A stretch of 64,000 nucleotides of DNA from Flavobacterium sp. A45. Its GTDB lineage: Bacteria; Bacteroidota; Bacteroidia; Flavobacteriales; Flavobacteriaceae. Below, piece after piece: positions 1 through 64,000 of the stretch. The stretch's first letter is position 1. The number at the start of each line of letters is the position of its first letter. Position numbers and translations under genes: made by a program. Location: positions 62,001 through 126,000 of the forward strand of contig NZ_MUNX01000065.1 in the NCBI RefSeq assembly GCF_002001005.1, in the 5' to 3' direction. The notes below the pieces were generated by a model. The model was not told the origin of the DNA and searched no databases. It worked only from the letters and a program-made list of their open reading frames with translations.

Positions 1-662
1 AACTTTCTATCAGCCATATTGGCTAATTCTTCATTATGGGTTACAATCACAAAAGTTTGCCCAAATTCATCTCGAAGCTGAAAAAACAATTGATGTAAAT
101 TTTCAGCAGAATGCGTGTCTAGATTTCCTGAAGGTTCATCGGCAAAAATCACATCGGGTTTGTTGATTAGCGCTCGTGCTACAGCAACGCGTTGTTGTTC
201 TCCTCCTGAGAGTTCGTTGGGTTTGTGATTTATTCGGTGTGATAAACCCAAATATTCCAACAGTTTTTTGGCTTCCTTTTCGGTTTCTGCTTTTGATTTA
301 TTCGCAATAAAAGCCGGAATACAAACATTTTCCAAAGCCGTAAACTCAGGGAGTAATTGATGAAATTGAAAAATAAATCCCAAATTCAAATTTCTGAATT
401 TGGATAATGATTTGTCATTCATTTTCAAAATATCTTCATTGTTTATGAAAAGGGAAGTATTATTTTCGGGTGTTTTGTTTTCGGATCCATTTTTTGTTGG
501 GCTGGGTTTGTCCAATGTTCCCAGAATTTGCAATAGTGTTGTTTTACCCGCGCCCGAAGCGCCAACAATAGAAACAATTTCGCCCTTTTTAATATGTAAA
601 TCTACTCCTTTTAATACCTCAAGTTGATCGTAATATTTATGTATGTTTTTTGCGTGTATCAT
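1..662 (-). CDS. lolD: LolD-type ABC transporter ATP-binding protein, C-terminus cut by window edge
   Basis: ATPase subunit of an ABC system of the LolCDE (lipoprotein release) or MacB type, acting at the cytoplasmic face of the inner membrane. About 220 residues are visible. Walker A (GASGAGKT) is at residues 34-41, the Q-loop glutamine at 99, the signature LSGGEQQR at 151-158 and Walker B (VIFADE) at 171-176, followed by the switch histidine of the VTHN motif. The start is the ATG at 660-662. Residues 53-70 form a polar stretch rich in Lys, Asn, Ser and Thr between Walker A and the Q-loop, where LolD proteins normally have a short turn. Only the last few residues should be missing beyond base 1. 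The membrane partner is not in the window, so LolD rather than another small ABC ATPase is a family-level inference. Confidence 0.85.
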
Positions 663-834
663 TTCAAACTGTTTTTACAAAGAAACAAAGTATTTGCTAA
701 TTTACCTTTGTATAATTTCTTTTTATCGAATGTCTAAATTATAAATTTGATGTAATAATTTGGGATTGATTATTAAAGAGTTATTTACTTCCAAAGGATT
801 TATTCTTAAAAAGAACAATTAGATTCGTATATTT

Positions 835-1173
835 ATGACAATTAAATTTCAAAAAATGGAAAGTAAAAATGCAGTTGAAGTAAATAATAACCTAAAAAGT
901 AAAAGATTAGTTTTAGGGATTCTCTTTGATGCTATCGGGCTGCTGTCTTTTACAATTCCGGGAATAGGAGAATTTGGAGATGTAATTTGGGCGCCGCTTT
1001 CTGGTTTTTTGATGACCAAAATGTACGAAGGCAGAGTAGGTAAGGTGGCCGGTATTCTAACTTTTGTGGAAGAAATATTCCCGTTTTCCGATGTTGTACC
1101 CTCTTTTACTCTGACTTGGATATATACCTATTGGATAAAAGGCAATGATAATGAAGGAAAAAGGAATCTATAG
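835..1173 (+). CDS. Small predicted membrane protein, unknown function
   Basis: 112 residues with a polar N-terminus and two hydrophobic stretches, roughly residues 26-62 and 70-100. This suggests a small inner-membrane protein with two or three segments. A second ATG at 856 would give a 105-residue product and is equally possible. A TACCTTTG sequence at 703-710 resembles a flavobacterial -7 box but has no clear -33 partner and lies far upstream. No domain was recognised. It converges with the FMN reductase gene, with only 9 bases between the stops. Confidence 0.6.
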   Translation: MTIKFQKMESKNAVEVNNNLKSKRLVLGILFDAIGLLSFTIPGIGEFGDVIWAPLSGFLMTKMYEGRVGKVAGILTFVEEIFPFSDVVPSFTLTWIYTYWIKGNDNEGKRNL

Positions 1174-1182
1174 AAGTAATAT

Positions 1183-1710
1183 CTAAAGTATAAAATTATT
1201 TACAATTTCTTTCAGTTGTTTATCCAATTCTGGATTCGAAATTTTGCCACTTTCGACATCAAAATTATCATTGAAACTTGGTAATGAAAATATGGCTTTT
1301 ATATCGGCAGCAAAACGTGGGAAATTATTTTTGGCTATTTCCAAAACACTTGCTCCGCCTCTTGCGCCTGGTGAAGTTGCCATCAATAACATTGGTTTTT
1401 CCTGAAATATTTTTGCATTTATTCTGGAACACCAATCCACTGTGTTTTTGAAAGCTGCACTGTAATTTCCGTTATTTTCGGCAAGGGAAACCACCAAAAT
1501 ATCGGCAGTTGCAATTTTGTCCAATAATTCTTTTGCTAAAGGATGCTGGCCAATTATTATTTCCTTGTCAACGCTGAATAATGGCATTTCATAATCATTT
1601 AAATCCAAAACCACTACTTCGGCATTTTCAAACAAACCCGCAGCATAAGCAGCTAATTTTTTGTTGATGGATTTTTTACTGGGACTTCCGGCAAAGGCTA
1701 TGATTTTCAT
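1183..1710 (-). CDS. NAD(P)H-dependent FMN reductase-like flavoprotein
   Basis: 175-residue cytoplasmic flavodoxin-fold protein of the NADPH-dependent FMN reductase family. The N-terminus has the beta1 strand followed by the phosphate-binding loop GSPSKKS at residues 8-14, and a later segment with AENNGNYSAAFKN that in this family lies near the flavin. The length is typical. These enzymes reduce flavins, quinones or azo compounds with NAD(P)H; the substrate cannot be told from sequence. It follows the yihY-like gene by 11 bases on the same strand and is probably its operon partner. Confidence 0.8.
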   Translation of the reverse strand: MKIIAFAGSPSKKSINKKLAAYAAGLFENAEVVVLDLNDYEMPLFSVDKEIIIGQHPLAKELLDKIATADILVVSLAENNGNYSAAFKNTVDWCSRINAKIFQEKPMLLMATSPGARGGASVLEIAKNNFPRFAADIKAIFSLPSFNDNFDVESGKISNPELDKQLKEIVNNFIL

Positions 1711-1721
1711 ATAATTTATTT

Positions 1722-2639
1722 TTAGGATTTATCTATTTCAAAAAAATCTTTTTTAATTTCGACTGAATATTCATTTGGAAAAATTTTTCCACCATATGTT
1801 TTTGCATACACTTTCGTAAATTCGGCTCCAAAGTACAGAATTATGGAGGAATAATACACCCACACCAAAATAATTATTACCGAACCTGCTGCACCATATA
1901 TAGAAGCAATCGTAGAATTTCCCAAATAATAGCCAATTGCAAATTTTCCTATCATAAATAGTATTGCAGTACAACCAGCTCCAAAACAAGCATCTCTCCA
2001 CTTTATGATTCCATCAGGCAATGTTCTGAAAATAATGGCAAAAAGTAATGTGATTATTGAGAAGACAATTACTGAATTAATTACATAAAATAAGTAAATC
2101 GTGCTTTCCGGAAAATATAATTTCAATCTAGAATTTACTATATCCAATATGACATTTACCAATAAACTAACTATCATCAAAAAGCCTAATGAAACAATCA
2201 TCGAGAAAGACATTAATCGGTTTTGAATGAATTTTTTTAATCCTTTATTCGGTTTGGCGCGTAAGCCCCATATATAATTGATTGAACTTTGGATCTCTGC
2301 AAAAACTCCTGAAGCCCCAATTAACAACATTGTTATACCAAATATAGTGACAAAAACGTTACTCCCGGAAAGCTCAACGTTTTTTATGGCTCCTTGAATC
2401 TGAATAGCGGCATCGTTACCAACCAAAGCATTAATTTGTCCATAAAGTTGTCCGGTAACAGCTTCCTCTCCAAAGAAAAAACTACATATTGTAATAATAA
2501 TAATTAAAAGCGGCGGTAGAGCAAAAATGGTATAATAGGCCAAAGCAGCACTTAGTTTTATAGCATTATCATCTATAAATTCTAAAGTTGTAATTTTTAG
2601 TAAAAACCAAGATTTAGACAATAAGTCCCTGTTTAACAT
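1722..2639 (-). CDS. YihY/BrkB-family inner-membrane protein
   Basis: 305 residues with about six hydrophobic membrane segments. The N-terminal part contains ALAYYTIFALPPLLI, the hallmark of the YihY/virulence factor BrkB family, and a conserved glycine-rich segment (YGAAGSVIIILVWVYY) lies near the C-terminus. The family was once annotated as ribonuclease BN, which is a known misassignment; its true role is unsettled and may be transport. It is the first gene of a probable two-gene operon with the FMN reductase. The start chosen is the ATG at 2637-2639. Confidence 0.85.
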   Translation of the reverse strand: MLNRDLLSKSWFLLKITTLEFIDDNAIKLSAALAYYTIFALPPLLIIIITICSFFFGEEAVTGQLYGQINALVGNDAAIQIQGAIKNVELSGSNVFVTIFGITMLLIGASGVFAEIQSSINYIWGLRAKPNKGLKKFIQNRLMSFSMIVSLGFLMIVSLLVNVILDIVNSRLKLYFPESTIYLFYVINSVIVFSIITLLFAIIFRTLPDGIIKWRDACFGAGCTAILFMIGKFAIGYYLGNSTIASIYGAAGSVIIILVWVYYSSIILYFGAEFTKVYAKTYGGKIFPNEYSVEIKKDFFEIDKS

Positions 2640-2766
2640 AACCTGTTTGTTGAAAAATTAAACCAAATTTATCCAATCCATTTTTTAAAAGTTTTATATA
2701 ATTATTTTTAGTTTTTACATAATAATAGATGTTTTTTATAAATAAATTACATATTCAAAATTGTCC

Positions 2767-2803
2767 AAAAAAAAAAAACCTGTAAAATGACTTTTACAGG
2801 TTT
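2767..2803 (-). terminator. Rho-independent terminator after ychF
   Basis: A perfect 12-bp stem (2776-2787 with 2792-2803) with a 4-base loop. On the minus strand it is followed by a run of about 12 T. It lies 45 bases beyond the ychF stop and ends that transcript before the yihY-like gene. Confidence 0.9.
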
Positions 2804-2847
2804 CTAACTATTCTCTTTATTCTCTTCTCAATTTTCTAAAAAAAAAA

Positions 2848-3942
2848 TTATACGTTGAATCTAAAGTGCATTACATCACCATCTTTCACAATATATTCTT
2901 TGCCTTCTACTTTGAATTTTCCAGCTTCTTTTGCTTTTGCTTCTGAACCGTACTGAACATAATCTTCAAATGATATTACCTCTGCACGGATGAATCCTTT
3001 TTCGAAATCAGTATGAATAACTCCTGCTGCTTGTGGTGCAGTTGATCCAATATTGATGGTCCAAGCACGAACTTCTTTGACACCAGCCGTAAAATACGTT
3101 TGTTGTTTCAATAATTTATAAGCGGCACGAATTAAAACAGATGCTCCTGGCTCAGTCAATCCCATGTCTTCCAAGAAAACTTGACGTTCTTCGTAGCTTT
3201 CCAATTCGGTAATATCAGCTTCTGCTCCAACCGAAAGGATGATAACTTCTGCCTCTTCATCTTTAACCAATTCACGAACTTGATCTACATATTTATTACC
3301 GTTTACAGCTGAATTTTCATCAACATTACAAACATACAATACCGGTTTTGCAGTAATCAATTGAAATGATTCCATCAAAACTTCTTCATCGTTACCTTGA
3401 GGAATAATTGTTCTTGCCGATTTTGCCTGCAATAAATTTTCTCTGATACGATCCAAAAGCGCTTTTTCAGTTTGCGCTTCTTTATTTCCGGTTTTGGCAG
3501 CACGGTTTACTTTTTCTAAACGTTTTTCTACCGTTTCTAAATCTTTTAACTGTAATTCAATATCGATAGTCTCTTTATCGCGAATTGGGTTTACATTCCC
3601 GTCTACGTGAACAATATTGTCATTGTCAAAACAACGCAAAACGTGAATAATAGCATTACACTCTCTGATGTTTCCTAAAAACTGATTTCCTAGACCTTCA
3701 CCTTTGCTGGCACCTTTTACCAAACCGGCAATATCTACGATATCTACAGTTGCCATTTGCACGCGTTCTGGCTTAACTAGTTCTTCCAATTTATTGATTC
3801 TTGGATCTGGAACGTTTACAACTCCAATATTAGGTTCAATAGTACAAAAAGGGAAGTTGGCACTTTGCGCTTTTGCATTTGATAAACAATTGAATAATGT
3901 TGACTTTCCAACATTTGGTAACCCTACAATTCCTGCTTTCAT
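2848..3942 (-). CDS. ychF: Redox-regulated ribosome-binding ATPase YchF
   Basis: 364-residue Obg-family P-loop protein, which in this family binds ATP rather than GTP and associates with ribosomes. The P-loop GLPNVGKS is at residues 7-14, the switch region DIAGLVKGASKGEGLGN follows, a coiled helical region spans roughly 130-170, and the C-terminal TGS domain ends with the conserved KDGDVMHFRFNV. The reading frame stays open 69 bases further upstream, but the start at 3942 is preferred: the protein then begins with the usual MKAGIVG, and a promoter (-7 box at 4009-4016) would start transcription at or below the longer start. A single gene with its own promoter and terminator. Confidence 0.95.
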   Translation of the reverse strand: MKAGIVGLPNVGKSTLFNCLSNAKAQSANFPFCTIEPNIGVVNVPDPRINKLEELVKPERVQMATVDIVDIAGLVKGASKGEGLGNQFLGNIRECNAIIHVLRCFDNDNIVHVDGNVNPIRDKETIDIELQLKDLETVEKRLEKVNRAAKTGNKEAQTEKALLDRIRENLLQAKSARTIIPQGNDEEVLMESFQLITAKPVLYVCNVDENSAVNGNKYVDQVRELVKDEEAEVIILSVGAEADITELESYEERQVFLEDMGLTEPGASVLIRAAYKLLKQQTYFTAGVKEVRAWTINIGSTAPQAAGVIHTDFEKGFIRAEVISFEDYVQYGSEAKAKEAGKFKVEGKEYIVKDGDVMHFRFNV

Positions 3943-4447
3943 ATTATGTTTGTTTACAAATAACAGTTGTCTACTATTTGTCTTTAGTAATTCCTTTTTT
4001 AAAGTTTGCAAATATAAGATATAAAGACATTACTCCACAAATATTCCTCCTTCCTTTTATATGTAGCACACAAGAATAATTCAAATACTAAAATTTTCAT
4101 CTAGTAACAACACAAAAAAAGCAGTTTGGTTAGCTAAATGGTTTTTATTAATGATAGAATACATTTTCTCTTGTTTCAAGTTTCGCTACAATAATTATTA
4201 AAGCCGATATTGATTATTGCCTAAAAATTAGACTGTGAAATAAATATATCAAAAAAACGGAAAACATAAATTAAACTCATATAAATACTAATAGCTTTTT
4301 TTCTAATAGTTATGACTTGTCGGAATTACCATATTGATAAAAATTTTCTAATTTTTAGACAAAATATAACATTATATATTTATTATGTTAATATTTTGTT
4401 ATATTAGCCATGATAATTAACCAATAACCAACCAAACTTAATTGATT
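3943..4447. other. Intergenic region between divergent ychF and TonB receptor gene
   Basis: About 505 AT-rich bases. It holds the ychF promoter and, next to the receptor gene, a C/A-rich leader motif ATAACCAACCAAA at 4424-4436. No convincing gene, RNA or terminator was seen in 4041-4410. A TAATATTTTG sequence near 4389-4398 is one base out of register with a -7 box. Confidence 0.5.
4009..4040 (-). promoter_or_regulatory. Predicted promoter of ychF
   Basis: Read on the minus strand, TTG (4038-4040), a 21-base spacer and TATATTTG (4009-4016) fit the Bacteroidota consensus TTG-N17/23-TAnnTTTG. It predicts a leader of about 60 bases before the ATG at 3942. Confidence 0.6.
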
Positions 4448-7123
4448 ATGAAAAAAATCGCGCTTTTATTCTTTTTGTTAAATGCCATGTTTATGATGGC
4501 TCAAAGAGAAGTTTCCGGAGTCGTAAAAGACAAAACAGGAACCCCACTACCAGGTGTTAACGTTCAGGAAAAAGGGACAAAAAATGGAGTTTCTACTGAT
4601 ATGAACGGTAGTTACAAACTTAGTGTAAACGAGGGAGCAACTTTGATTTTTAGTTATATTGGTTACAAAAGCGTTACAAAACTTGCCGATGCAGCAATAA
4701 TTGATGTGGATTTATCTGAAGAAGGAGAACAAGAACTGAAAGAAGTACAAATTGTAGGTTCCAGAAATTCAAAAAGAACAGTGGTCAACTCGGCAGTTCC
4801 TATCGATATTATCAGTGTAAAAGATGTAACTACACAAAGCGGAAAGCTAGAAATCAATGAGCTTTTACAATATGTTGCCCCTTCCTTTAATGCAAATAAA
4901 CAATCTGGTTCTGATGGTGCCGATCACGTAGATCCAGCGTCATTAAGAGGTATGGGGCCAGATCAGACCCTTGTTTTGATTAATGGAAAAAGAAGGCATC
5001 AATCCTCTCTAATCAACCTTTTTGGGACTAGAGGCAGAGGAAATACAGGAACAGATTTGAATGCAATTCCGGCTTCATCTATCAAAAGAATAGAAATTTT
5101 GAGAGATGGTGCGGCAGCACAATATGGATCAGATGCTATCGCTGGTGTAATCAATATCGTTACAAATGATAATGTTGATGAATTTACAGGTGCTGTAACT
5201 TATGGTGCTTTTAATACGGATGCAAAAGGTGATTTTCCTGTTGGAACTGCCAACACAAAAGACTACAGATTAGACCAAAATGGAAACGGAAATACTTTCG
5301 GTAAAAATAAGTCTTTCGATGGCGGATCTATAAAAATAGGTGCTAATTACGGTACAGCTATTGGAAGTAAAGGCGGCTTTGTAAATGTTACAGGAGAATT
5401 TTTGAATAAAGAAAAAACTTTACGACCTGGTTTCGATTTTAGAAAAGGTTTTGGAGAAGCAGAAATTCAAGGAGTCAATTTATTTGTGAACCTTTCTGTT
5501 CCAATCTCAGATAGAACAGAATTTTATGCTTTTGGAGGAAGTACTTTCAGAGATACTGATGCTTATGCTTTTACCCGAAATGATGGAGAAAGAGTTGTAG
5601 AATCAATATATCCTGGAGGATATACACCAAGAATTACATCAAAAATCAATGATAATTCGATTGCAGCAGGTATTAGAACTGAGACCACAGGCGGATGGAA
5701 ATGGGATCTTAGCAATACTTTGGGAAAAAACAAATTTCATTATGATATAGAAGGAACCATCAATGCTTCACTTGAAGAGAATTCACCAACAGAATTTGAT
5801 GCCGGCGGACATAGTTTACTTCAAAATACGACAAATTTAGATGTTACAAAAAATTATGACGATATTCTTAGCGGACTGAATATCGCCTTTGGTACTGAAT
5901 TTAGAGTTGAGCAATTCGAAATTTTCGCTGGAGAAGAAGGTTCTTACGCAACTTATGACACTAATGGGCAACCAATTACAGACCCAACAACTCAAAGCGC
6001 CCCTATTGATCCTATTTCTGGAGAAGCTAGACCAGGAGGTTCTCAAGGTTTTCCTGGTTACAGTCCGTTAAATGAAGTAAACAAAAGTCGCACCAACTTC
6101 TCATTATATACTGACGCTGAGTTAGATGTTACTAAAGGCTGGATGATTAGCGGAGCTGTTCGTTATGAGAACTATAGTGATTTTGGAAGTACTGTAAACG
6201 GAAAACTAGCTTCAAGAATTGAACTTACTGATAACATTAATTTAAGAGGTTCTGTAAGTACAGGTTTCCGTGCGCCTTCATTAGCTCAGATATATTACAA
6301 TTTACGCTTTACAAACTTTAGTTCAGCTGGAGCAACCGAAGTCTTACTTTCTTCAAATGACAGTCCTGTAACAAAAGCTTTTGGCATTGATAATTTAAAT
6401 GAAGAAAAAGCAATAAATGCATCTTTAGGCTTTACAGCAAATTTCGGGGATTTTACTGCCACTATAGACGGATATTTAATTAATGTAAAAGATAGAATTG
6501 TACTGACTGGCTATTTTGATGCAACACAATTTAACCTTGGTGTTGATGAAGCGCAATTTTTCGTAAATGGTGTAGACACAAAAACAATAGGTCTTGATGT
6601 CGTTTTAGCTTGGAAAAAAACTATTAATGAAAATAGATTTAGCGCTACCCTTGTTGGAAATATCAATGACATGAAGATTGACAAAGTAAAAAATGGTGAT
6701 TTAGACGAACAAACATTTTTTGGAGAACGTGATAAAGCCTTTTTACTAGCTTCTGCTCCACCTAGCAAATTTGGACTAAACCTTAATTACGGAAGAAAAT
6801 GGTTTGATGCCGGTTTGGCTTTTACAAGATTTAGCGAAGTAAAACTTTTAGACTATCAAATGTATGAAGATGTAGCAGACTATGGGTCTTTTGAAGAGCA
6901 AAAAATAGCTGCAACAGATACTTACGGAGCAAAAATTGTAACAGATCTTACTTTAGGATTTAAGCTTTCTAAATCTCTTAAATTAAGTGTTGGCGCTAAT
7001 AACCTGTTAAATATTTATCCTGATCAGCAAGATGACTGGGTTGAAGCTGGAGGATATTGGGATGCTGTACAAATGGGATTCAGCGGTGCTTATTACTATG
7101 CTAGATTAGGTTTTACATTCTAA
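4448..7123 (+). CDS. TonB-dependent outer-membrane receptor, substrate unknown
   Basis: 891-residue outer-membrane receptor driven by TonB. A signal peptide (residues 1-19, ending MMAQ) is followed by a carboxypeptidase-regulatory-like domain (about 20-85, with GTPLPGVNVQEKGTKNG), a plug domain (about 105-230, with LRGMGPDQTLVLINGKRR and ERIEILRDGAAAQYGSDAIAGVIN-like text) and a 22-strand barrel ending in an aromatic strand with terminal Phe. The frame can begin at TTG 4442, but ATG 4448 gives the clean signal peptide. No SusD follows, so it is probably a classic siderophore- or small-molecule-type receptor rather than a glycan importer. It is monocistronic, with a strong terminator directly downstream. 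Confidence 0.9.
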   Translation: MKKIALLFFLLNAMFMMAQREVSGVVKDKTGTPLPGVNVQEKGTKNGVSTDMNGSYKLSVNEGATLIFSYIGYKSVTKLADAAIIDVDLSEEGEQELKEVQIVGSRNSKRTVVNSAVPIDIISVKDVTTQSGKLEINELLQYVAPSFNANKQSGSDGADHVDPASLRGMGPDQTLVLINGKRRHQSSLINLFGTRGRGNTGTDLNAIPASSIKRIEILRDGAAAQYGSDAIAGVINIVTNDNVDEFTGAVTYGAFNTDAKGDFPVGTANTKDYRLDQNGNGNTFGKNKSFDGGSIKIGANYGTAIGSKGGFVNVTGEFLNKEKTLRPGFDFRKGFGEAEIQGVNLFVNLSVPISDRTEFYAFGGSTFRDTDAYAFTRNDGERVVESIYPGGYTPRITSKINDNSIAAGIRTETTGGWKWDLSNTLGKNKFHYDIEGTINASLEENSPTEFDAGGHSLLQNTTNLDVTKNYDDILSGLNIAFGTEFRVEQFEIFAGEEGSYATYDTNGQPITDPTTQSAPIDPISGEARPGGSQGFPGYSPLNEVNKSRTNFSLYTDAELDVTKGWMISGAVRYENYSDFGSTVNGKLASRIELTDNINLRGSVSTGFRAPSLAQIYYNLRFTNFSSAGATEVLLSSNDSPVTKAFGIDNLNEEKAINASLGFTANFGDFTATIDGYLINVKDRIVLTGYFDATQFNLGVDEAQFFVNGVDTKTIGLDVVLAWKKTINENRFSATLVGNINDMKIDKVKNGDLDEQTFFGERDKAFLLASAPPSKFGLNLNYGRKWFDAGLAFTRFSEVKLLDYQMYEDVADYGSFEEQKIAATDTYGAKIVTDLTLGFKLSKSLKLSVGANNLLNIYPDQQDDWVEAGGYWDAVQMGFSGAYYYARLGFTF

Positions 7124-7134
7124 AAAGCAAAAAA

Positions 7135-7174
7135 AAATAAAGGACAATCGAAAGAGAGTCCTTTATTTTTTTTC
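7135..7174 (+). terminator. Terminator after TonB receptor gene
   Basis: An 11-bp stem (7135-7145 with 7158-7168), a 12-base loop and a T-rich tail to about 7174. It starts 11 bases after the receptor stop. Confidence 0.9.
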
Positions 7175-7202
7175 CTAAATTTATACTATACAAAGAACTA
7201 TT

Positions 7203-7946
7203 ATGGCAAATTTATTTAACGGAAAAATGGCCGCTATTTTTGATGCTATGTACCAAACCTTTATCGATTATGACGAAGAACATGAGTTTTATAATACGTT
7301 AATTCAAGAGAAAAAATGCAATTCCATTCTTGAAATAGGAAGCGGAACAGGAAATTTAGCCAAACGATTTCAAGAAAACAATCAGAATTATATAGGTCTT
7401 GATTATAGCCAGAGCATGATTGAAATTGCACAGGAAAGAAATAAAAACAGCATTTTTATTCATGGGGATATGCGCAATTTTGTGCTTGAAAATACAGTTG
7501 ATGCCATTATTATAACTGGTCGTTCTACAAGTTATTTGACCAATAATGAAGATGTAATAGATACTTTTGAATCTGTTTATAAAAATTTAAATGCAAATGG
7601 TGTTCTTATTTTCGATTTTATTGATGCCAATCGGTTCATTCCTTTTATCAAAGAAAATCAAACGATACTCCACGAAGCTACATATGAAGGAGTAAAATAC
7701 ATCCGGGAAAGCCATTGGGAAACCACTCCAATGGAAAATTTCATGTTGGATTGGAGCGCACAATATTACAAGATTGTGGATAATGAAAAAGAGATTTTAT
7801 TGGATGATTTCTCTACCGTTCGGGTTTTTACATTAAATGAAATCCAACTATTCTTATATCTCAATAATTTTGAAATCATCAAAACTATAGACCGAAAAAC
7901 ATATGCTTATGATACTTATGTGATTATGGCTAGAAAGATTTTATAA
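7203..7946 (+). CDS. Class I SAM-dependent methyltransferase
   Basis: 247-residue cytoplasmic methyltransferase with a Rossmann-type SAM site: motif I ILEIGSGTGNLAKRF near residues 42-56, the acidic end of strand beta2 in YIGLDYSQSMIE, and the beta4 region DAIIITGRSTSYL. It resembles small-molecule methyltransferases of the Methyltransf_25 type; the substrate is unknown. The gene starts only 30 bases after the preceding terminator. Its 3' end overlaps the convergent gene by 17 bases. Confidence 0.85.
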   Translation: MANLFNGKMAAIFDAMYQTFIDYDEEHEFYNTLIQEKKCNSILEIGSGTGNLAKRFQENNQNYIGLDYSQSMIEIAQERNKNSIFIHGDMRNFVLENTVDAIIITGRSTSYLTNNEDVIDTFESVYKNLNANGVLIFDFIDANRFIPFIKENQTILHEATYEGVKYIRESHWETTPMENFMLDWSAQYYKIVDNEKEILLDDFSTVRVFTLNEIQLFLYLNNFEIIKTIDRKTYAYDTYVIMARKIL

Positions 7947-9093
7947 TTTTATTTATTATCTCTAATTCTTTAGCGGTAGGAGTGAGTCCAGAAACATTCC
8001 AATAATCTGTTAGTATGGAATTCTTTATATTGAAAAGAGTTTTGTCTTTAAAAACATCACTTTCCTTATAAGTGTAATTTTGAATATTAAAATTTGTTGT
8101 TATTAAGTTATTAAGCACTTCTATGTTCTTTGTTTCATTACCGGTATTGACGTCGTAATTAATTTCTTCTTTAGAACTGAATAAGTAATAATTTTCTCCA
8201 TCAACCCTATAATTGGTTTTAAACACAGACCTAATTATATTTTTTGTCCCTTTTGAGGTTTCTTCTTTAACTCCTGCCAATGTAATAGGTGAGAGTTCAG
8301 TATTTATCTCAATTATTAATTTTCTTTTAACGTCGTAAACAATTTTAAAATCATCCAATAATTCAGTTGTGCCTTCCAGAGGAATAGCAGATATTTCATT
8401 ATACTCCTGATTTAAGGGATATACCTTTACAATAAAGTTGTATTTTTTTCTTGTTTTTTCATCCAATAATGGTCTTAATACTGTGAAGATATAATACTTC
8501 TCCATCGAAACATTTAAATTATACCCTAAGAGATCCGAACTGATGTCATCGTCAGCTAAACCAAAAGAGCGATTTTGTTCTACCAATAAAATCGATTTTA
8601 CTTTTTTCTGGTCTTTGTATAATTGGAAATTTATGAGACCATCATTGAAGTAGGCATAATTACCATTTAATTTAAAAAACTCTCTTGAATAGGCTTTCAG
8701 TCTAGCGGGTACATTCAGTTTTTTAATTGAATTACCAACTAATTCTTTAATTATTTCTTGAGGATGCTGTTTTGTTACGACTATATCATCAAGAGTATTT
8801 AGTTTACTCTTTAAATAGATAATATTTTCAGGCTGATTTAAAGAAGCCCATTTTATGGTAAGTGGTAAATAAGCCGAGTGTGTCACTTTTATATTTGATC
8901 CTCCTTTTAGTTCAAAAACAACTTTTCCGTCACTATTAGACATTAAAACTTGCTTTGTTTTTAAAACTAAAATGACAGCATCTTCTATCGGTAGGTTGGA
9001 ATCAATATCCAATAGTATTAATGTTCTTTCATTGGTTTGTGAAAAAACATTAAAACATAAAAAGAATAGAAGCAAAACGAGAGTTTTTTTCAT
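7930..9093 (-). CDS. Exported protein with carboxypeptidase-regulatory-like domain, unknown function
   Basis: 387 residues with a signal peptide (1-18, ending NVFSQ) and an N-terminal beta-sandwich of the CarboxypepD_reg-like type (about 22-100), recognised by LIPEDAVILV-like strands and the IKVTHSAYLPLTI segment. The rest, about 280 residues, has no recognised domain and reads as mixed beta structure. Proteins of this layout are common in Bacteroidota and are probably periplasmic or attached to the outer membrane. The gene converges with, and overlaps by 17 bases, the methyltransferase gene. Confidence 0.75.
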   Translation of the reverse strand: MKKTLVLLLFFLCFNVFSQTNERTLILLDIDSNLPIEDAVILVLKTKQVLMSNSDGKVVFELKGGSNIKVTHSAYLPLTIKWASLNQPENIIYLKSKLNTLDDIVVTKQHPQEIIKELVGNSIKKLNVPARLKAYSREFFKLNGNYAYFNDGLINFQLYKDQKKVKSILLVEQNRSFGLADDDISSDLLGYNLNVSMEKYYIFTVLRPLLDEKTRKKYNFIVKVYPLNQEYNEISAIPLEGTTELLDDFKIVYDVKRKLIIEINTELSPITLAGVKEETSKGTKNIIRSVFKTNYRVDGENYYLFSSKEEINYDVNTGNETKNIEVLNNLITTNFNIQNYTYKESDVFKDKTLFNIKNSILTDYWNVSGLTPTAKELEIINKIIKSF

Positions 9094-9196
9094 ATTTTTT
9101 TAATGGAAATGACAAATCAGTAAAAAATAGTCACTTTAAAAATAGGAAAAAAATCAATTAAATGTTATTTTTTTAAAAGAGAAAAAAGTACAGTAT

Positions 9197-9224
9197 AAAA
9201 AAACCTGTGTAAAAACACAGGTTT
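9197..9224 (-). terminator. Terminator after ferredoxin gene
   Basis: A 10-bp perfect stem (9201-9210 with 9215-9224) with a 4-base loop, followed on the minus strand by a T run. It lies 25 bases past the ferredoxin stop. Confidence 0.85.
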
Positions 9225-9249
9225 GTATTAAAATTCAAATGGTTAAGCT

Positions 9250-9600
9250 TTATTCGTTGTGCAAGAAAGCTTGTCTATTTAATAAAGTTTCTTCAGATTC
9301 TACGTGATTATCATCAGGAATACAACAGTCTACAGGACATACGGCAGCACATTGTGGCTCGTCATGGAATCCTTTGCATTCTGTACATTTACCTGGTACA
9401 ATATAGTATATTTCATCAGAAATAGGTGTTTGTGCCTCGTCTGAATCTATTTCTGTTCCATCTGGCAAAATGACTTTACCTTTTAGCTTTGTTCCATCTT
9501 TATATCTCCAATCATCTGCTCCTTCATATATAGCTGTATTTGGACACTCTGGTTCGCAAGCCCCACAATTTATGCATTCATCGGTTATTATAATTGCCAT
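9250..9600 (-). CDS. 2[4Fe-4S] ferredoxin (Alvin type)
   Basis: 116-residue electron carrier with two [4Fe-4S] sites. Cluster I is the CxxCxxCxxxCP motif [12 protein letters not shown] starting at residue 9. Cluster II is [18 protein letters not shown], with the eight-residue CX8C spacing typical of Alvin-type ferredoxins. An acidic insert of about 45 residues separates them. The frame is open to 9726, but the ATG at 9598-9600 is chosen because the first cluster follows at once and the predicted promoter lies at 9712-9742, downstream of the longer start. It is divergent from the acyl-CoA reductase gene. Confidence 0.93.
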
Positions 9601-9678
9601 TTTTATGTTTAGTTTTAAGGTTGAAAGTTCAAAAGTTTTGAGTTCTATGAGACGAAATACGAATACTGAACACAACTT

Positions 9679-9709
9679 TTGCCTAAAGCTTATAAAAAGC
9701 TTATTTTTG
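9679..9709 (+). promoter_or_regulatory. Predicted promoter of acyl-CoA reductase gene
   Basis: TTG at 9679-9681, a 20-base spacer and TATTTTTG at 9702-9709. It predicts a leader of about 30 bases before the ATG at 9748. Confidence 0.6.
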
Positions 9710-9711
9710 TG

Positions 9712-9742
9712 CAAAATTACAATCAAAACTTTTCATAAACAA
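9712..9742 (-). promoter_or_regulatory. Predicted promoter of ferredoxin gene
   Basis: On the minus strand, TTG (9740-9742), a 20-base spacer and TAATTTTG (9712-9719). Its -7 box lies two bases from the -7 box of the opposite promoter, so the polymerases would compete for the same DNA. Confidence 0.55.
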
Positions 9743-9747
9743 ACATT

Positions 9748-10806
9748 ATGACATTAGATACAAAAAAAAACGCTTTTGTTAAATTAGGTAAATTCCTAGG
9801 ACAATTCAAAGAAGGGAATTGTATAAAGAATGAGGCTGTATTTGATAATGATTTATTTTTTGAAAAATTTATTGATTTAATTCAACTTTCACAATCGCAT
9901 AATGGTTGGTATACGCCGGAACAAGTATTTTTTTCGATACAGTCTTGGGCAGAGGCATTAACCGAAGACAATTTAGATAAATGGCTTTCTACTTATGACT
10001 TAAGCAAGGTAGAGCAAAAAAAAGTAGCTTTGATATTGGCAGGAAATATTCCCTTAGTTGGATTTCATGATTTCTTATCGGTTTTGATTGCGGGACATGA
10101 TGTTTTGGTGAAAACTTCCTCGAATGATCAGCATCTTTTGCCTTTCTTAGCCAATTATCTTATTGCTTCTGAACCTGAATTTGAAAACAAAATCGTATTT
10201 GTAGAAGGAAAGCTGGAAGGTTTTCATGCCGTCATCGCAACTGGAAGTAATAATACAGCTCGTTATTTTGAATATTATTTCAAAGACAAACCTTCCATCA
10301 TACGAAAAAACAGGAACTCAATTGCAGTTTTGAACGGTAAAGAAACCAAAGAGGAATTAACAGCACTTGGTGAGGATATTTTTAGATATTTTGGTTTAGG
10401 ATGTCGAAATGTTTCTAAACTTTTTGTTCCAAAAGGCTATTCCTTTGATTCTTTTTTTGAAGCCATTTTTGAATACCAAGATGTGATTCATTACGAGAAA
10501 TACGCCAATAATTATGACTACAACAAAGCCGTTTTTCTGATGAGTAATTTCAAATTATTGGATAACGGATTCCTGACTATAAAAGAAGATTCGAGTTACG
10601 GTTCGCCAATTACGAGCGTCTTTTATGAGTACTATGAAAGTCTGGATGAATTGCAAAAACGTTTGGAGAACGAAAGCGATCAAATTCAGTGTATTGTGAG
10701 CAATAATCTTGTAAACAACAGCATTAAATTTGGAACCACACAAAAACCAAATTTATGGGATTACGCAGACAATGTTGACACTATGTCGTTTTTGTCAATA
10801 ATATAG
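9748..10806 (+). CDS. LuxC-like acyl-CoA reductase
   Basis: 352-residue member of the acyl-CoA reductase (LuxC, PF05893) family, which reduces a fatty acyl thioester to the aldehyde with NADPH through a cysteine acyl-enzyme. The likely catalytic cysteine is Cys219 in FGLGCRNVSK. An N-terminal region with LILAGNIPLVGFHDFLSVLIAGHDVLVKTS matches the nucleotide-binding half. There is no luxD or luxE partner, so it is not a bioluminescence gene. The physiological substrate is unknown. It lies between a ferredoxin gene and serC, and the opposite promoter overlap suggests linked control with ferredoxin. Confidence 0.85.
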   Translation: MTLDTKKNAFVKLGKFLGQFKEGNCIKNEAVFDNDLFFEKFIDLIQLSQSHNGWYTPEQVFFSIQSWAEALTEDNLDKWLSTYDLSKVEQKKVALILAGNIPLVGFHDFLSVLIAGHDVLVKTSSNDQHLLPFLANYLIASEPEFENKIVFVEGKLEGFHAVIATGSNNTARYFEYYFKDKPSIIRKNRNSIAVLNGKETKEELTALGEDIFRYFGLGCRNVSKLFVPKGYSFDSFFEAIFEYQDVIHYEKYANNYDYNKAVFLMSNFKLLDNGFLTIKEDSSYGSPITSVFYEYYESLDELQKRLENESDQIQCIVSNNLVNNSIKFGTTQKPNLWDYADNVDTMSFLSII

Positions 10807-10998
10807 AGTAATGTTTTTATATTATTGCGAATAATTTAAAGGTATTTCAGCTCGTATTCCCGAAATTTGCACTTTAAAAAAATTAAACAAAACTACAGCT
10901 TGAGATTTTCATGATTACCAATAAAAAAATGGAATTGGAATTGATGCTTTCTTACAGCAGTTAATTAGAAACAATAAAAAACAAATACTAACTATACC

Positions 10999-12069
10999 AT
11001 GAAAAAGCACAACTACAGCGCAGGACCTTGTATTTTACCACAAGAAGTTTTTGAAAAATCAGCTCAAGCAATCTTAAATTTTAATGATTCTGGTTTGTCA
11101 CTTTTGGAAATTTCGCACCGTAGTAAGGATTTTGTTGCCGTAATGGAAGAAGCAAGGGCTTTAGTGTTAGAGCTTTTGGATTTAAAAGGAAAAGGATATC
11201 AAGCCATATTTCTTGGAGGAGGTGCCAGTTTAGAATTTTTGATGGTTCCTTACAACTTATTGAAAGAAAATGGAAAAGCAGCTTATTTGGATACAGGAAC
11301 TTGGGCTTCGGCTGCCATAAAAGAAGCTAAATTTTTTGGTGATACTACTGTTGTAGCTTCTTCAAAAGAACAAAATTACAATCATATTCCAAAAGGATAC
11401 ACTATACCTGCCGATGCAGACTATTTCCACTGCACAAGTAACAATACTATTTTTGGAACTCAAATGAAAGAATTTCCAGAAACGGGGATACCGCTTGTTT
11501 GTGATATGAGTTCTGATATTTTTTCAAGAAAATTGGATTTTTCAAAATTCGATATCATTTACGCAGGAGCACAAAAAAACATGGGCCCAGCAGGAACCAC
11601 TTTGGTAGTTATCAAAGAAGAAATTCTTGGCAAAACAGGACGTGCCATACCAAGTATGCTGGATTATGCCAAACATATCAAGGCAGACAGTATGTACAAT
11701 ACACCACCAGTTTTTCCAGTATATGCATCATTGTTGACTTTGCAATGGTTGAAAAAATTAGGAGGAATTGAAGCTATCGAAAAAATAAATGATGCGAAAG
11801 CAGCTTTACTTTATGCAGAGATAGACAGAAATCCATTGTTCAGAGGAACGGCGGCTGTTGAAGACCGTTCTAATATGAATGCAACCTTTTTATTGAACGA
11901 CGAATCACATGCTGCTAAATTTGATGAGATGTGGAAAGCAGCCGGAATTTCAGGATTGCCTGGACACCGTTCAGTTGGAGGCTACAGAGCGTCAATGTAC
12001 AACGCACTTCCTTTGGAAAGTGTTCAAGTTCTTGTTGATGTGATGAAAGAGCTAGAAAGTAAAATTTAA
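10999..12069 (+). CDS. serC: Phosphoserine aminotransferase
   Basis: 356-residue PLP enzyme that transaminates 3-phosphohydroxypyruvate with glutamate in serine synthesis, and the analogous step of the pyridoxal phosphate route. It begins MKKHNYSAGPCILP, the family signature. The PLP lysine is Lys193 in YAGAQKNMGPAG, and HRSVGGYRASMYNAL near the C-terminus is the conserved substrate-binding region. Length is normal. serA follows 116 bases downstream, so the two are probably co-expressed. Confidence 0.96.
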   Translation: MKKHNYSAGPCILPQEVFEKSAQAILNFNDSGLSLLEISHRSKDFVAVMEEARALVLELLDLKGKGYQAIFLGGGASLEFLMVPYNLLKENGKAAYLDTGTWASAAIKEAKFFGDTTVVASSKEQNYNHIPKGYTIPADADYFHCTSNNTIFGTQMKEFPETGIPLVCDMSSDIFSRKLDFSKFDIIYAGAQKNMGPAGTTLVVIKEEILGKTGRAIPSMLDYAKHIKADSMYNTPPVFPVYASLLTLQWLKKLGGIEAIEKINDAKAALLYAEIDRNPLFRGTAAVEDRSNMNATFLLNDESHAAKFDEMWKAAGISGLPGHRSVGGYRASMYNALPLESVQVLVDVMKELESKI

Positions 12070-12078
12070 TTATTTAAA

Positions 12079-12115
12079 AATTGAAAGATTTAAGAAATCA
12101 TTTAATCTTTCAATT
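12079..12115. repeat. Inverted repeat between serC and serA
   Basis: A 12-bp perfect inverted repeat (12079-12090 with 12104-12115) with a 13-base loop. No T run follows, so it could be an RNA processing or stability hairpin rather than a full terminator. Confidence 0.6.
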
Positions 12116-12185
12116 CTAGTTTAGAATTATAAAATCCGGATAGAATATTTAAATCATTAAATTTTTCAATCTTTAAATTAAAAAA

Positions 12186-13151
12186 ATGAAAATATTAGCA
12201 AACGACGGAATTTCAAAAAGCGGTATTGTAGCTTTAGAGAAGGCTGGATTTGAAGTTATCACTACAAAAGTAGCGCAAGAACAAGTGGCTAATTTTGTAA
12301 ATAAAAATAGTATAAGTGTCATATTGGTTCGAAGTGCTACAAAGGTTCGCAAGGATATTATCGACGCTTGTCCAAGTCTTAAGATTATTGGTCGTGGTGG
12401 TGTAGGAATGGATAATATTGATATTGAATATGCCAAAAGCAAAGGAATTCATGTTATAAATACTCCGGCTTCGTCATCTGAGTCTGTGGCTGAACTGGTT
12501 TTTGCACATTTATTTACAGGTGTACGATTTCTGCATGATTCAAATAGGAATATGCCGCTGGAAGGCGATACCAATTTTGATGGTTTGAAAAAAGCTTATG
12601 CAAATGGTCTTGAGTTAAGAGGGAAAACACTTGGAATCATAGGCATGGGACGTATCGGTCAAGCTACCGCAAAAATGGCTATCGGACTTGGAATGAAAGT
12701 GATTTACAGTGATACACACATTCCAAAAAAAGATATAAAAGTTCCTTTTTTTGATGGGCAGTCTATTTCGATATCACTAGCTTCACAAAGTCAGGAATCA
12801 TTATTCCAGGAATCCGATTTCATCACATTGCATGTGCCTGCTCAGGATGCACACGTTATTGGTGAAAAAGAACTGGAAATGATGAAAGACGGTGTAGGAA
12901 TTGTTAATTGCGCTAGAGGAGGTGCTATTGATGAGGTAGCACTTGTAAAAGCTTTGGATGATGGCAAAGTGTTATTCGCTGGATTGGATGTTTATGAAAA
13001 TGAGCCTACTCCTGAAATTACTATTTTAATGAATCCGAAAATTTCATTAACACCTCATATTGGTGCTGCAACTGAAGAAGCCCAAGACAGAATTGGTACC
13101 GAACTCGCTCATCAAATTATTAGTTTATTTAATAAATCATTAGTTAGTTAA
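12186..13151 (+). CDS. serA: D-3-phosphoglycerate dehydrogenase, short form
   Basis: 321-residue NAD-dependent D-2-hydroxyacid dehydrogenase that oxidises 3-phosphoglycerate in the first step of serine synthesis. The NAD loop GMGRIGQATAKMA is near residues 155-167, the catalytic Arg is in NCARGGAIDE, a Glu lies in the following segment, and the catalytic His is in TPHIGAATEEA. It lacks the C-terminal ACT domain used for serine feedback in longer SerA proteins, so it is probably not inhibited by serine in that way. Position after serC supports the assignment over other hydroxyacid dehydrogenases. Confidence 0.92.
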   Translation: MKILANDGISKSGIVALEKAGFEVITTKVAQEQVANFVNKNSISVILVRSATKVRKDIIDACPSLKIIGRGGVGMDNIDIEYAKSKGIHVINTPASSSESVAELVFAHLFTGVRFLHDSNRNMPLEGDTNFDGLKKAYANGLELRGKTLGIIGMGRIGQATAKMAIGLGMKVIYSDTHIPKKDIKVPFFDGQSISISLASQSQESLFQESDFITLHVPAQDAHVIGEKELEMMKDGVGIVNCARGGAIDEVALVKALDDGKVLFAGLDVYENEPTPEITILMNPKISLTPHIGAATEEAQDRIGTELAHQIISLFNKSLVS

Positions 13152-13177
13152 AACAATCTATTGATATTGAATTATAT

Positions 13178-13223
13178 AGTGGTAATTTATTAACTTCAAT
13201 TAATAAGTTACCACTTTTTTTTT
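13178..13223 (+). terminator. Terminator after serA
   Basis: A 16-bp stem with one G-T wobble (13178-13193 with 13200-13215), a 6-base loop and nine T. It lies 27 bases after the serA stop and ends the serine operon. Confidence 0.92.
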
Positions 13224-13258
13224 GATTAAATTTGATGTCTAATTTTAATCAAAAACCT

Positions 13259-13816
13259 ATGTTTGAGCAATTAACACAATTAGTGCAAGAATTTGGACAA
13301 GAAGCAGTTGTCAAAAATAGTGCGGTTCCAAATGAACATAATGAAGCCGTAATGAGTGAAGCTGGAAATTCTATATTTTCTGGTTTGCAAAGTATGGCTT
13401 CCGAAGGAGGTATCGAGAAACTTGCCGGATTACTCCAAGGCAATAACGCTCAAGACTCTTCGAATCCAGCTGTTCAACAAATTACGCAACAACTTACAGG
13501 AAGTTTGGGAGAAAAATTTGGTTTAAATAGTAGCGATGCTGCTGGTGTAGCCGGTAGTATGATTCCTAAAATTCTAGGAGGATTAGTAAACAAAGCTAAT
13601 GACCCAAACGACAGTTTTCAAATAACGGATTTAATTGGAGCTATTTCTGGAGGTAGCGCTCAAACTTCTGGAATAATGGATGCCATTTCAAAATATGGAA
13701 CTCAATTTGGTCTAGATCAAAATGCCGATGGAAAACTGGATATGAATGATGCTATTGCAGTAACCAAAAGCAACGGAGGCATTGGTGGTTTTTTAGGAAA
13801 GCTTTTTGGAAAATAA
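13259..13816 (+). CDS. DUF937-like protein, unknown function
   Basis: About 185 residues, rich in Gly, Ala, Ser, Asn and Gln, with repeated helical segments such as GLNSSDAAGVAGSMIPKILGGLVNKAND and a C-terminal GGIGGFLGKLFGK. This resembles the DUF937 and YidB-like families, whose role is unknown. A DQNADGKLDMNDAI segment resembles an EF-hand calcium loop. ATG 13235 would add eight residues; 13259 (MFEQLTQ) is preferred because the conserved-looking sequence begins there. It is flanked by terminators on both sides and so is transcribed alone. Confidence 0.7.
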   Translation: MFEQLTQLVQEFGQEAVVKNSAVPNEHNEAVMSEAGNSIFSGLQSMASEGGIEKLAGLLQGNNAQDSSNPAVQQITQQLTGSLGEKFGLNSSDAAGVAGSMIPKILGGLVNKANDPNDSFQITDLIGAISGGSAQTSGIMDAISKYGTQFGLDQNADGKLDMNDAIAVTKSNGGIGGFLGKLFGK

Positions 13817-13843
13817 AGTTTAATCGTTTCAATAAAAAAAAAG

Positions 13844-13873
13844 ACATTTGCAAATTTGTAAATGTTTTTTTTG
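13844..13873 (+). terminator. Terminator after DUF937-like gene
   Basis: An 11-bp stem with one G-T wobble (13844-13854 with 13855-13865 folding at the centre), followed by about eight T. The real loop takes up the innermost A-T pairs. Confidence 0.8.
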
Positions 13874-14029
13874 TTTCATAAAATGGTTGATGAGTTTTAA
13901 TATAAATTGCAGAAAATCAGTGCAAAAAGGCTTAACTTTGAGTGGTATTACAGCCTGTGTTTAATTATAAAAATAATTGAAATTTATTTGGGGAATTGTT
14001 TTTTAGAGCATACGTAAATAGCCATTATT

Positions 14030-14461
14030 ATGAAAAATTTGATTTACATATTGATTGTTCTTTTAATAATAATTGGATGTAGTACTTCTAAATCTAATGT
14101 TGCAAGTACGGAAAACCGAAAAAAATCGAGCAATGACACCATAAAAATTGTAAATGAAGAACTGGAATATGAAGTTATTATCATAGAACCTGGTTTTGAT
14201 TTTTGGTTGCAATCAACCGCCTATCCGAGGGGATATTATTCACAATTCTATTTAGAAACCAAAAATAATTTCTATGTTATGGAATGGAATAGTCGTGTTC
14301 ATCAACCGCAAACCTATCCGCCTAACTTATACGAAATGACTATTGATTACAATTCAAATATCAATTATGGTTATGAAGTAAACTATCTTATCTATAATTA
14401 TATGATTTATTTTCAAAATAAATACAATCAAAGATTATACGGACGAGTACCGTCAAGATAG
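14030..14461 (+). CDS. Predicted lipoprotein, DUF6146-like
   Basis: 143 residues with a lipoprotein signal peptide: a hydrophobic stretch at 4-16 and the lipobox IIGC with Cys17. The mature part is rich in Tyr and Asn (YYSQFYLETKNNFYV, NYGYEVNYLIYNYMIYFQ). It resembles small Bacteroidota lipoproteins grouped as DUF6146, an assignment made from memory of the family pattern. Function is unknown. It stands alone, with no close neighbour on its strand. Confidence 0.7.
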   Translation: MKNLIYILIVLLIIIGCSTSKSNVASTENRKKSSNDTIKIVNEELEYEVIIIEPGFDFWLQSTAYPRGYYSQFYLETKNNFYVMEWNSRVHQPQTYPPNLYEMTIDYNSNINYGYEVNYLIYNYMIYFQNKYNQRLYGRVPSR

Positions 14462-14785
14462 GAAATGCAATTGGCCAAAAGAAGCGAATTTTAAAGAGAT
14501 ATATAGGAGTTTTTGAATGTCTTTTATTGTGTAAATATCTTATTAACAGGTGTTTGTTTTTTTTGTAAATTTATAATTAATCTTTATCCTCTTAAATAAA
14601 AAAAATTTGGTGTTAGATACCAGAAAAAAAATTTGCCAAATCCAATTATATACTTCTTTTTTAAATTATTGCAGCAAAACAATATTCTTATGTATTACCT
14701 CTGAAATAACGGCATGGTAATTGACTTAACTGATCGAAAAAAACTTTTTTGTTTTTTATATTAAAAACACATATTCTTTCTTCAG
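14462..14785. other. Intergenic region upstream of hybrid kinase gene
   Basis: 324 AT-rich bases between the lipoprotein and kinase genes. A weak inverted repeat (TTTGG near 14608 with CCAAA near 14636) is the only structure seen. No gene, RNA or consensus promoter was recognised. Confidence 0.4.
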
Positions 14786-16891
14786 ATGAAAATAAAAGAA
14801 TCTAAAAAATCGAAACCAAAAATAATCTTGCTTGTTGTGGGCATAAATGTTTTTTCAATAGCATTGGTTTTGACTGTATTGTTGTATATAACAAATATAA
14901 AAAAAGAGATTTTAGACAATTATAATAATCAATTTCAAGATGAAATCTCCAGAATAATTCAACTTAGATTAAACGAGGTTATTTCCTCAATGGAAAGTGA
15001 AGCGAATTGGAATGATTTTGTGGATTATCTTAAGACTAAAGATTCGAGTTGGTATAACGAAATGTATGCTAATCCCGGTCTTTTTAAATCAGACTATATA
15101 GGTGTTTATGGTTTGGACAATAAAATAATCAATCATACAAATACTGCCAACATAAAAGAGGTTGATTTTATCCCAAAAGAAGCTTTAATTACTTTAAATA
15201 AATTAGGGAAATCCCGTTTTTATTTAAAAACTTCTGATGGAATAATTCAAGTATTTGGTATTGTCATAACCAGATCAAATGAAAAAGTAAAACCAAAACC
15301 TGAAGGTTATTTTATTTTAGCCAGAAAAATCAATTCAGCTTTTATACAAAAAATAGAAAAAGCAACTAATTCTACAATAACACTAGTTGATAGTCAAGAA
15401 AATAATCAAGCAAAGAATTATACTCTTCAATGTACAGTTGATTTAGAGGATTACAAAAATCAATTCGTAACTCGCGTATATTTTGAAAGACCCTTTGAAA
15501 AGTTTATTGCTCACATTTTAAAAAGTCTTTATTTTATATTGTTTATCTCCTTAATCTTGCTGTTGCTGATCTTTTTTTATACTGAAAAATGGATTTCAAT
15601 CCCTTTGAATGCTATCACCAAAGCTTTGGAAACAGGGGATAAAGAATCTATAGAAATTTTAAAAAACATAGAAGGGGATTTTAAAAACATAGGAACTCTT
15701 TTTGAGGAAAATACAAAGCAAAAAAGCAAATTGGTAAAGGCGAAATTGAAAGCTGAAGAAAACGACAAACTAAAATCTTCCTTTTTGTCTAATTTATCGC
15801 ATGAGATAAGGACTCCGATGAATGCCATAGTTGGTTTTACGGAATTACTCATGAATACTGAAGTTGAAAAAGAAGAGCAGCAGGAATATTTATCGGTTAT
15901 TGATAAAAGCGGGAAAAACTTGATTGCCATTATTGATGATCTTATCGAAATGTCAAAAATAGAATCTCACCAAACAAAGCCTAATTATACCGCTGTTAAT
16001 ATTGAATCGTGTGTTAAAGATTTGTATGACAGCATCAAAATAACAAATAAAAAAGCTAAAAAAATTGATTTTAAACTCATTGAAAATAAAAGCCCAGCGA
16101 GATATCCTGTAAAAACGGATGAGGTCAAACTGAAACAAATTATTACAAATTTGGTAACTAATGCTTTGAAATTTACCGAACAGGGGTCAGTTGAGTTTGG
16201 CTATGAAATTGACGAGCTTAATAATAAAATTGTATTCAAGGTAAAAGACACTGGTTTTGGGATTGACGAGAACAATCAGCAGTACATCTTTGATCGGTTT
16301 AGAAGAGTGGGAGGTGACCATAGCATCAAAATTGGAGGTCTTGGTTTAGGTCTTGCTATTTCAAAAGCTTATGCTGAAATGCTCGGAGGAACCATTACAT
16401 TAGAATCAAAACTGGGAAAAGGCTCTGAGTTTTGTTTTACTATTCCTTTGGAGTATGTAGAAAAACAAAAAATTACAGTTCAACCTGTTAATGAAATCAC
16501 TGTTTCCAAAGGAGACGAAGAAGGAACCATATTAATTGCAGAGGATGATAATATCAATTTTTTGTTGTTTCAAAAGATAATGAAAGCGAAAAAATACAAA
16601 ATAATTCGTGCCGAAAATGGGCAAGAAGTCGTAGATATTTGTTTCAATAATCCAAATATAGATTTGGTATTAATGGATATAAAAATGCCTATTATGGATG
16701 GATTTGAAGCTCTTGAAAAAATAGCACCAATAAGACCTAATCTTCCTATGATTGCTCAAACTGCATTTTCATCCAATGAAGATAAAAATAAAATTTTCAA
16801 GGCAGGATTTACGGATTACATAACCAAGCCCATTGACCGAGAACGATTGTTTGAAATAATAGATGTCATTTTGAAAAAGAAAGTTTCTTAA
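14786..16891 (+). CDS. Hybrid sensor histidine kinase with CHASE4-like sensor and receiver domain
   Basis: 701-residue inner-membrane kinase. It has a first membrane segment (about 12-34), an extracytoplasmic sensor region (about 40-235) with ESEANWNDFVDYL that resembles CHASE4, and a second membrane segment (about 247-269). A HisKA domain follows with phospho-acceptor His339 in SHEIRTPM, then an ATPase domain with the N box TNALKF, G1 DTGFGI and G2 GLGLGLAISK, and a C-terminal receiver domain with phospho-acceptor Asp631 in LVLMDIKMP. No HAMP domain is obvious. The output partner is not encoded nearby, so the phosphorelay target is unknown. Confidence 0.9.
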   Translation: MKIKESKKSKPKIILLVVGINVFSIALVLTVLLYITNIKKEILDNYNNQFQDEISRIIQLRLNEVISSMESEANWNDFVDYLKTKDSSWYNEMYANPGLFKSDYIGVYGLDNKIINHTNTANIKEVDFIPKEALITLNKLGKSRFYLKTSDGIIQVFGIVITRSNEKVKPKPEGYFILARKINSAFIQKIEKATNSTITLVDSQENNQAKNYTLQCTVDLEDYKNQFVTRVYFERPFEKFIAHILKSLYFILFISLILLLLIFFYTEKWISIPLNAITKALETGDKESIEILKNIEGDFKNIGTLFEENTKQKSKLVKAKLKAEENDKLKSSFLSNLSHEIRTPMNAIVGFTELLMNTEVEKEEQQEYLSVIDKSGKNLIAIIDDLIEMSKIESHQTKPNYTAVNIESCVKDLYDSIKITNKKAKKIDFKLIENKSPARYPVKTDEVKLKQIITNLVTNALKFTEQGSVEFGYEIDELNNKIVFKVKDTGFGIDENNQQYIFDRFRRVGGDHSIKIGGLGLGLAISKAYAEMLGGTITLESKLGKGSEFCFTIPLEYVEKQKITVQPVNEITVSKGDEEGTILIAEDDNINFLLFQKIMKAKKYKIIRAENGQEVVDICFNNPNIDLVLMDIKMPIMDGFEALEKIAPIRPNLPMIAQTAFSSNEDKNKIFKAGFTDYITKPIDRERLFEIIDVILKKKVS

Positions 16892-16970
16892 CACTTGATT
16901 GCAGTCTTCAATAGTTGAAATTATAGAAACAAAAAAGAAAATAAGAATAAATTCAACCATTAAAACCTGT

Positions 16971-16978
16971 TATATTTG
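16971..16978 (+). promoter_or_regulatory. Candidate -7 box upstream of small membrane protein gene
   Basis: TATATTTG matches TAnnTTTG and lies 20 bases before the ATG at 16999. No good TTG element is found at the usual spacing, so this is tentative. Confidence 0.35.
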
Positions 16979-16998
16979 CAAAAAGGAATAAACTAAAA

Positions 16999-17301
16999 AT
17001 GAAAGGATTGAAACAACGTTGGGGAGTTACTACCAACTGGCAGTTAGCCATCATATTTGTTGTTTTTGCTATTACAGGGTCAGCTTCAGCTTATTTGTCT
17101 AAACCCTTTTGTGTGTGGTTAGGAATTGGTAAGGAAGATTTAGGATATTGGTTCACACCAGTCCGTTTACTGTTGATATTTCCTATTTATCAAGTTTTAC
17201 TGGTAGCAATAGGTTTTCTTTTTGGTCAATTTAACTTTTTTTGGACTTTTGAAAAAAAAATGCTCAAAGGAATGGGTTTGGGATTTTTGTTTAAAGAATA
17301 A
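16999..17301 (+). CDS. Small membrane protein, DUF6787-like
   Basis: 100 residues with two membrane segments (about 14-34 and 52-75) and a conserved-looking C-terminus FNFFWTFEKKMLKGMGLGF. It resembles a small flavobacterial family listed as DUF6787, recalled from pattern only. Function is unknown. It lies immediately upstream of the topoisomerase IV genes, but a separate promoter-like element and a long structured leader precede parE. Confidence 0.7.
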   Translation: MKGLKQRWGVTTNWQLAIIFVVFAITGSASAYLSKPFCVWLGIGKEDLGYWFTPVRLLLIFPIYQVLLVAIGFLFGQFNFFWTFEKKMLKGMGLGFLFKE

Positions 17302-17354
17302 TTTTTTACTTTCTGACTCTAAAATCAATAGAAACCTGTCAATATCATTCTTGA

Positions 17355-17362
17355 TAACTTTG
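17355..17362 (+). promoter_or_regulatory. Candidate -7 box of parE promoter
   Basis: TAACTTTG fits TAnnTTTG. The -33 element is weak. If used, transcription starts near 17369, just before the structured leader at 17379-17466. Confidence 0.4.
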
Positions 17363-17378
17363 CAAAGTACTTCTTTTA

Positions 17379-17466
17379 AATTTTATCGAATTACACTACA
17401 TTAGCGCATTCGAGGTCTTTGTGAAAAGAAAAGACCGGAAAGAACGCAGTTAAATTCGATAAAATT
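17379..17466 (+). promoter_or_regulatory. Nested stem-loop in parE leader
   Basis: An outer perfect 14-bp stem (17379-17392 with 17453-17466) encloses a 6-bp stem with a 2-base bulge (17404-17411 with 17442-17447) and an inner 7-bp stem (17414-17420 with 17430-17436). The outer arm ends five bases before the parE ATG. No T run follows, so it is not a standard terminator. Confidence 0.55.
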
Positions 17467-17471
17467 CCAAA

Positions 17472-19343
17472 ATGTCAGATCAAAATCAATACACCGAAGA
17501 TAATATCCGTTCTCTCGACTGGAAAGAACATATCCGTATGCGTCCCGGGATGTACATTGGAAAACTTGGTGACGGTTCTTCGCCGGATGATGGTATTTAT
17601 ATTTTATTAAAAGAGGTTCTCGACAACTGTATCGATGAGTTCGTGATGGGCTCTGGGAAAACTATTGAGGTGACCATAAAAGACAAAACGGTTTCGGTTC
17701 GTGATTATGGCCGTGGGATTCCGTTAGGGAAAGTGGTTGATGTGGTTTCGAAAATGAACACGGGTGGTAAGTATGATTCCAAGGCTTTTCAGAAATCTGT
17801 TGGTTTGAACGGTGTGGGTACAAAAGCAGTAAATGCTCTTTCAAGTGCTTTCCGCGTGGAATCTGTTCGTGATGACAAACAAAAAGCAGCAGAATTCTCA
17901 GGCGGAAATTTAGTTTTGGAAGAGGATATAATTGACACAACTAAACGAAAAGGTACTAAAGTTACTTTTACACCTGATGAAACTATTTTTAAAAACTACA
18001 AATTCCGTATGGAATATGTGATTAAAATGGTCAAAAATTATTGTTATCTGAACAATGGCTTGACGATTATATTCAACGGTGAAAAATTCATTTCGGAGAA
18101 TGGTCTAAGGGATTTATTGGAAGAAACGATTAGTGCAGAAGATTTAGAATATCCAATTATTCATTTGAAAGAACACGATATCGAGATTGCTTTAACGCAC
18201 AGTAAAACACAATATAGCGAAGAGTATCACTCTTTTGTGAACGGTCAGAATACCACACAGGGAGGAACGCATTTAGCAGCTTATAGAGAAGCAATCGTTA
18301 AAACCATACGTGAGTTTTACAACAAGAGTTTCGAGGCGTCAGATGTTCGTAAATCGATAGTGAGTGCGATAAGCATCAAAGTGATGGAGCCTGTTTTTGA
18401 ATCGCAGACGAAAACCAAATTAGGTTCTATGGACATGGGTTCGGATGATGGAACACCACCTGTTTCAGTCCGTACTTTTATAAATGATTTTATTAAAACT
18501 AAATTAGATAATTATTTACATAAAAATCCTCCGACTGCCGAAGCGCTATTGCGTAAAATTCTTCAGGCTGAACGTGAAAGAAAAGAATTATCAGGAATTA
18601 GAAAACTGGCTACAGATCGTGCCAAAAAAGCTAATCTGCATAATAAAAAATTAAGAGATTGCCGTGCGCATCTTCCAGATACCAAGAACCCAAGAAATTT
18701 AGAAAGCACCCTTTTTATTACCGAAGGAGATTCGGCTTCAGGGTCGATTACGAAATCGCGTGATGTTAATACACAAGCTGTTTTTAGTTTGCGCGGTAAG
18801 CCTTTGAATTCGTACGGAATGAGCAAAAAAATTGTGTATGAAAACGAAGAATTCAATTTATTGCAAGCTGCTTTGGATATTGAAGACGGATTGGAAAAAC
18901 TGCGTTACAACAACATCGTAATTGCAACCGATGCCGATGTCGATGGTATGCACATTCGTTTATTACTGATTACCTTTTTCCTGCAGTTTTTCCCAGAATT
19001 AATTAAAGAAGGACATTTGTATATTTTACAGACACCACTTTTCAGGGTTCGAAATAAAAAAGAAACGATTTATTGCTATTCGGAAGAAGAACGAAAAGAT
19101 GCCATCGAAAAATTAAAACCAAAACCGGAGATCACCCGATTTAAAGGTTTAGGGGAGATTTCGCCAGATGAGTTTAAGAATTTTATTGGAGATACGATTC
19201 GCCTTGACCCTATTATGATGGATAAACATACTTCTATCGAGCAATTATTGTCGTTTTATATGGGTAAAAATACTCCGGATCGACAAGAGTTTATCATCAA
19301 GAATTTGAAGGTGGAGTTGGATGTTTTGGAGGAAGTGAAATAA
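17472..19343 (+). CDS. parE: DNA topoisomerase IV subunit B
   Basis: 623-residue ATPase subunit of topoisomerase IV, which pairs with ParC to separate linked chromosomes. The GHKL ATPase domain carries [10 protein letters not shown] near residue 55, GRGIPLG and the glycine-rich [11 protein letters not shown]. The TOPRIM domain has [11 protein letters not shown] near residue 415 and [10 protein letters not shown]. Length fits ParE-type proteins; a GyrB would normally be longer. The ParC gene two places downstream supports ParE over GyrB. Confidence 0.95.
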
Positions 19344-19356
19344 TTCAGATTTAATA

Positions 19357-20463
19357 GTGTCAGAAGAACTTAAAAATAAAGCTTTATTCTCTCAAGTAGC
19401 CGAACTATTGCAAAATGCTCGACAACAGGTTTTGCGTACTGTAAATTCAACAATGGTTTATACCTATTTTGAAATAGGACGGATGATTGTAGAAGAAGAA
19501 CAAAACGGAAAAGACAGAGCCGAATATGGAAAGCAATTATTAAAAGGACTTTCTGATCAGTTGACTAATGAATTTGGGAAAGGATTTTCATTGAGGAATT
19601 TAGAGCAAATAAGAAAATTCTATTTAATTTATTCAAAATCCGAGACAGTGTTGCGGATTTTTAATATTCAAAAAACGCAGACAGTGTCTGCGGAATTGCT
19701 TGATAACAATTCGCAGACACTGTCTACGGAATTGAATTCAATAAAACCACAAATTCTTCTTTCATTTTTCAAACTAACGTGGTCTCATTATTCATTCTTA
19801 ATGCGAATTGACGATGAGGAAGAAAGACGTTTCTATGAAATTGAATCCGAAAAATACAATTGGAGTGTTCGCGAATTAAAACGACAATACGATTCGGCAC
19901 TTTATACACGATTGGCTTTAAGTCGGGATAAAGAAGGAATTTTGAAACTTTCTCAGGAAGGCCAGATTATAGAGAAGCCTAAAGATATTATCAAAGATCC
20001 CTATATTTTGGAGTTTTTAGGATTACCAGAATTACATCAGTATTCTGAATCGGAACTGGAAGAAGAGATTATCAATAAATTAGAGCATTTTTTATTGGAA
20101 TTGGGTCACGGTTTTACTTTTGTTGCAAGACAAAACAGAATTACTTTTGATGATAAACATTTTCGAATCGATTTAGTTTTCTACAATCGAATATTGAAAT
20201 GTTTTGTTTTAATTGATTTAAAAATAGGGGAATTAAAGCATCAGGATTTAGGACAAATGCAGATGTATGTCAATTATTACGACAGAGAAATGCGTTTGGA
20301 AGATGAAAATAAAACCATAGGAATTGTTCTTTGCCAAAATAAAAGTGATTTGGTTGTAGAATATACTTTACCTGAAAATAACGAGCAAATATTTGCCAGT
20401 AAATACAAAACAATTCTGCCAAGCAGAGAAGATTTAATACAATTAATTTCGGAATCAAAATAA
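19357..20463 (+). CDS. DUF1016/YhcG-type PD-(D/E)XK nuclease between parE and parC
   Basis: 368 residues starting with GTG at 19357, the only start that keeps the N-terminus MSEELKNKALF. The N-terminal DUF1016 domain (about 10-90) has VYTYFEIGRMIVEEE. A 12-residue tandem repeat follows (about 95-131), then TWSHYSFLMRI and the C-terminal nuclease domain with IDLVFYNR and VLIDLKIGEL. These give the PD-(D/E)XK core, with Asp in place of the more common Glu before the Leu-Lys. The gene lies 13 bases after parE and its stop abuts the parC ATG directly, so all three are probably co-transcribed. Family members are predicted DNA nucleases, found both alone and beside restriction systems; the role here is unknown. 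Confidence 0.88.
   Translation: MSEELKNKALFSQVAELLQNARQQVLRTVNSTMVYTYFEIGRMIVEEEQNGKDRAEYGKQLLKGLSDQLTNEFGKGFSLRNLEQIRKFYLIYSKSETVLRIFNIQKTQTVSAELLDNNSQTLSTELNSIKPQILLSFFKLTWSHYSFLMRIDDEEERRFYEIESEKYNWSVRELKRQYDSALYTRLALSRDKEGILKLSQEGQIIEKPKDIIKDPYILEFLGLPELHQYSESELEEEIINKLEHFLLELGHGFTFVARQNRITFDDKHFRIDLVFYNRILKCFVLIDLKIGELKHQDLGQMQMYVNYYDREMRLEDENKTIGIVLCQNKSDLVVEYTLPENNEQIFASKYKTILPSREDLIQLISESK
19640..19734 (+). repeat. Three-copy 36-bp tandem repeat with palindromic core inside nuclease gene
   Basis: The sequence AGACA starts at 19643, 19679 and 19715, an exact 36-base period that keeps the frame. Copy 2 (19676-19692) is a perfect palindrome with 8-base arms, copy 3 (19712-19728) has one mismatch, and copy 1 is degenerate. 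Confidence 0.85.
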
Positions 20464-23190
20464 ATGAAAGACGAAGAAGACGATAACATAATTCCAGCAA
20501 ACGAAGACAATAATTCGGAGGATTATTCTAATGATGAAAATCAAGAGGATAATGATTCGGAAGATATTATTGAGGTAGATGCCAAACATTTTGAAGGACA
20601 GCATTTTTACGAAAATCAGGAAGAGGAAGGTGAGGGCGTGATTACGAAAGTAACCGGTATGTACAAAGACTGGTTTTTGGATTATGCATCGTACGTAATT
20701 CTTGAACGTGCTGTTCCTGCTATTGAGGATGGTTTCAAGCCAGTGCAGCGCCGTATTATGCACTCTTTGAAAGAGCTGGATGACGGCCGTTACAATAAAG
20801 TTGCCAATGTTGTTGGTCACACCATGCAGTATCATCCGCACGGTGATCAGAGTATTGGTGATGCGATGGTGCAGATTGGCCAGAAAGAATTACTGATTGA
20901 CTGCCAGGGAAACTGGGGGAATATCTTGACGGGTGATGGCGCTGCTGCTTCCCGTTATATCGAAGCACGTTTGTCAAAATTTGCTTTGGAGGTATTGTAT
21001 TCTCCAAAAATTACCGATTGGGGCGTTTCCTATGATGGACGCCGTGCAGAGCCTAACAATCTTCCGGTAAAGTTTCCGTTGCTTTTGGCTCAAGGGGCTG
21101 AAGGTATTGCGGTTGGTCTTTCGACAAAAGTTTTGCCTCATAATTTTAATGAGCTCATTGATGCGTCGATTAAAATATTGAAAGGAAAACCATTCACCTT
21201 ATATCCGGATTTCTTGACACAAGGTATTGCCGATGTGTCGAATTACAATGACGGGATGCGCGGAGGACGTGTTCGGGTGCGAGCCAAAATTGGACAGCTT
21301 GACAAAAATACGCTGGTGATTACCCAAATTCCGTTTTCGACTAATACAACAACTTTGATTGACAGTATTTTGAAAGCCAATGATAAAGGCAAAATCAAAA
21401 TCAAGAAAATTGAAGACAATACCGCTGCTGATGTTGAAATATTAATTCATCTTTTCCCGGGCGTTTCTCCAGATAAAACGATTGATGCTTTGTTTGCTTT
21501 TACAGCTTGCGAAACTTCAGTAGCACCTTTGGGTTGTGTAATTGAAGATAATAAACCATTGTTTATAGGGGTTTCGGATATGTTGAAGATTTCAACTAAC
21601 AGAACAGTTGATTTGCTTCGGCAAGAGCTGGAAATTCAGTTGGAAGAATTAAAAAATAAATGGCATTTCTCAACTTTGGAAAAAATCTTCATTCGTGAAG
21701 AAATGTATATCGATTTCAAATTGTATGGTGACAGAGAATCGCTCTATGTTTATTTGTATGACCGATTTGAGCCTTTCAAGAAATCATTTGTCAGAGAAAT
21801 TCATGATGATGACCTGCAGCGACTGACTCAGATTCCGATGATTCGTATCACTCGTTTTGACTCTGATAAGGCCGATGATTTTATCGCTAAGCTGGAAGAT
21901 GAAATGAAGGAAGTGGAGCATAATTTGGAACATCTTACCGATTTTGCGATTGCATATTTTACAAAATTAAAAGAGAAATACGGAAAAGGAAGAGAACGCC
22001 AAACGGAGCTGCGTATTTTTGATGATATTGAAGCGACTAAAGTAGTTTTGAGAAATACCAAATTGTATGTAAACAGGGAAGAAGGTTTCGTTGGAACCAG
22101 TTTGAAAAAAGACGAATATGTTACGGATTGTTCCGATATTGATGATGTAATTGTTTTTCTAAGAGATGGGAAGATGATGATTACTAAAGTCGATGCCAAA
22201 ACGTTCGTAGGTAAAGATATTATCCATATTGCAATTTTTGACAAAAGCGATAAGCGTACGATTTATAACATGATTTATCGTGACGGAAAATCGGGGCCTT
22301 CATATATAAAACGTTTCAATGTTTCGGGGGTTACTCGAGATAAATTATACGATTTGACCAATGAAAGCAAAGGCTCACAAACTTTATATTTTTCTTGTAA
22401 TCCAAATGGAGAAGCTGAGGTAATTACAATTTTATTACGCCAAGTTGGAAGTATTAAAAAGCTGAAATTTGATATTGATTTTGCTTCATTGGCGATCAAA
22501 GGGCGTGCTTCTAAAGGGAATTTGGTTACCAAATATCCGATTAAGAAGATTGAATTAAAGGAAAAAGGTATTTCTACCTTACTGCCAAGAAAAATCTGGT
22601 TTGATGACACAGTTCAGCGATTGAATGTGGATGCAAGAGGAGAACTGTTGGGCGAATTCAGACCAAGTGACAAGATTTTAGTGATTTCGCAAGGTGGAAA
22701 AATTAAAGTCATTACGCCCGAATTGTCAACACATTTCGATGAAGATATGATTGTTTTGGAGAAATGGGTTCCTAAAAAGCCTATTTCGGCGATTTATTAT
22801 GACGGTGAAAAAGAGCGTTACTACATCAAGCGTTTCTTGGTAGAAACCGAAAATAAAGAGGATAGTTTTATCACCGAACATGCCAATTCCAGATTGGAAA
22901 TTGTAGCGACAGATTATCGTCCTGTGGCCGAATTAGTTTTTGCCAAAGTAAAAGGTGTGCAGAAAGAGAATATGACTGTAGATATTGAGGCTTTCATTGC
23001 GGTAAAAGGATTTAAAGCTCTTGGTAATCAGTTGACAACAGATAAACTTAAGCAGGTTAATTTGTTAGAACCTTTGCCATATGAAGCCCCTGAAGAAATA
23101 GTTCCCGAAGAAATAGAAGTACAAGGAGAAACAAATTCCGATGATATGGATGTCCAATTGGATGATGACGGACAGGTTACTTTGTTTTAG
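20464..23190 (+). CDS. parC: DNA topoisomerase IV subunit A
   Basis: 908-residue DNA-cleaving subunit of topoisomerase IV. The conserved body starts near residue 60 with MYKDWFLDYASYVILERAVP, the catalytic tyrosine is Tyr165 in AASRYIEARLS, and the winged-helix region has HPHGDQSIGDAMV before it. A coiled region spans about 430-510, and a beta-propeller-like C-terminal domain extends to about 860. The first 58 residues and the tail are strongly acidic (Asp, Glu, Asn), beyond the conserved core. The ATG follows the nuclease stop with no gap. Confidence 0.95.
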   Translation: MKDEEDDNIIPANEDNNSEDYSNDENQEDNDSEDIIEVDAKHFEGQHFYENQEEEGEGVITKVTGMYKDWFLDYASYVILERAVPAIEDGFKPVQRRIMHSLKELDDGRYNKVANVVGHTMQYHPHGDQSIGDAMVQIGQKELLIDCQGNWGNILTGDGAAASRYIEARLSKFALEVLYSPKITDWGVSYDGRRAEPNNLPVKFPLLLAQGAEGIAVGLSTKVLPHNFNELIDASIKILKGKPFTLYPDFLTQGIADVSNYNDGMRGGRVRVRAKIGQLDKNTLVITQIPFSTNTTTLIDSILKANDKGKIKIKKIEDNTAADVEILIHLFPGVSPDKTIDALFAFTACETSVAPLGCVIEDNKPLFIGVSDMLKISTNRTVDLLRQELEIQLEELKNKWHFSTLEKIFIREEMYIDFKLYGDRESLYVYLYDRFEPFKKSFVREIHDDDLQRLTQIPMIRITRFDSDKADDFIAKLEDEMKEVEHNLEHLTDFAIAYFTKLKEKYGKGRERQTELRIFDDIEATKVVLRNTKLYVNREEGFVGTSLKKDEYVTDCSDIDDVIVFLRDGKMMITKVDAKTFVGKDIIHIAIFDKSDKRTIYNMIYRDGKSGPSYIKRFNVSGVTRDKLYDLTNESKGSQTLYFSCNPNGEAEVITILLRQVGSIKKLKFDIDFASLAIKGRASKGNLVTKYPIKKIELKEKGISTLLPRKIWFDDTVQRLNVDARGELLGEFRPSDKILVISQGGKIKVITPELSTHFDEDMIVLEKWVPKKPISAIYYDGEKERYYIKRFLVETENKEDSFITEHANSRLEIVATDYRPVAELVFAKVKGVQKENMTVDIEAFIAVKGFKALGNQLTTDKLKQVNLLEPLPYEAPEEIVPEEIEVQGETNSDDMDVQLDDDGQVTLF

Positions 23191-23206
23191 AATAAACAGG
23201 ATTTAG

Positions 23207-23301
23207 TTTTAACCATTTAAGAAATTTAAGAAAATATAAGTTTTTGCTTTTTTGCATTCAAGCTTAAATAAACTTATATTTCTTATATGGTTAACTTTTT
23301 T
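23207..23301. terminator. Bidirectional terminator between parC and fbp
   Basis: A long imperfect inverted repeat. The arm starting TTAACCAT at 23209 pairs with the arm ending ATGGTTAA at 23294, with AAG/CTT-rich centres, in the gap between convergent genes. T-rich stretches flank it on both sides. Confidence 0.7.
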
Positions 23302-23335
23302 GGAGCGTTTTTTTTATCGCATCCATCAACAATCC

Positions 23336-24355
23336 TTAGTATTTACTCAATTTTGCTTTCTCCATACATTCTTCTACTTTGTTGACCATATTGGAGCTTC
23401 CACAAAAGAAAGCAGTTCTTTCATGCAATGAAGTTGGAATAATTTCCATTACTCTATTAAATCCATCGGATGCTTTTCCTCCAGCTTGTTCGACTATAAA
23501 CGCCATTGGATTGCATTCGTATAAAAGTCTCAGTTTTCCTTTAAGCGCCTTAGAACTTGTTGGGTATAAGTAGATTCCGCCTTTGATTATATTTCTGTGA
23601 ATATCGGAAGCAAGACTGCCTATGTATCTCGAAGTATAAGGTCTGTCTTCTTCTTCCAATTGGCAATATTTAATGTAATCTTTTACGCCTTGTGGGAAAT
23701 GAACATAATTTCCCTCGTTTACTGAATATATTGAGCCGTCAACGGGAACTTTCATCTTCGGGTGAGACAAGTAAAAGGTCCCGATGGCGGGATTTAGCGT
23801 AAAACCGTTTACGCCGCAACCTGTAGTATAAACGAGCATAGTTGAGGTTCCGTAAATCACATAACCTGCAGCCACCTGATTGGTTCCTGGTTGTAAAAAA
23901 TCTTCCATTTTAACTGGAGTTCCCACAGGTGTTATTCTTCGATACACTGAAAAAATGGTTCCAACCGATACATTTACATCAATATTGGAAGAGCCATCCA
24001 AGGGATCCATCAATAGGACATACTTATTATTGTTGCCTTTATCACTGCCTTGAACAGTTATGAAATCATCATTTTCTTCTGAAGCGATACCACATACGAT
24101 TTCTCGGTTTATAAGAGTTTGAATAAAAACTTCATTGGCATAAACATCCAATTTTTGTTGATCTTCGCCTTGAATGTTTTTTTCTCCGACACCTCCAATG
24201 ATATCAACCAATCCCGCTTTGTTCACTTTATAACTGACTACTTTGGCAGCCAATTTTATAGAATTAAAAATCCGAGACAATTCACCCGATGAATAGGGAA
24301 AATCTTTTTGGTTCTCTATTATAAATTCGCCTAATGTTTTATTGTTCTCTTGCAT
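23336..24355 (-). CDS. fbp: Fructose-1,6-bisphosphatase, class I
   Basis: 339-residue enzyme of gluconeogenesis that hydrolyses fructose 1,6-bisphosphate to fructose 6-phosphate. The metal-binding signature [12 protein letters not shown] and upstream EEND are clear, as is the C-terminal [20 protein letters not shown]. Length is that of a class I enzyme. It follows the CE12 esterase gene by only 35 bases on the same strand, so it may be read through from the pectin block, which would suit growth on uronates where hexose must be made from triose. Confidence 0.95.
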
Positions 24356-24390
24356 TTTTATAACTATTTGAATAGTTGAAATTTACATTA

Positions 24391-25122
24391 TTATTTTATA
24401 TGTTGAACCAAATCCAATTTTGTTTTTTTTAATTCTTCAACGGCTAATTTTGCAATGGCTGTAGCTCCTTCTACCGACAAATGAGTATTGTCCTCAATAC
24501 CTTGTAAAAAACAGGCATTTTCACCTGGCTTATAATGCAAATGCAATTTTTTTGACTTTTCAGGACCGTATGATCTTTCTAATATTTCGGTATAATACTG
24601 TAAATCTATAAACGGAACAGTAAATTCTTGTGCCACAAGTCGCATTTCCAAAGGATAATCTCCATGTGAATCGATTAACACTCCTTGCTCATTAAAAGTT
24701 CTTCGGGTGATGGAAGAGAATAAAATAGGAGTAGCTCCTTTTTTGCGGGTTTCGGTTACAAAACGAATTAAATTGTATCGGTATGCGGTGTGGGGATTGG
24801 TATAACGTGTAGAATCTGTTACTTTTCCGTCATTGTGTCCAAATTGGATGAAAACATAATCTCCTGGTTTCAAAACATTATAGACGGCATCCCAAAGTTT
24901 AAAATCGATGAAACTCTTGGTGCTACGGCCATTCATTGCTCTGTTGTCAATAATTACATTGTCATTGAAAAACTGAGGTAATACTTGTCCCCAACCACGT
25001 TCTGGATTGTCTTCTACGAGTAATTTATTAGCCATTGTAGAATCTCCAATAGTATAGATAGTTGGCTTTTGTGCGAAACAATTAATCGAAAGGAATGTGA
25101 AAATCAATATGTAGTGTTTCAT
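24391..25122 (-). CDS. Rhamnogalacturonan acetylesterase-like SGNH hydrolase (CE12)
   Basis: 243 residues with a signal peptide (1-17, ending CFAQ). SGNH esterase blocks are present: the nucleophile Ser in TIGDSTMA near residue 28, the Gly block in NRAMNGRSTKSF, FGHNDGK with the Asn, and the catalytic Asp and His in DNTHLS near the C-terminus. The family removes acetyl groups from the galacturonate of rhamnogalacturonan I. The surrounding pectin enzymes support that substrate. It is the last carbohydrate enzyme of the block, 20 bases below the GH28 gene. Confidence 0.88.
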   Translation of the reverse strand: MKHYILIFTFLSINCFAQKPTIYTIGDSTMANKLLVEDNPERGWGQVLPQFFNDNVIIDNRAMNGRSTKSFIDFKLWDAVYNVLKPGDYVFIQFGHNDGKVTDSTRYTNPHTAYRYNLIRFVTETRKKGATPILFSSITRRTFNEQGVLIDSHGDYPLEMRLVAQEFTVPFIDLQYYTEILERSYGPEKSKKLHLHYKPGENACFLQGIEDNTHLSVEGATAIAKLAVEELKKTKLDLVQHIK

Positions 25123-25142
25123 TTTCAGTTTGTTTAAAATTA

Positions 25143-26492
25143 TTATTTAGCTGCTGATGGAGTTGTGGCTTTTTCGCCAATTACGACTTCATTAATGGAT
25201 ATTTTTTCAGAATTGGTAACAGTCATTCCGTTTTTTGCAGATAGTATATTTATGTTATCCAATTTAATGTTCTCGACTTTTTGGGTAGGGAATCCTTCAA
25301 TTACAATTCCTGTATTTGTAGCTTCCTGACAACTAATATTGGAAAAAGAAATATTAGAAACTTTAGAAGGATATAATCCGCCACCTTCTCCATGATAATT
25401 TGCTGTGATATAAAGACAGTCTTCTACTTTTCCAAAGGCTATGTTATTGAAATAAATATTTTTGATAAAACCTCCGCGATCCGAATTTGTTTTGATAAAA
25501 ATACCTCGTTTTAAATAGCCTCGAAATTTGCTGTTTTCTACATATACATTTCGAACTCCAGCAGACATTTCACTTCCAATTACAATTGCATGCAAACCTT
25601 TGAATTCACAATTTCTGATGACAATATTTTCAGAAGGAGTATTGGAATTGCTACGTCCTTCATCATCTCTTCCCGCTTTGATGGCGACATTATCGTCTGC
25701 ATTGTCAAATTGGATGTTTTCAATTAAAATGTCGCTGGAATATTCAGGATCGATACCGTCATTATTATTGTTATGGGCATTGTATTTCAGTCCACGAAGC
25801 GTTATGCTTTTACTTTTCAGCAAATGGATACACCAAAAAGGAGAATCTTCTATTTGAACATTTTCAAAAAGAATATTTTTTGAATTGATAAACTGAATCA
25901 ATTGAGGTCTTAAATAATGACCATCACCAAAAATTCTCTCCTTGACCGGAATGTTTTTATGGTTCATTTCCCTGCTTAATAGTTGGTCTTTCTTTTCAAG
26001 CGGTTTCCATTTTATCCAAGTGTTTTTGGCCTCACCATCGATGATTCCATTTCCGGTAATGGCTACGTTTTCGACGTTGTTGCCATATATCATTGGGCTA
26101 TAATTGTAAAGCATTGTTCCTTCCCAACTAGTCAGAACCAATGGATAGTTTTTTGGATTGGAACCAAATCGGATTTTTGCGCCGTCTTTTAAATGCAATT
26201 TTACATTGCTTGCAAAATGAATGGGACCATTTAGGGTATAAATTCCCTTTGCGACAATAATTGTACCTCCGTTATTTTTTTTGCAAAGAGCCATTGCTTT
26301 ATCAAAAGCGGGTTTGGAATCACTAATGGAATCACCTTTTGCACCTAGTTTTGTTACTTCGATTTTGTACGAAGGAATAATAGGCAATTGAATGCGCTTG
26401 ATTATAGCATCAACAGAATCTGTTGGGAAAGCATTTTCCTGACCAAAACTGTGTAACGAAAAAAGTAATATAAGAATGAATTTATATCGCAT
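25143..26492 (-). CDS. Glycoside hydrolase family 28 (polygalacturonase-like)
   Basis: 449-residue secreted enzyme with a signal peptide (1-16, ending SFGQ) and a right-handed beta-helix. GH28 blocks are NNNDGIDPEYS, DDNVAIKAGRD, IVIGSEMSAGVRNV, and RGIFIKTNSDRGG, which carry the catalytic aspartates, His and the Arg-x-Lys motif in variant form (GIFIKT). GH28 enzymes hydrolyse homogalacturonan or the backbone or side groups of rhamnogalacturonan. It differs from the other GH28 in the window at many positions, so the two probably act on different linkages. Confidence 0.9.
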   Translation of the reverse strand: MRYKFILILLFSLHSFGQENAFPTDSVDAIIKRIQLPIIPSYKIEVTKLGAKGDSISDSKPAFDKAMALCKKNNGGTIIVAKGIYTLNGPIHFASNVKLHLKDGAKIRFGSNPKNYPLVLTSWEGTMLYNYSPMIYGNNVENVAITGNGIIDGEAKNTWIKWKPLEKKDQLLSREMNHKNIPVKERIFGDGHYLRPQLIQFINSKNILFENVQIEDSPFWCIHLLKSKSITLRGLKYNAHNNNNDGIDPEYSSDILIENIQFDNADDNVAIKAGRDDEGRSNSNTPSENIVIRNCEFKGLHAIVIGSEMSAGVRNVYVENSKFRGYLKRGIFIKTNSDRGGFIKNIYFNNIAFGKVEDCLYITANYHGEGGGLYPSKVSNISFSNISCQEATNTGIVIEGFPTQKVENIKLDNINILSAKNGMTVTNSEKISINEVVIGEKATTPSAAK

Positions 26493-26504
26493 AGCTTTTT
26501 AGTT

Positions 26505-28535
26505 TTAATTGAATTTTAGATACCATTGTTTTGTTGCTTTAGTACTATCCGAATCCAATATTTTTTCAATGGTATACTTTTTAGCCTCAGAATCTTTTAG
26601 TTGATGTGACCAAGAAACTCTGGTTTTAGGCTGAAACCCTTCACCAGTACATTTGTATTCAGCATAAAAGGAGGAGGTTTCAGCCTCCCGTTTTGACCAA
26701 TTGTGCCAACCTTCGGGAAGAATGTGTTTTCCCATTTCACAATTAATGTAAACGGTTTTGGCATAAGGCCTCCAAGGTCTTCCAAGATAGGCTTTGGTCA
26801 CTTTTTTATCGGCAGTGAGTTTGCAGTTTTTAAAAACATAGCCATAAGAAGTATCTTTTGGAGTAGAAGCAGCAGTAATGTAAGAGTCGCTTTTGCTGTG
26901 AATCGTACAGTTTTCAAATAGGGCAGTGGCATCTCCAAATATAAAATCGGTGGTGCCTTCGATATAACAATCTTTAAAATAATTTTTGGTTCCTTCTCCT
27001 GAGGTATAAAGAGTGTCTTGATTTCCTAGAAATGTACAGTTGCTGAATACAACTCTATTGGCATTTACATTCAAAGCAACTGCTTGCCCCACTTCACCTG
27101 AACTGTTTTGTATGGTTAGATTTTTAGCAATAAAATCATTCCCTTCGACCAAAACAGTATAGGTGTGAAAAGTACTGTTTCGGCCTAAATTTATTTTATT
27201 AAAATAATCATCGTATGTTATAATTGTTTTTTCTCGGCTTTCACCAATGAATGAAATGCAGGTATTCCAAGCATGAACTTTTACTTTTTCATAGTATGTT
27301 CCGTTTTTTATGAAGATGGTAATTCTCTGTGATGGATATGATTTGGCCGCATTCACCGCTTCTTGAATGGTTTTGAAATCGCCATTTCCATTTTGATCCA
27401 CCACAATATTGAATTCATCTTTTAAAGTGACTTCACTTTTTTTGAGGGAAATTATAGTTTCACTTTCCGAATTTTTTTTCCAGTTTGGGTATTTTTTCAA
27501 TACTTCTTTGGGTTCATTGGTGTACCAAGCATAACCCGTTCTTCGCTCTTGTCCAATTTCTGCCAAGGTTGCTTTTTTTATTCCGTCGCGGTCGCAAAAG
27601 AAAGGAGTATTGTCGCTAAGTTCCATAAAACGAGCCCATAAAGGTTCGGCGCTTGGATCTTTAACCATCACTTTTTCTATGATTTTACTATTGGGAACAG
27701 GAACACGTTCTTCTCTAAGGTCGGTGATTTTTGTTTTTTCGAACCAAACAAAAGCACTATTTACTGCTGCCACTATTTCGGGAGAGGGATTTTTAATGGA
27801 CATCAAAAGCAATACAATTTTTGCCGATTCTTTTCCGCTTAATGAAGGTAATTCATACGCTCTGGCTTTTGCGGGAAGCATCGTGATTTCATCGTGTTGC
27901 GCGCACCAGGCAGTAAGAACTTCATTTTGTTTGTATTGTGTTTTAAGGATACAATCTATTCCTTTATTGAAAGCTATTTTGGATTTTTCAATAGTTGCTT
28001 CTGATGGTTTTATACTGTAATAATCTGTTTTTTCTGCAATTTCCTTCAATACGTTTAGGATATGAACCATCGAATCGTCATTGTAGGTAATATGACTGTA
28101 ATATCCTTTTTTTAATGGATAGAATTGTGGCCAACCACCGTTTTCATATTGCGCTTTGAGCAAATAATCCAAACCCGAAAGAAATGCATTTTTATACCTT
28201 TCATCCGGAACTTGAGCATACATTTTGGACAGAAACAGCATTTCCTGACAAGTTGCGCCATTATCGGTTGTGATTTCGTTTAAATCTGTTTTTAGGGCAA
28301 TCAAATTTTGTTTTTCGGTTGCCGTCAATGGATTCTGCATTTGAATATTTTTCGGCCAACCGCCAATATTGCGTTGGTACAATAACACATTTTTGGCTAC
28401 TTCTTTGGCTTCAGCTGAAGCAAACCAAGTGCTTTCTTTATCATTAATAATTGAAGTCCATTTTTGTTCCTTTTGCGCTTGAATACTCGTGTTGAATATC
28501 AGAATTAATAGTATTGTGAGGATTATTTTATTCAT
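26505..28535 (-). CDS. Bifunctional pectate lyase (PL10) and pectin methylesterase (CE8)
   Basis: 676-residue secreted protein with a signal peptide (1-20). Residues about 25-340 form a PL10 pectate lyase, with GGWPKNIQMQNPL near 57, NGGWPQFYPLKKGYYSHITYNDDSMV near 134 and the late Arg-rich AEIGQERRTGYAWY. Residues about 368-676 form a CE8 methylesterase, with the catalytic aspartates in GNQDTLYTSGEG and TDFIFGDA and the Arg in LGRPWRPYAKTVY. One chain would therefore remove methyl groups and cleave the exposed galacturonan. It lies 12 bases upstream of the GH28 gene in the same transcript. Confidence 0.9.
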   Translation of the reverse strand: MNKIILTILLILIFNTSIQAQKEQKWTSIINDKESTWFASAEAKEVAKNVLLYQRNIGGWPKNIQMQNPLTATEKQNLIALKTDLNEITTDNGATCQEMLFLSKMYAQVPDERYKNAFLSGLDYLLKAQYENGGWPQFYPLKKGYYSHITYNDDSMVHILNVLKEIAEKTDYYSIKPSEATIEKSKIAFNKGIDCILKTQYKQNEVLTAWCAQHDEITMLPAKARAYELPSLSGKESAKIVLLLMSIKNPSPEIVAAVNSAFVWFEKTKITDLREERVPVPNSKIIEKVMVKDPSAEPLWARFMELSDNTPFFCDRDGIKKATLAEIGQERRTGYAWYTNEPKEVLKKYPNWKKNSESETIISLKKSEVTLKDEFNIVVDQNGNGDFKTIQEAVNAAKSYPSQRITIFIKNGTYYEKVKVHAWNTCISFIGESREKTIITYDDYFNKINLGRNSTFHTYTVLVEGNDFIAKNLTIQNSSGEVGQAVALNVNANRVVFSNCTFLGNQDTLYTSGEGTKNYFKDCYIEGTTDFIFGDATALFENCTIHSKSDSYITAASTPKDTSYGYVFKNCKLTADKKVTKAYLGRPWRPYAKTVYINCEMGKHILPEGWHNWSKREAETSSFYAEYKCTGEGFQPKTRVSWSHQLKDSEAKKYTIEKILDSDSTKATKQWYLKFN

Positions 28536-28545
28536 TATACAAGTG

Positions 28546-30180
28546 TTATTTCGTTATTCTAAACCAGTCAATAGCGACACTCCCTGCATCATTAATAAAA
28601 CCCTTCCTTAGTGCTATAAAACCAATTTTGGCACCAATCCATTTGCCTTCTTTTGCTGTGAATGGTTCGCCGATTGGGGTAAAGTCTTTCCCATTTTCGC
28701 TATAATAAAAAGTACAAATCCCCCCTGATTTTACTATTACCTGCAAATATATATTTTGATTATTTATGGCAATTGGTGTGCTTTCGGTTTCGACTCCTTT
28801 TTTGTCACAGTTTTTAGCAGTTTTTTGCGAAAGATAGAATTTACCACCTTCTTGTTTGAAGCAGACATAACTGTAATCCAATCCCATTATGACCAATCCA
28901 GTGCTTTCACCATCAAATTTCGCATTGAACTTTATTTTTGCGGTAGCTGTAAATTCATTCGATGGGAATTTCTGCAATAGTAAATTAGGAACCTCATAAA
29001 GTGTAGTTGCTTCTTTTGGAATCGGAATACAATTCAGGTTGTAATAGCCCATACTTGTTGGAAAACCCCAATTGATTTGTGGATTTGCGTGCCATTGCCA
29101 TTGAAGTCCTAATTTTGGAGAATTAAATTCATCGCTATCGACAGGGGTTTCAATAGTGGTAGTTTTTTTGCCAACATTTGGTTTTTTGTAAACAGCTACT
29201 GGTTCACCGATGCCATTTTTATCATCATCATTACCAATAATTGGCCAATTGTTTTCCCATTTCATCGGTTGCAGGTGAACGACCCTTCCATAAGCAAACT
29301 GATCTTGAAAATGAATAAACCAATCTTCACCTGTTTGGGTTTGAATCCAAGCGCCTTGATGAGGACCGTTTACCGCCGATTTTCCCTGGTCCATGACTTT
29401 CCTTTTTTCATAAGGACCAAAAATTGTTTTGGATCTTAAAACCGTTTGCCAACCTGTAGCAACTCCTCCCGCTGGGGCAAAAATGTAATAATAGCCATTT
29501 TGTTTATAAATCTTTGGACCTTCAATAGTGGATTCATCGGGATGGCCGTCAATAATCATTACTTCGTCATTGTTTGCCACTGTCCCGTCAGCATTCATAG
29601 TACAAATGACCAAAACACTTTTGATTCCCGCACGACTTCCAGCAAATGCGTAAACTAAGTAAGTTTTGCCGTCTTCGTCCCAAAGGGGAGAAGGGTCAAT
29701 CAATCCTTTTCCCTCTTTTACCAAAACAGGTTCAGACCAAGGGCCTTTCGGATTTTTAGCTTTTATTTGATAAATTCCATAATCGGGATCAGGATAATAA
29801 ATATAAAATTCATTGTTGTGATAGCGTAGGCAAGGAGCCCAAACTCCATTACCATGCTGTGGTTTATCAAATACTTCTGTCGGTTTTTGTTTCGAAAGAG
29901 CGTGTCCTATTAGTTTCCAATTCACCAAATCTTTCGAATGAAGAATGGGCAAACCGGGAATGCAATTGAAAGACGAGGCCGTCATATAATAATCATCCCC
30001 AACCCGAATCGCATCCGGATCGGAATAATCTGCATACAGGACGGGGTTTTTATAAGTTCCGTCTCCATTATCCGACACCCAAACTTTGGAATATTGGTTT
30101 TCGTTCTTTTCTTGCCCTATCAGGAATTGAAAGGAGGAAAAGAATATAATAGAGGATAATATGATTTTTAAACGGTTCAT
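28546..30180 (-). CDS. Glycoside hydrolase family 43 with C-terminal beta-sandwich
   Basis: 544-residue secreted enzyme. A signal peptide (about 1-22) is followed by a five-bladed propeller (about 35-330) with the catalytic Asp in YSDPDAIRVGDDYYM, a second Asp in GLIDPSPLWDEDGKTYLVYA and the general-acid Glu in STIEGPKIYKQNGYYY. A C-terminal concanavalin-like domain (about 345-544) is of the kind found in GH43 xylosidases and arabinofuranosidases. In a pectin block the likely job is removal of arabinose, galactose or xylose side chains; the exact sugar cannot be told. Confidence 0.88.
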   Translation of the reverse strand: MNRLKIILSSIIFFSSFQFLIGQEKNENQYSKVWVSDNGDGTYKNPVLYADYSDPDAIRVGDDYYMTASSFNCIPGLPILHSKDLVNWKLIGHALSKQKPTEVFDKPQHGNGVWAPCLRYHNNEFYIYYPDPDYGIYQIKAKNPKGPWSEPVLVKEGKGLIDPSPLWDEDGKTYLVYAFAGSRAGIKSVLVICTMNADGTVANNDEVMIIDGHPDESTIEGPKIYKQNGYYYIFAPAGGVATGWQTVLRSKTIFGPYEKRKVMDQGKSAVNGPHQGAWIQTQTGEDWFIHFQDQFAYGRVVHLQPMKWENNWPIIGNDDDKNGIGEPVAVYKKPNVGKKTTTIETPVDSDEFNSPKLGLQWQWHANPQINWGFPTSMGYYNLNCIPIPKEATTLYEVPNLLLQKFPSNEFTATAKIKFNAKFDGESTGLVIMGLDYSYVCFKQEGGKFYLSQKTAKNCDKKGVETESTPIAINNQNIYLQVIVKSGGICTFYYSENGKDFTPIGEPFTAKEGKWIGAKIGFIALRKGFINDAGSVAIDWFRITK

Positions 30181-30199
30181 TCGAAGAATTTTTTGTTTC

Positions 30200-31435
30200 T
30201 TATCTATTCAATTCTAAAGCTGCCAAAATAAATGGGCCAGTTGCTTTCGGATCATTGTCTTTTTTTACTTCATTTATATAGTATTCGTAAGAACCATCTC
30301 TGTACGGATTGCCACCCAAACCTGCAACAGCGCAGACGTCAGTTATCGTAATCGTTCCATCGCTATCTGTTTTTATCAATTTTTTTGTCAAACCATCAAA
30401 TGCTTTGTTGGCTAATTTTTTATACTTAGAAGGCAAGTACCCTTTATTTGCCCCTTTTGCAAAAGCATATGCAAACATTGAAGATCCTGAACCTTCTAGA
30501 TAGTTTCCTTTTTCTCCTACTTTGTCGGTTACTTGATACCACAGTCCTGATTTATCTTGGTATTTGGCTAAACTTGATGATACATTATTCAAATAGCGTA
30601 CTAAATCTTTTTGCTTCGGATGGTCTTTTGGAAAATAATCCAATGCATCAACTAGCGCCATTGCGTACCAACCTAAAGCTCTTGACCAGAAATTTGGTGA
30701 ATTTCCTGTTTCTTTATTAGCCCAAGGCATTTGTTTACTTTCATCCCAACCGTGATATAATAAGCCTGTTTTTGGATCGGTGGCGTGTAATTGTATTTGC
30801 TCGAATTGTTTGGCTACATCGTCAAGATTTTTCCCTTTTTCAAATTCAACAGTGTATTGTGCATAAAAAGGTTCTCCCATATACAGACCGTCTAACCACA
30901 TTTGGTTTGGATATATTTTTTTATGCCAAAAACCGCCACTTTGAGTTCTTGGATGTTCCTCAAGTTGTTTGCGTAATAATTGCATTGCTTTTAGATATTT
31001 TTCTTCTTTTGAAGTACTATATAAATTAAAAAGCAAACGACCAGCAACAACCATATCAATGTTGTATTTCTCTAACTCATAGGTTTTAATTGTACCATCG
31101 TTTTGGACAAAATTATCAACATAATCTCTTATGTATGCAGCATACTTAGGGTCTGGATTTTTTTTATATAATTCTTCAAATGAATGCAAAACCAAACCAT
31201 GAACGTAGTCCCATTTGGGTGTTTTGGCATTATCGATCATATAAGCTTCAGGATAACGTTTCATTAACGTCAAAGCCATCTTGTCGGACCATTTTAAAGT
31301 TGATGAAACTGTTGTTTGATTTTGATTTTCAGTGTTTTTAGACGGTTCTTGCGCTACAGATTTACAATTTATTAGTACAAAAGAGAAGAGTAGTACTGCT
31401 GTTGCAAATGAACTGTTTTTTAAATTTTTTTTCAT
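30200..31435 (-). CDS. GH105 unsaturated rhamnogalacturonyl hydrolase
   Basis: 411 residues when started at ATG 31435; the frame is open to 31462, but this start gives a normal signal peptide with a lipobox-like LINC at about 23-26. The (alpha/alpha)6-barrel carries WDYVHGLVLHSFEEL, MWLDGLYMGEPFYAQY with the catalytic Asp, and NFWSRALGWYAMALVDAL. GH105 enzymes remove the 4,5-unsaturated galacturonate left at the non-reducing end by pectin lyases. The product feeds kdgF and kduI. Probably surface- or periplasm-anchored as a lipoprotein. Confidence 0.9.
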   Translation of the reverse strand: MKKNLKNSSFATAVLLFSFVLINCKSVAQEPSKNTENQNQTTVSSTLKWSDKMALTLMKRYPEAYMIDNAKTPKWDYVHGLVLHSFEELYKKNPDPKYAAYIRDYVDNFVQNDGTIKTYELEKYNIDMVVAGRLLFNLYSTSKEEKYLKAMQLLRKQLEEHPRTQSGGFWHKKIYPNQMWLDGLYMGEPFYAQYTVEFEKGKNLDDVAKQFEQIQLHATDPKTGLLYHGWDESKQMPWANKETGNSPNFWSRALGWYAMALVDALDYFPKDHPKQKDLVRYLNNVSSSLAKYQDKSGLWYQVTDKVGEKGNYLEGSGSSMFAYAFAKGANKGYLPSKYKKLANKAFDGLTKKLIKTDSDGTITITDVCAVAGLGGNPYRDGSYEYYINEVKKDNDPKATGPFILAALELNR

Positions 31436-31469
31436 TTTGAATGTTTTAAGTTGAAGGTTCATTTAGAAG

Positions 31470-32438
31470 CTATAGTTTACTTTTTTTGTTTAGCTGCTCT
31501 AGTTTTTCATCTAAATATTTGACAAATTCTTCTTGAGATTTTATTCCGTTTTTTTCCTGCTCCCAAGCTCCCAAAAAGTAAAATGAAGTTGATTTTGTAC
31601 TTGGTTTGAAAATTAAAAGATAATCCAATTCGGTTTCGGTAACATTTTCAATGGAATTGGTTTCGTAAAAAATAGCCATTCCTAATTTATCCGGAACCAA
31701 TGATTGTGTGCCATAAGTGGCTAAATAGGCCCATTTTTTGTTTTTGCTTTCTTTTTTAAGCAATTGGGTGTTTTTTTGTTTAACGATTCCGGTGCAAATT
31801 CCTTTAATTTCTTTCGAAGCTTTAATGGTATGTTTGGTATAACGTTGGTCAGGCGTAATGGTCAATTCGGAGGTGAAATCAATTTTATCGGAAACTGTTT
31901 TCCAACCTAAGTAACGTACTTTTACAGAAGATTCATTAGCTTTATTTTCAATATAGGCAAAAGTAGAATCCACTTCATAAAAGTGTTGTCTTTCATTATT
32001 TATATAACGATCGATCGAACCAATTCCGATTCCTTTTCCTGCTTTTAAAATATCAGAACCCCAATTCTGCATTAAATGGTACGAATCAAATCCATCCTGC
32101 CCCACTTGAGGTAAAACGATTTCTTCGGTCTTTTTCCCGAAGATATCGATAGCATTTCTCCAGTCTAAGTACAAACGGTAACCAACTTTGTTACTTTCCC
32201 AGCCTGGACCTTCATATCTAATGTCAAAGGAATGATCCGTATGTTCTTTTGCAAGTTTTAATGTTTGTACATTTTTGAAAGCAGTACCTCCAATGTATTT
32301 TCGGTTTTCCCATTTTCCGTCATCTTTTACAGAAATCTCGGCATAGTTCTTTGCTGTTTTTATGTCGTATTTGTTTTGTGCTTTGCAACTCAAAAAACTA
32401 AAAGCCACTACAGTTGAAAGGGTTATTATTGTTTTCAT
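31470..32438 (-). CDS. DUF4861-like exported protein of the pectin block
   Basis: 322 residues with a lipoprotein-type signal (FSFLSC, Cys18). The body has GPGWESNKVGYRLYLDWRNAIDIFGKK, DSYHLMQNWGSDILKAGKGIGIGS and later beta strands, which match the pattern of DUF4861, a family often seen in uronic-acid polysaccharide loci. Enzymatic activity is not established. Neighbours are GH105 and an alpha/beta hydrolase in the same transcript, so it may act on, or bind, decorated galacturonan fragments. Confidence 0.75.
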   Translation of the reverse strand: MKTIITLSTVVAFSFLSCKAQNKYDIKTAKNYAEISVKDDGKWENRKYIGGTAFKNVQTLKLAKEHTDHSFDIRYEGPGWESNKVGYRLYLDWRNAIDIFGKKTEEIVLPQVGQDGFDSYHLMQNWGSDILKAGKGIGIGSIDRYINNERQHFYEVDSTFAYIENKANESSVKVRYLGWKTVSDKIDFTSELTITPDQRYTKHTIKASKEIKGICTGIVKQKNTQLLKKESKNKKWAYLATYGTQSLVPDKLGMAIFYETNSIENVTETELDYLLIFKPSTKSTSFYFLGAWEQEKNGIKSQEEFVKYLDEKLEQLNKKSKL

Positions 32439-32448
32439 TTGTTATAGT

Positions 32449-33384
32449 TTATTTAAAAATTTTATTTAAAAAATGAGTGGTATAAGTTATCGTTTCATCA
32501 TGCCAAGGATTCAAGAACCAAAAGGAGTGAGGTGAGTTTTGAATGGTTTTGACTTCATTGTAAATTTTGTGTTGGTTTAAAATTGCAATCATATCATCTC
32601 TTCCTGCATGAAACCTTTCCTTACTGCTGTTGATAAACAGAGTAGGAGGAGTGCTTTTATCGGTATGTGACAATGCCGATGCTTCTTCCCAAATTTTTGG
32701 TTTTTCTTCATAACTCCCACCAAGCCATATTCCTGCTACAGTTCCTTCCTGTGATTCAGGATGTTTGAATGCTAGTACCCCATCAATGTCAATAATTGCC
32801 TGAACTGTTGATGTAGATTTATTGTTGATGTCTTTCTCTTCAAAAAGACTGTTGTTGTTTGTTGTACCGATTAATGCTGCCATTTGTCCTCCAGATGAGC
32901 AGCCTAAAATTGCAACTTTGGTGGTGTCTGCATTGAACTGGGAAGCATTTTTTTTGATGTACCGAATTGCATTTTTAACATCAAAAATAGCAGCTGGATA
33001 TTTTGCTTCGGTAGATAATCGATATTCTATTGTAAAACAGGAAAATCCCTTTGAAGCCATTTCTTGTGCAAACGTTTCCATTTGCGATTTATTCCCAGAT
33101 TTCCATCCACCTCCGTGAAGTATTACTATCACAGGATTTTTAGAAGTGCTATTATAAAAATAAGCGTCTAAACGTAATTTTCGGCCGCTTGTTTTTGAAT
33201 ATTCAATCTCTTTTTTCTCCTGTACATTTGAATGTTTTTTGGGCTGGACAATACTGATGAAAGGATAGTTTTTTATCTCTTTATTGTAAACGCTTTGTAT
33301 CGTGTAGGTAGTGTCGACGGTATACTTGCTTTGAGCACGAATGGCCATCGAAATCAAAAATAGTATGATTACTGTTTTCCTCAT
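32449..33384 (-). CDS. Secreted alpha/beta-hydrolase, probable pectin esterase
   Basis: 311 residues when started at ATG 33384; the frame has only a TTG further up. Signal peptide about 1-17. It has the oxyanion motif HGGGWKSGN, the nucleophile elbow GCSSGGQ near residue 165 and a late SPHSFWF with the likely catalytic His. This is the bifunctional feruloyl/acetyl esterase-like group of alpha/beta-hydrolases. In this context it most likely removes acetyl or other ester groups from pectin, complementing the CE12 and CE8 enzymes; this is an inference. It begins the enzyme operon after a terminator. Confidence 0.82.
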   Translation of the reverse strand: MRKTVIILFLISMAIRAQSKYTVDTTYTIQSVYNKEIKNYPFISIVQPKKHSNVQEKKEIEYSKTSGRKLRLDAYFYNSTSKNPVIVILHGGGWKSGNKSQMETFAQEMASKGFSCFTIEYRLSTEAKYPAAIFDVKNAIRYIKKNASQFNADTTKVAILGCSSGGQMAALIGTTNNNSLFEEKDINNKSTSTVQAIIDIDGVLAFKHPESQEGTVAGIWLGGSYEEKPKIWEEASALSHTDKSTPPTLFINSSKERFHAGRDDMIAILNQHKIYNEVKTIQNSPHSFWFLNPWHDETITYTTHFLNKIFK

Positions 33385-33415
33385 TAGCTGATACAAATCA
33401 CTTTTCTTATATTTT

Positions 33416-33448
33416 AAAAAAGGAGTTTGATTATGATATCAAACTCCT
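33416..33448 (-). terminator. Terminator between susD and downstream enzyme genes
   Basis: A perfect 11-bp stem (33421-33431 with 33438-33448), a 6-base loop and, on the minus strand, five T. It lies 39 bases after the susD stop. It may stop only part of the transcripts, since no separate promoter was seen before the hydrolase gene. Confidence 0.8.
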
Positions 33449-33487
33449 AATTTACTAACTTAAAATAATTAATTGCATGCCTAAATA

Positions 33488-35146
33488 TTAATAACCAGGA
33501 TTTTGTGGAAAATCTTTGTTTTGGTTCAAATCCAGCGCTAATTGTGGAATTGGTCTCAAAATTTTTAGAGCACCACCAACTCCTACAAAAGGGTTACTTA
33601 GTTTTTTAATTTTAGGGTGATAAAGAGATGCTCTTGCAACCAGGGTACCCGTTCTTTTCAAATCAAACCAACGTTTGTATTCCCCTACCAATTCTCTACC
33701 TCTTTCATCCAAAATATAGTCTATGTTGAATTCTGCCAAAGTAGCATTGGCGACACCTGCTCTTCTTCTTACTTCATTCAAACGGGCTAAACCTGTTGAG
33801 GCATCTCCAGCTTTTAAATAAGCTTCTGCCGCAACCAAATATGTTTCTCCAAGTCGGGAAATAATGATGTCTCTAGTACTTACAGGTCCTGTACTTGCAG
33901 GAGTAGTAAGGTCTGGATCGTCAAATTTCTTAACTGGAATAGAGGTGTAATCCAAATTTTTGATTTCTACATATTCAGCAGAATAAGTTCCCCAATTATG
34001 GTAACCATTTGCAACAGTTGAACCGGTCTGCCATCTTGTGGCAAGTTCAGCCTGCTTAGCCGTTCTGTCTGCTGCCGTAAACCAGCTAGGCTCATAGAAA
34101 TGTTTAATTTTCATAGTGGCAAATTCGGTAGGCTTTCTGAAAAAGTCATAATAGTTTTCATACACTGTAGTCATAAATGTGGCATCCCATCTTTTATCTC
34201 CTTTGGTATATAAACCTAAAGCATAATTGGTAGGACACAAATTATAACTTCTCAATGGTGCACCTCCTTTGGTTTCACTTCCTCCTAAATACGAACTGAA
34301 ATAGTAGAATTGATTATTTCCTAAAGTTGTAGGAGAGGTACTGGTTGAAACTTTATCATATTGAACAGAGAAAATCGTTTCAACATTTAGATCATTAGCT
34401 GGTTTGAACAATTGGTCAAAAGCCAAATTCAATGCTTGTCCTGCAATAGCCGCTTCTGCATAAGTAGCAGCTTTAGTAAAATCTGCAGGAGTACCAAATG
34501 TTTCGTAACCTTTAGTTAGATATACTTTAGCCAATAAATCATTAACCGCTCTTTTGTTTACTTTCCCAGCATAGGCAGTTGTACCTACATTAGCTAGAGC
34601 AGCATCTAAGTCTTCAATGATTTGAGCATATACTTCTTCTGCAGTATTTCTTTTGAATGATAAAACCGGAGAAGTAACATGTTCGTTTACAATTGGAACT
34701 CCACCATAAGTTTGAACCAATAAAAAGTATGCGTTGGCTCTCAAAAATTTAGCTTCGCCCACAAGAGTGTTTAGATTTGGAGTTTGCTCTGTAAGAGTTG
34801 AATAATACATTGTTTTGTTTACAGATTGAATCAATCGGTAACAAGAATTATAGAGTTGTTCTACTCCAGTTGAAGAAGGTATCAATAATTGATATTGGCT
34901 TAAACCAGCTGGTTCTGGAGTTCTTCCTTCAGCGTACATATCGGTTCCAGCCTCAAACAACCAAGGGTCCCCTCCATAAATTCCTTTAAGCCATGCATAA
35001 TTGGTATTCACCAATAATTGAAACCCTGAAGCCGTTTTATATGTTTCGTCTGCAGGTACATTAGAGAGACTTTCTTCTTCAATGTAATTGCTGCAAGAAG
35101 TTAATAAAGTTGCTATTATCCCTAAAAATATGATTATTTTTTTCAT
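33488..35146 (-). CDS. SusD/RagB-family glycan-binding lipoprotein
   Basis: 552-residue outer-membrane lipoprotein with lipobox LLTSC (Cys18). It shows the SusD pattern: an N-terminal PADETYKTASGFQLLVNTNYAWLKGIYGG, tetratricopeptide-like helices with GEAKFLRANAYFLLVQTYGGVPIV, and a C-terminal VRRRAGVANATLAEFNIDYILDERGRELVGEYKRWFDLKRTGTL. It forms the lid over SusC and binds incoming oligosaccharide at the cell surface. The gene starts 12 bases below susC; substrate is inferred to be pectin fragments from the neighbours. Confidence 0.93.
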   Translation of the reverse strand: MKKIIIFLGIIATLLTSCSNYIEEESLSNVPADETYKTASGFQLLVNTNYAWLKGIYGGDPWLFEAGTDMYAEGRTPEPAGLSQYQLLIPSSTGVEQLYNSCYRLIQSVNKTMYYSTLTEQTPNLNTLVGEAKFLRANAYFLLVQTYGGVPIVNEHVTSPVLSFKRNTAEEVYAQIIEDLDAALANVGTTAYAGKVNKRAVNDLLAKVYLTKGYETFGTPADFTKAATYAEAAIAGQALNLAFDQLFKPANDLNVETIFSVQYDKVSTSTSPTTLGNNQFYYFSSYLGGSETKGGAPLRSYNLCPTNYALGLYTKGDKRWDATFMTTVYENYYDFFRKPTEFATMKIKHFYEPSWFTAADRTAKQAELATRWQTGSTVANGYHNWGTYSAEYVEIKNLDYTSIPVKKFDDPDLTTPASTGPVSTRDIIISRLGETYLVAAEAYLKAGDASTGLARLNEVRRRAGVANATLAEFNIDYILDERGRELVGEYKRWFDLKRTGTLVARASLYHPKIKKLSNPFVGVGGALKILRPIPQLALDLNQNKDFPQNPGY

Positions 35147-35158
35147 TTTTTGTCTTTA

Positions 35159-38100
35159 TTAAAATTTAACACTTAAGCCCAATTGGGTTGTAATAGAAGC
35201 TGGACGGTTAATACCTAGAGGTGAAGCTGCCCATTCTGGATCGTATCCATCAAAATCAGTAAATACAAAAGGATCAAGAACATTTACATAGATTCTGAAA
35301 TTACTCATTTTTAATTTTTTAAGCAAGTCAGATTCCAATGTGTACCCAACAGAAATGTTTTTAATTTTTACGTAAGAAACATCTCTGTAGAATGCGAAGT
35401 CAGAAGCCCAATAAGTTCCAGCACCTGTTGCTGCCGGTCCTGGTCGTGGGTTTGAAGTAGAAGCATTGGCAGGAAGGCCTGCACCATTCGTAGGGATGAA
35501 ATAATCCATAGCTATTTTTTGACGACCTCTGTCTGTTACGTCAGCAAAATTATCATGAAAACTGCTCAACACGGTTTGGCCTTGGCTGGTAAGAACAGAA
35601 AAATTAAAATCAAATTGTCCAAATGTTAGTTTAGAGTAAAAACTTCCTTGCCATTCTGGGTTTGGATTTCCAATTACTGTTCTGTCATCTTGATTGAATT
35701 TACCGTCTCCGTTTAAATCTTTTGGTCTAGCTTGTCCTGGCGCCTGACCGTAAGAAGCTGCTGCGGCTGCTTCGCTTTCTTGCCAAATTCCATCATATAT
35801 GTAATTATAATTTGGATTTAAAGGTGATCCTAGAATCAATTTATTTCCAATATCACTCACTTTATCCTGATTATAAATGGATTCTAATTCATTCACGTTT
35901 TTAGTAAATGTAAATGTTGTTTCCCAAGATATGTTTTGAGTTTTAATGTTTTTGGTAGTCAATAATGCTTCTATCCCTTTGTTGCTAACAGAACCTACAT
36001 TCGATACTGTGTTTTTCCAGCCTGTTTCCGCAGGTAATTGTTGTGCATAAATTAATTTATCGGATAATCTGTCATAAACATCAACACTTCCTGTAATTCT
36101 GTTTTGTAAAAGACCAAAATCAAGACCTAAGTTAAGCTCTCTTGTTTTTTCCCAAGATAAATTTTCGTTTGCTAAAGTTGATGATTGCCAACCTGGTACC
36201 AAATTTGAACCATTGGCATAGAACGTTTGTTGGTTCAATAAAGCTTGTGATGTATATGGAGCAACATTGTCGTTACCGGTGTAACCAATACTGGCTCTTA
36301 ATTTTAAGTCAGAAATAGCAGTAACGTTTTCCAAAAATGACTCTTTACTGATTTTCCATCCTAAGGCTACAGATGGGAAATTCTCCCATTTTACTCCTTC
36401 TGCTAATACTGATGAGCCATCCCATCTGTTAGAAGCAGTCAATAAATATTTGTCTTTAAAAGCATAATTCAAACGGATTGCATAAGAACTTAGGCTGTTT
36501 TTAGCGTAGCCAGAACTTACATTGTAGCTAGTTTGAACTCCTGAACCAATGTTATAGATTCCTGTATCAAATGGTTGGTTATTGGAATAAAGATAAGAAG
36601 TTTCATCAACGTTAGAGTACAAACTTTGTAGTAACAATACACTAACAGCATGATCTTCTTTGAAAGTGTGCTTCAAGTCAATTTGATTGTCCCAAGTATA
36701 ATTAAAGTTGTCAAAATTGGTTATTGATGAAGAATTTTTGTTGTTTAAAGCGACACCGGCATTTGTTTGAGCTCCATAAGCTGTTCCTGCTTGGGAATTT
36801 GTAACTCCAGCAGCAAATGTTGTTTTGAATGATAGCCATTTTAAAGGTTGGTATTGGAAGAAAATATTTCCAACTGTTTGCCAAATTTTTTCTGTTTGAG
36901 AGGAATTGGCAATTTCCATTAATGGATTAACGGTACTTGTTTTATTGATAGCCCAAGAACCATCAGGATACGTTAATTTTCCAGGCAGGAAAAACGAATT
37001 ACCTACTAATTCATTCCCGCTTGCATCAACAGCCCAAGGAGACATAAGTGGACTTAGCCTAAATGCATCTTGCATCGCTAAATCACTTCCTAATTCTGAA
37101 TCAGTATGTGTTATTGTGATATTTGCACCTGTTGAAAACTTGTCGTTTATTTTGTGGCTTAATCCTAATTTGAATGAGTATTTATCAGTAGTATCATTTT
37201 CGATAAGTCCAGCATCACTCTGAATACCCATGGCCAAATTGTAACCCATTCCACTATCCGAACGTCCAGAAATGTTTATGTAATTGTTTTGTGTCATTCC
37301 TGGCTGTAGTACAGCATCATACCAATCATAAGTATAACCGCTATTGGCTCTCGATACTAAAAGTGGACTTTGGTTTCCTGCAAGTGAAGCAAGATTTGCC
37401 GGAGTTTGAGTTAATGGTGTAGCACTCAAATAAGCGGCTTGGTGAAATAACCACCATTCTTGACCATTCATCATTTTTGGTAATCTTGCAGCCGTTTTTG
37501 TACCATAAGAACTTTCAATGGAAACATTAAATCCAGACTTAGCATTTGTTCCGCTTTTGGTGGTAACAATTATAACCCCGCTCGCACCTCTTGATCCGTA
37601 TATAGCTGCAGATGAAGCATCTTTTAATACATCCATTCGGGCGATGTCTTGTGGATTTAAAAAGTCAATTCCATCAGTTGGAACTCCATCAACAACGTAT
37701 AGTGGAGTTGTTCCTGACAATAATGAATTGTTTCCTCTAATTACAACTTTAAAACCGTCGGCAGCACGTCCAGTACTAGACGAAATTTGAACACCAGGGG
37801 TGCTTCCTTGTATTGCTTCCAATGGGCTTATTACGTTTCTTTCGGTGATTGTAGAAGCGCTTATAGTACTCACTGATCCTGTAACGTCTGCTCTTTTGGC
37901 GGTACCATATCCAACAACTACTACTTCTTTAAGGGTTTCTTGTTCGTCCCTTAATTTTATGGTTATAGTGGTTCTCCCAGCAAGAGTTACTTCTTGTGCA
38001 GCAAAGCCAACAAAGGTAATAAGCAAAGTAGCATTATCATTTGTAACTTTAAATGAAAATTTTCCATCAAAATTTGTTGATGTTGAATTTTTAGTGCCTT

Positions 38101-38269
38101 TCTCTATAACATTTACGCCAGAAAGAGCTAAACCAGATGAATCTGTAATTAGACCGCCAATTGTAGACCCATTTTGTGCTTTCATCTCATTGCTCATGAG
38201 TAGGCCCAATAATAGGGTTAAGGCATAAAAATAGCTTATACTATTTTTTAAATGTTGCTTTATTTTCAT
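35159..38269 (-). CDS. SusC/RagA-family TonB-linked outer-membrane importer
   Basis: 1036-residue importer. A signal peptide (about 1-31, ending MKAQ) precedes a carboxypeptidase-regulatory-like domain (about 35-110). The SusC plug follows, with LKEVVVVGYGTAKRADVTGSVS at about 112, SPLEAIQGSTPGVQISSS and NPQDIARMDVLKDASSAAIYGSRGASGVIIVTTK, and then the beta-barrel. It takes up oligosaccharides bound by SusD using TonB energy. It lies 36 bases below the first GH28 gene and probably shares its operator-controlled promoter. A leader motif ATAACTAACCAAA lies 11 bases before the ATG. Confidence 0.95.
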   Translation of the reverse strand: MKIKQHLKNSISYFYALTLLLGLLMSNEMKAQNGSTIGGLITDSSGLALSGVNVIEKGTKNSTSTNFDGKFSFKVTNDNATLLITFVGFAAQEVTLAGRTTITIKLRDEQETLKEVVVVGYGTAKRADVTGSVSTISASTITERNVISPLEAIQGSTPGVQISSSTGRAADGFKVVIRGNNSLLSGTTPLYVVDGVPTDGIDFLNPQDIARMDVLKDASSAAIYGSRGASGVIIVTTKSGTNAKSGFNVSIESSYGTKTAARLPKMMNGQEWWLFHQAAYLSATPLTQTPANLASLAGNQSPLLVSRANSGYTYDWYDAVLQPGMTQNNYINISGRSDSGMGYNLAMGIQSDAGLIENDTTDKYSFKLGLSHKINDKFSTGANITITHTDSELGSDLAMQDAFRLSPLMSPWAVDASGNELVGNSFFLPGKLTYPDGSWAINKTSTVNPLMEIANSSQTEKIWQTVGNIFFQYQPLKWLSFKTTFAAGVTNSQAGTAYGAQTNAGVALNNKNSSSITNFDNFNYTWDNQIDLKHTFKEDHAVSVLLLQSLYSNVDETSYLYSNNQPFDTGIYNIGSGVQTSYNVSSGYAKNSLSSYAIRLNYAFKDKYLLTASNRWDGSSVLAEGVKWENFPSVALGWKISKESFLENVTAISDLKLRASIGYTGNDNVAPYTSQALLNQQTFYANGSNLVPGWQSSTLANENLSWEKTRELNLGLDFGLLQNRITGSVDVYDRLSDKLIYAQQLPAETGWKNTVSNVGSVSNKGIEALLTTKNIKTQNISWETTFTFTKNVNELESIYNQDKVSDIGNKLILGSPLNPNYNYIYDGIWQESEAAAAASYGQAPGQARPKDLNGDGKFNQDDRTVIGNPNPEWQGSFYSKLTFGQFDFNFSVLTSQGQTVLSSFHDNFADVTDRGRQKIAMDYFIPTNGAGLPANASTSNPRPGPAATGAGTYWASDFAFYRDVSYVKIKNISVGYTLESDLLKKLKMSNFRIYVNVLDPFVFTDFDGYDPEWAASPLGINRPASITTQLGLSVKF

Positions 38270-38305
38270 AAAATTAGTTGTTTGGTTAGTTATTAAATTG
38301 GTTTT

Positions 38306-39754
38306 TTAGTTTTTCATTAATTCTCCATTGATATAGCTATCAATAAATTTTAGATTGTCTACGTTTTCAATTGAGTAGGGTTGTTTTACTTTTTCGATAG
38401 TAACATTTTTAAAAGTTATATTTTTTACTGGAGATGTTGTATGCCCTTTGGCCAAAATACCATACTGACCTCCATTTTTTACTTTGACATTCTCTAAAGA
38501 GATGTTTTCTATACGAGGAATAAATTCTCCTTTTTGGTTACCATGAACATTGTAAAACATATCTGCTTTTAGAACCGCTTCTTTTACTTGTCCTATTTCA
38601 ATGTTTCTCACATAGAAATTTTCAATTAATCCACCTCTTTTTGAATTGGTTTTCAATCGTATAGCAATGTCAAGATTTGGACTGTTCATGATGCAATTCT
38701 CAACATAAACATTACTTACACCGCCTGAAATTTCGCTTCCTATAGTAACTCCTCCGTGTCCATCAAACATGGTACAGTTTTGCACTATGATGTTCTCACT
38801 TTTCATCGCAACTCTTCTTCCATCTGCATCGCGACCCGATTTTATGGCAATGCAATCGTCTCCTGTATTGAATGTACAATTTTTGATAATGACATTTTTG
38901 GAATATTCAGGATCACAGCCGTCGTTGTTCGGGCCGTGACTATTAATTGTCACTCCATCTATAATTACATTTTCTGATTTGATAGGATGAATTACCCAAA
39001 ATGGAGCATTGATTATCGTAATTCCTTGTATAAGTACATTTTTGCATTCAAAAAACTCCACAAAATTGGGTCTTAAGTAATGCCCTTCCCCAAATATTCT
39101 CTCAGAAACAGGGATATTATTTTCAGCCATTTCTACTAGACGCAATCGATTGAGTGGATCCACTTGAGAAGATGTTCCTTTTTTCCATCCATATTCTTCT
39201 TTACTGCACCAAGGCCACCAATTTTCGTTATTTGCTTGACCGTTTAATGTGCCTTTACCAGTAATGGCTACATTTTTCTTTTTATAAGTATAAACTAAAG
39301 GGGAGTAGTTCATGTATTCGGTACCTTCAAAAGAGGTGTGAACCAGTGGATAGTAATCTTTGGGATTTGTACTAAAAAGAATTTCGGCACCTTCCTCTAA
39401 ATGAAGATTTACATTGTCTTCCAGATGGATGGCATGAGATAGGTATTTGCCTTTTGGTACAAGAACCATTCCTCCGCCTTGTTTGTTACATTCTTGAATC
39501 GTTTTTTTTATGGCTTCAGTATTGTCGGATTGACCGTCAGCTTTGGCACCATAGCTTAATATGTTAAAAGTTTTATTTTGAAAACTTGGGTATTTCACCA
39601 TATTTACAATAGATTGCATCTTTTTCCATACATCTTTGGATTGCTCTTTTGTCTGTGCGCAAGAAATGGAGCTAAAAGATAAAGCACAAGCAAGTATAAA
39701 AAAGGTTTTTGGTATAAATGCTTTCAAAATTTGATTTGTATTGAATGGTTTCAT
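38306..39754 (-). CDS. Glycoside hydrolase family 28 (polygalacturonase-like), first gene of pectin block
   Basis: 482-residue secreted enzyme with a signal peptide (about 1-33, with Cys33 in SISCAQ, possibly a lipobox). The beta-helix carries NNDGCDPEYS, GDDCIAIKSGRD, GHGGVTIGSEISGGV and IRLKTNSKRGG, a complete set of GH28 catalytic and substrate-binding residues including the Arg-x-Lys motif. It is probably an exo- or endo-polygalacturonase. It is the promoter-proximal gene, 33 bases below the operator at 39787-39800. Confidence 0.93.
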   Translation of the reverse strand: MKPFNTNQILKAFIPKTFFILACALSFSSISCAQTKEQSKDVWKKMQSIVNMVKYPSFQNKTFNILSYGAKADGQSDNTEAIKKTIQECNKQGGGMVLVPKGKYLSHAIHLEDNVNLHLEEGAEILFSTNPKDYYPLVHTSFEGTEYMNYSPLVYTYKKKNVAITGKGTLNGQANNENWWPWCSKEEYGWKKGTSSQVDPLNRLRLVEMAENNIPVSERIFGEGHYLRPNFVEFFECKNVLIQGITIINAPFWVIHPIKSENVIIDGVTINSHGPNNDGCDPEYSKNVIIKNCTFNTGDDCIAIKSGRDADGRRVAMKSENIIVQNCTMFDGHGGVTIGSEISGGVSNVYVENCIMNSPNLDIAIRLKTNSKRGGLIENFYVRNIEIGQVKEAVLKADMFYNVHGNQKGEFIPRIENISLENVKVKNGGQYGILAKGHTTSPVKNITFKNVTIEKVKQPYSIENVDNLKFIDSYINGELMKN

Positions 39755-39786
39755 TAAACGATGTTTTGAATTTAAAAATGCAATTA

Positions 39787-39800
39787 TGTAATCGATTACA
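39787..39800. promoter_or_regulatory. LacI-type operator at GH28 promoter
   Basis: Perfect palindrome TGTAATCGATTACA directly after the -7 box, so it covers the expected transcription start. Identical sites lie at 50694-50707 and 52327-52340. Confidence 0.85.
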
Positions 39801-39830
39801 CAAACCTACATATAATTTTTATATAAACAA
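39801..39830 (-). promoter_or_regulatory. Promoter of GH28-susCD operon
   Basis: On the minus strand, TTG (39828-39830), a 19-base spacer and TAGGTTTG (39801-39808), ending exactly where the operator begins. Confidence 0.75.
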
Positions 39831-39971
39831 AAAAAAGTCCTTAAAAAAATTAGAAATAAAATTAAAAGTGGATATTTTTATGATATTCTATGCAAAAGAT
39901 TAAAAAGCATGAATATTTTGTGTTTAAAAAGGTGGTTTAAAATAAAATCATAAGAAATATTTTTATTTTAA

Positions 39972-39985
39972 TGTAATCGATAACA
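39972..39985. promoter_or_regulatory. Second LacI-type operator, upstream of regulator gene
   Basis: TGTAATCGATAACA, one mismatch from the perfect palindrome, 66 bases before the regulator ATG. The upstream TATTTTAA is a poor -7 box. It may serve autoregulation or DNA looping with the site at 39787. Confidence 0.65.
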
Positions 39986-40051
39986 TTGTCTGTGTTTATT
40001 GTTTTTTTTTATTTATTTTTACAAATATAATATTATACTTTATTTCCATAT

Positions 40052-41074
40052 ATGGATCAAAAAACGACAATTTACGATATAGCGAAGAGGCTTGACATCA
40101 CTGCAGCCACTGTATCGAGGGCTTTAAATAATAATCCTAAGATCAGCGAAGCTACCAGAAAGCTGGTATTGGAAACTGCTGACAAAATGAATTACAAGCA
40201 GAATCGATTGGCACAATCGCTTCGAAGCGGTAAGAGTAATAATGTTGGTGTAATCGTTCCCCGTATTGACAGTAACTTTTTTGCTTCCGTTATTCGTGGA
40301 ATCGAAGAGGAATTGCATCCGGAAGGTTACCATGTTATTATATGTCAGACGCATGAGGACGAAAAAAGAGAAATTGAAAACATTACCACTTTATTAAATG
40401 CTCAAGTCGATGGGATTTTGATGTCAATTTCAAATGTCTCCAAAGAAAATGATCATGTAATTAAAAATGTGGTAGATAAAAACGTTCCTTTAATCTTTTT
40501 TGATAGAAAGAAAAAGATGGAAGGTGTGAGTTCGGTAACTATTAATGACTTTGAAGGAGGTTATTTGGCAACAAAAAATCTTATTGAACAAGGTTGTAAA
40601 CGTATTGCTCATTTAACAGGTGACCAATCACTGGAAATATTTGAACATAGAAATAATGGATTTAAGAAAGCTTTAGCAGATAGTGGTTTAGAGTTAAACG
40701 AAAATTATGTGTTCCAAACCAAAAGTAATGTTGACGCTGGAAGACAGGCTGTTGAAAAATTATTAAGTATGAATCCTCCTCCAGATGGAATTTTCTCTTC
40801 AAGTGATTTCGCTGCATTAGGTGCTATTCAGGAGTTGAGGGAAAGAGGGGTTAAAATTCCCGAGGAGTTTTGCGTTTTTGGTTTTGGTAACGAACCTTTT
40901 ACGCGTTTCATGGAATTGTCAATTTCCTCTGTAGATCAGTCACCGCTGGAGATGGGCAAAATGGCAGCCAAAGTATTCTTGGAACAAATCAATAATACTG
41001 ATAATATTAAGATTGAAAAGAAAGTTGTACTTACTCCCGAATTACACATCCGTAAATCATCTACCAGAAAATAA
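40052..41074 (+). CDS. LacI-family transcriptional regulator of the pectin/uronate locus
   Basis: 340 residues. The N-terminal helix-turn-helix (TIYDIAKRLDITAATVSRALNNNPKIS, residues 6-32) is followed by the hinge helix NRLAQSLRSGKSNNVGVIVP and a periplasmic-binding-protein-like ligand domain to the end. LacI proteins of this form bind palindromic operators with a central CG. It is the only regulator in the pectin locus, with operators of that form at four places, so it most likely represses the locus until a uronate or 2-keto-3-deoxygluconate signal binds. The ligand is not known. Confidence 0.9.
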   Translation: MDQKTTIYDIAKRLDITAATVSRALNNNPKISEATRKLVLETADKMNYKQNRLAQSLRSGKSNNVGVIVPRIDSNFFASVIRGIEEELHPEGYHVIICQTHEDEKREIENITTLLNAQVDGILMSISNVSKENDHVIKNVVDKNVPLIFFDRKKKMEGVSSVTINDFEGGYLATKNLIEQGCKRIAHLTGDQSLEIFEHRNNGFKKALADSGLELNENYVFQTKSNVDAGRQAVEKLLSMNPPPDGIFSSSDFAALGAIQELRERGVKIPEEFCVFGFGNEPFTRFMELSISSVDQSPLEMGKMAAKVFLEQINNTDNIKIEKKVVLTPELHIRKSSTRK

Positions 41075-41120
41075 AGAAAAGTATAATATTTTATTCACTG
41101 TTTAACTTTTGAAAAAACAC

Positions 41121-41159
41121 AAAAGCTGTTAGAAAATGAATTCTAACAGCTTTTTTTTT
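41121..41159 (+). terminator. Terminator after lacI-type gene
   Basis: A perfect 14-bp stem (41121-41134 with 41141-41154), a 6-base loop and nine T. It lies between the convergent regulator and uxaA genes. Confidence 0.92.
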
Positions 41160-41183
41160 AAACAAAATAAAACCCAAAAAATA

Positions 41184-42800
41184 TTATAATGAAACTCCTC
41201 TTTTCCAAGGAATAAAATCATTTTGATTCAAAATGGCCGCTTTGGTTTTGATAGTACCACTAGCCACATTTATAATAAACTCCAGCATTTCGTCTGCCAT
41301 TTCATCTATTGATTTTTCACCGGTTATAATTTCACCAGTATCAATATCTATAATGTCAGACATTTTTCTGGCGAGTTCAGAGTTTGATGAAACTTTTACA
41401 ACCGGTGCAATTGGATTCCCTGTTGGAGTTCCTAAACCGGTAGTAAATAGTACCATATTGGCTCCAGAACCAACCATAGCCGTTGTACATTCTACATCAT
41501 TTCCAGGTGTACACAATAAATTCAGACCGGGTTTCGTAATGTATTCGCCATAATCCGAAACGCCAACAATAGGGGAGGTTCCGCCTTTTTTGGCAGCTCC
41601 AGCCGATTTCATTGCATCGGTAATTAACCCGTCTTTGATGTTTCCAGGCGACGGATTCATATCAAATCCTGATCCTGCATCGACAACGGTTTTTTCATAC
41701 CATTTCATTAATTCCAAAAAGCGTTTTCCATCTCCATCTTCATTGCAACGGTTTACCAATTCCTGCTCAACACCACACAATTCGGGGAATTCAGAAAGAA
41801 TAGTAGTTCCGCCCAATGCCGTTAGCAAATCCGAAGTTACTCCCAATGTTGGATTAGCCGAAATCCCGGAAAAACCATCAGAACCCCCACATTCCAAACC
41901 AATTGTCAGTTTAGACAATGGGGCAGGAGTTCTTTCTATTTTATTAGCTTCTTTAATTGCTGCGAAAGTGTCTTTTACAACACTGCTCATCATTGCTTCT
42001 ATTGTTCCAATTGACTGTTGGTCATATATCAAAACAGGTTTTTTACTGTTTGGATTAATTTCATACAAGGCGTCTTTAAAGATTTGAATTTGCAGATTTT
42101 GACAACCCAAACTCAAAACTGTTGCTCCAGCCACATTTGGATTATTCACATAACCAGCCAAAAGCTTTGCCAAGCTATGTGAATCTTGACGAATCCCACC
42201 ACAACCACCTTGATGCGTGATGAATTTTACTTCAATATTATTAAATAAATTAGCATCATTTGAAGCGGCTTCATTCCCAGCTCCTCCAGTTTCCGTTTTT
42301 ACCAAAGAACGAAGCAATAGCTGATAATCATTCTCTTTTGGCTTCATTAACTCCTTTTCAAAAATATCTTTTAGGATTTCGATATTTCTGTTTTCACAAA
42401 AAACCAACGGAAAAAACAACCAAACATTCTCAGTTCCTACTTGTCCATCTTCTCTATGATACCCTTGAAAAGTTCTGTCTTTCCACTTGTCTACATTTGG
42501 AACTGTCCAACCGATAGTTTCTGTTTTTCCGGTTACTTTATCACTTTCGTGTTTTACATTTAATGTCGAAAGTAGTCCTCCTTTTTCAATTCTAGCACTC
42601 GCTTTCCCCACCAAAACACCATACATAATAATTCGATCACCTATATTCAAAGGAGTCATCGCAATTTTATGTTTCATTTTTACATCCGACTCGATTGTGA
42701 TGTTTTCTCCCTCAAACGAAATTATTTCGCCAGCGGTAAGATTCACCAATGCCACGGCAACATTATCCGAAGGGTTTACTTTTATTAATTTTTTTTGCAT
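41184..42800 (-). CDS. uxaA: Altronate dehydratase
   Basis: 538 residues from ATG 42800; a longer frame would need TTG. UxaA removes water from D-altronate to give 2-keto-3-deoxygluconate, the third step of galacturonate use, with an iron or manganese cofactor. The N-terminal SAF-like domain is followed by the large domain with HQGGCGGIRQDSHSL, ECGGSDGFSG, CGVEQELV and GTPTGNPIAPVVKVSSN. It is the last gene of the uronate block and converges on the regulator gene. Confidence 0.93.
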   Translation of the reverse strand: MQKKLIKVNPSDNVAVALVNLTAGEIISFEGENITIESDVKMKHKIAMTPLNIGDRIIMYGVLVGKASARIEKGGLLSTLNVKHESDKVTGKTETIGWTVPNVDKWKDRTFQGYHREDGQVGTENVWLFFPLVFCENRNIEILKDIFEKELMKPKENDYQLLLRSLVKTETGGAGNEAASNDANLFNNIEVKFITHQGGCGGIRQDSHSLAKLLAGYVNNPNVAGATVLSLGCQNLQIQIFKDALYEINPNSKKPVLIYDQQSIGTIEAMMSSVVKDTFAAIKEANKIERTPAPLSKLTIGLECGGSDGFSGISANPTLGVTSDLLTALGGTTILSEFPELCGVEQELVNRCNEDGDGKRFLELMKWYEKTVVDAGSGFDMNPSPGNIKDGLITDAMKSAGAAKKGGTSPIVGVSDYGEYITKPGLNLLCTPGNDVECTTAMVGSGANMVLFTTGLGTPTGNPIAPVVKVSSNSELARKMSDIIDIDTGEIITGEKSIDEMADEMLEFIINVASGTIKTKAAILNQNDFIPWKRGVSL

Positions 42801-42884
42801 TTTAATCAATTATAAAATGTTGATACTTTTTTATTTTTGGGCGGATAAGCCAGAAAACTAACAGGGCATTTCTATTTTTTTGTT

Positions 42885-42935
42885 TTAAAAAATCGGTGAC
42901 AATCCGTTTAATCCGTACTATCTGTGGCCCATTTT
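42885..42935. repeat. Dispersed-type repeat between uxaA and uxaB
   Basis: The sequence contains AATCCGTTTAATCCGTACT and ATCTGTGGCCC, degenerate internal repeats of ATCCGT. Short elements of this kind (read on the other strand as GCCACAGAT..ACGGATTAAACGGATT) recur in intergenic DNA of Bacteroidota, which is recalled rather than shown here. Confidence 0.5.
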
Positions 42936-42944
42936 TTTTATCAA

Positions 42945-44405
42945 TTACGAATTTTGCAACTGATAAACTTTGCTATAATTCTTAAAACCTGCTTCAACTC
43001 CGTTATTGTTTATTTCATCTATAGCCAGAACCAGCGCTTCCGACAAACCATTTATTTTAGTTAAATCTTCATCCCAAAAAGGAACTGTTGAAAGTGTTTT
43101 TTGAACAACTTGTTTGATGTCATCTGATTTCCAAATTGCTGCAAAAGCATCTGTAATATCCGTACTGTCATCTACAGCAAGTACTTGTCCTTTCCATGTT
43201 CCTTTGTAAAACAAAATCAAACAGGCAAATGCAAAGCTCAAATGTGTTGGGACTTTCCCGTATTTAGAAACATAACCCAATAAACTTGGTAACACTCTCA
43301 CTTTGAATTTTGAAATCGAATTCAGGGCAATACTTGATAAATTATGTTTAATAAACGGATTTCGAAAACGATCCAAAACGTCTTCGGCAAAACTGTCCAA
43401 TTCCGATTTGTCCATTTCGATGGTTTCGTTTATTTCATCAAAAATCGCTTTGTTAATAAAATCTCCGGTGAACGAATGATCAACCGTTTCTTTAACCGTT
43501 TCATTTCCAAAAAGCAATGAAAACGGAACCATTGCTGTATGCGCACCATTAAGGATTCGCACTTTTCGAGTGCGATACGGTTGCATATCCGAAACGATTT
43601 TTACATCCAGTTTGGTTTTATGGAATGGAAGTTTTTGTGTCAAATCTTCCCCGCCTTCAATTACCCAAAGGAAAAAAGTCTCGGCGGTAACGATTAAGTT
43701 ATCGCTATAATCGAGTTGTTTATTGTATTCCTCAATTTCGGCTCTTGGGTAACCCGGCACAATCCTGTCTACTAGTGTATTGTGGAATGTATTACTTTCC
43801 AAAATCCAAGTTTTAAAACCTTCTTCCAGTTTCCAATCTTGATAGTATTGCAGAATGATTTCCTTCAAGGTATCGGCATTGTTATTGATTAATTCGCAAG
43901 GAATAATCGCCAATCCTTTAGACGGATCTCCATTAAAATGTTTGTATCTGTTATACAAAAGAAGCGTTAGTTTTGCCGGATATGAACTCGGTGGTTGCAT
44001 CAATGGAGTATCGGTATCTACATAAGCTATTCCGGATTCAGTTGTATTCGAAATGATAAAAGCTAATTCTTCCTCTTTGGCCAAAGCCAAGTAATCTTCA
44101 AAATTTGAATAGGGATTGATGCCTTTCACAAGATTGGAAATCAGTTTTTTATCTTGAATTTCTTTTCCTTTGTCCAATCCTTTCATAAACAAAGTGTACA
44201 GCCCGTCTTGACTGTTTATCAAATCGACCATCCCGTTTTCAATGGGTTGCACAACAGCTATACCTGCATTAAAATCTACGGTATCATTCAGCTCCTGGAA
44301 AGCATAATCAACAAAAGCCCTTAGAAAATTTCCTTCGCCAAATTGCACCACTTTTATGGGTTGCAAAGTTTCTAATCCTGTATTTTTTCTGTTTAAATTT
44401 TTCAT
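42945..44405 (-). CDS. uxaB: Tagaturonate reductase (altronate oxidoreductase)
   Basis: 486-residue NAD-dependent long-chain polyol dehydrogenase that reduces D-tagaturonate to D-altronate. The nucleotide-binding start VVQFGEGNFLRAFVDYAFQ is near residue 20; conserved blocks include RKVRILNGAHTAMVP with the likely catalytic Lys-Asn region and DVLDRFRNPFIKHNL. Position beside uxaA and uxaC supports UxaB over fructuronate or mannitol dehydrogenases. It is 190 bases below the SDR gene, a gap without an evident promoter. Confidence 0.92.
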   Translation of the reverse strand: MKNLNRKNTGLETLQPIKVVQFGEGNFLRAFVDYAFQELNDTVDFNAGIAVVQPIENGMVDLINSQDGLYTLFMKGLDKGKEIQDKKLISNLVKGINPYSNFEDYLALAKEEELAFIISNTTESGIAYVDTDTPLMQPPSSYPAKLTLLLYNRYKHFNGDPSKGLAIIPCELINNNADTLKEIILQYYQDWKLEEGFKTWILESNTFHNTLVDRIVPGYPRAEIEEYNKQLDYSDNLIVTAETFFLWVIEGGEDLTQKLPFHKTKLDVKIVSDMQPYRTRKVRILNGAHTAMVPFSLLFGNETVKETVDHSFTGDFINKAIFDEINETIEMDKSELDSFAEDVLDRFRNPFIKHNLSSIALNSISKFKVRVLPSLLGYVSKYGKVPTHLSFAFACLILFYKGTWKGQVLAVDDSTDITDAFAAIWKSDDIKQVVQKTLSTVPFWDEDLTKINGLSEALVLAIDEINNNGVEAGFKNYSKVYQLQNS

Positions 44406-44595
44406 TTTATCTCTTTAAAATGGTGTTTCTATTAACTGATTCTTTTTAATCATCGGACTGTATTTTTGTTTGGATTATAATAAACGACTCGTGTTTTAGA
44501 ATGTAAGTTTTCAAACCTTTAATGAGGATTGGGGAATGAATTCTTGAGCTCTAATTTTTCAAGCCGCTTATTATAGCCTTTTTTTATAAAGTATT

Positions 44596-45411
44596 TTAGA
44601 CTCCACTATAAATGGTAAATCCGCCATCTACAGTAATTTTTGAACCAGTAACAAATTTGGATGCATCACTCAACAGCCATACTAAAGCTCCTATGAGTTC
44701 GTCCGGATTTCCAAACCGATTGAAAGGTGTATTCTTGATGACCAAATTCCCTCTTTCGGTTAAACTTCCGTCAAGATTAGTTAAGAGCGTTTTATTTTGT
44801 TCGGTCAGGAAAAAACCGGGAGCAATAGAATTCATTCGTATTGTATCTCCATATCTTCTTGCTAATTCCACAGCAAACCATTTTGTATAAGAATCTATCG
44901 AAGATTTGGCCAAACTGTATCCCAACACTTTGGTAACTGCCAATTGCGACACCACCGACGAAATATTTACTATGCTTCCAGAACCGTTATTTTTTATAGC
45001 TTCACCAAAAACCTGTGTTGGCAAAATAGTACCCAAAAGGTTCAATCGCATTACTTCTTCCAAGGCGGTAACATTCAATTTGAAAATATCCTGTTCAGGT
45101 TCTATTATTGCATCGGGCATATTTCCGCCGGCTGCATTCACCAAACCGTCGATTTTTCCAAATTTGGACAGCATTTTTTCTTTTGATGCAATTAGTTGTA
45201 ACTCGTCAGTCACATCAGCAATCAGGGCAATGGCAAGTCCTCCTTTATCAATAATGTTTTGGACTCTTTCTTCTGCTATTCTTTCATTCCGACCCAGTAT
45301 TCCAACCGTTCCTCCAGCAGCTACAATACCGTTTATAAAAGCATTACCTATTATTCCAGTACCACCAGTTACTACTATTACTTTGTCTTTTAATGAAAAA
45401 TTATTCTCCAA
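44596..45411 (-). CDS. SDR oxidoreductase, probable fructuronate reductase (D-mannonate oxidoreductase)
   Basis: 271-residue short-chain dehydrogenase. The NAD(P) motif GGTGIIGNAF is at residues 16-25, NAAGG near 92, and the catalytic Ser-Tyr-Lys set is in NISSVVSQ, then GYSLAKSS, followed by NSIAPGFFLT and WLLSDASKFVTG. It resembles the YjmF-type D-mannonate oxidoreductases that reduce fructuronate to mannonate. The mannonate dehydratase that would be needed next is not in the window. It could instead act on another keto-uronate. Confidence 0.82.
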   Translation of the reverse strand: MENNFSLKDKVIVVTGGTGIIGNAFINGIVAAGGTVGILGRNERIAEERVQNIIDKGGLAIALIADVTDELQLIASKEKMLSKFGKIDGLVNAAGGNMPDAIIEPEQDIFKLNVTALEEVMRLNLLGTILPTQVFGEAIKNNGSGSIVNISSVVSQLAVTKVLGYSLAKSSIDSYTKWFAVELARRYGDTIRMNSIAPGFFLTEQNKTLLTNLDGSLTERGNLVIKNTPFNRFGNPDELIGALVWLLSDASKFVTGSKITVDGGFTIYSGV

Positions 45412-45469
45412 AATATTGTTTTATTCTAAGTTATAATCACTCTTGAAGAATCTCAACTTCCAACTTCAA

Positions 45470-45521
45470 TATTGTTTTCAGCGTTCTGAAATCTGCAATC
45501 TCACTTCTCACTTCTCACTTC
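45470..45521. repeat. Short direct repeats at the 3' end of eda
   Basis: Three copies of TCACTTC lie in tandem at 45501-45521, and related CAACTTCCAACTTC text lies at 45453-45466. Read on the minus strand the GAAGTGA copies encode the last residues and stop codon of eda. Confidence 0.55.
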
Positions 45522-46175
45522 CTTAATCGTAGCCAATGTTTTTCTAACACTCACTTGTAATACATCTAAATCTCTGCTCAATAATATCTCGTTGGTAATC
45601 AATTGGGAACCAATACCCACACAGGTTGCACCAGCGTCAAACCAACTTTTTAGATTTTCTTTTGTTGTGTTTACTCCACCTGTGGGCATAATACTCGTCC
45701 ATGGACAAGGACCTTTTATTCCTTTTATAAATTGTGGCCCATAAACATCACCAGGAAATAATTTTACAATCTCACATCCTAATTCTTCGGCTCGGGCAAT
45801 TTCAGTTAGAGAACCACAACCAGGTGACCATAGCACTTTTCTGCGATTGCAAACAATGGCTATATCTTCTCTAAAAACAGGGGTAACAATGAAATTTGCA
45901 CCCAATTGCATATAAAGGGAAGCCGCCGCTGCATCGGTAACGGAACCTACACCCAGAATCATTCCGGGTAATTCTGCCAATGCATATTTATTAAGTTCCC
46001 CGAAAATTTCGAAAGCAAAATCACCTCTGCTTGTAAACTCCATCAATCGTGCACCACCGTCATAACACGCTTTTATTACTTTTTTTCCTAGTGAAACATC
46101 CGTATGATAAAATAGGGGAACCAATCCCGTTTCCTTCATCGCTGCTGCAACTTCTATTCTTGTATATTTTGCCAT
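45501..46175 (-). CDS. eda: 2-Keto-3-deoxy-6-phosphogluconate aldolase
   Basis: 224-residue class I aldolase that splits KDPG into pyruvate and glyceraldehyde 3-phosphate, the last step of the route. The (beta/alpha)8 barrel has the catalytic Glu in LMEFTSRG near residue 46 and the Schiff-base lysine in CEIVKLFPGDVYGPQFIKGI near 140, with MPTGGVN at the phosphate site. The C-terminal tail KEVRSEK is encoded by a GAAGTGA repeat and is probably recent. kdgK lies 10 bases upstream in the same transcript. Confidence 0.93.
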   Translation of the reverse strand: MAKYTRIEVAAAMKETGLVPLFYHTDVSLGKKVIKACYDGGARLMEFTSRGDFAFEIFGELNKYALAELPGMILGVGSVTDAAAASLYMQLGANFIVTPVFREDIAIVCNRRKVLWSPGCGSLTEIARAEELGCEIVKLFPGDVYGPQFIKGIKGPCPWTSIMPTGGVNTTKENLKSWFDAGATCVGIGSQLITNEILLSRDLDVLQVSVRKTLATIKEVRSEK

Positions 46176-46185
46176 ATCTATATTT

Positions 46186-47205
46186 TTATCTTGACACTAA
46201 TCCAGCTGAATCACCATCTAGCATATTTTCAACTTCTTTTAAGGTAACCAAATTATAATCGCCTGCAATGGTGTGTTTTAAACAACAAGCAGCGACAGCA
46301 AAATCTAAAGCTCTTTGGTTATTTGAGTATTCCAGCAATCCGTAAATTAATCCTCCCATAAAGGCATCACCACTACCAACACGATCAATTACAGGGGTTA
46401 CTTCTTTTACAGCTGCTGTATAAATTGTTTTTCCGTCAAATAAAATACCGCCAATTCTTTGGTGTGAAGCACTTACGGAATAACGTAATGTGGTAGCAAC
46501 TGTTTTTAAGTTTGGACATAATTCAAAGAGTTTAGTATACAAAACAGGAAGTGATTTCTCATCCTGATAATTTGGATTTACTTTGGCTTCGCCCAGCATA
46601 AAATAGGCAGTATCAATATCTCCCAAAATAACAGTGCTGTATTGCAATAGTTCGGGCATTACTTCACTTGGAGTTTTACCATATTGCCATAATTTGGAAC
46701 GGTAGTTCAAATCGCAGGAAATAGTTAAACCTAATTTATGAGCTACTTTAATGGCTTCGAGACAAGCTTCGGCAGCACTCTCCGAAATGGCAGCAGTAAT
46801 ACCGCTCCAGTGAAACCAGGATGCTCCTTCGAGTACTTTTTCCCAATCAATCATTCCTTTTTCAATTGTTGCCATCGAGCTGTGGGCGCGGTCATAGACT
46901 ACATTACTGCCTCGTGTTCCTGCACCGGTCTCCAGAAAATAGATTCCCAAACGTTCTCCTCCATAAATTATATTTTTGGACTCGACGTTCATTTTTCGCA
47001 TTTCTTTTACAGCGCAACCTCCAATTTCATTTTCGGGTAGTCTTGTTATGAATTCTGCGGTTACACCATAATTAGCCAATGATACGGCCACATTAAATTC
47101 GCCGCCTCCATAGGAAGCGCCAAAGGCCTTTGCCTGTGAGAAACGCAAATGTCTTTCTGTCGAAAGGCGTAACATGATTTCGCCGAATGTAACTACTTTA
47201 CTCAT
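46186..47205 (-). CDS. kdgK: 2-Keto-3-deoxygluconate kinase
   Basis: 339-residue PfkB-family sugar kinase that phosphorylates KDG to KDPG with ATP. The N-terminal GGGEFNVAVSLANYG and the C-terminal DRVGSGDAFMGGLIYGLL, which includes the catalytic Asp and the anion hole, are both clear. The position between kdgF and eda fits KDG kinase, although the family alone would also allow other sugar kinases. Confidence 0.93.
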   Translation of the reverse strand: MSKVVTFGEIMLRLSTERHLRFSQAKAFGASYGGGEFNVAVSLANYGVTAEFITRLPENEIGGCAVKEMRKMNVESKNIIYGGERLGIYFLETGAGTRGSNVVYDRAHSSMATIEKGMIDWEKVLEGASWFHWSGITAAISESAAEACLEAIKVAHKLGLTISCDLNYRSKLWQYGKTPSEVMPELLQYSTVILGDIDTAYFMLGEAKVNPNYQDEKSLPVLYTKLFELCPNLKTVATTLRYSVSASHQRIGGILFDGKTIYTAAVKEVTPVIDRVGSGDAFMGGLIYGLLEYSNNQRALDFAVAACCLKHTIAGDYNLVTLKEVENMLDGDSAGLVSR

Positions 47206-47229
47206 TTATAGTATAGAATTAATTTTTTT

Positions 47230-47574
47230 CTATTTGATAAAATCTTCTCTTATGGGACTAAAAACATCTATAAGAATTCCTGCTTCTAAGCATACGACAC
47301 CGTGTATTTTATTGGAAGGAATATAAAAGGAATCACCTTTTTTCAGTATTCTTGTTTCTTCTTCAATAGTTACTTCGAATGTTCCTGCAGCAATATGGGT
47401 AACTTGTGTATGGTGATGATGGTGTAAATAACCAATTGCACCTTTTTCAAATTTCACATTGACCATCATAATCCGGTCATCATATCCTAAAATTTGGCGC
47501 AGTACTCCTTCACCTGCAACTTTCCAAGGGGTTTCGTCTTCTTTGAAAAATAGATTGCTTTTAGGAAATGCCAT
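47230..47574 (-). CDS. kdgF: KdgF-type cupin, unsaturated uronate ring opening
   Basis: 114-residue single-domain cupin. KdgF speeds the conversion of 4,5-unsaturated galacturonate, made by lyases and GH105, into the linear keto sugar used by KduI. The metal-binding motif is in GYLHHHHHTQVTH near residues 48-60, and GDSFYIPSNKIHGVV and SPIREDFIK match the KdgF pattern. It lies 24 bases above kdgK and 28 bases below uxaC. Confidence 0.92.
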   Translation of the reverse strand: MAFPKSNLFFKEDETPWKVAGEGVLRQILGYDDRIMMVNVKFEKGAIGYLHHHHHTQVTHIAAGTFEVTIEEETRILKKGDSFYIPSNKIHGVVCLEAGILIDVFSPIREDFIK

Positions 47575-47602
47575 ATTTTAATTATTGAATTAAATTTTAT
47601 TT

Positions 47603-49003
47603 TTAAAATTTGAAATATTCTTTTGCATTATTATAACTGATGTCCGAAACCATTTTGCCAATCCATTCCATATCATTTGGAAGTTCGCCTCTTTTGATTT
47701 CGTCACCAAGAAGATTACAAAGAACACGTCTGAAATATTCGTGTCTTGGAAATGACAAAAAGCTTCTGGAATCTGTCAACATACCGATAAAACAACTGAT
47801 TAATCCCATATTGGAGAGCGCATTCAGTTGTTTGGTCATTCCGTCTTTTTGATCCAAAAACCACCATCCTGATCCAAATTGAACTTTTCCCTTAACGCTT
47901 CCGTCATTAAAATTACCAATCATGGTAGCCATAACTTCATTGTCGGCAGGATTCAAATTGTAAATAATTGTTTTTGTTAATTTGTCTTTACTGTCTAAAG
48001 CATTTAGAAAACCAGACAATTTTTGTGCCTGCGGATAATCTCCAATAGAATCCCAACCAGTATCAGGGCCTAAAATTCGGTGCATACGGGCATTGTTATT
48101 TCTCAATGCTCCTAAGTGAAATTGCTGTACCCATCCGTATTCATGGTAGGTTTCGGATAAAAATAGCAAGATGGCACTTTGAAATTTCAATGCCTCTTCA
48201 GAAGTTATATTTTGATTGTCTCTTTTTCTTTTGAAAATGACATTTATCTGATTTTCGGTAAAGTTTTCAAAATATATTTGATCTAATCCATGATCGCAAA
48301 GTTTACAGCCATTTTTATCAAAATATTCAATCCTGTTTTTTAATGCTGAACATAAATCTGCAAAAGAGTTAATAGCAATTCCAGCCACTTGACCCAATGT
48401 ATCAATATAATCGTTGTAGCCGTCATTTGAAATTAGAATCGCTTTATCAGGTCTAAAAGCGGTACTTACTTTTGTAGTAAAGTCACTTACTGCTAATTTT
48501 TGATGGTATTCTAAGTTGTCAATTGGGTCTTCGGTAGTACATACAAATTCCGCATTTATTTTTGTAAGTAAGTTTCTTGTACTGTATTCAGCTGAATTTA
48601 TTTTTGCAGAAGCTTGTTCGTAAATTGATTCTGCTGATTTTTCGTTTAATAAATCATGAATATCAAAATAACGGGCTAATTCCAAATGCGTCCAATGATA
48701 TAATGGATTACGCATGGTATATGGAACTGTTTTCGCCCAATTCATAAATTTATCTTTATCAGAACCGTTGCCAGTGATAAATTCTTCATTTATCCCCAAT
48801 GTACGCATCGCACGCCATTTGTAATGATCTCCATTTATCCAAACTTTGGTAATGTTATCAAAAATAGTGTTCTCAGCAATATGTTGTGGCGATAAGTGAT
48901 TGTGATAATCAATAATAGGCTGATTTTTAGAGTAATTATGGTATAATTCTTCAGCGTATTTATTTTCTAATAAAAAATTATCATGTATGAATGTTGCGCT
49001 CAT
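47603..49003 (-). CDS. uxaC: Glucuronate/galacturonate isomerase
   Basis: 466-residue amidohydrolase-fold isomerase that turns D-galacturonate into D-tagaturonate and D-glucuronate into D-fructuronate. The metal-site motif DYHNHLSP is at residues 32-39; further blocks are WRAMRTLGINEEFITG, MRNPLYHWTHLELARYF, QFHLGALRNNN and GSGWWFLDQKDGM. Length is typical. It is 21 bases below kduD in the same transcript. Confidence 0.95.
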   Translation of the reverse strand: MSATFIHDNFLLENKYAEELYHNYSKNQPIIDYHNHLSPQHIAENTIFDNITKVWINGDHYKWRAMRTLGINEEFITGNGSDKDKFMNWAKTVPYTMRNPLYHWTHLELARYFDIHDLLNEKSAESIYEQASAKINSAEYSTRNLLTKINAEFVCTTEDPIDNLEYHQKLAVSDFTTKVSTAFRPDKAILISNDGYNDYIDTLGQVAGIAINSFADLCSALKNRIEYFDKNGCKLCDHGLDQIYFENFTENQINVIFKRKRDNQNITSEEALKFQSAILLFLSETYHEYGWVQQFHLGALRNNNARMHRILGPDTGWDSIGDYPQAQKLSGFLNALDSKDKLTKTIIYNLNPADNEVMATMIGNFNDGSVKGKVQFGSGWWFLDQKDGMTKQLNALSNMGLISCFIGMLTDSRSFLSFPRHEYFRRVLCNLLGDEIKRGELPNDMEWIGKMVSDISYNNAKEYFKF

Positions 49004-49024
49004 TATAATTTTATTAAAATATTA

Positions 49025-49819
49025 TTATTCGTTTGATGGTTTCCCGATAGTAGCCAATATACCACCATCAACATAGAGAATGTGGCCGTTTACAAAATCA
49101 CTTGCTTTAGAAGACAAGAAGATAGCTGCGCCTTGTAAATCCTCAGGATCACCCCAACGATTTGCTGGAGTTCTGCTAATAATGAAATCGTTAAATGGAT
49201 GACCGTCTACTCTAATAGGAGCCGTTTGGGTTGTAGCAAAGTATCCAGGCCCAATTCCATTTGTTTGGATATTAAATTTAGCCCATTCTGTTGCCATGCT
49301 TTTAGTCAGCATTTTTAAACCGCCTTTTGCAGAAGCATAAGCACTTACGGTATCTCTTCCTAATTCGCTCATCATGGAACAGATGTTGATGATTTTTCCT
49401 CCGCTTCCACGAGCAATCATACCTTTGGCAACTGCTTTTGACATGATAAAGGGACTAATTAAATCTACATTGATAACTTCGGCAAAATCCTTCACTTCCA
49501 TTTCAACGATAGGCGTTCTTTTGATAATTCCAGCGTTATTGATTAAAATATCGATTGGACCTACTTCAGCTTCTATTTTTTTTATATTTTCAATAACGGC
49601 AGCTTCGTCGGTTACATCAAATATATATCCGTAAGCGTCAATTCCTACTGATTTGTATTCAGCAACAGCATTATCTACAGTTTCTCGTGAAGAACGGTCG
49701 TTTATTACAATTTTTGCACCTGCATGACCAAGTCCTTTTGCCATTGCCATTCCAAGGCCATGAACTGCTCCAGTTACTAGTGCTGTTTTTCCAGTTAAAT
49801 CAAAAAGATTGATTGACAT
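49025..49819 (-). CDS. kduD: 2-Dehydro-3-deoxy-D-gluconate 5-dehydrogenase
   Basis: 264-residue short-chain dehydrogenase. KduD reduces 2,5-diketo-3-deoxygluconate, the KduI product, to 2-keto-3-deoxygluconate. NAD motif TGAVHGLGMAMAKGL is near residue 15, NNAGI near 92, the catalytic residues are in INICSMMSELG and SAYASAKGG, and the C-terminus has DFVNGHILYVDGG. The assignment over other gluconate dehydrogenases rests on the neighbouring kduI, 23 bases above. Confidence 0.92.
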   Translation of the reverse strand: MSINLFDLTGKTALVTGAVHGLGMAMAKGLGHAGAKIVINDRSSRETVDNAVAEYKSVGIDAYGYIFDVTDEAAVIENIKKIEAEVGPIDILINNAGIIKRTPIVEMEVKDFAEVINVDLISPFIMSKAVAKGMIARGSGGKIINICSMMSELGRDTVSAYASAKGGLKMLTKSMATEWAKFNIQTNGIGPGYFATTQTAPIRVDGHPFNDFIISRTPANRWGDPEDLQGAAIFLSSKASDFVNGHILYVDGGILATIGKPSNE

Positions 49820-49842
49820 ATTTTTTATTTAATTGTTAGTAG

Positions 49843-50679
49843 TTATCTTAAATCGGTTATTTTGCAAACATCCATATCTCCGTAATCCAAATTTTCACCA
49901 GCCATTCCCCATATAAAAGTATAATTGCTAGTTCCTGCACCTGAGTGGATAGACCAAGGCGGAGAAATAACTGCCTGATGATTGTTCATCCAAATATGTC
50001 TTGTTTCCTGAGGTTCTCCCATGAAGTGGCAAACAGCTTGATTTTCGGGAATATCGAGATAAAAATAAACTTCCATTCTGCGATCATGAACATGTGCTGG
50101 CATGGTGTTCCAAACACTTCCAGGTTTTAATTCGGTCATGCCCATTTGCAATTGGCAGGTAGTTACAATTCCGCCAATAATCATCTGATTCACCGTTCGG
50201 TGATTGGCTGTTTCCATTGTACCTAACTGCAGTTTGTTGGCTTCTGCCAAACTGACTTTTTTTGTCGGATAGTTCTTGTGCGCAGGAGCCGAATTCAGAT
50301 AATATTTAGCCGGATTTTTGACATCATCACTTTTGAATATTACTTCAACATTCCCACAGCCGATGTACAGTGCATCTTTAAATCCCAATTTATAAACAGT
50401 TCCTTCCACAACAACAGAGCCATCTCCTCCAACATTGATAATCCCCAATTCTCTTCGCTCCAAAAAGTAAGCAGATTTTAGAGGTTCAATGGTTTCAAGC
50501 GTTAGGGGAGTTATAGGCACTGCAGAACCGGCAATGTAACGGTCATAATGAGAGTAGGTAAAAGTAATTTCTCCTTCAGTCATTAAATTTTCAATCAAGA
50601 ATTCCTCTCTTAATTGTTTGGTGTCGTATTGCTTAACAGCCTTTGGACTTGAAGCGTATCTTGAGCTATAATTTGTCAT
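49843..50679 (-). CDS. kduI: 5-Keto-4-deoxyuronate isomerase
   Basis: 278-residue zinc cupin that isomerises 5-keto-4-deoxyuronate to 2,5-diketo-3-deoxygluconate. It starts with MTNYSSRYASSPKAVKQYDTKQLREEFL, as in the family, and carries the metal ligands in MPAHVHDRRMEVYFYLD near residue 195 and the His of PPWSIHSGAGTSNYTFIWGMAGEN. It is the first gene of the uronate operon, with an operator 14 bases before its ATG. Confidence 0.96.
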   Translation of the reverse strand: MTNYSSRYASSPKAVKQYDTKQLREEFLIENLMTEGEITFTYSHYDRYIAGSAVPITPLTLETIEPLKSAYFLERRELGIINVGGDGSVVVEGTVYKLGFKDALYIGCGNVEVIFKSDDVKNPAKYYLNSAPAHKNYPTKKVSLAEANKLQLGTMETANHRTVNQMIIGGIVTTCQLQMGMTELKPGSVWNTMPAHVHDRRMEVYFYLDIPENQAVCHFMGEPQETRHIWMNNHQAVISPPWSIHSGAGTSNYTFIWGMAGENLDYGDMDVCKITDLR

Positions 50680-50693
50680 GGTGAAAAATTTAA

Positions 50694-50707
50694 TGTAATC
50701 GATTACA
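50694..50707. promoter_or_regulatory. LacI-type operator at kduI promoter
   Basis: Perfect TGTAATCGATTACA placed directly after the -7 box and 14 bases before the kduI ATG. A bound repressor would block the start point of the uronate operon. Confidence 0.85.
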
Positions 50708-50737
50708 CAAAAGTAATTTTAAATTTTTAATAAACAA
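50708..50737 (-). promoter_or_regulatory. Promoter of the kduI-led uronate operon
   Basis: On the minus strand, TTG (50735-50737), a 19-base spacer and TACTTTTG (50708-50715), adjoining the operator. Confidence 0.75.
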
Positions 50738-50839
50738 TGTTTTATGCTGTTTTTTTAACTTGTTGAGTTTTTTATTGTTGTAAATGAATTACAGCAACCT
50801 TTAAAGATATTAGGTTTGAGCTACAATTTCTATTTTGGT

Positions 50840-52285
50840 TTACAAATCAGTAATTGGAGTGTATTTCGGTACTAATATTTTCATTACTGTCCATCCAATT
50901 AAATAGCAAACTGAGCAAATAGAAAAAATGATAAAATATCCAGCCTCAATACCATTAAAACCCATAAATGACATGTTGGTTTCTTTGCTATAATCAAATA
51001 ACAGCCCGGAACTTTTGTTTATCACTGTTGAACCAATGCCTCCGGCTAATCCACCAATACCAACAATGGTAGCAATTGCTTTTTTAGGAAACATATCACC
51101 CACAGTTGTAAAAATATTTGCCGACCACGACTGATGAGCTGCCAATGCAATACCAATTATAATGATTGGTAACCAATAACTATAGTGTCCTAAAGGCTGA
51201 GCAAGCAATGCCAGTAATGGAAAAAATGCAAAAATAAGCATCGACTTCATTCGGCCTTCGTATGGATTCATTCCTTTTTTATCAACAAAATAAGTTGGTA
51301 ACCATCCTCCAAAAATTGAAAGTAACGTAATTAAATATAAGATAAATAAAGGGAAAGCAGCTTGAGTAGAATCCATTCCATAGACAGAACTCAAATAAGC
51401 CGGTGTCCAAAACAAAAAGAACCACCATACACCATCTGTCATAAATTTGCCAAAAATGAAAGCCCAGGTTTGTTTGTGTTTAAAACATGCTGCAAAAGAA
51501 ACCTTCTCAGCTGTTTCAGGAACATAACCAACCAATTTACTATCGGCAATTATATCTTGTTGAATGTATTCTAATTCTGCAGCACTAACTTTTGGATTTC
51601 TTTCGGGTTTATCGTACATATAAACCCAAAATCCCATCCAAATAAAACCTAAGGCACCTATGATAATAAATGACATTTCCCAACCATAGGCTTTTGCAAT
51701 AAAAGGAATTGTTATTGGAGCTGCTAATGCTCCAATTGTTGCACCCGCATTGAAGATACTTGTAGAGAAAGCACGGTCTTTTTTAGGGAAATATTCAGCA
51801 GTAGTTTTAATTGCTGCAGGAAAATTTCCAGCTTCACCCAGCGCTAAAATGAATCGAGCAAAGATGAATAAAGTAACACTTACGTTAATGACCATTCCAG
51901 TATCACCTATAGTACTGATTATTTCTTTTGCGCCTTCAAAACCAACAAACCAATTTCCAGTTATATATCCTGCAGTTGCAATGCCGCAAAATGCATGCAA
52001 ACAAGCACCAATCGACCATATTCCAATTGCCCAAAGAAATCCTTTTTTAGTATCTAACCAATCCACGAATCTACCTGCAAAAAATAAAGAAACTGCATAA
52101 AAAGTTGAAAATAAAGCGGTAATATTTCCATAATCATTATTGGTCCAGTGAAATTCAGGCGCAATGAAATCGCTCCATGTCAACGAAAGAACTTGACGAT
52201 CTAGGTAATTAATTGTTGTTGCGAAGAATAATAGAGAACATATCGTCCAACGGTAGTTTCCAGTCTTTTTATTTGTTTCACTCAT
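50840..52285 (-). CDS. exuT: MFS hexuronate transporter
   Basis: 481-residue inner-membrane carrier from ATG 52285; a longer frame would need TTG. About 12 membrane segments are visible, with the early NYLDRQVLSLTWSDF typical of the anion-cation symporter group that includes hexuronate transporters, and EAGNFPAAIKTTAEYFPKKDRAFSTSIFNAGATIGA after segment 4. It imports galacturonate or glucuronate, inferred from the locus. It has its own operator and lies upstream of kduI, separated by 160 bases containing another promoter. Confidence 0.88.
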   Translation of the reverse strand: MSETNKKTGNYRWTICSLLFFATTINYLDRQVLSLTWSDFIAPEFHWTNNDYGNITALFSTFYAVSLFFAGRFVDWLDTKKGFLWAIGIWSIGACLHAFCGIATAGYITGNWFVGFEGAKEIISTIGDTGMVINVSVTLFIFARFILALGEAGNFPAAIKTTAEYFPKKDRAFSTSIFNAGATIGALAAPITIPFIAKAYGWEMSFIIIGALGFIWMGFWVYMYDKPERNPKVSAAELEYIQQDIIADSKLVGYVPETAEKVSFAACFKHKQTWAFIFGKFMTDGVWWFFLFWTPAYLSSVYGMDSTQAAFPLFILYLITLLSIFGGWLPTYFVDKKGMNPYEGRMKSMLIFAFFPLLALLAQPLGHYSYWLPIIIIGIALAAHQSWSANIFTTVGDMFPKKAIATIVGIGGLAGGIGSTVINKSSGLLFDYSKETNMSFMGFNGIEAGYFIIFSICSVCYLIGWTVMKILVPKYTPITDL

Positions 52286-52326
52286 TGTTGAGATAATTGG
52301 TTGGTTAGTTATCAATATTTTATTTA

Positions 52327-52340
52327 TGTAATCGATTACA
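52327..52340. promoter_or_regulatory. LacI-type operator at exuT promoter
   Basis: Perfect TGTAATCGATTACA directly after the -7 box, 41 bases before the exuT ATG. Confidence 0.85.
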
Positions 52341-52370
52341 CAAAAATAGTTTTTATTTTTATATATACAA
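52341..52370 (-). promoter_or_regulatory. Promoter of exuT
   Basis: On the minus strand, TTG (52368-52370), a 19-base spacer and TATTTTTG (52341-52348), the same layout as the GH28 and kduI promoters. Confidence 0.75.
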
Positions 52371-52569
52371 TTTTTTAACTAGTTTTTTTTTGATGTAATA
52401 AATAATGATGCTATTTTTTATTGTAACGGTATATTTTGGTTTTAATTAGGTATTCTACGACAGAATAGGTTTTGCAATATGTTGCATTTGATATTAAGTT
52501 TTTTTTCCATAAGTATCAGTGTTTTTTTAATAAGAATCTCAGAATCAGTAATTTTTATGAAATGAGAAA

Positions 52570-52623
52570 GGCCATGAAATAATTAAGATTTTATAAGTAT
52601 TGAATCTTAACTACTTCATGGCC
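52570..52623. repeat. Near-perfect 21-bp inverted repeat, possible bidirectional terminator or small RNA
   Basis: Arms 52570-52590 and 52603-52623 match at 19 of 21 positions, with a 12-base loop. The arms start and end with GGCCATGAA/TTCATGGCC. It lies 80 bases beyond the exonuclease stop. Neither strand has a good T run, so a plain terminator is uncertain. Confidence 0.65.
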
Positions 52624-52702
52624 AAAATGAGGATTGCTATATTAGTTATCTCTCGGAATTTAGTATAACTTATCGATAAAATGATATTTATTGGGCTGAG
52701 TT

Positions 52703-53371
52703 TTACCTAAACAAATCTCTTAAAGTAAATTCTGTTTTCCCTTTTAGATCTTTTAATTTTTTTACAATTTTAAGGAAAGCAATAGCTGTTATATAAGCGT
52801 CTCCCATTGCGGTATGGCGGTCTTTTTTTGAAATGTCAAATTTATCGGCGAGGTCATCCAAAGCGTATTTTTCCTTTCGTTCCAAGAGATTGGACATTAT
52901 GAGCGTTTTTTTATAAAGATATGCAGTATCCAATGTTTTGTTGGTTAACAGTGGAAGTCCATTTCGCTCCAATGCCCGATTAATCATTGTGACATCAAAA
53001 ATAGTGTGATGAGCAATGATAATGGAATCTCCCAAGAAAGTCAAAAATTGCTGTAATACTTCTGCCTCACTAGGTTTTTTTATGACCAAATCTCTTAGAA
53101 TACCATGAATTTGAACACTATTTTTGTCATAATGTTCTTGTTGTATGTACATTTCAAAACTTTCAGAAATGGCAATAACACCATTTTTCAAAGTAATCGC
53201 ACCTATGCAAAGCATTCGGTCATTGTCATAATCAAAACCAGTAGTTTCAGTGTCTAGGACTACAAAACGGGTGCTTTCTACGCTGTTAAGAAGAACTTCA
53301 TCAATTGGTTTTTTAGTTATTTTTAAAAAATCAAATAGTATGGCTTTCCATTTTTCAAAAAAGTTCATCAT
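52703..53371 (-). CDS. DnaQ-like 3'-5' exonuclease
   Basis: 222-residue DEDD exonuclease of the DNA polymerase III epsilon type. ExoI VVLDTETTGFD is near residue 33, ExoII IIAHHTIFDVTMINRAL near 115, and ExoIII HTAMGDAYITA near 180, giving the DEDDh residues. The N-terminal 28 residues are a short helical extension. Its ATG overlaps the stop of the preceding gene by one base (TAATG), so translation is coupled to the CBS/DUF294 protein. It is probably a repair or RNA/DNA-processing exonuclease, not the replicative proofreader. Confidence 0.88.
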   Translation of the reverse strand: MMNFFEKWKAILFDFLKITKKPIDEVLLNSVESTRFVVLDTETTGFDYDNDRMLCIGAITLKNGVIAISESFEMYIQQEHYDKNSVQIHGILRDLVIKKPSEAEVLQQFLTFLGDSIIIAHHTIFDVTMINRALERNGLPLLTNKTLDTAYLYKKTLIMSNLLERKEKYALDDLADKFDISKKDRHTAMGDAYITAIAFLKIVKKLKDLKGKTEFTLRDLFR

Positions 53372-55290
53372 TACAATATATTTGAGGGATTAAATCGTAT
53401 GGAAATAATTTCTTGTATTTCTTTAATAGTTTTGAAGGTACTCTTAAGTTTTATTTTCTCAAGTTTTGTGAGGTCACCAAGAGCAATATATTGACCGGAA
53501 TCATTATGTAAAAGTCCTTGTTTCGTTCTGAATTTCAAAAGTACTCTGTAGGAATAGGAACAAGCCAAGTACAATTCTTTATTGTGTGGTTCTAATTCGG
53601 CTAATTTTTCAAAACGTTCAGGAGTATTACTGATTGATTTTACAGCATGTGATAGAATTAATACTCGTGCGGCATCACTCAAAGGCATTAGTGCCCTTCT
53701 TTTGATATCAAATGTATCTTTATTTGCTCCATCTTGTTCCAATAAAAAATCTCTAAAAAAACCAGTTGGGGAAGGGCTTTGCAAAGCTCCGCTTACTAAG
53801 TGAAGGTAAAATACAGGATTTGCCTTGATGTCTTCTAAAATAAAATCGGAGAGCTTGTTTACAAGTTCGCTGTCACCGTAAGAGAGGCTGTAATCAAAAA
53901 ATATAAAAGACAGGAGAACTTCATCTTTTCCAGTATTTGTGATCCAATGGTGTACTAGTTTTTTCCATTCTTCCAAACTTAGACACCATTTTGGATTGGA
54001 TGCCATCATTTCGGCAGGACAATATTCATAGCCAATTTCAAATAATCCTTTGTTGACATGTGATGCCAATTCCAAGAAGTATTTTTTAGTCTTTTCTTTT
54101 AATTCGTCGGCTACATCTTCATAAACCAATGCATTGTCTTGATCGGTTTGCAGTAACTGTTCGCTTCGCCCTTGACTTCCCATGGCCAACCAACCAAATT
54201 TTGCCGGTGGCGGTGTACTCATTTTTTTTAGTGCAATGGCTATAACCTGCTGAATACAGACATCATTTAATTCGGTAATGATTTTTGATGTCAGTGTTAT
54301 AGGAATGTTTTGATCCAGATAGCCTTGCAGTAACTGCATGATACTGGCTCGTATCGGTTTTATTTCCTTGTATTTTTTGGCTCTTTTTACTGCTTTTATC
54401 AATACTGCTGGATTATTTCCTAACGATACCATCACGTCATGTTTAGAGAGAATTCCAACAGCTTTGGTATTTGGCGTACCGTCTTTAGTTAAACATATAT
54501 GGCTGATGTTACTTTTCATCATCGCCATTTGCGCTTGTGTTGTGGTCAACTTTTTAGGATAGGTAATAACCGGGCTGGTCATGATTGTGGATGCAGCAGA
54601 TGTAATGGGATACTCACCGGTAACAATTTTATTTCGTAAATCCTTATCTGTAATAATACCAATAGGAAGCTTATCTTCAACTACAAGTACCGCGCCCACA
54701 TTTTTTTTGGTCATTATTTGGGCAATCTCTTTGGCTGTGGTTATTGACGAACAGGTTATTATTTTTTTTGAATATTTTACAGGCTGGATATCCAGTATTT
54801 TGGGATTAGTATCCAATAGATCTCCTGCTAAGGTTTCTCCATAGAGTTTTCCTCTATAGCTTTCGGAATAAGGATTATGTGTGTTAGAAGCGAAACTTTG
54901 AATTAAAAAATCCCCAACATTTTTATTGACTAAAGCATAGGGTCTGAAAATGTCTATAGGAATTGCATAGAGGATCGTTTCTTCATAAGCTCTGGCTTCC
55001 ATTTGGTAATTTTCGTTTGCAATAAGAGGCCTTAGTCCAAAAATATCTCCTTCGTCGCACATATCGATAGTGTCGTTTTTTATTCCTTTTCTAAGTGCAA
55101 CAGCGCCTTTATGAACGACATAAAAGGAGTCGTGGGTTTCGTCGTTTTCGGCAAAAATTACGCTGTCTTTTTCTTTATAAATAATCGAAATCTGTTCCGA
55201 AAGCACTTCAATATCATTCTGATTTAAAAAAGTGAAAGGAGGGAAGTTCTTTAGGAAATCGGCAACTCTATGCGAAATAGTATTTTTCAT
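53371..55290 (-). CDS. Cyclic-nucleotide-binding, CBS and DUF294 nucleotidyltransferase-like protein
   Basis: 639 residues. An N-terminal cNMP-binding domain (about 15-130) is followed by a CBS pair (about 168-295, with GAVLVVEDKLPIGIITDKDLRNK and GILSKHDVMV). Next is a DUF294 GlnD-like nucleotidyltransferase domain (about 330-480, with GWLAMGSQGRSEQLLQTDQDNALVYED), then a helical C-terminal domain to about 630. The GSxxRxE..DxD pattern implies an active nucleotidyltransferase. It may sense cyclic nucleotides and adenylates and modify a protein, but the target is unknown. Translation is coupled to the exonuclease downstream. Confidence 0.88.
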   Translation of the reverse strand: MKNTISHRVADFLKNFPPFTFLNQNDIEVLSEQISIIYKEKDSVIFAENDETHDSFYVVHKGAVALRKGIKNDTIDMCDEGDIFGLRPLIANENYQMEARAYEETILYAIPIDIFRPYALVNKNVGDFLIQSFASNTHNPYSESYRGKLYGETLAGDLLDTNPKILDIQPVKYSKKIITCSSITTAKEIAQIMTKKNVGAVLVVEDKLPIGIITDKDLRNKIVTGEYPITSAASTIMTSPVITYPKKLTTTQAQMAMMKSNISHICLTKDGTPNTKAVGILSKHDVMVSLGNNPAVLIKAVKRAKKYKEIKPIRASIMQLLQGYLDQNIPITLTSKIITELNDVCIQQVIAIALKKMSTPPPAKFGWLAMGSQGRSEQLLQTDQDNALVYEDVADELKEKTKKYFLELASHVNKGLFEIGYEYCPAEMMASNPKWCLSLEEWKKLVHHWITNTGKDEVLLSFIFFDYSLSYGDSELVNKLSDFILEDIKANPVFYLHLVSGALQSPSPTGFFRDFLLEQDGANKDTFDIKRRALMPLSDAARVLILSHAVKSISNTPERFEKLAELEPHNKELYLACSYSYRVLLKFRTKQGLLHNDSGQYIALGDLTKLEKIKLKSTFKTIKEIQEIISIRFNPSNIL

Positions 55291-55330
55291 CGGATGAGAA
55301 TAATGTTTTTAACTAAAATATATTGTAAAA

Positions 55331-55364
55331 AAAAACACAGTTACTTTTCTGTAACTGTGTTTTT
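55331..55364 (-). terminator. Terminator overlapping the NrtS-like stop codon
   Basis: A perfect 14-bp stem (55331-55344 with 55351-55364), a 6-base loop and, on the minus strand, a T run. The stem includes the stop codon and the last codons of the NrtS-like gene. Confidence 0.88.
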
Positions 55365-55571
55365 AGCTTTTGTTTTTTCGAATGATTTTGATGCTAATGT
55401 TGATGAATATAAAGAAACACAAAACGGTGTTATGTATGTCAATACAATTCTTAAAATATTTTTAGACGTAAAATTACTTTCCAAAATCACATCATAACTG
55501 TTAATCGTGTTTAAAATAGTCCCAACTACAACACTTATAATCAAGGCATTTTTTATGTTTTTAGAAAGCAT
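55341..55571 (-). CDS. Small membrane protein, NrtS-like
   Basis: 76 residues with two membrane segments (about 8-28 and 40-60). The sequence KNALIISVVVGTILNTINSYD and ILRIVLTYITPFCVSLYS resembles the small NrtS nitrate/nitrite transporter family; this is a family-pattern match only. It starts two bases after the TerC stop and is read in the same transcript, with the operon terminator folded into its 3' end. Confidence 0.65.
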   Translation of the reverse strand: MLSKNIKNALIISVVVGTILNTINSYDVILESNFTSKNILRIVLTYITPFCVSLYSSTLASKSFEKTKAKNTVTEK

Positions 55572-55572
55572 A

Positions 55573-56343
55573 TTATTTCTTTTTGGCCATTTTCATATTT
55601 AATATTTCTACAAATAAAGAGAACGAGATAGCAAAGTATAAATAACCTTTTGGAACAGGAGTCACGTGGCTTCCAAAAATAAGAGCATTTGACAAATGTG
55701 CACTTTCTGTCAACAACATGAACCCTATCAAAATCAAAAAGGACAATCCCAAAATTTGTATCGATGGATGCTTATTTACAAAATTTCCGACTGGAACAGC
55801 AAACTGCATCATTACCATAACTGAAATAACAACAGCAGTAATCATGATGATCAAAGCGCCCTCAACACCGTTAGTCATCCCGACTGCAGTCAGAATACTG
55901 TCAAAAGAGAAAACCAAGTCAATCATTATAATCTGCAGAATAACACTTCGAAAAGACTTCGTTGCAGCTTTGCCCAATTCTTTTTCTTCATGACCCTTTT
56001 CATCGACTTTTTCCCGAATTTCATTAGTGCTTTTGTAAATCAGGAACAAACCGCCAAATAATAAAATAAGACTCTGACCAGTAATTCCGGCATGCAACCA
56101 GCTCCAATCAATGGTAAACCATGGTTTCTTCATTTGAGTTAAAAAATTTATCCCGAACAAAAGGGCAATCCGCATAAACATGGCTAAGAACATTCCAATT
56201 TTGGTTGCTTTTTTTCGGTCATTTATTGCTAGTTTTCCAGTTGCAATAGAGATGAAAATGATGTTGTCAATCCCCAAAACAATTTCAAGAAAAGTCAGTG
56301 TTAATAAGGCAATCCATGCGTCTGGGTTCAAGAATACTTCCAT
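55573..56343 (-). CDS. TerC-family membrane protein
   Basis: 256 residues with about seven membrane segments. The TerC signature EIVLGIDNIIFISI is near residue 21, and the paired acidic motif DLVFSFDSILTAVGMTNG near 140. TerC-family proteins include manganese exporters and tellurite-resistance factors; metal export is the most likely role. It starts the operon with the NrtS-like gene. Confidence 0.9.
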   Translation of the reverse strand: MEVFLNPDAWIALLTLTFLEIVLGIDNIIFISIATGKLAINDRKKATKIGMFLAMFMRIALLFGINFLTQMKKPWFTIDWSWLHAGITGQSLILLFGGLFLIYKSTNEIREKVDEKGHEEKELGKAATKSFRSVILQIIMIDLVFSFDSILTAVGMTNGVEGALIIMITAVVISVMVMMQFAVPVGNFVNKHPSIQILGLSFLILIGFMLLTESAHLSNALIFGSHVTPVPKGYLYFAISFSLFVEILNMKMAKKK

Positions 56344-56385
56344 TTTATATTTTTAGGGTTATGTTTTTTTTTAAATCTAAATTCT

Positions 56386-56760
56386 TTAATCTGCAATCTT
56401 AACAACCGTTCCTTTTTGTTTAGCATCGTCACCAACCATTCCAAATTCAAAGGTATAGGAATTCTTTGAAGTTGTCAAGATTTTCATAGAAATTGCTTTC
56501 TCTTCCGCCTTATTTTTCGGGTGTTTCTTTTGTAAAACATATTCGCAGTCATTTACCCAGCGAACTTTTGAAGTATCTGTTTTTCCTTCAAAAGTTTCAA
56601 TTTCAATACTGTCATTACGCTCAAAAACCGTTGTTTTTTTAACGCCGTCAATTTCGTATTCAAATTTAAATTTACCGGTTTTAAAATCGGTACAGTTGCG
56701 TTCTACATTATAACAGGACATTAACAGCAATAGGGGGGCGAGTAATATTGTTTTTTTCAT
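56386..56760 (-). CDS. Small conserved lipoprotein, unknown function
   Basis: 124 residues with lipobox LLMSC (Cys16). The mature region has ERNCTDFKTGKFKFEYEIDG and a second conserved cysteine in VNDCEYVL. Similar flavobacterial proteins are sometimes labelled DNA topoisomerase IV in databases; nothing here supports that label. Function is unknown. It lies 42 bases above the terC gene and could be transcribed with it. Confidence 0.75.
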   Translation of the reverse strand: MKKTILLAPLLLLMSCYNVERNCTDFKTGKFKFEYEIDGVKKTTVFERNDSIEIETFEGKTDTSKVRWVNDCEYVLQKKHPKNKAEEKAISMKILTTSKNSYTFEFGMVGDDAKQKGTVVKIAD

Positions 56761-56786
56761 TGTCTTTCGTGTTTTTTATTTTTATT

Positions 56787-56920
56787 AGAGCCTAATCCAG
56801 CTGTCCGTTACAACTCCTCGGTCTATCCTCTTTTTTTCTAATGCCACAAAAGGAGCTTCCGTTGGTCGCTCTTTTGTGACAAGAAAAAATAGAGTTTAGC
56901 CCTGCAGGGTTTTCACTTCC
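56787..56920. repeat. Palindromic intergenic element, REP-like
   Basis: A long hairpin (core stem 56845-56856 with 56868-56878, one bulged G, extended outward by CTC-T-rich/A-rich-GAG arms to about 56828-56894) lies beside a perfect CCCTGCAGGG palindrome at 56900-56909. Read on the minus strand it contains GGATAGACCGAGGAGTTG and CGGACAGCTGGATT. This style recurs in Flavobacterium intergenic DNA, from recall. It resembles the element at 61790. Confidence 0.55.
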
Positions 56921-56991
56921 ATCTGGGGCAAGTATTAGTCATTAACATTGATATTGCTTTTTGTCATTGCAATTGCTATTGAATTTTGTCT

Positions 56992-57567
56992 TTATTTCAA
57001 TCTTCTAAATTCTTCTTCCGTAAAATTTTTAATCGTTTTCTCTTGTGCAAATTTATCTGCGTTATAATTATTCGATTTGTTTTTAGGAATTGATAAACTA
57101 TTCCATTCATTATTTTTAAGTTGTTTGGCATAAAACACAATTTGCCCAACATGGTAAGGATAATGCGCCAGTTGTCTGTTGATGGCTTCAATAACCGTGT
57201 GCCCTTCATTCCTGATATAAATAATTTCCGAAAGCTGGTCAGGCTGTAAGCTGTCTAAAGCTCCCAAAAAGCAATCCCAGCCAGTATTCCAAGAAGCTAA
57301 AACTTCTTCTTTTGTCTGTAAATCATTTTCAAATTCACTATCCCGATTTCTAGTTTCTTTCTCTCCATCGGTAGTCAGGAAATCCGTCCAGCGCGACAGC
57401 ATATTTCCAGAGAGGTGTTTTACAATCACTGCAATGCTGTTGGTATCATCATTTGCTGATGCAAAAAGCTGTTCTGGTTCCAATTGTTCCATTGCTTTTT
57501 CTCCCAACATTTTATAGTAGAGAAATTGCTTTTTTACACTTTCAAGATAGGATGTTGTTGCATTCAT
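56992..57567 (-). CDS. DUF1572/DinB-fold protein
   Basis: 191 residues forming a four-helix DinB-like fold of the DUF1572 family. Conserved histidines lie in IVKHLSGNMLSRW near residue 50 and in QLAHYPYHVGQIVFYAKQL near 135, the usual metal-binding pattern. The family includes thiol-dependent enzymes and proteins of unknown role. It lies 26 bases below the DUF1016 nuclease gene and may be in its transcript. Confidence 0.85.
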   Translation of the reverse strand: MNATTSYLESVKKQFLYYKMLGEKAMEQLEPEQLFASANDDTNSIAVIVKHLSGNMLSRWTDFLTTDGEKETRNRDSEFENDLQTKEEVLASWNTGWDCFLGALDSLQPDQLSEIIYIRNEGHTVIEAINRQLAHYPYHVGQIVFYAKQLKNNEWNSLSIPKNKSNNYNADKFAQEKTIKNFTEEEFRRLK

Positions 57568-57593
57568 GGTTATTTAAGTTTGAAAACATTTTT

Positions 57594-58586
57594 TTAGTTG
57601 TATTTCTCGGGATCTAGTGACTCTAGAATTTCTTTCCATTTGCGTTGCAATAGTTCTTTACTTGGAAGTTTTGTTTGATAATCAGAGACTAATGTTGGCG
57701 AGACTGTTCTGCTTAAAGCATATTCTACAACAATATCATCTTTGCCGTTACATAATAATATGCCAATGCTGGGCTGTTCATGCGGTTTACGGATATCTCT
57801 GTCTAGTGCTTCGAGATAAAAATTAAGCTGTCCTAAATGTTCGGGTTTGAATTTTTCTATTTTCAATTCAATTGCTACCATACAATTTAGGTTTCTGTTA
57901 TAAAACAAAAGATCAATTGCAAAATCTTGGTTACCTACTTGCAGAGGATATTCTTCACCCATAAAAGCAAAATCTCGTCCAAATTCCAATAGAAATTTTG
58001 TTATGTTTTGTGCAATTGCTTTTCTTAAATCTTTTTCTAAATGACTTTCGGGTAATTGAAGTAATTCTAAGACATATGTGTCTTTGAAAGTGTTTGTTAC
58101 TTCTTTTGGAAAAACTCGCTCCATTGGTGCGAGTTTTGTATTGGCTAACATTACTCTTTCAAAACAAGAGGAATTTATTTGTCTCTGTAATTCTGCTTTA
58201 GACCATTTTTCTCGAATCGTCATTTTTATGTAAAACTCCCTTTCTTCAATAGACTTGCATGGCAAAATGATGATATTATTAGTCCAAGTTATTTCTCGCA
58301 CCAGTGGTGCGAGTTTTGTAAAATCTTTGTAAGTCTCAAAAAACTGTTTCATTCTCCATATGTTTTGAGAAGAAAAACCAGTAATATTTGGCTCTGATTC
58401 TTGAATAAAAAGGGATAATTCTTTCACAACTGATTTTCCCCAAGCTTTCTTTTCCACTTGTTGGCTTATATATTCACCAATATGCCAATAAAGAGTTACT
58501 AATTCTTTATTTACAGCTTGGAAAGCATTTTCTTTTGCTTTGGATATAAGCGTTGTAATATGTGAAAATTGTTCTTGGAGTTCCAT
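57594..58586 (-). CDS. DUF1016/YhcG-type PD-(D/E)XK nuclease, second copy
   Basis: 330 residues. The N-terminal DUF1016 domain has VTLYWHIGEYISQQV-like text near residues 30-45 and GFSSQNIWRMKQFFETY. The C-terminal nuclease domain has FAIDLLFYNRNLNCMVAIELKIEKFKPEHLGQ, giving the Asp-Glu-x-Lys core with the usual Glu. Two palindrome-encoded segments, TKLAPLVRE near residue 90 and TKLAPMERV near 150, interrupt the protein. It differs strongly from the copy at 19357 and is not a recent duplicate. Neighbours are a DinB-like gene and a pentapeptide-repeat gene, so it is an orphan rather than part of a clear restriction locus. Confidence 0.88.
   Translation of the reverse strand: MELQEQFSHITTLISKAKENAFQAVNKELVTLYWHIGEYISQQVEKKAWGKSVVKELSLFIQESEPNITGFSSQNIWRMKQFFETYKDFTKLAPLVREITWTNNIIILPCKSIEEREFYIKMTIREKWSKAELQRQINSSCFERVMLANTKLAPMERVFPKEVTNTFKDTYVLELLQLPESHLEKDLRKAIAQNITKFLLEFGRDFAFMGEEYPLQVGNQDFAIDLLFYNRNLNCMVAIELKIEKFKPEHLGQLNFYLEALDRDIRKPHEQPSIGILLCNGKDDIVVEYALSRTVSPTLVSDYQTKLPSKELLQRKWKEILESLDPEKYN
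58111..58137. repeat. In-frame palindrome 2 in second DUF1016 gene
   Basis: Arms 58111-58123 and 58125-58137 pair at 12 of 13 positions around one central base. Shares 16 identical bases with palindrome 1, exactly 180 bases away. Confidence 0.85.
58295..58313. repeat. In-frame palindrome 1 in second DUF1016 gene
   Basis: A perfect 19-base palindrome with 9-base arms around a single central base. It encodes LAPLVR just before the conserved ITW segment. Confidence 0.9.
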
Positions 58587-58633
58587 GAATTGAATTTTAA
58601 ATAGCTACAATATACATAAGATTAAACAAACAA

Positions 58634-59206
58634 TCACTCAATTTTTATATCATATTTATCCAAAAGCCCAGCAATTCCCTGACTGGAAAATTTAGCTTTT
58701 TTCATCGGGTTGAATTCGGGGTCGATTTTATAATTGTAAGCTGTAGTAAAATCAGCACCGGCCAAAAGAGTATCGTTAAAAATGGCATTGTCTAAATTAC
58801 AGTTTCCAAAAAACGACTGAGTTAAATTGGTTCCTATAAAAGTAACTTCTTTCAAGGAACAGGAATTGAATTTGGTCTTTGGCATTTTTTTATTCGCAAA
58901 AGAGCTGTAGTCCAGCATGCAATCCTGAAATTGCACATTGAACAGAAAATCCTGACAAGACTGAAATTGAATCCCCATTAATTTACAGTTCTTAAAGCTT
59001 ACAGTCTTCAGGCTGGACCCCCCCAATTGTGTCATCGATAAATTACATTCTATGAATTCACAATCCATAAAACTATTATTAGAAAAATCACTATTTGAGA
59101 AATCGCAGTTCTTAAAAACGCAATCTTCAAATTCACGATTGTTAATCTTCTTGCCAATATAGGTTACTTTTTCAAATGTTTTTTGAATGTGTATCAGGTC
59201 TTCCAT
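58634..59206 (-). CDS. Pentapeptide-repeat protein
   Basis: 190 residues made of pentapeptide repeats A(N/D)LXX-like in degenerate form, for example FKNCDFSNSDFSNNSFMDCEF and FIGTNLTQSFFGNCNLDNAIF. These build a right-handed square beta-helix. Some members (Qnr, MfpA) protect gyrase, but most have no known role and nothing here shows such binding. The gene overlaps the DUF6095-like gene by one base at 59206, so the two are translationally coupled. Confidence 0.9.
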   Translation of the reverse strand: MEDLIHIQKTFEKVTYIGKKINNREFEDCVFKNCDFSNSDFSNNSFMDCEFIECNLSMTQLGGSSLKTVSFKNCKLMGIQFQSCQDFLFNVQFQDCMLDYSSFANKKMPKTKFNSCSLKEVTFIGTNLTQSFFGNCNLDNAIFNDTLLAGADFTTAYNYKIDPEFNPMKKAKFSSQGIAGLLDKYDIKIE

Positions 59207-59424
59207 TAGTCGTTAAATATGCCTTTCATTATTATTTTCAAACCTAAAAACATTAAAAACATAGAAGCTAAGCAAGCAATGATTCCTATGCCTAAAACCA
59301 AGTAATGCCAATTAGTATGCTGGTTCATAAATGCATTATAAATTACGGTTGGTCCAATAAACATAAGCGGTAAAGCTCCAGTTAAGTATTTGATTCCCTT
59401 GGCTAATAATTCTTTGTTTGCCAT
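59206..59424 (-). CDS. Small membrane protein, DUF6095-like
   Basis: 72 residues with two membrane segments (about 13-32 and 43-66). It matches the pattern of the small flavobacterial family DUF6095, recalled rather than searched. Function is unknown. It lies three bases below the exported protein gene and overlaps the pentapeptide gene, forming a tight cluster downstream of murQ. Confidence 0.75.
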   Translation of the reverse strand: MANKELLAKGIKYLTGALPLMFIGPTVIYNAFMNQHTNWHYLVLGIGIIACLASMFLMFLGLKIIMKGIFND

Positions 59425-59427
59425 TTT

Positions 59428-59889
59428 TTAAAATTGAAATTGTAAGCCGTAACCACTTTGATTGGCAATTATATTTAGTTCAAAATTTGAATCGTCTGAG
59501 GCTGACTTTTTTAAGCCGTCATTATAAAGAGCAAGAGCATCATTTAGTTTTTTAGTTCTTCCTGATAGAACAGGAATGGAAGTGACTAATGAGGCTAGCC
59601 CAACATAAGTAAGTGGTGTTGGGTATTTCACATCTGCTGTTGCTCCTGTGATTAGGTCAGCCACGACTAAACCACCACCAAATCCAAGTAAAAAGCCTCC
59701 TACTGATCCTTTGGTTCTTGAAGCTTTGAAAAGGGCTAAAGCTTCAGTATTAGATGCTAATAATGTTTTGACTTCTTTATTTGAAAGTTGTTTTCCTTCT
59801 GCAAAAAAGCGACCTTTTTTGGTTGTTATTTCTTGTGAAAAGACTGTTGTGGAAAGAAGAATAGTAAATAGAGTAATTATTTTTTTCAT
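59428..59889 (-). CDS. Exported protein, unknown function
   Basis: 153 residues with a signal peptide (1-18, ending VFSQ). A glycine-rich hydrophobic segment GGFLLGFGGGLVVADLITG near 65-85 is followed by a second hydrophobic stretch TYVGLASLVTSIPVLSG. The end, NIIANQSGYGLQFQF, finishes in Phe like an outer-membrane strand, but the protein is too short for a typical barrel. No family was recognised. It lies 19 bases below murQ. Confidence 0.7.
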   Translation of the reverse strand: MKKIITLFTILLSTTVFSQEITTKKGRFFAEGKQLSNKEVKTLLASNTEALALFKASRTKGSVGGFLLGFGGGLVVADLITGATADVKYPTPLTYVGLASLVTSIPVLSGRTKKLNDALALYNDGLKKSASDDSNFELNIIANQSGYGLQFQF

Positions 59890-59908
59890 TATTTTTTATA
59901 TTGATAAA

Positions 59909-60721
59909 TTATTGTTTCCAATTGTCAACTGCTTTTCGGACACTTCCATATTTTGCCAGCAATTCAGCACCTTGTTCATAGGTTACGGGAATTTCTCCCA
60001 TAATCATTTTTACACCACGATCAACCAGTTTGCTATTGCTTAATTGCATATCGACCATTTTGTTACCTTTCACTTTTCCAAGCTGAATCATAGTGGCAGT
60101 GGTAATCATATTCAGAACTAATTTCTGGGCAGTTCCGGCTTTCATTCTGGAACTTCCAGTTACAAATTCAGGTCCTACAATAACTTCGATTGGGAATTTT
60201 GCCGTTTGCGAAAGCGGACTTCCGGCATTGCAGGAAATACTTCCGGTACTAATGTTATTTTTGTTGCAGGCCTGTAACCCTCCAATAACATAAGGCGTTG
60301 TTCCAGAGGCTGCGATTCCTACAACAACATCATTTTCGTTCACATTAAATGCCTGTAAGTCCAGCCAAGCTTGTGTCGCGTTATCTTCGGCGTTTTCTAC
60401 GGCTTTGCGAATAGCGGTGTCACCACCAGCGATGATACCAACAACCAAATCAAATGGCACTCCAAAAGTAGGAGGACATTCGGAAGCGTCTAATATTCCC
60501 AAACGGCCTGAAGTTCCTGCTCCAATGTAGAATAGTCGTCCACCTAATTTCATTTTGGCAACAATTTCACTTACCAAAGTTTCTATTTGTGGCAAGGCTT
60601 TTTCTACTGCGAGAGGGACAGTTTGGTCTTCATTATTGATATTGGTAAGTAATTCTTGAACCGACATTTTTTCTAAATGTTCGTATTTGGAAGATTGCTC
60701 AGTGGTCTTTGTGAAGTTCAT
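59909..60721 (-). CDS. murQ: N-acetylmuramic acid 6-phosphate etherase
   Basis: 270-residue SIS-domain enzyme that removes lactate from MurNAc 6-phosphate during cell-wall recycling. The start TTEQSSKYEHLEKMSVQELLTNINNEDQTV is typical, followed by YIGAGTSGRLGILDASECPPTFG near residue 66, with the catalytic Glu, and GPEFVTGSSRMKAGTAQKLVLNM near 180. No MurNAc kinase or transporter is in the window. It heads a four-gene cluster with the exported, DUF6095-like and pentapeptide genes. Confidence 0.95.
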   Translation of the reverse strand: MNFTKTTEQSSKYEHLEKMSVQELLTNINNEDQTVPLAVEKALPQIETLVSEIVAKMKLGGRLFYIGAGTSGRLGILDASECPPTFGVPFDLVVGIIAGGDTAIRKAVENAEDNATQAWLDLQAFNVNENDVVVGIAASGTTPYVIGGLQACNKNNISTGSISCNAGSPLSQTAKFPIEVIVGPEFVTGSSRMKAGTAQKLVLNMITTATMIQLGKVKGNKMVDMQLSNSKLVDRGVKMIMGEIPVTYEQGAELLAKYGSVRKAVDNWKQ

Positions 60722-61075
60722 TATTCTGTTTTAAAATTGACAACTTTTGTGGGTTGGTAAAGTTAGGGAATTTTAAAACTTATCTATTCTGTGTTAAACG
60801 AAAAAAAAAGGTATAAAGGCCAAATTATTTTCACATAAGGCTACATTTTGCCAATAGCTGTATAATTAATCCAGGTAGTTGAATTATGATTTGGTTAGAT
60901 ATATTTTTTAATCGACATGAATAAATGAGATAAGCTCATGTCTTTAGGAAAAGGAAAGACAAGGCGGGGATATTTTAGAACGAAAATTTTTAACGTTAAT
61001 AAAAAAGTTTCCTATTGATCAATGGTAACTGGAATTTATATGAAAAGCACAATAAAAAAGGGAAAGTTTTTTGGC
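60722..61075. other. Intergenic region upstream of murQ
   Basis: 354 AT-rich bases. Two mutually exclusive short hairpins lie at about 60917-60961 (GACATGA with TCATGTC, then GTCTTT with AAAGAC), and a 10-bp palindrome ATTGATCAAT at about 61015-61024. No gene or consensus promoter was seen. Confidence 0.4.
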
Positions 61076-61501
61076 TTATACACTCTTTAGAAAAGTGTCT
61101 TCTTCACTTTCGTCTTCTTTTTGTTGTTCCTCCTCATTTGATTCAATAAGTACATTGTGGAGGCGTTCGGCCATCTTTTCGATGCTATTGGTAATTGATT
61201 CGTAAACCAATTCCATTCTGCGGTGTTTCTCTTCTTTTACCGCTCGTAAAACATCTTCAACGAAAAATTTATCATATTTCTCGGCAACAGAATCACGTGT
61301 ATTGGTCAATCGAATTACAGAATCATTACTCAATATGGTAACTTTAAAGTGTTGTTCTTCGTTACTCAAATAGTATTTACCGCCCAATTCATCACAATTG
61401 ATGTCTGTTGAGCTGATTTTTAGCAACTCCGTAATTATTCCGAAAATATGATTTTCAATTTTCGAATATACTTTGGGCTTTCTTTTGAAAAAATTAAACA
61501 T
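61076..61501 (-). CDS. Conserved-looking cytoplasmic protein, unknown function
   Basis: 141 residues, no signal peptide. A mixed alpha/beta N-terminal part (about 1-90) ends with a helical stretch VLRAVKEEKHRRMELVYESITNSIEKMAERLHNVL and an acidic C-terminal tail (NEEEQQKEDESEEDTFL). No family was recognised. It is flanked by gaps of 354 and 438 bases, so it stands alone. Confidence 0.65.
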   Translation of the reverse strand: MFNFFKRKPKVYSKIENHIFGIITELLKISSTDINCDELGGKYYLSNEEQHFKVTILSNDSVIRLTNTRDSVAEKYDKFFVEDVLRAVKEEKHRRMELVYESITNSIEKMAERLHNVLIESNEEEQQKEDESEEDTFLKSV

Positions 61502-61939
61502 ACAAATAGCTGTATATTAAGGGTTTTGAATAATTTTTCCGCATCTTTTTTCTCTAAGATAAATTTAGTAATGTTCTTGAATCAATTCTGCTATAGACAG
61601 AAACTTCTCAGTTTATAAATTCTGACAAATTAACAGTAATGTTTTTAATAATGCAAATTATTTAAATTAATTATATATAATCAAAATATTTATAAGAAAA
61701 AAGATATTTTTTAATAACAATTAGATAAAAGTAAATATATAGATTGGTTTTATCTTTATTGAAAAGGAATGTTGCTCTTTAGAGTGAATTGCGTGAGGGA
61801 CAGGAGCTAGCTACCGAAGTAGCGCGGATTGCCCGACACCATAAAGCAAATGGACCAACTCAACAGTATGATGAGTTGGTCCATTTGCTTTATGGTGGCA
61901 CGCCCAAATGATTTTTTTGTTTATTGATAAGTGAATTTT
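61502..61939. other. Intergenic region with palindromic element
   Basis: 438 bases. Bases 61620-61745 are very AT-rich, and 61790-61905 hold the palindromic element described separately. No gene was recognised. Confidence 0.5.
61790..61905. repeat. Palindromic intergenic element with 26-bp perfect hairpin
   Basis: Arms 61837-61862 and 61872-61897 are a perfect 26-bp inverted repeat with a 9-base loop. A smaller GCTAC-CGAA-GTAGC hairpin lies at 61810-61823, after TGCGTGAGGGA and before GCGGATTGCCCGAC. The style fits REP-like elements of Flavobacterium and may also end transcription of the ZIP gene. Confidence 0.75.
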
Positions 61940-62608
61940 TTATAGCAAATAAGCTAAAACAATCCCGATTACAATCATCGATACTTTGGCAATATTGAAT
62001 TTGTGGCCTTCACTGCTTTCAAAAATTATAGTTGATGAAATGTGGAACAGAATACCAATAACTACGGCGGTAATCTCTGTGTAATAGTCATTCAATTGCG
62101 GTATAAAGTCGGAGACAATAGTTCCCAGTGGCGTCATGATCGCAAAAGTGACCATAAAGAAAAAAATGGCTGTTTTATCGAGACTGGCATTGATAAAAAA
62201 GGTTGTCAAAATAATGGCAATAGGTAAATGATGGATGGCTATTCCTAGTGCTAGATCGTGATGATGACTTACTGGAAATCCTTCAAGAAAGGCATGAATG
62301 CAAAGGCTGATGAACAGCAACCATGGAATTTGGTACATTTTTGCATGACCATGAACGTGACCGTGCTCGGCTCCCTTGGAGAAAAACTCCAATATGATTT
62401 GAAACAAAATTCCCATCATTATAAAAAGTCCAATGTTATGATTGTGGCTTTCGTATACTTCTGGAAGTAAATGCATCACCGTAAGTGACAGCAAGAATGA
62501 ACCACTAAACGCAAGTAATAGTTTGAGGTTGGTTTTGCTTTTAGGCTTTAAAAATAAAGCGATGAAATAACCAAGAAGTACAGACAGTAATGGTAATAGG
62601 TAATTCAT
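61940..62608 (-). CDS. ZIP-family metal transporter
   Basis: 222-residue inner-membrane protein with about seven to eight segments. The metal-binding histidines lie in CIHAFLEGFPVSHHHDLALGIAIHHLPIAIILT near residues 108-140, which matches the ZIP family helices IV and V, and a His-rich loop EHGHVHGHAKM lies before them. It probably imports zinc or iron. A 5' AT-rich stretch separates it from the upstream methyltransferase. Confidence 0.88.
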   Translation of the reverse strand: MNYLLPLLSVLLGYFIALFLKPKSKTNLKLLLAFSGSFLLSLTVMHLLPEVYESHNHNIGLFIMMGILFQIILEFFSKGAEHGHVHGHAKMYQIPWLLFISLCIHAFLEGFPVSHHHDLALGIAIHHLPIAIILTTFFINASLDKTAIFFFMVTFAIMTPLGTIVSDFIPQLNDYYTEITAVVIGILFHISSTIIFESSEGHKFNIAKVSMIVIGIVLAYLL

Positions 62609-62614
62609 GTTTCT

Positions 62615-62770
62615 TGTTTAATGGTTTAAATGTTTAAAAAAAGTTTGAAATTGTTTAAGAAAAGTTTGAGAGTTTAATTCAGTGTTATTTTAAGAAAAGC
62701 AATTTTTAAATCAAAAACAGCTTGTTATACAATTAAACATATTTAAACTTTTAAACAATTTTAAACTTCC
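62615..62770. repeat. AT-rich imperfect inverted repeat of GTTTAA units
   Basis: Several GTTTAAA-like units on the left (62617-62675) pair imperfectly with the reverse units on the right (62730-62770). It lies between the methyltransferase stop and the ZIP ATG and may weaken read-through. Confidence 0.45.
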
Positions 62771-62777
62771 CTAAAAC

Positions 62778-63542
62778 TTATTTAAAAATCATAATTAATC
62801 TTTCGCTTTCGGTTTTGTGGAATTTTTTTAGTTTGTAATCGCCAAAAATATCCAACAAGAAAATACCGGCTTCTTCCATCATTTCTTCAAAATCTTTGAG
62901 GGTAAGAGCTTTTACTTTTTCAGTGAAATGAAAGTTGTGACCTTGGTCTGCAAAATCAATTTCTTTGTATATGTGTCCGTCTTTTAAATAACGTTTAATA
63001 TGAAAATCGATTCCGTCCACGTGTTTTATTTCTTCGGGAACCAAAGTATTGAGTACATTGGTTACATTCATAAAATCGATTACGGCAAAACCATATTCAG
63101 TTAAGCTTTCTTTGATAGCTTTTAGTGTGGTGAGGTTGTCTTCGTCGTTTTCGAAATAACCAAAACTGGTAAACAGATTGAAAATTGCATCAAATTTATC
63201 TTCAAATGTTTCTCGCATATCATGTACCTGAAAATGCAAAGTTTCGTTGCTGTTTTTTTGCGCTTCGAGAATACTGTTTTCTGATAAATCGGCGCCAATA
63301 ACGTTAAATCCCAATTGGTTTAAATAAATGGAATGACGGCCTTTTCCACAAGCCAAATCAAGCACTTTTGCTTTTTCGGGAAGATTGAGATAATGCGTCA
63401 GATTGTCCATAAACAATTGGGCTTCTCTATAGTTTCTTTCTTTGTAAAGGATATGGTAATATGGGCTGTCGAACCAAGAGGCAAACCAATTTTCAGGATT
63501 TGAATGGGTAATTTGTGTTTTGTTATTTGTGGAATCGGACAT
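62778..63542 (-). CDS. Class I SAM-dependent methyltransferase
   Basis: 254-residue cytoplasmic methyltransferase. Motif I VLDLACGKGRHSIYLNQLGFNVIGADLS is near residues 58-85, and the following FDAIFNLFTSFGYF is the beta4 region. It is related to small-molecule methyltransferases of the Methyltransf_25 type and not closely to the one at 7203. Substrate unknown. It is divergent from the RNA methyltransferase gene. Confidence 0.88.
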   Translation of the reverse strand: MSDSTNNKTQITHSNPENWFASWFDSPYYHILYKERNYREAQLFMDNLTHYLNLPEKAKVLDLACGKGRHSIYLNQLGFNVIGADLSENSILEAQKNSNETLHFQVHDMRETFEDKFDAIFNLFTSFGYFENDEDNLTTLKAIKESLTEYGFAVIDFMNVTNVLNTLVPEEIKHVDGIDFHIKRYLKDGHIYKEIDFADQGHNFHFTEKVKALTLKDFEEMMEEAGIFLLDIFGDYKLKKFHKTESERLIMIFK

Positions 63543-63571
63543 TTATTCTTTTTCAATTAATTTAAGTCCCG

Positions 63572-63590
63572 CAAATTTAGTGTATTTTTG
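63572..63590. promoter_or_regulatory. Two facing -7 boxes between divergent methyltransferase genes
   Basis: TAAATTTG on the minus strand (63572-63579) and TATTTTTG on the plus strand (63583-63590) are separated by three bases. -33 elements are weak, so this is tentative. Confidence 0.4.
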
Positions 63591-63664
63591 CAGAAAATAT
63601 ACTATTTCAAACCGTTTAGGATGTTTGGAATACGCAATTTTAATATTGGAATTTATAAAGACAG

Positions 63665-64000
63665 ATGGAGAATTTTAAAATGATTGCCAAAACCTTTTTT
63701 GGTTTTGAAGAAATACTGGCGAAAGAGTTAACACAGCTGGGTGCACAGGATGTGGAGCAGGGGGTGAGAATGGTGAGTTTTAAGGGAGATAAAGGTTTTA
63801 TGTACAAAGCGAATTTGTCTTTGCGCACGGCTTTGAAGATCTTGAAGCCGATTTATTTTTTTAAAGCGAGAGATGAACAGGCATTATATAAAGGAATACG
63901 TGGGACGAATTGGTCTAAATACATCAACGCCAATCAGACTTTTGTGATTGACGCAACGGTGCATTCAGAATATTTTAACCACTCGGAGTTTGTGTCACAA
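63665..64000 (+). CDS. THUMP-domain RNA methyltransferase, N-terminal part
   Basis: 112 codons, cut by the window edge. The visible part starts MENFKMIAKTFFGFEEILAKEL and runs into a THUMP RNA-binding domain (about 40-110, with VSFKGDKGFMYKANLSLRTALKILKPIYFF). This is the N-terminal layout of RlmL/RlmK-type class I SAM-dependent 23S rRNA guanine-N2 methyltransferases. An alternative start is the ATG at 63680. The catalytic domain lies beyond base 64000, so the exact activity is not established. Confidence 0.85.
   Translation, partial: MENFKMIAKTFFGFEEILAKELTQLGAQDVEQGVRMVSFKGDKGFMYKANLSLRTALKILKPIYFFKARDEQALYKGIRGTNWSKYINANQTFVIDATVHSEYFNHSEFVSQ

Follow-up and report, generated by a model that had tools for sequence, protein, structure and literature searches.

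In Dickeya and E. coli, pectinase genes and the genes of the 2-keto-3-deoxygluconate (KDG) pathway are under one KDG-induced repressor, KdgR, an IclR-family protein with an operator different from the one described here and without SusCD among its targets. The Bacteroides regulators KdgR and UxaR, as presented in the available part of Ravcheev et al. 2013 (PMC3878776), are LacI-family proteins with predicted regulons made up of glucuronate and galacturonate catabolic genes; the KdgR regulon also takes in periplasmic or extracellular proteins, though only a few (PMC3878776). One-component regulators of SusCD operons have already been published. ManR and AraR of Bacteroides each govern a SusCD operon together with monosaccharide catabolism, although they belong to the GntR and NrtR families and act on mannosides and arabinan (PMC3878776). 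AusR of Zobellia galactanivorans, as recounted in the accessible text of PMC7874173, is a one-component repressor of a flavobacterial polysaccharide utilization locus (PUL) that is released by metabolic intermediates, but it is a GntR protein acting on alginate rather than a LacI protein acting on pectin; the same source counts LacI genes as 8 of 29 regulators in alginate clusters. The pectin PUL of Gramella flava is listed with an 'exuR' hexuronate repressor in the part of PMC5306329 available. Within the literature that could be reached, which left out most subscription papers, we found no description of the regulon reported below, and its operator letters were printed in one CcpA paper only.

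Results

We analysed a window of 64,000 nucleotides from Flavobacterium sp. A45 (NZ_MUNX01000065.1, positions 62,001 to 126,000) that carries a polysaccharide block and a uronate block (Table 1). Adjacent susC and susD genes accompanied by two GH28 enzymes, GH43, GH88, a pectic lyase and esterases identify the former as a PUL, whose remaining genes are separated by gaps of 7-36 bp, save for 91 bp between susD and the esterase. A LacI-family gene does lie between the two blocks, as the first-pass annotation had said. Its product has the N-terminal helix-turn-helix (PF00356, 48.4 bits against a cut-off of 27) and the periplasmic-binding-protein-like sugar domain (PF00532, PF13407 and PF13377, all over cut-off) of LacI/GalR regulators, with no IclR match, which separates it from the enterobacterial KdgR. 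A Pfam scan of the 21 main ORFs at 23.3-52.3 kb picked out no other regulator and showed neither a hybrid two-component system (HTCS) nor an ECF sigma/anti-sigma pair; it covered these ORFs and one small ORF, but not five overlapping antisense ORFs. The earlier suggestion that LacI stands in place of such systems is partly supported, within these 21 ORFs. Elsewhere in the window, a hybrid histidine kinase is encoded at 14786-16891.

Table 1. Coordinates of features in the window (position 1 is its first letter).
Feature	Position	Strand	Remark
PUL remainder: BD-FAE esterase, DUF4861, GH88, GH43, pectic acid lyase-pectinesterase fusion, GH28, GDSL esterase	24391..33396	-	
SusD-like protein	33488..35146	-	
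SusC-like TonB-dependent receptor	35159..38269	-	
GH28 polygalacturonase-like enzyme	38306..39754	-	first gene of predicted PUL operon
Operator O1, TGTAATCGATTACA	39787..39800		at GH28/PUL promoter; exact palindrome
Predicted sigma-A promoter of PUL operon, TTG-N19-TAGGTTTG	39801..39830	-	-7 box adjoins O1
Operator O2, TGTAATCGATAACA	39972..39985		asymmetric; 66 bp upstream of lacI start; one mismatch to O1
Tentative lacI -7 box, TATTTTTA	40014..40021	+	28 bp downstream of O2; last base off consensus
lacI, LacI/GalR-family regulator, 340 aa	40052..41074	+	proposed repressor; PF00356, Peripla_BP
uxaA-like, altronate/galactarate dehydratase family	41184..42809	-	
uxaB, tagaturonate reductase	42945..44405	-	
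SDR, D-mannonate oxidoreductase subfamily	44596..45411	-	
KDPG/KHG aldolase	45501..46175	-	
PfkB kinase, kdgK from context	46186..47205	-	KDG kinase models below own cut-offs
kdgF-like cupin, 114 aa	47230..47574	-	solved KdgF chains among matches; below 120-aa ORF-list cut
uxaC, glucuronate isomerase family	47603..49003	-	
SDR dehydrogenase in kduD position	49025..49819	-	NCBIfam best: gluconate 5-dehydrogenase
kduI, 5-dehydro-4-deoxy-D-glucuronate isomerase	49843..50679	-	
Operator O3, TGTAATCGATTACA	50694..50707		at kduI promoter; exact palindrome
Predicted kduI promoter, TTG-N19-TACTTTTG	50708..50737	-	adjoins O3
MFS transporter, exuT from context	50840..52315	-	first in-frame ATG gives 481 aa ending at 52285
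Operator O4, TGTAATCGATTACA	52327..52340		at exuT promoter; exact palindrome
Predicted exuT promoter, TTG-N19-TATTTTTG	52341..52370	-	adjoins O4

The three minus-strand promoters share the TTG-N19-TAnnTTTG layout described in the first-pass annotation, with each -7 box ending directly beside the palindrome. Since the TAnnTTTG box occupies -12 to -5 in F. psychrophilum, according to the available part of PMC9723704, the palindrome would span about -4 to +10. Among relatives, the -7 box stands at offset 0 from the operator in 40/85 sites and at any other single offset in 0-3; it is missing at offset 0 in 45/85 sites and within one base in 43/85. The spacings between O1 and O2 (148, 164, 174, 185 and 196-201 bp) seemed periodic, with a jitter test giving 0.0002 when one value per lineage was used; helical phasing or looping was nevertheless rejected, because the clustering peaked at a period of 12 rather than 10.5 and the test gave 0.2 with distinct values only.

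The fourth site, O2, is present but does not follow this layout. It sits upstream of a predicted lacI promoter, for which no TTG was seen at 17-23 bp upstream of the tentative -7 box, and its asymmetry (ATCGATAACA) recurs in many relatives. Judged from these sequences, the operator near lacI belongs to another class: in most cases it is asymmetric and precedes the predicted lacI promoter.

The objection that the palindrome might be a frequent random word was addressed by a genome scan: the exact palindrome occurs just three times in the 4,345,377-base genome, each time at the pectin/uronate locus. Allowing one mismatch added two copies, O2 and one at C70:21791, the latter inside the 5' end of an ORF without similarity to the proteins of the locus. 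When the window was shuffled 100 times, with up to two mismatches allowed, a mean of 0.38 palindromes was found and four were never reached. Across the genome, the reversed pattern gave 3 matches against 5 at one mismatch and 30 against 37 at two, so only the exact copies exceed the genome-wide background. Five further matches to a degenerate pattern in this genome were treated as chance: with ORFs called by script from ATG starts only, three are intragenic, one is ~20 bp upstream of where a called ORF starts, and the fifth (C158:30335) is between two genes without an evident tie to pectin. The central CG typical of LacI/GalR operators is found in the exact sites at all three promoters, and in 101/101 collected sites, partly by construction because these were collected by consensus.

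In the genus Flavobacterium, the exact palindrome is found in 84/92 genomes with an ortholog of this LacI (it is absent from the other 8) versus 5/207 without (Fisher 5e-58, relatedness ignored). In a sample of the family, it is found in 22/37 genomes with the ortholog versus 6/212 without (Fisher 1e-16, again ignoring relatedness). The family genomes without the ortholog hold six exact copies, five of them inside open frames. The reversed pattern, as an exact control, was positive in 5/249 family and 18/299 genus genomes.

For the ortholog neighbourhoods we used 36 of the 37 family genomes with an ortholog (G015 was left out) and 37 loci, with G049 represented twice; a protein 52% identical (G144) was excluded from the ortholog group. 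These neighbourhoods (1.49 Mb) hold 24 exact copies and 90 with at most one mismatch, while 25 permuted palindromes gave at most 0 and 2, respectively. Called ORFs make up 89% of the sequence, and yet 24/24 exact and 63/66 one-mismatch copies among those classified are intergenic. Such operators occur in 36/37 neighbourhoods, mainly at kduI, GH28, susC and lacI, the exception being G014, where none was found. An operator lies within 300 bp before kduI in 21/22 cases (with an abutting box in 20), before GH28 in 16/22 (box in 7/22), before susC in 13/25 (box in 5/25) and before lacI in 27/39, counts that come from related genomes and are not independent events. Two of the four exuT homologs scanned have one, and the counts for kduD, uxaC and uxaB include intra-operon genes, where none is expected. 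No kduI was counted in the stretches taken from 15/36 ortholog genomes; two of these (G040, G245) have kduI elsewhere in the genome, directly preceded by an exact site. In other Flavobacterium, exact sites elsewhere sit before PL1 pectate lyases, GH28 and susC genes.

In a control on 20 of the 44 genomes that have kduI but lack the ortholog, no TGTAATCGATTACA-type operator was found at the kduI promoters (0/20). Seven of these 20 promoters, near a sister LacI, bear ACAATCGATTGT instead. The sister protein is ~40% identical to the window LacI and is found near kduI in other Flavobacteriaceae. It shares this gene neighbour and the AATCGATT operator core, but differs in the rest of the operator and in the recognition helix, which is N[PAS]STVSR in three sister proteins inspected versus TAATVSR in 32/34 window-type helix-turn-helix motifs matched by the script's expression (the others being TGATVSR and SAATVSR). 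The window genome itself contains one match to the sister operator with one mismatch allowed. In another family of the phylum, 11 homologs were matched; ten loci were used (G654 was left out), nine of which have the homolog (43-49%) in or beside uronate operons and seven a similar site with at most two mismatches, before kduI in five. Homologs in this family combine a TASTVSR helix with a TGTAATCG-type site. The serine that they have in common with the sister clade is therefore not enough by itself to account for the sister operator. In a tree, the window, sister and this third clade are separate, and the branching among them is without clear order.

Discussion

Sequence shows where the sites lie, how they are arranged, that they are conserved and that they go with this LacI clade; binding by LacI, repression and the extent of the operons are our inference. 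As a whole, the data are best explained if this LacI acts locally to repress a regulon for pectin and uronate use, which we consider very probable. Several observations support the initial proposal that one LacI governs both blocks: gene and operator tend to be present in the same genomes, the operators stand at the same targets in nearly all ortholog neighbourhoods, the 20 kduI promoters from ortholog-free genomes lack them, and a different operator is found near the sister LacI, whose recognition helix is also different.

LacI-family proteins bind as dimers. A LacI dimer would bind CG-centred palindromes (approximate consensus YGYAATCGATTRCR) directly next to the sigma-A -7 box, and would thereby block RNA polymerase over about -4 to +10 at three units: the GH28-susC-susD-CAZyme operon, kduI-kduD-uxaC-kdgF-kdgK-kdgA-uxaBA, and exuT. 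During pectin degradation, an intracellular uronate catabolite would release LacI, so that outer-membrane capture, depolymerisation, import and catabolism would rise together. Our guess for the inducer is most readily KDG, since the saturated and unsaturated branches meet there, with galacturonate and tagaturonate as alternatives. O2, just upstream of the predicted lacI promoter, may mediate autoregulation of either sign.

The locus most likely operates in the manner of the predicted LacI-type KdgR of Bacteroides, which acts on uronate genes, with a SusCD/CAZyme operon added to the targets. As in that system, a LacI regulator has operators at uronate catabolic genes (here O3, before kduI and the genes behind it); unlike it, the window and many relatives also have operators before the GH28-SusC-SusD operon, and the window lacI sits between the two blocks.

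It is also conceivable, if unlikely, that LacI covers these sites but gives only catabolite-level control, while the PUL is switched mainly by a hybrid two-component or ECF system encoded at a remote place. Dual control of this kind is described in the available part of PMC3878776 for Bacteroides, where an AraR-regulated susCD operon is also under HTCS_Ara-1; however, the 21 main ORFs of the block include no such regulator, and the hybrid histidine kinase of the window has no DNA-binding domain among its Pfam matches. We regard it as very unlikely that LacI is an activator, or both activator and repressor, at these promoters: the lacI-proximal operator does lie just upstream of a predicted -33 region, where a bound protein could activate, but the metabolic promoters in the window have theirs at a position where a bound protein is expected to block. 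The least probable alternative is CcpA-like global carbon control by one or several others of the nine LacI proteins (eight besides this one), with the adjacent lacI incidental. In its favour, CcpA proteins are the closest solved structures by sequence, and the 14-mer is printed in a paper on staphylococcal CcpA (PMC9598941). Against it, many sites would be expected of a global regulator rather than three exact ones at one locus, the palindrome tracks this LacI ortholog, the seven of eight paralogs whose helix-turn-helix was read have other recognition helices, and the sister LacI goes with another operator.

Judged from operator position, the local LacI most likely represses both blocks. We tentatively propose, as a reading that could well prove wrong, that the operator of an old Bacteroidota LacI-type uronate repressor retained its AATCGATT core, that its outer bases diverged in step with the recognition helix so that parallel circuits arose, insulated from each other (TGTAATCG serving pectin, and TACAATCG near other kduI genes, perhaps serving alginate), and that the pectin version of the Flavobacteriaceae captured SusCD and pectate lyase operons. 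If true, an intracellular catabolite rather than a periplasmic oligosaccharide would switch the PUL.

Little has been established on how flavobacteria, which rank among the major degraders of plant and algal polysaccharides, control their PULs. In the 92 Flavobacterium genomes that have the ortholog, a short operator at a fixed promoter place would predict pectin-responsive genes. The two LacI clades, which differ in helix and operator but share a target gene, may offer a natural experiment on how paralogous repressors are kept apart.

Operator sites and gene layout

An exact 14-bp palindrome occurs three times in this flavobacterial genome (4.35 Mb), in the GH28, kduI and exuT promoters, and a one-mismatch copy lies 66 bp upstream of lacI. 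Among named organisms, Flavobacterium sp. HJJ and F. aquicola encode the closest relatives of this LacI (90% identity). With two mismatches allowed, the genome holds 37 matches versus 30 for the reversed control, hardly above background. The first-pass annotation had proposed a TTG-N19-TAnnTTTG promoter with its -7 box abutting the palindrome, and we found this arrangement at all three metabolic promoters. Since an F. psychrophilum start-site map places the TAnnTTTG box at -12 to -5 (PMC9723704), the palindrome would cover about -4 to +10.

Genes of the pectin/uronate locus and its flank
Feature	Position	Strand	Content or context
PUL operon	GH28 start 39754	minus	GH28, susC, susD, esterase, DUF4861, GH88, GH43, pectic lyase-pectinesterase fusion, second GH28, GDSL esterase, in order
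lacI	40052-41074		divergent from PUL operon
Uronate block		minus	past lacI: exuT; then kduI, kduD, uxaC, KdgF-like cupin, kdgK, kdgA, SDR, uxaB, uxaA
Fructose-1,6-bisphosphatase	23336-24355	minus	35 bp after GDSL gene, end of PUL operon
Gyrase/topoisomerase IV subunit genes	17472-19343 and 20464-23190		either side of YhcG/DUF1016 gene
YhcG/DUF1016 nuclease-like gene	19357-20463	plus	flanked by gyrase/topoisomerase IV subunit genes
Hybrid histidine kinase	14786-16891	plus	CHASE4 and receiver domains; ~7.5 kb from PUL end

Gaps within the PUL operon are 7-91 bp. The names exuT, kdgK and kduD were assigned partly by context, and the KdgF-like cupin (114 aa) fell under the size cut of the first ORF list. 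The fructose-1,6-bisphosphatase gene is placed as if pectin switched on gluconeogenesis too; this position recurs in one genome (G397, locus L263, 94%) and is absent from the other 36 family neighbourhoods, while flanks of the named loci are too short to judge. The Pfam matches of the hybrid histidine kinase include no DNA-binding domain.

The palindrome accompanies the LacI ortholog

Among 299 Flavobacterium genomes, 92 carry the ortholog (E up to 1e-100), and the exact palindrome occurs in 84 of these 92 versus 5 of the 207 ortholog-free genomes (overlap counted from lists). The family sample of 249 genomes, 37 of them with an ortholog of 57% identity or more, gave 22/37 versus 6/212, and by our own count kduI is present in 37/37 versus 44/212. 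Five of the six exact copies in ortholog-free family genomes fall inside open frames. In five ortholog-free genomes (loci L028, L029, L031, L038, L039) the exact palindrome sits within an open frame running off the locus, and because the flanks are alike it probably arose by chance within a single conserved gene.

We examined 37 ortholog neighbourhoods from 36 genomes, which contain 24 exact copies and 90 with up to one mismatch, against at most 0 and 2 (one-mismatch) for 25 permuted palindromes. The classified copies are intergenic in 24/24 exact and 63/66 one-mismatch cases. An operator lies within 300 bp upstream of kduI in 21/22, GH28 in 16/22, susC in 13/25 and lacI in 27/39 cases; the inner genes gh88 (26), uxaA (32) and kdgK (20) have none, and in one neighbourhood (G014) no operator was found. 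Where a gene lies downstream of an intergenic site (85 sites), TAnnTT[TC]G ends exactly at the operator edge in 40, and any other offset accounts for 0-3. At the far operator of the lacI upstream region the box abuts in 52/70, always with a TTG 17-23 bp upstream (among the sites listed, the spacing is invariably 19 or 20). Given these 40 and 52 sites, the layout proposed at first pass recurs widely across relatives, if not universally; the abutting box is absent from the other 45 intergenic sites.

The lacI-proximal operator differs from the others, being usually asymmetric (..ATCGATAACA). A -7 box is recognisable downstream of it in 33/59 cases and starts 27-31 bp away in 28 of the 33, so that this operator falls immediately before the -33 region; most of the 28 come from one Flavobacterium clade. 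In the window, lacI has a candidate -7 box one base off consensus, and no well-spaced TTG was seen. lacI may be autoregulated through the proximal operator, with either sign. Tandem duplicate lacI genes occur in one Flavobacterium clade (L082/L083 on contig C22 of G127, and several genus genomes), the copies being ~72% and 68% identical to that of the window. In the seven second copies read, the distal operator is always missing, whereas a proximal one is present in four.

kduI promoters near sister LacI genes carry a different palindrome

kduI promoters from 20 of the 44 ortholog-free genomes having kduI all lack the window-type operator, even at two mismatches. Seven have ACAATCGATTGT within 300 bp upstream; a sister LacI (~40% identity) directly adjoins kduI in six, and lies 1.6 kb away in the seventh (G021). 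Another genome, G225, has a sister-like LacI 4 kb off and lacks the sister palindrome. Across seven loci (L283, L284, L293, L298, L300, L301, L302) this palindrome is mostly TACAATCGATTGTA, with AACAATCGATTGTA in L283. The recognition helix reads TAATVSR in 32/34 window-type HTHs caught by our script and N[PAS]STVSR in all three readable sister proteins. Homologs of family f23 have TASTVSR in most printed starts, yet keep a TGTAATCG-type site, which makes the first helix position (T or N) the better switch candidate. This matched difference between clade and operator is the best non-experimental evidence that the adjacent LacI would read the sites. The sister circuit is perhaps an alginate counterpart; a paralog in the window genome (contig C69) is placed beside the sister clade in the protein tree (84/86).

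Extent of the proposed regulon and phylogenetic depth

Away from lacI, exact sites in other Flavobacteriaceae lie upstream of genes for PL1 pectate lyases, six carrying CBM77 plus a secretion tail and one lacking them, as well as of GH28-like genes, one GH88 gene and susC genes; one downstream protein has no Pfam match and one other was outside the Pfam scan. In F. johnsoniae, pectin is reported to induce a pair of susC-type genes 60-100-fold (PMC8056085); they belong to a polygalacturonase operon that may or may not be the one considered here.

Judging from operator position, we infer that LacI would repress by covering the start point at the metabolic promoters; KDG, a guess from pathway layout, would be the inducer that releases it.

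In a phylum sample of 296 genomes, f23 homologs (43-49% identity) lie in or beside uronate genes at 9/10 fetched loci, with a similar site (up to two mismatches) in seven, upstream of kduI in five. The single f5 locus has an exact site upstream of kduI, and no similar site was found at two f8 loci and one f2 locus. A 35-protein tree has three groups, with no branching order recovered among them: the window type plus f2 and f5 (100/100), the sister clade (100/99), and f23 plus f8 (89/85). A LacI-type KdgR has been predicted for Bacteroides (PMC3878776), and the proposed LacI regulon of the window, with f23 homologs at uronate genes, fits that prediction.
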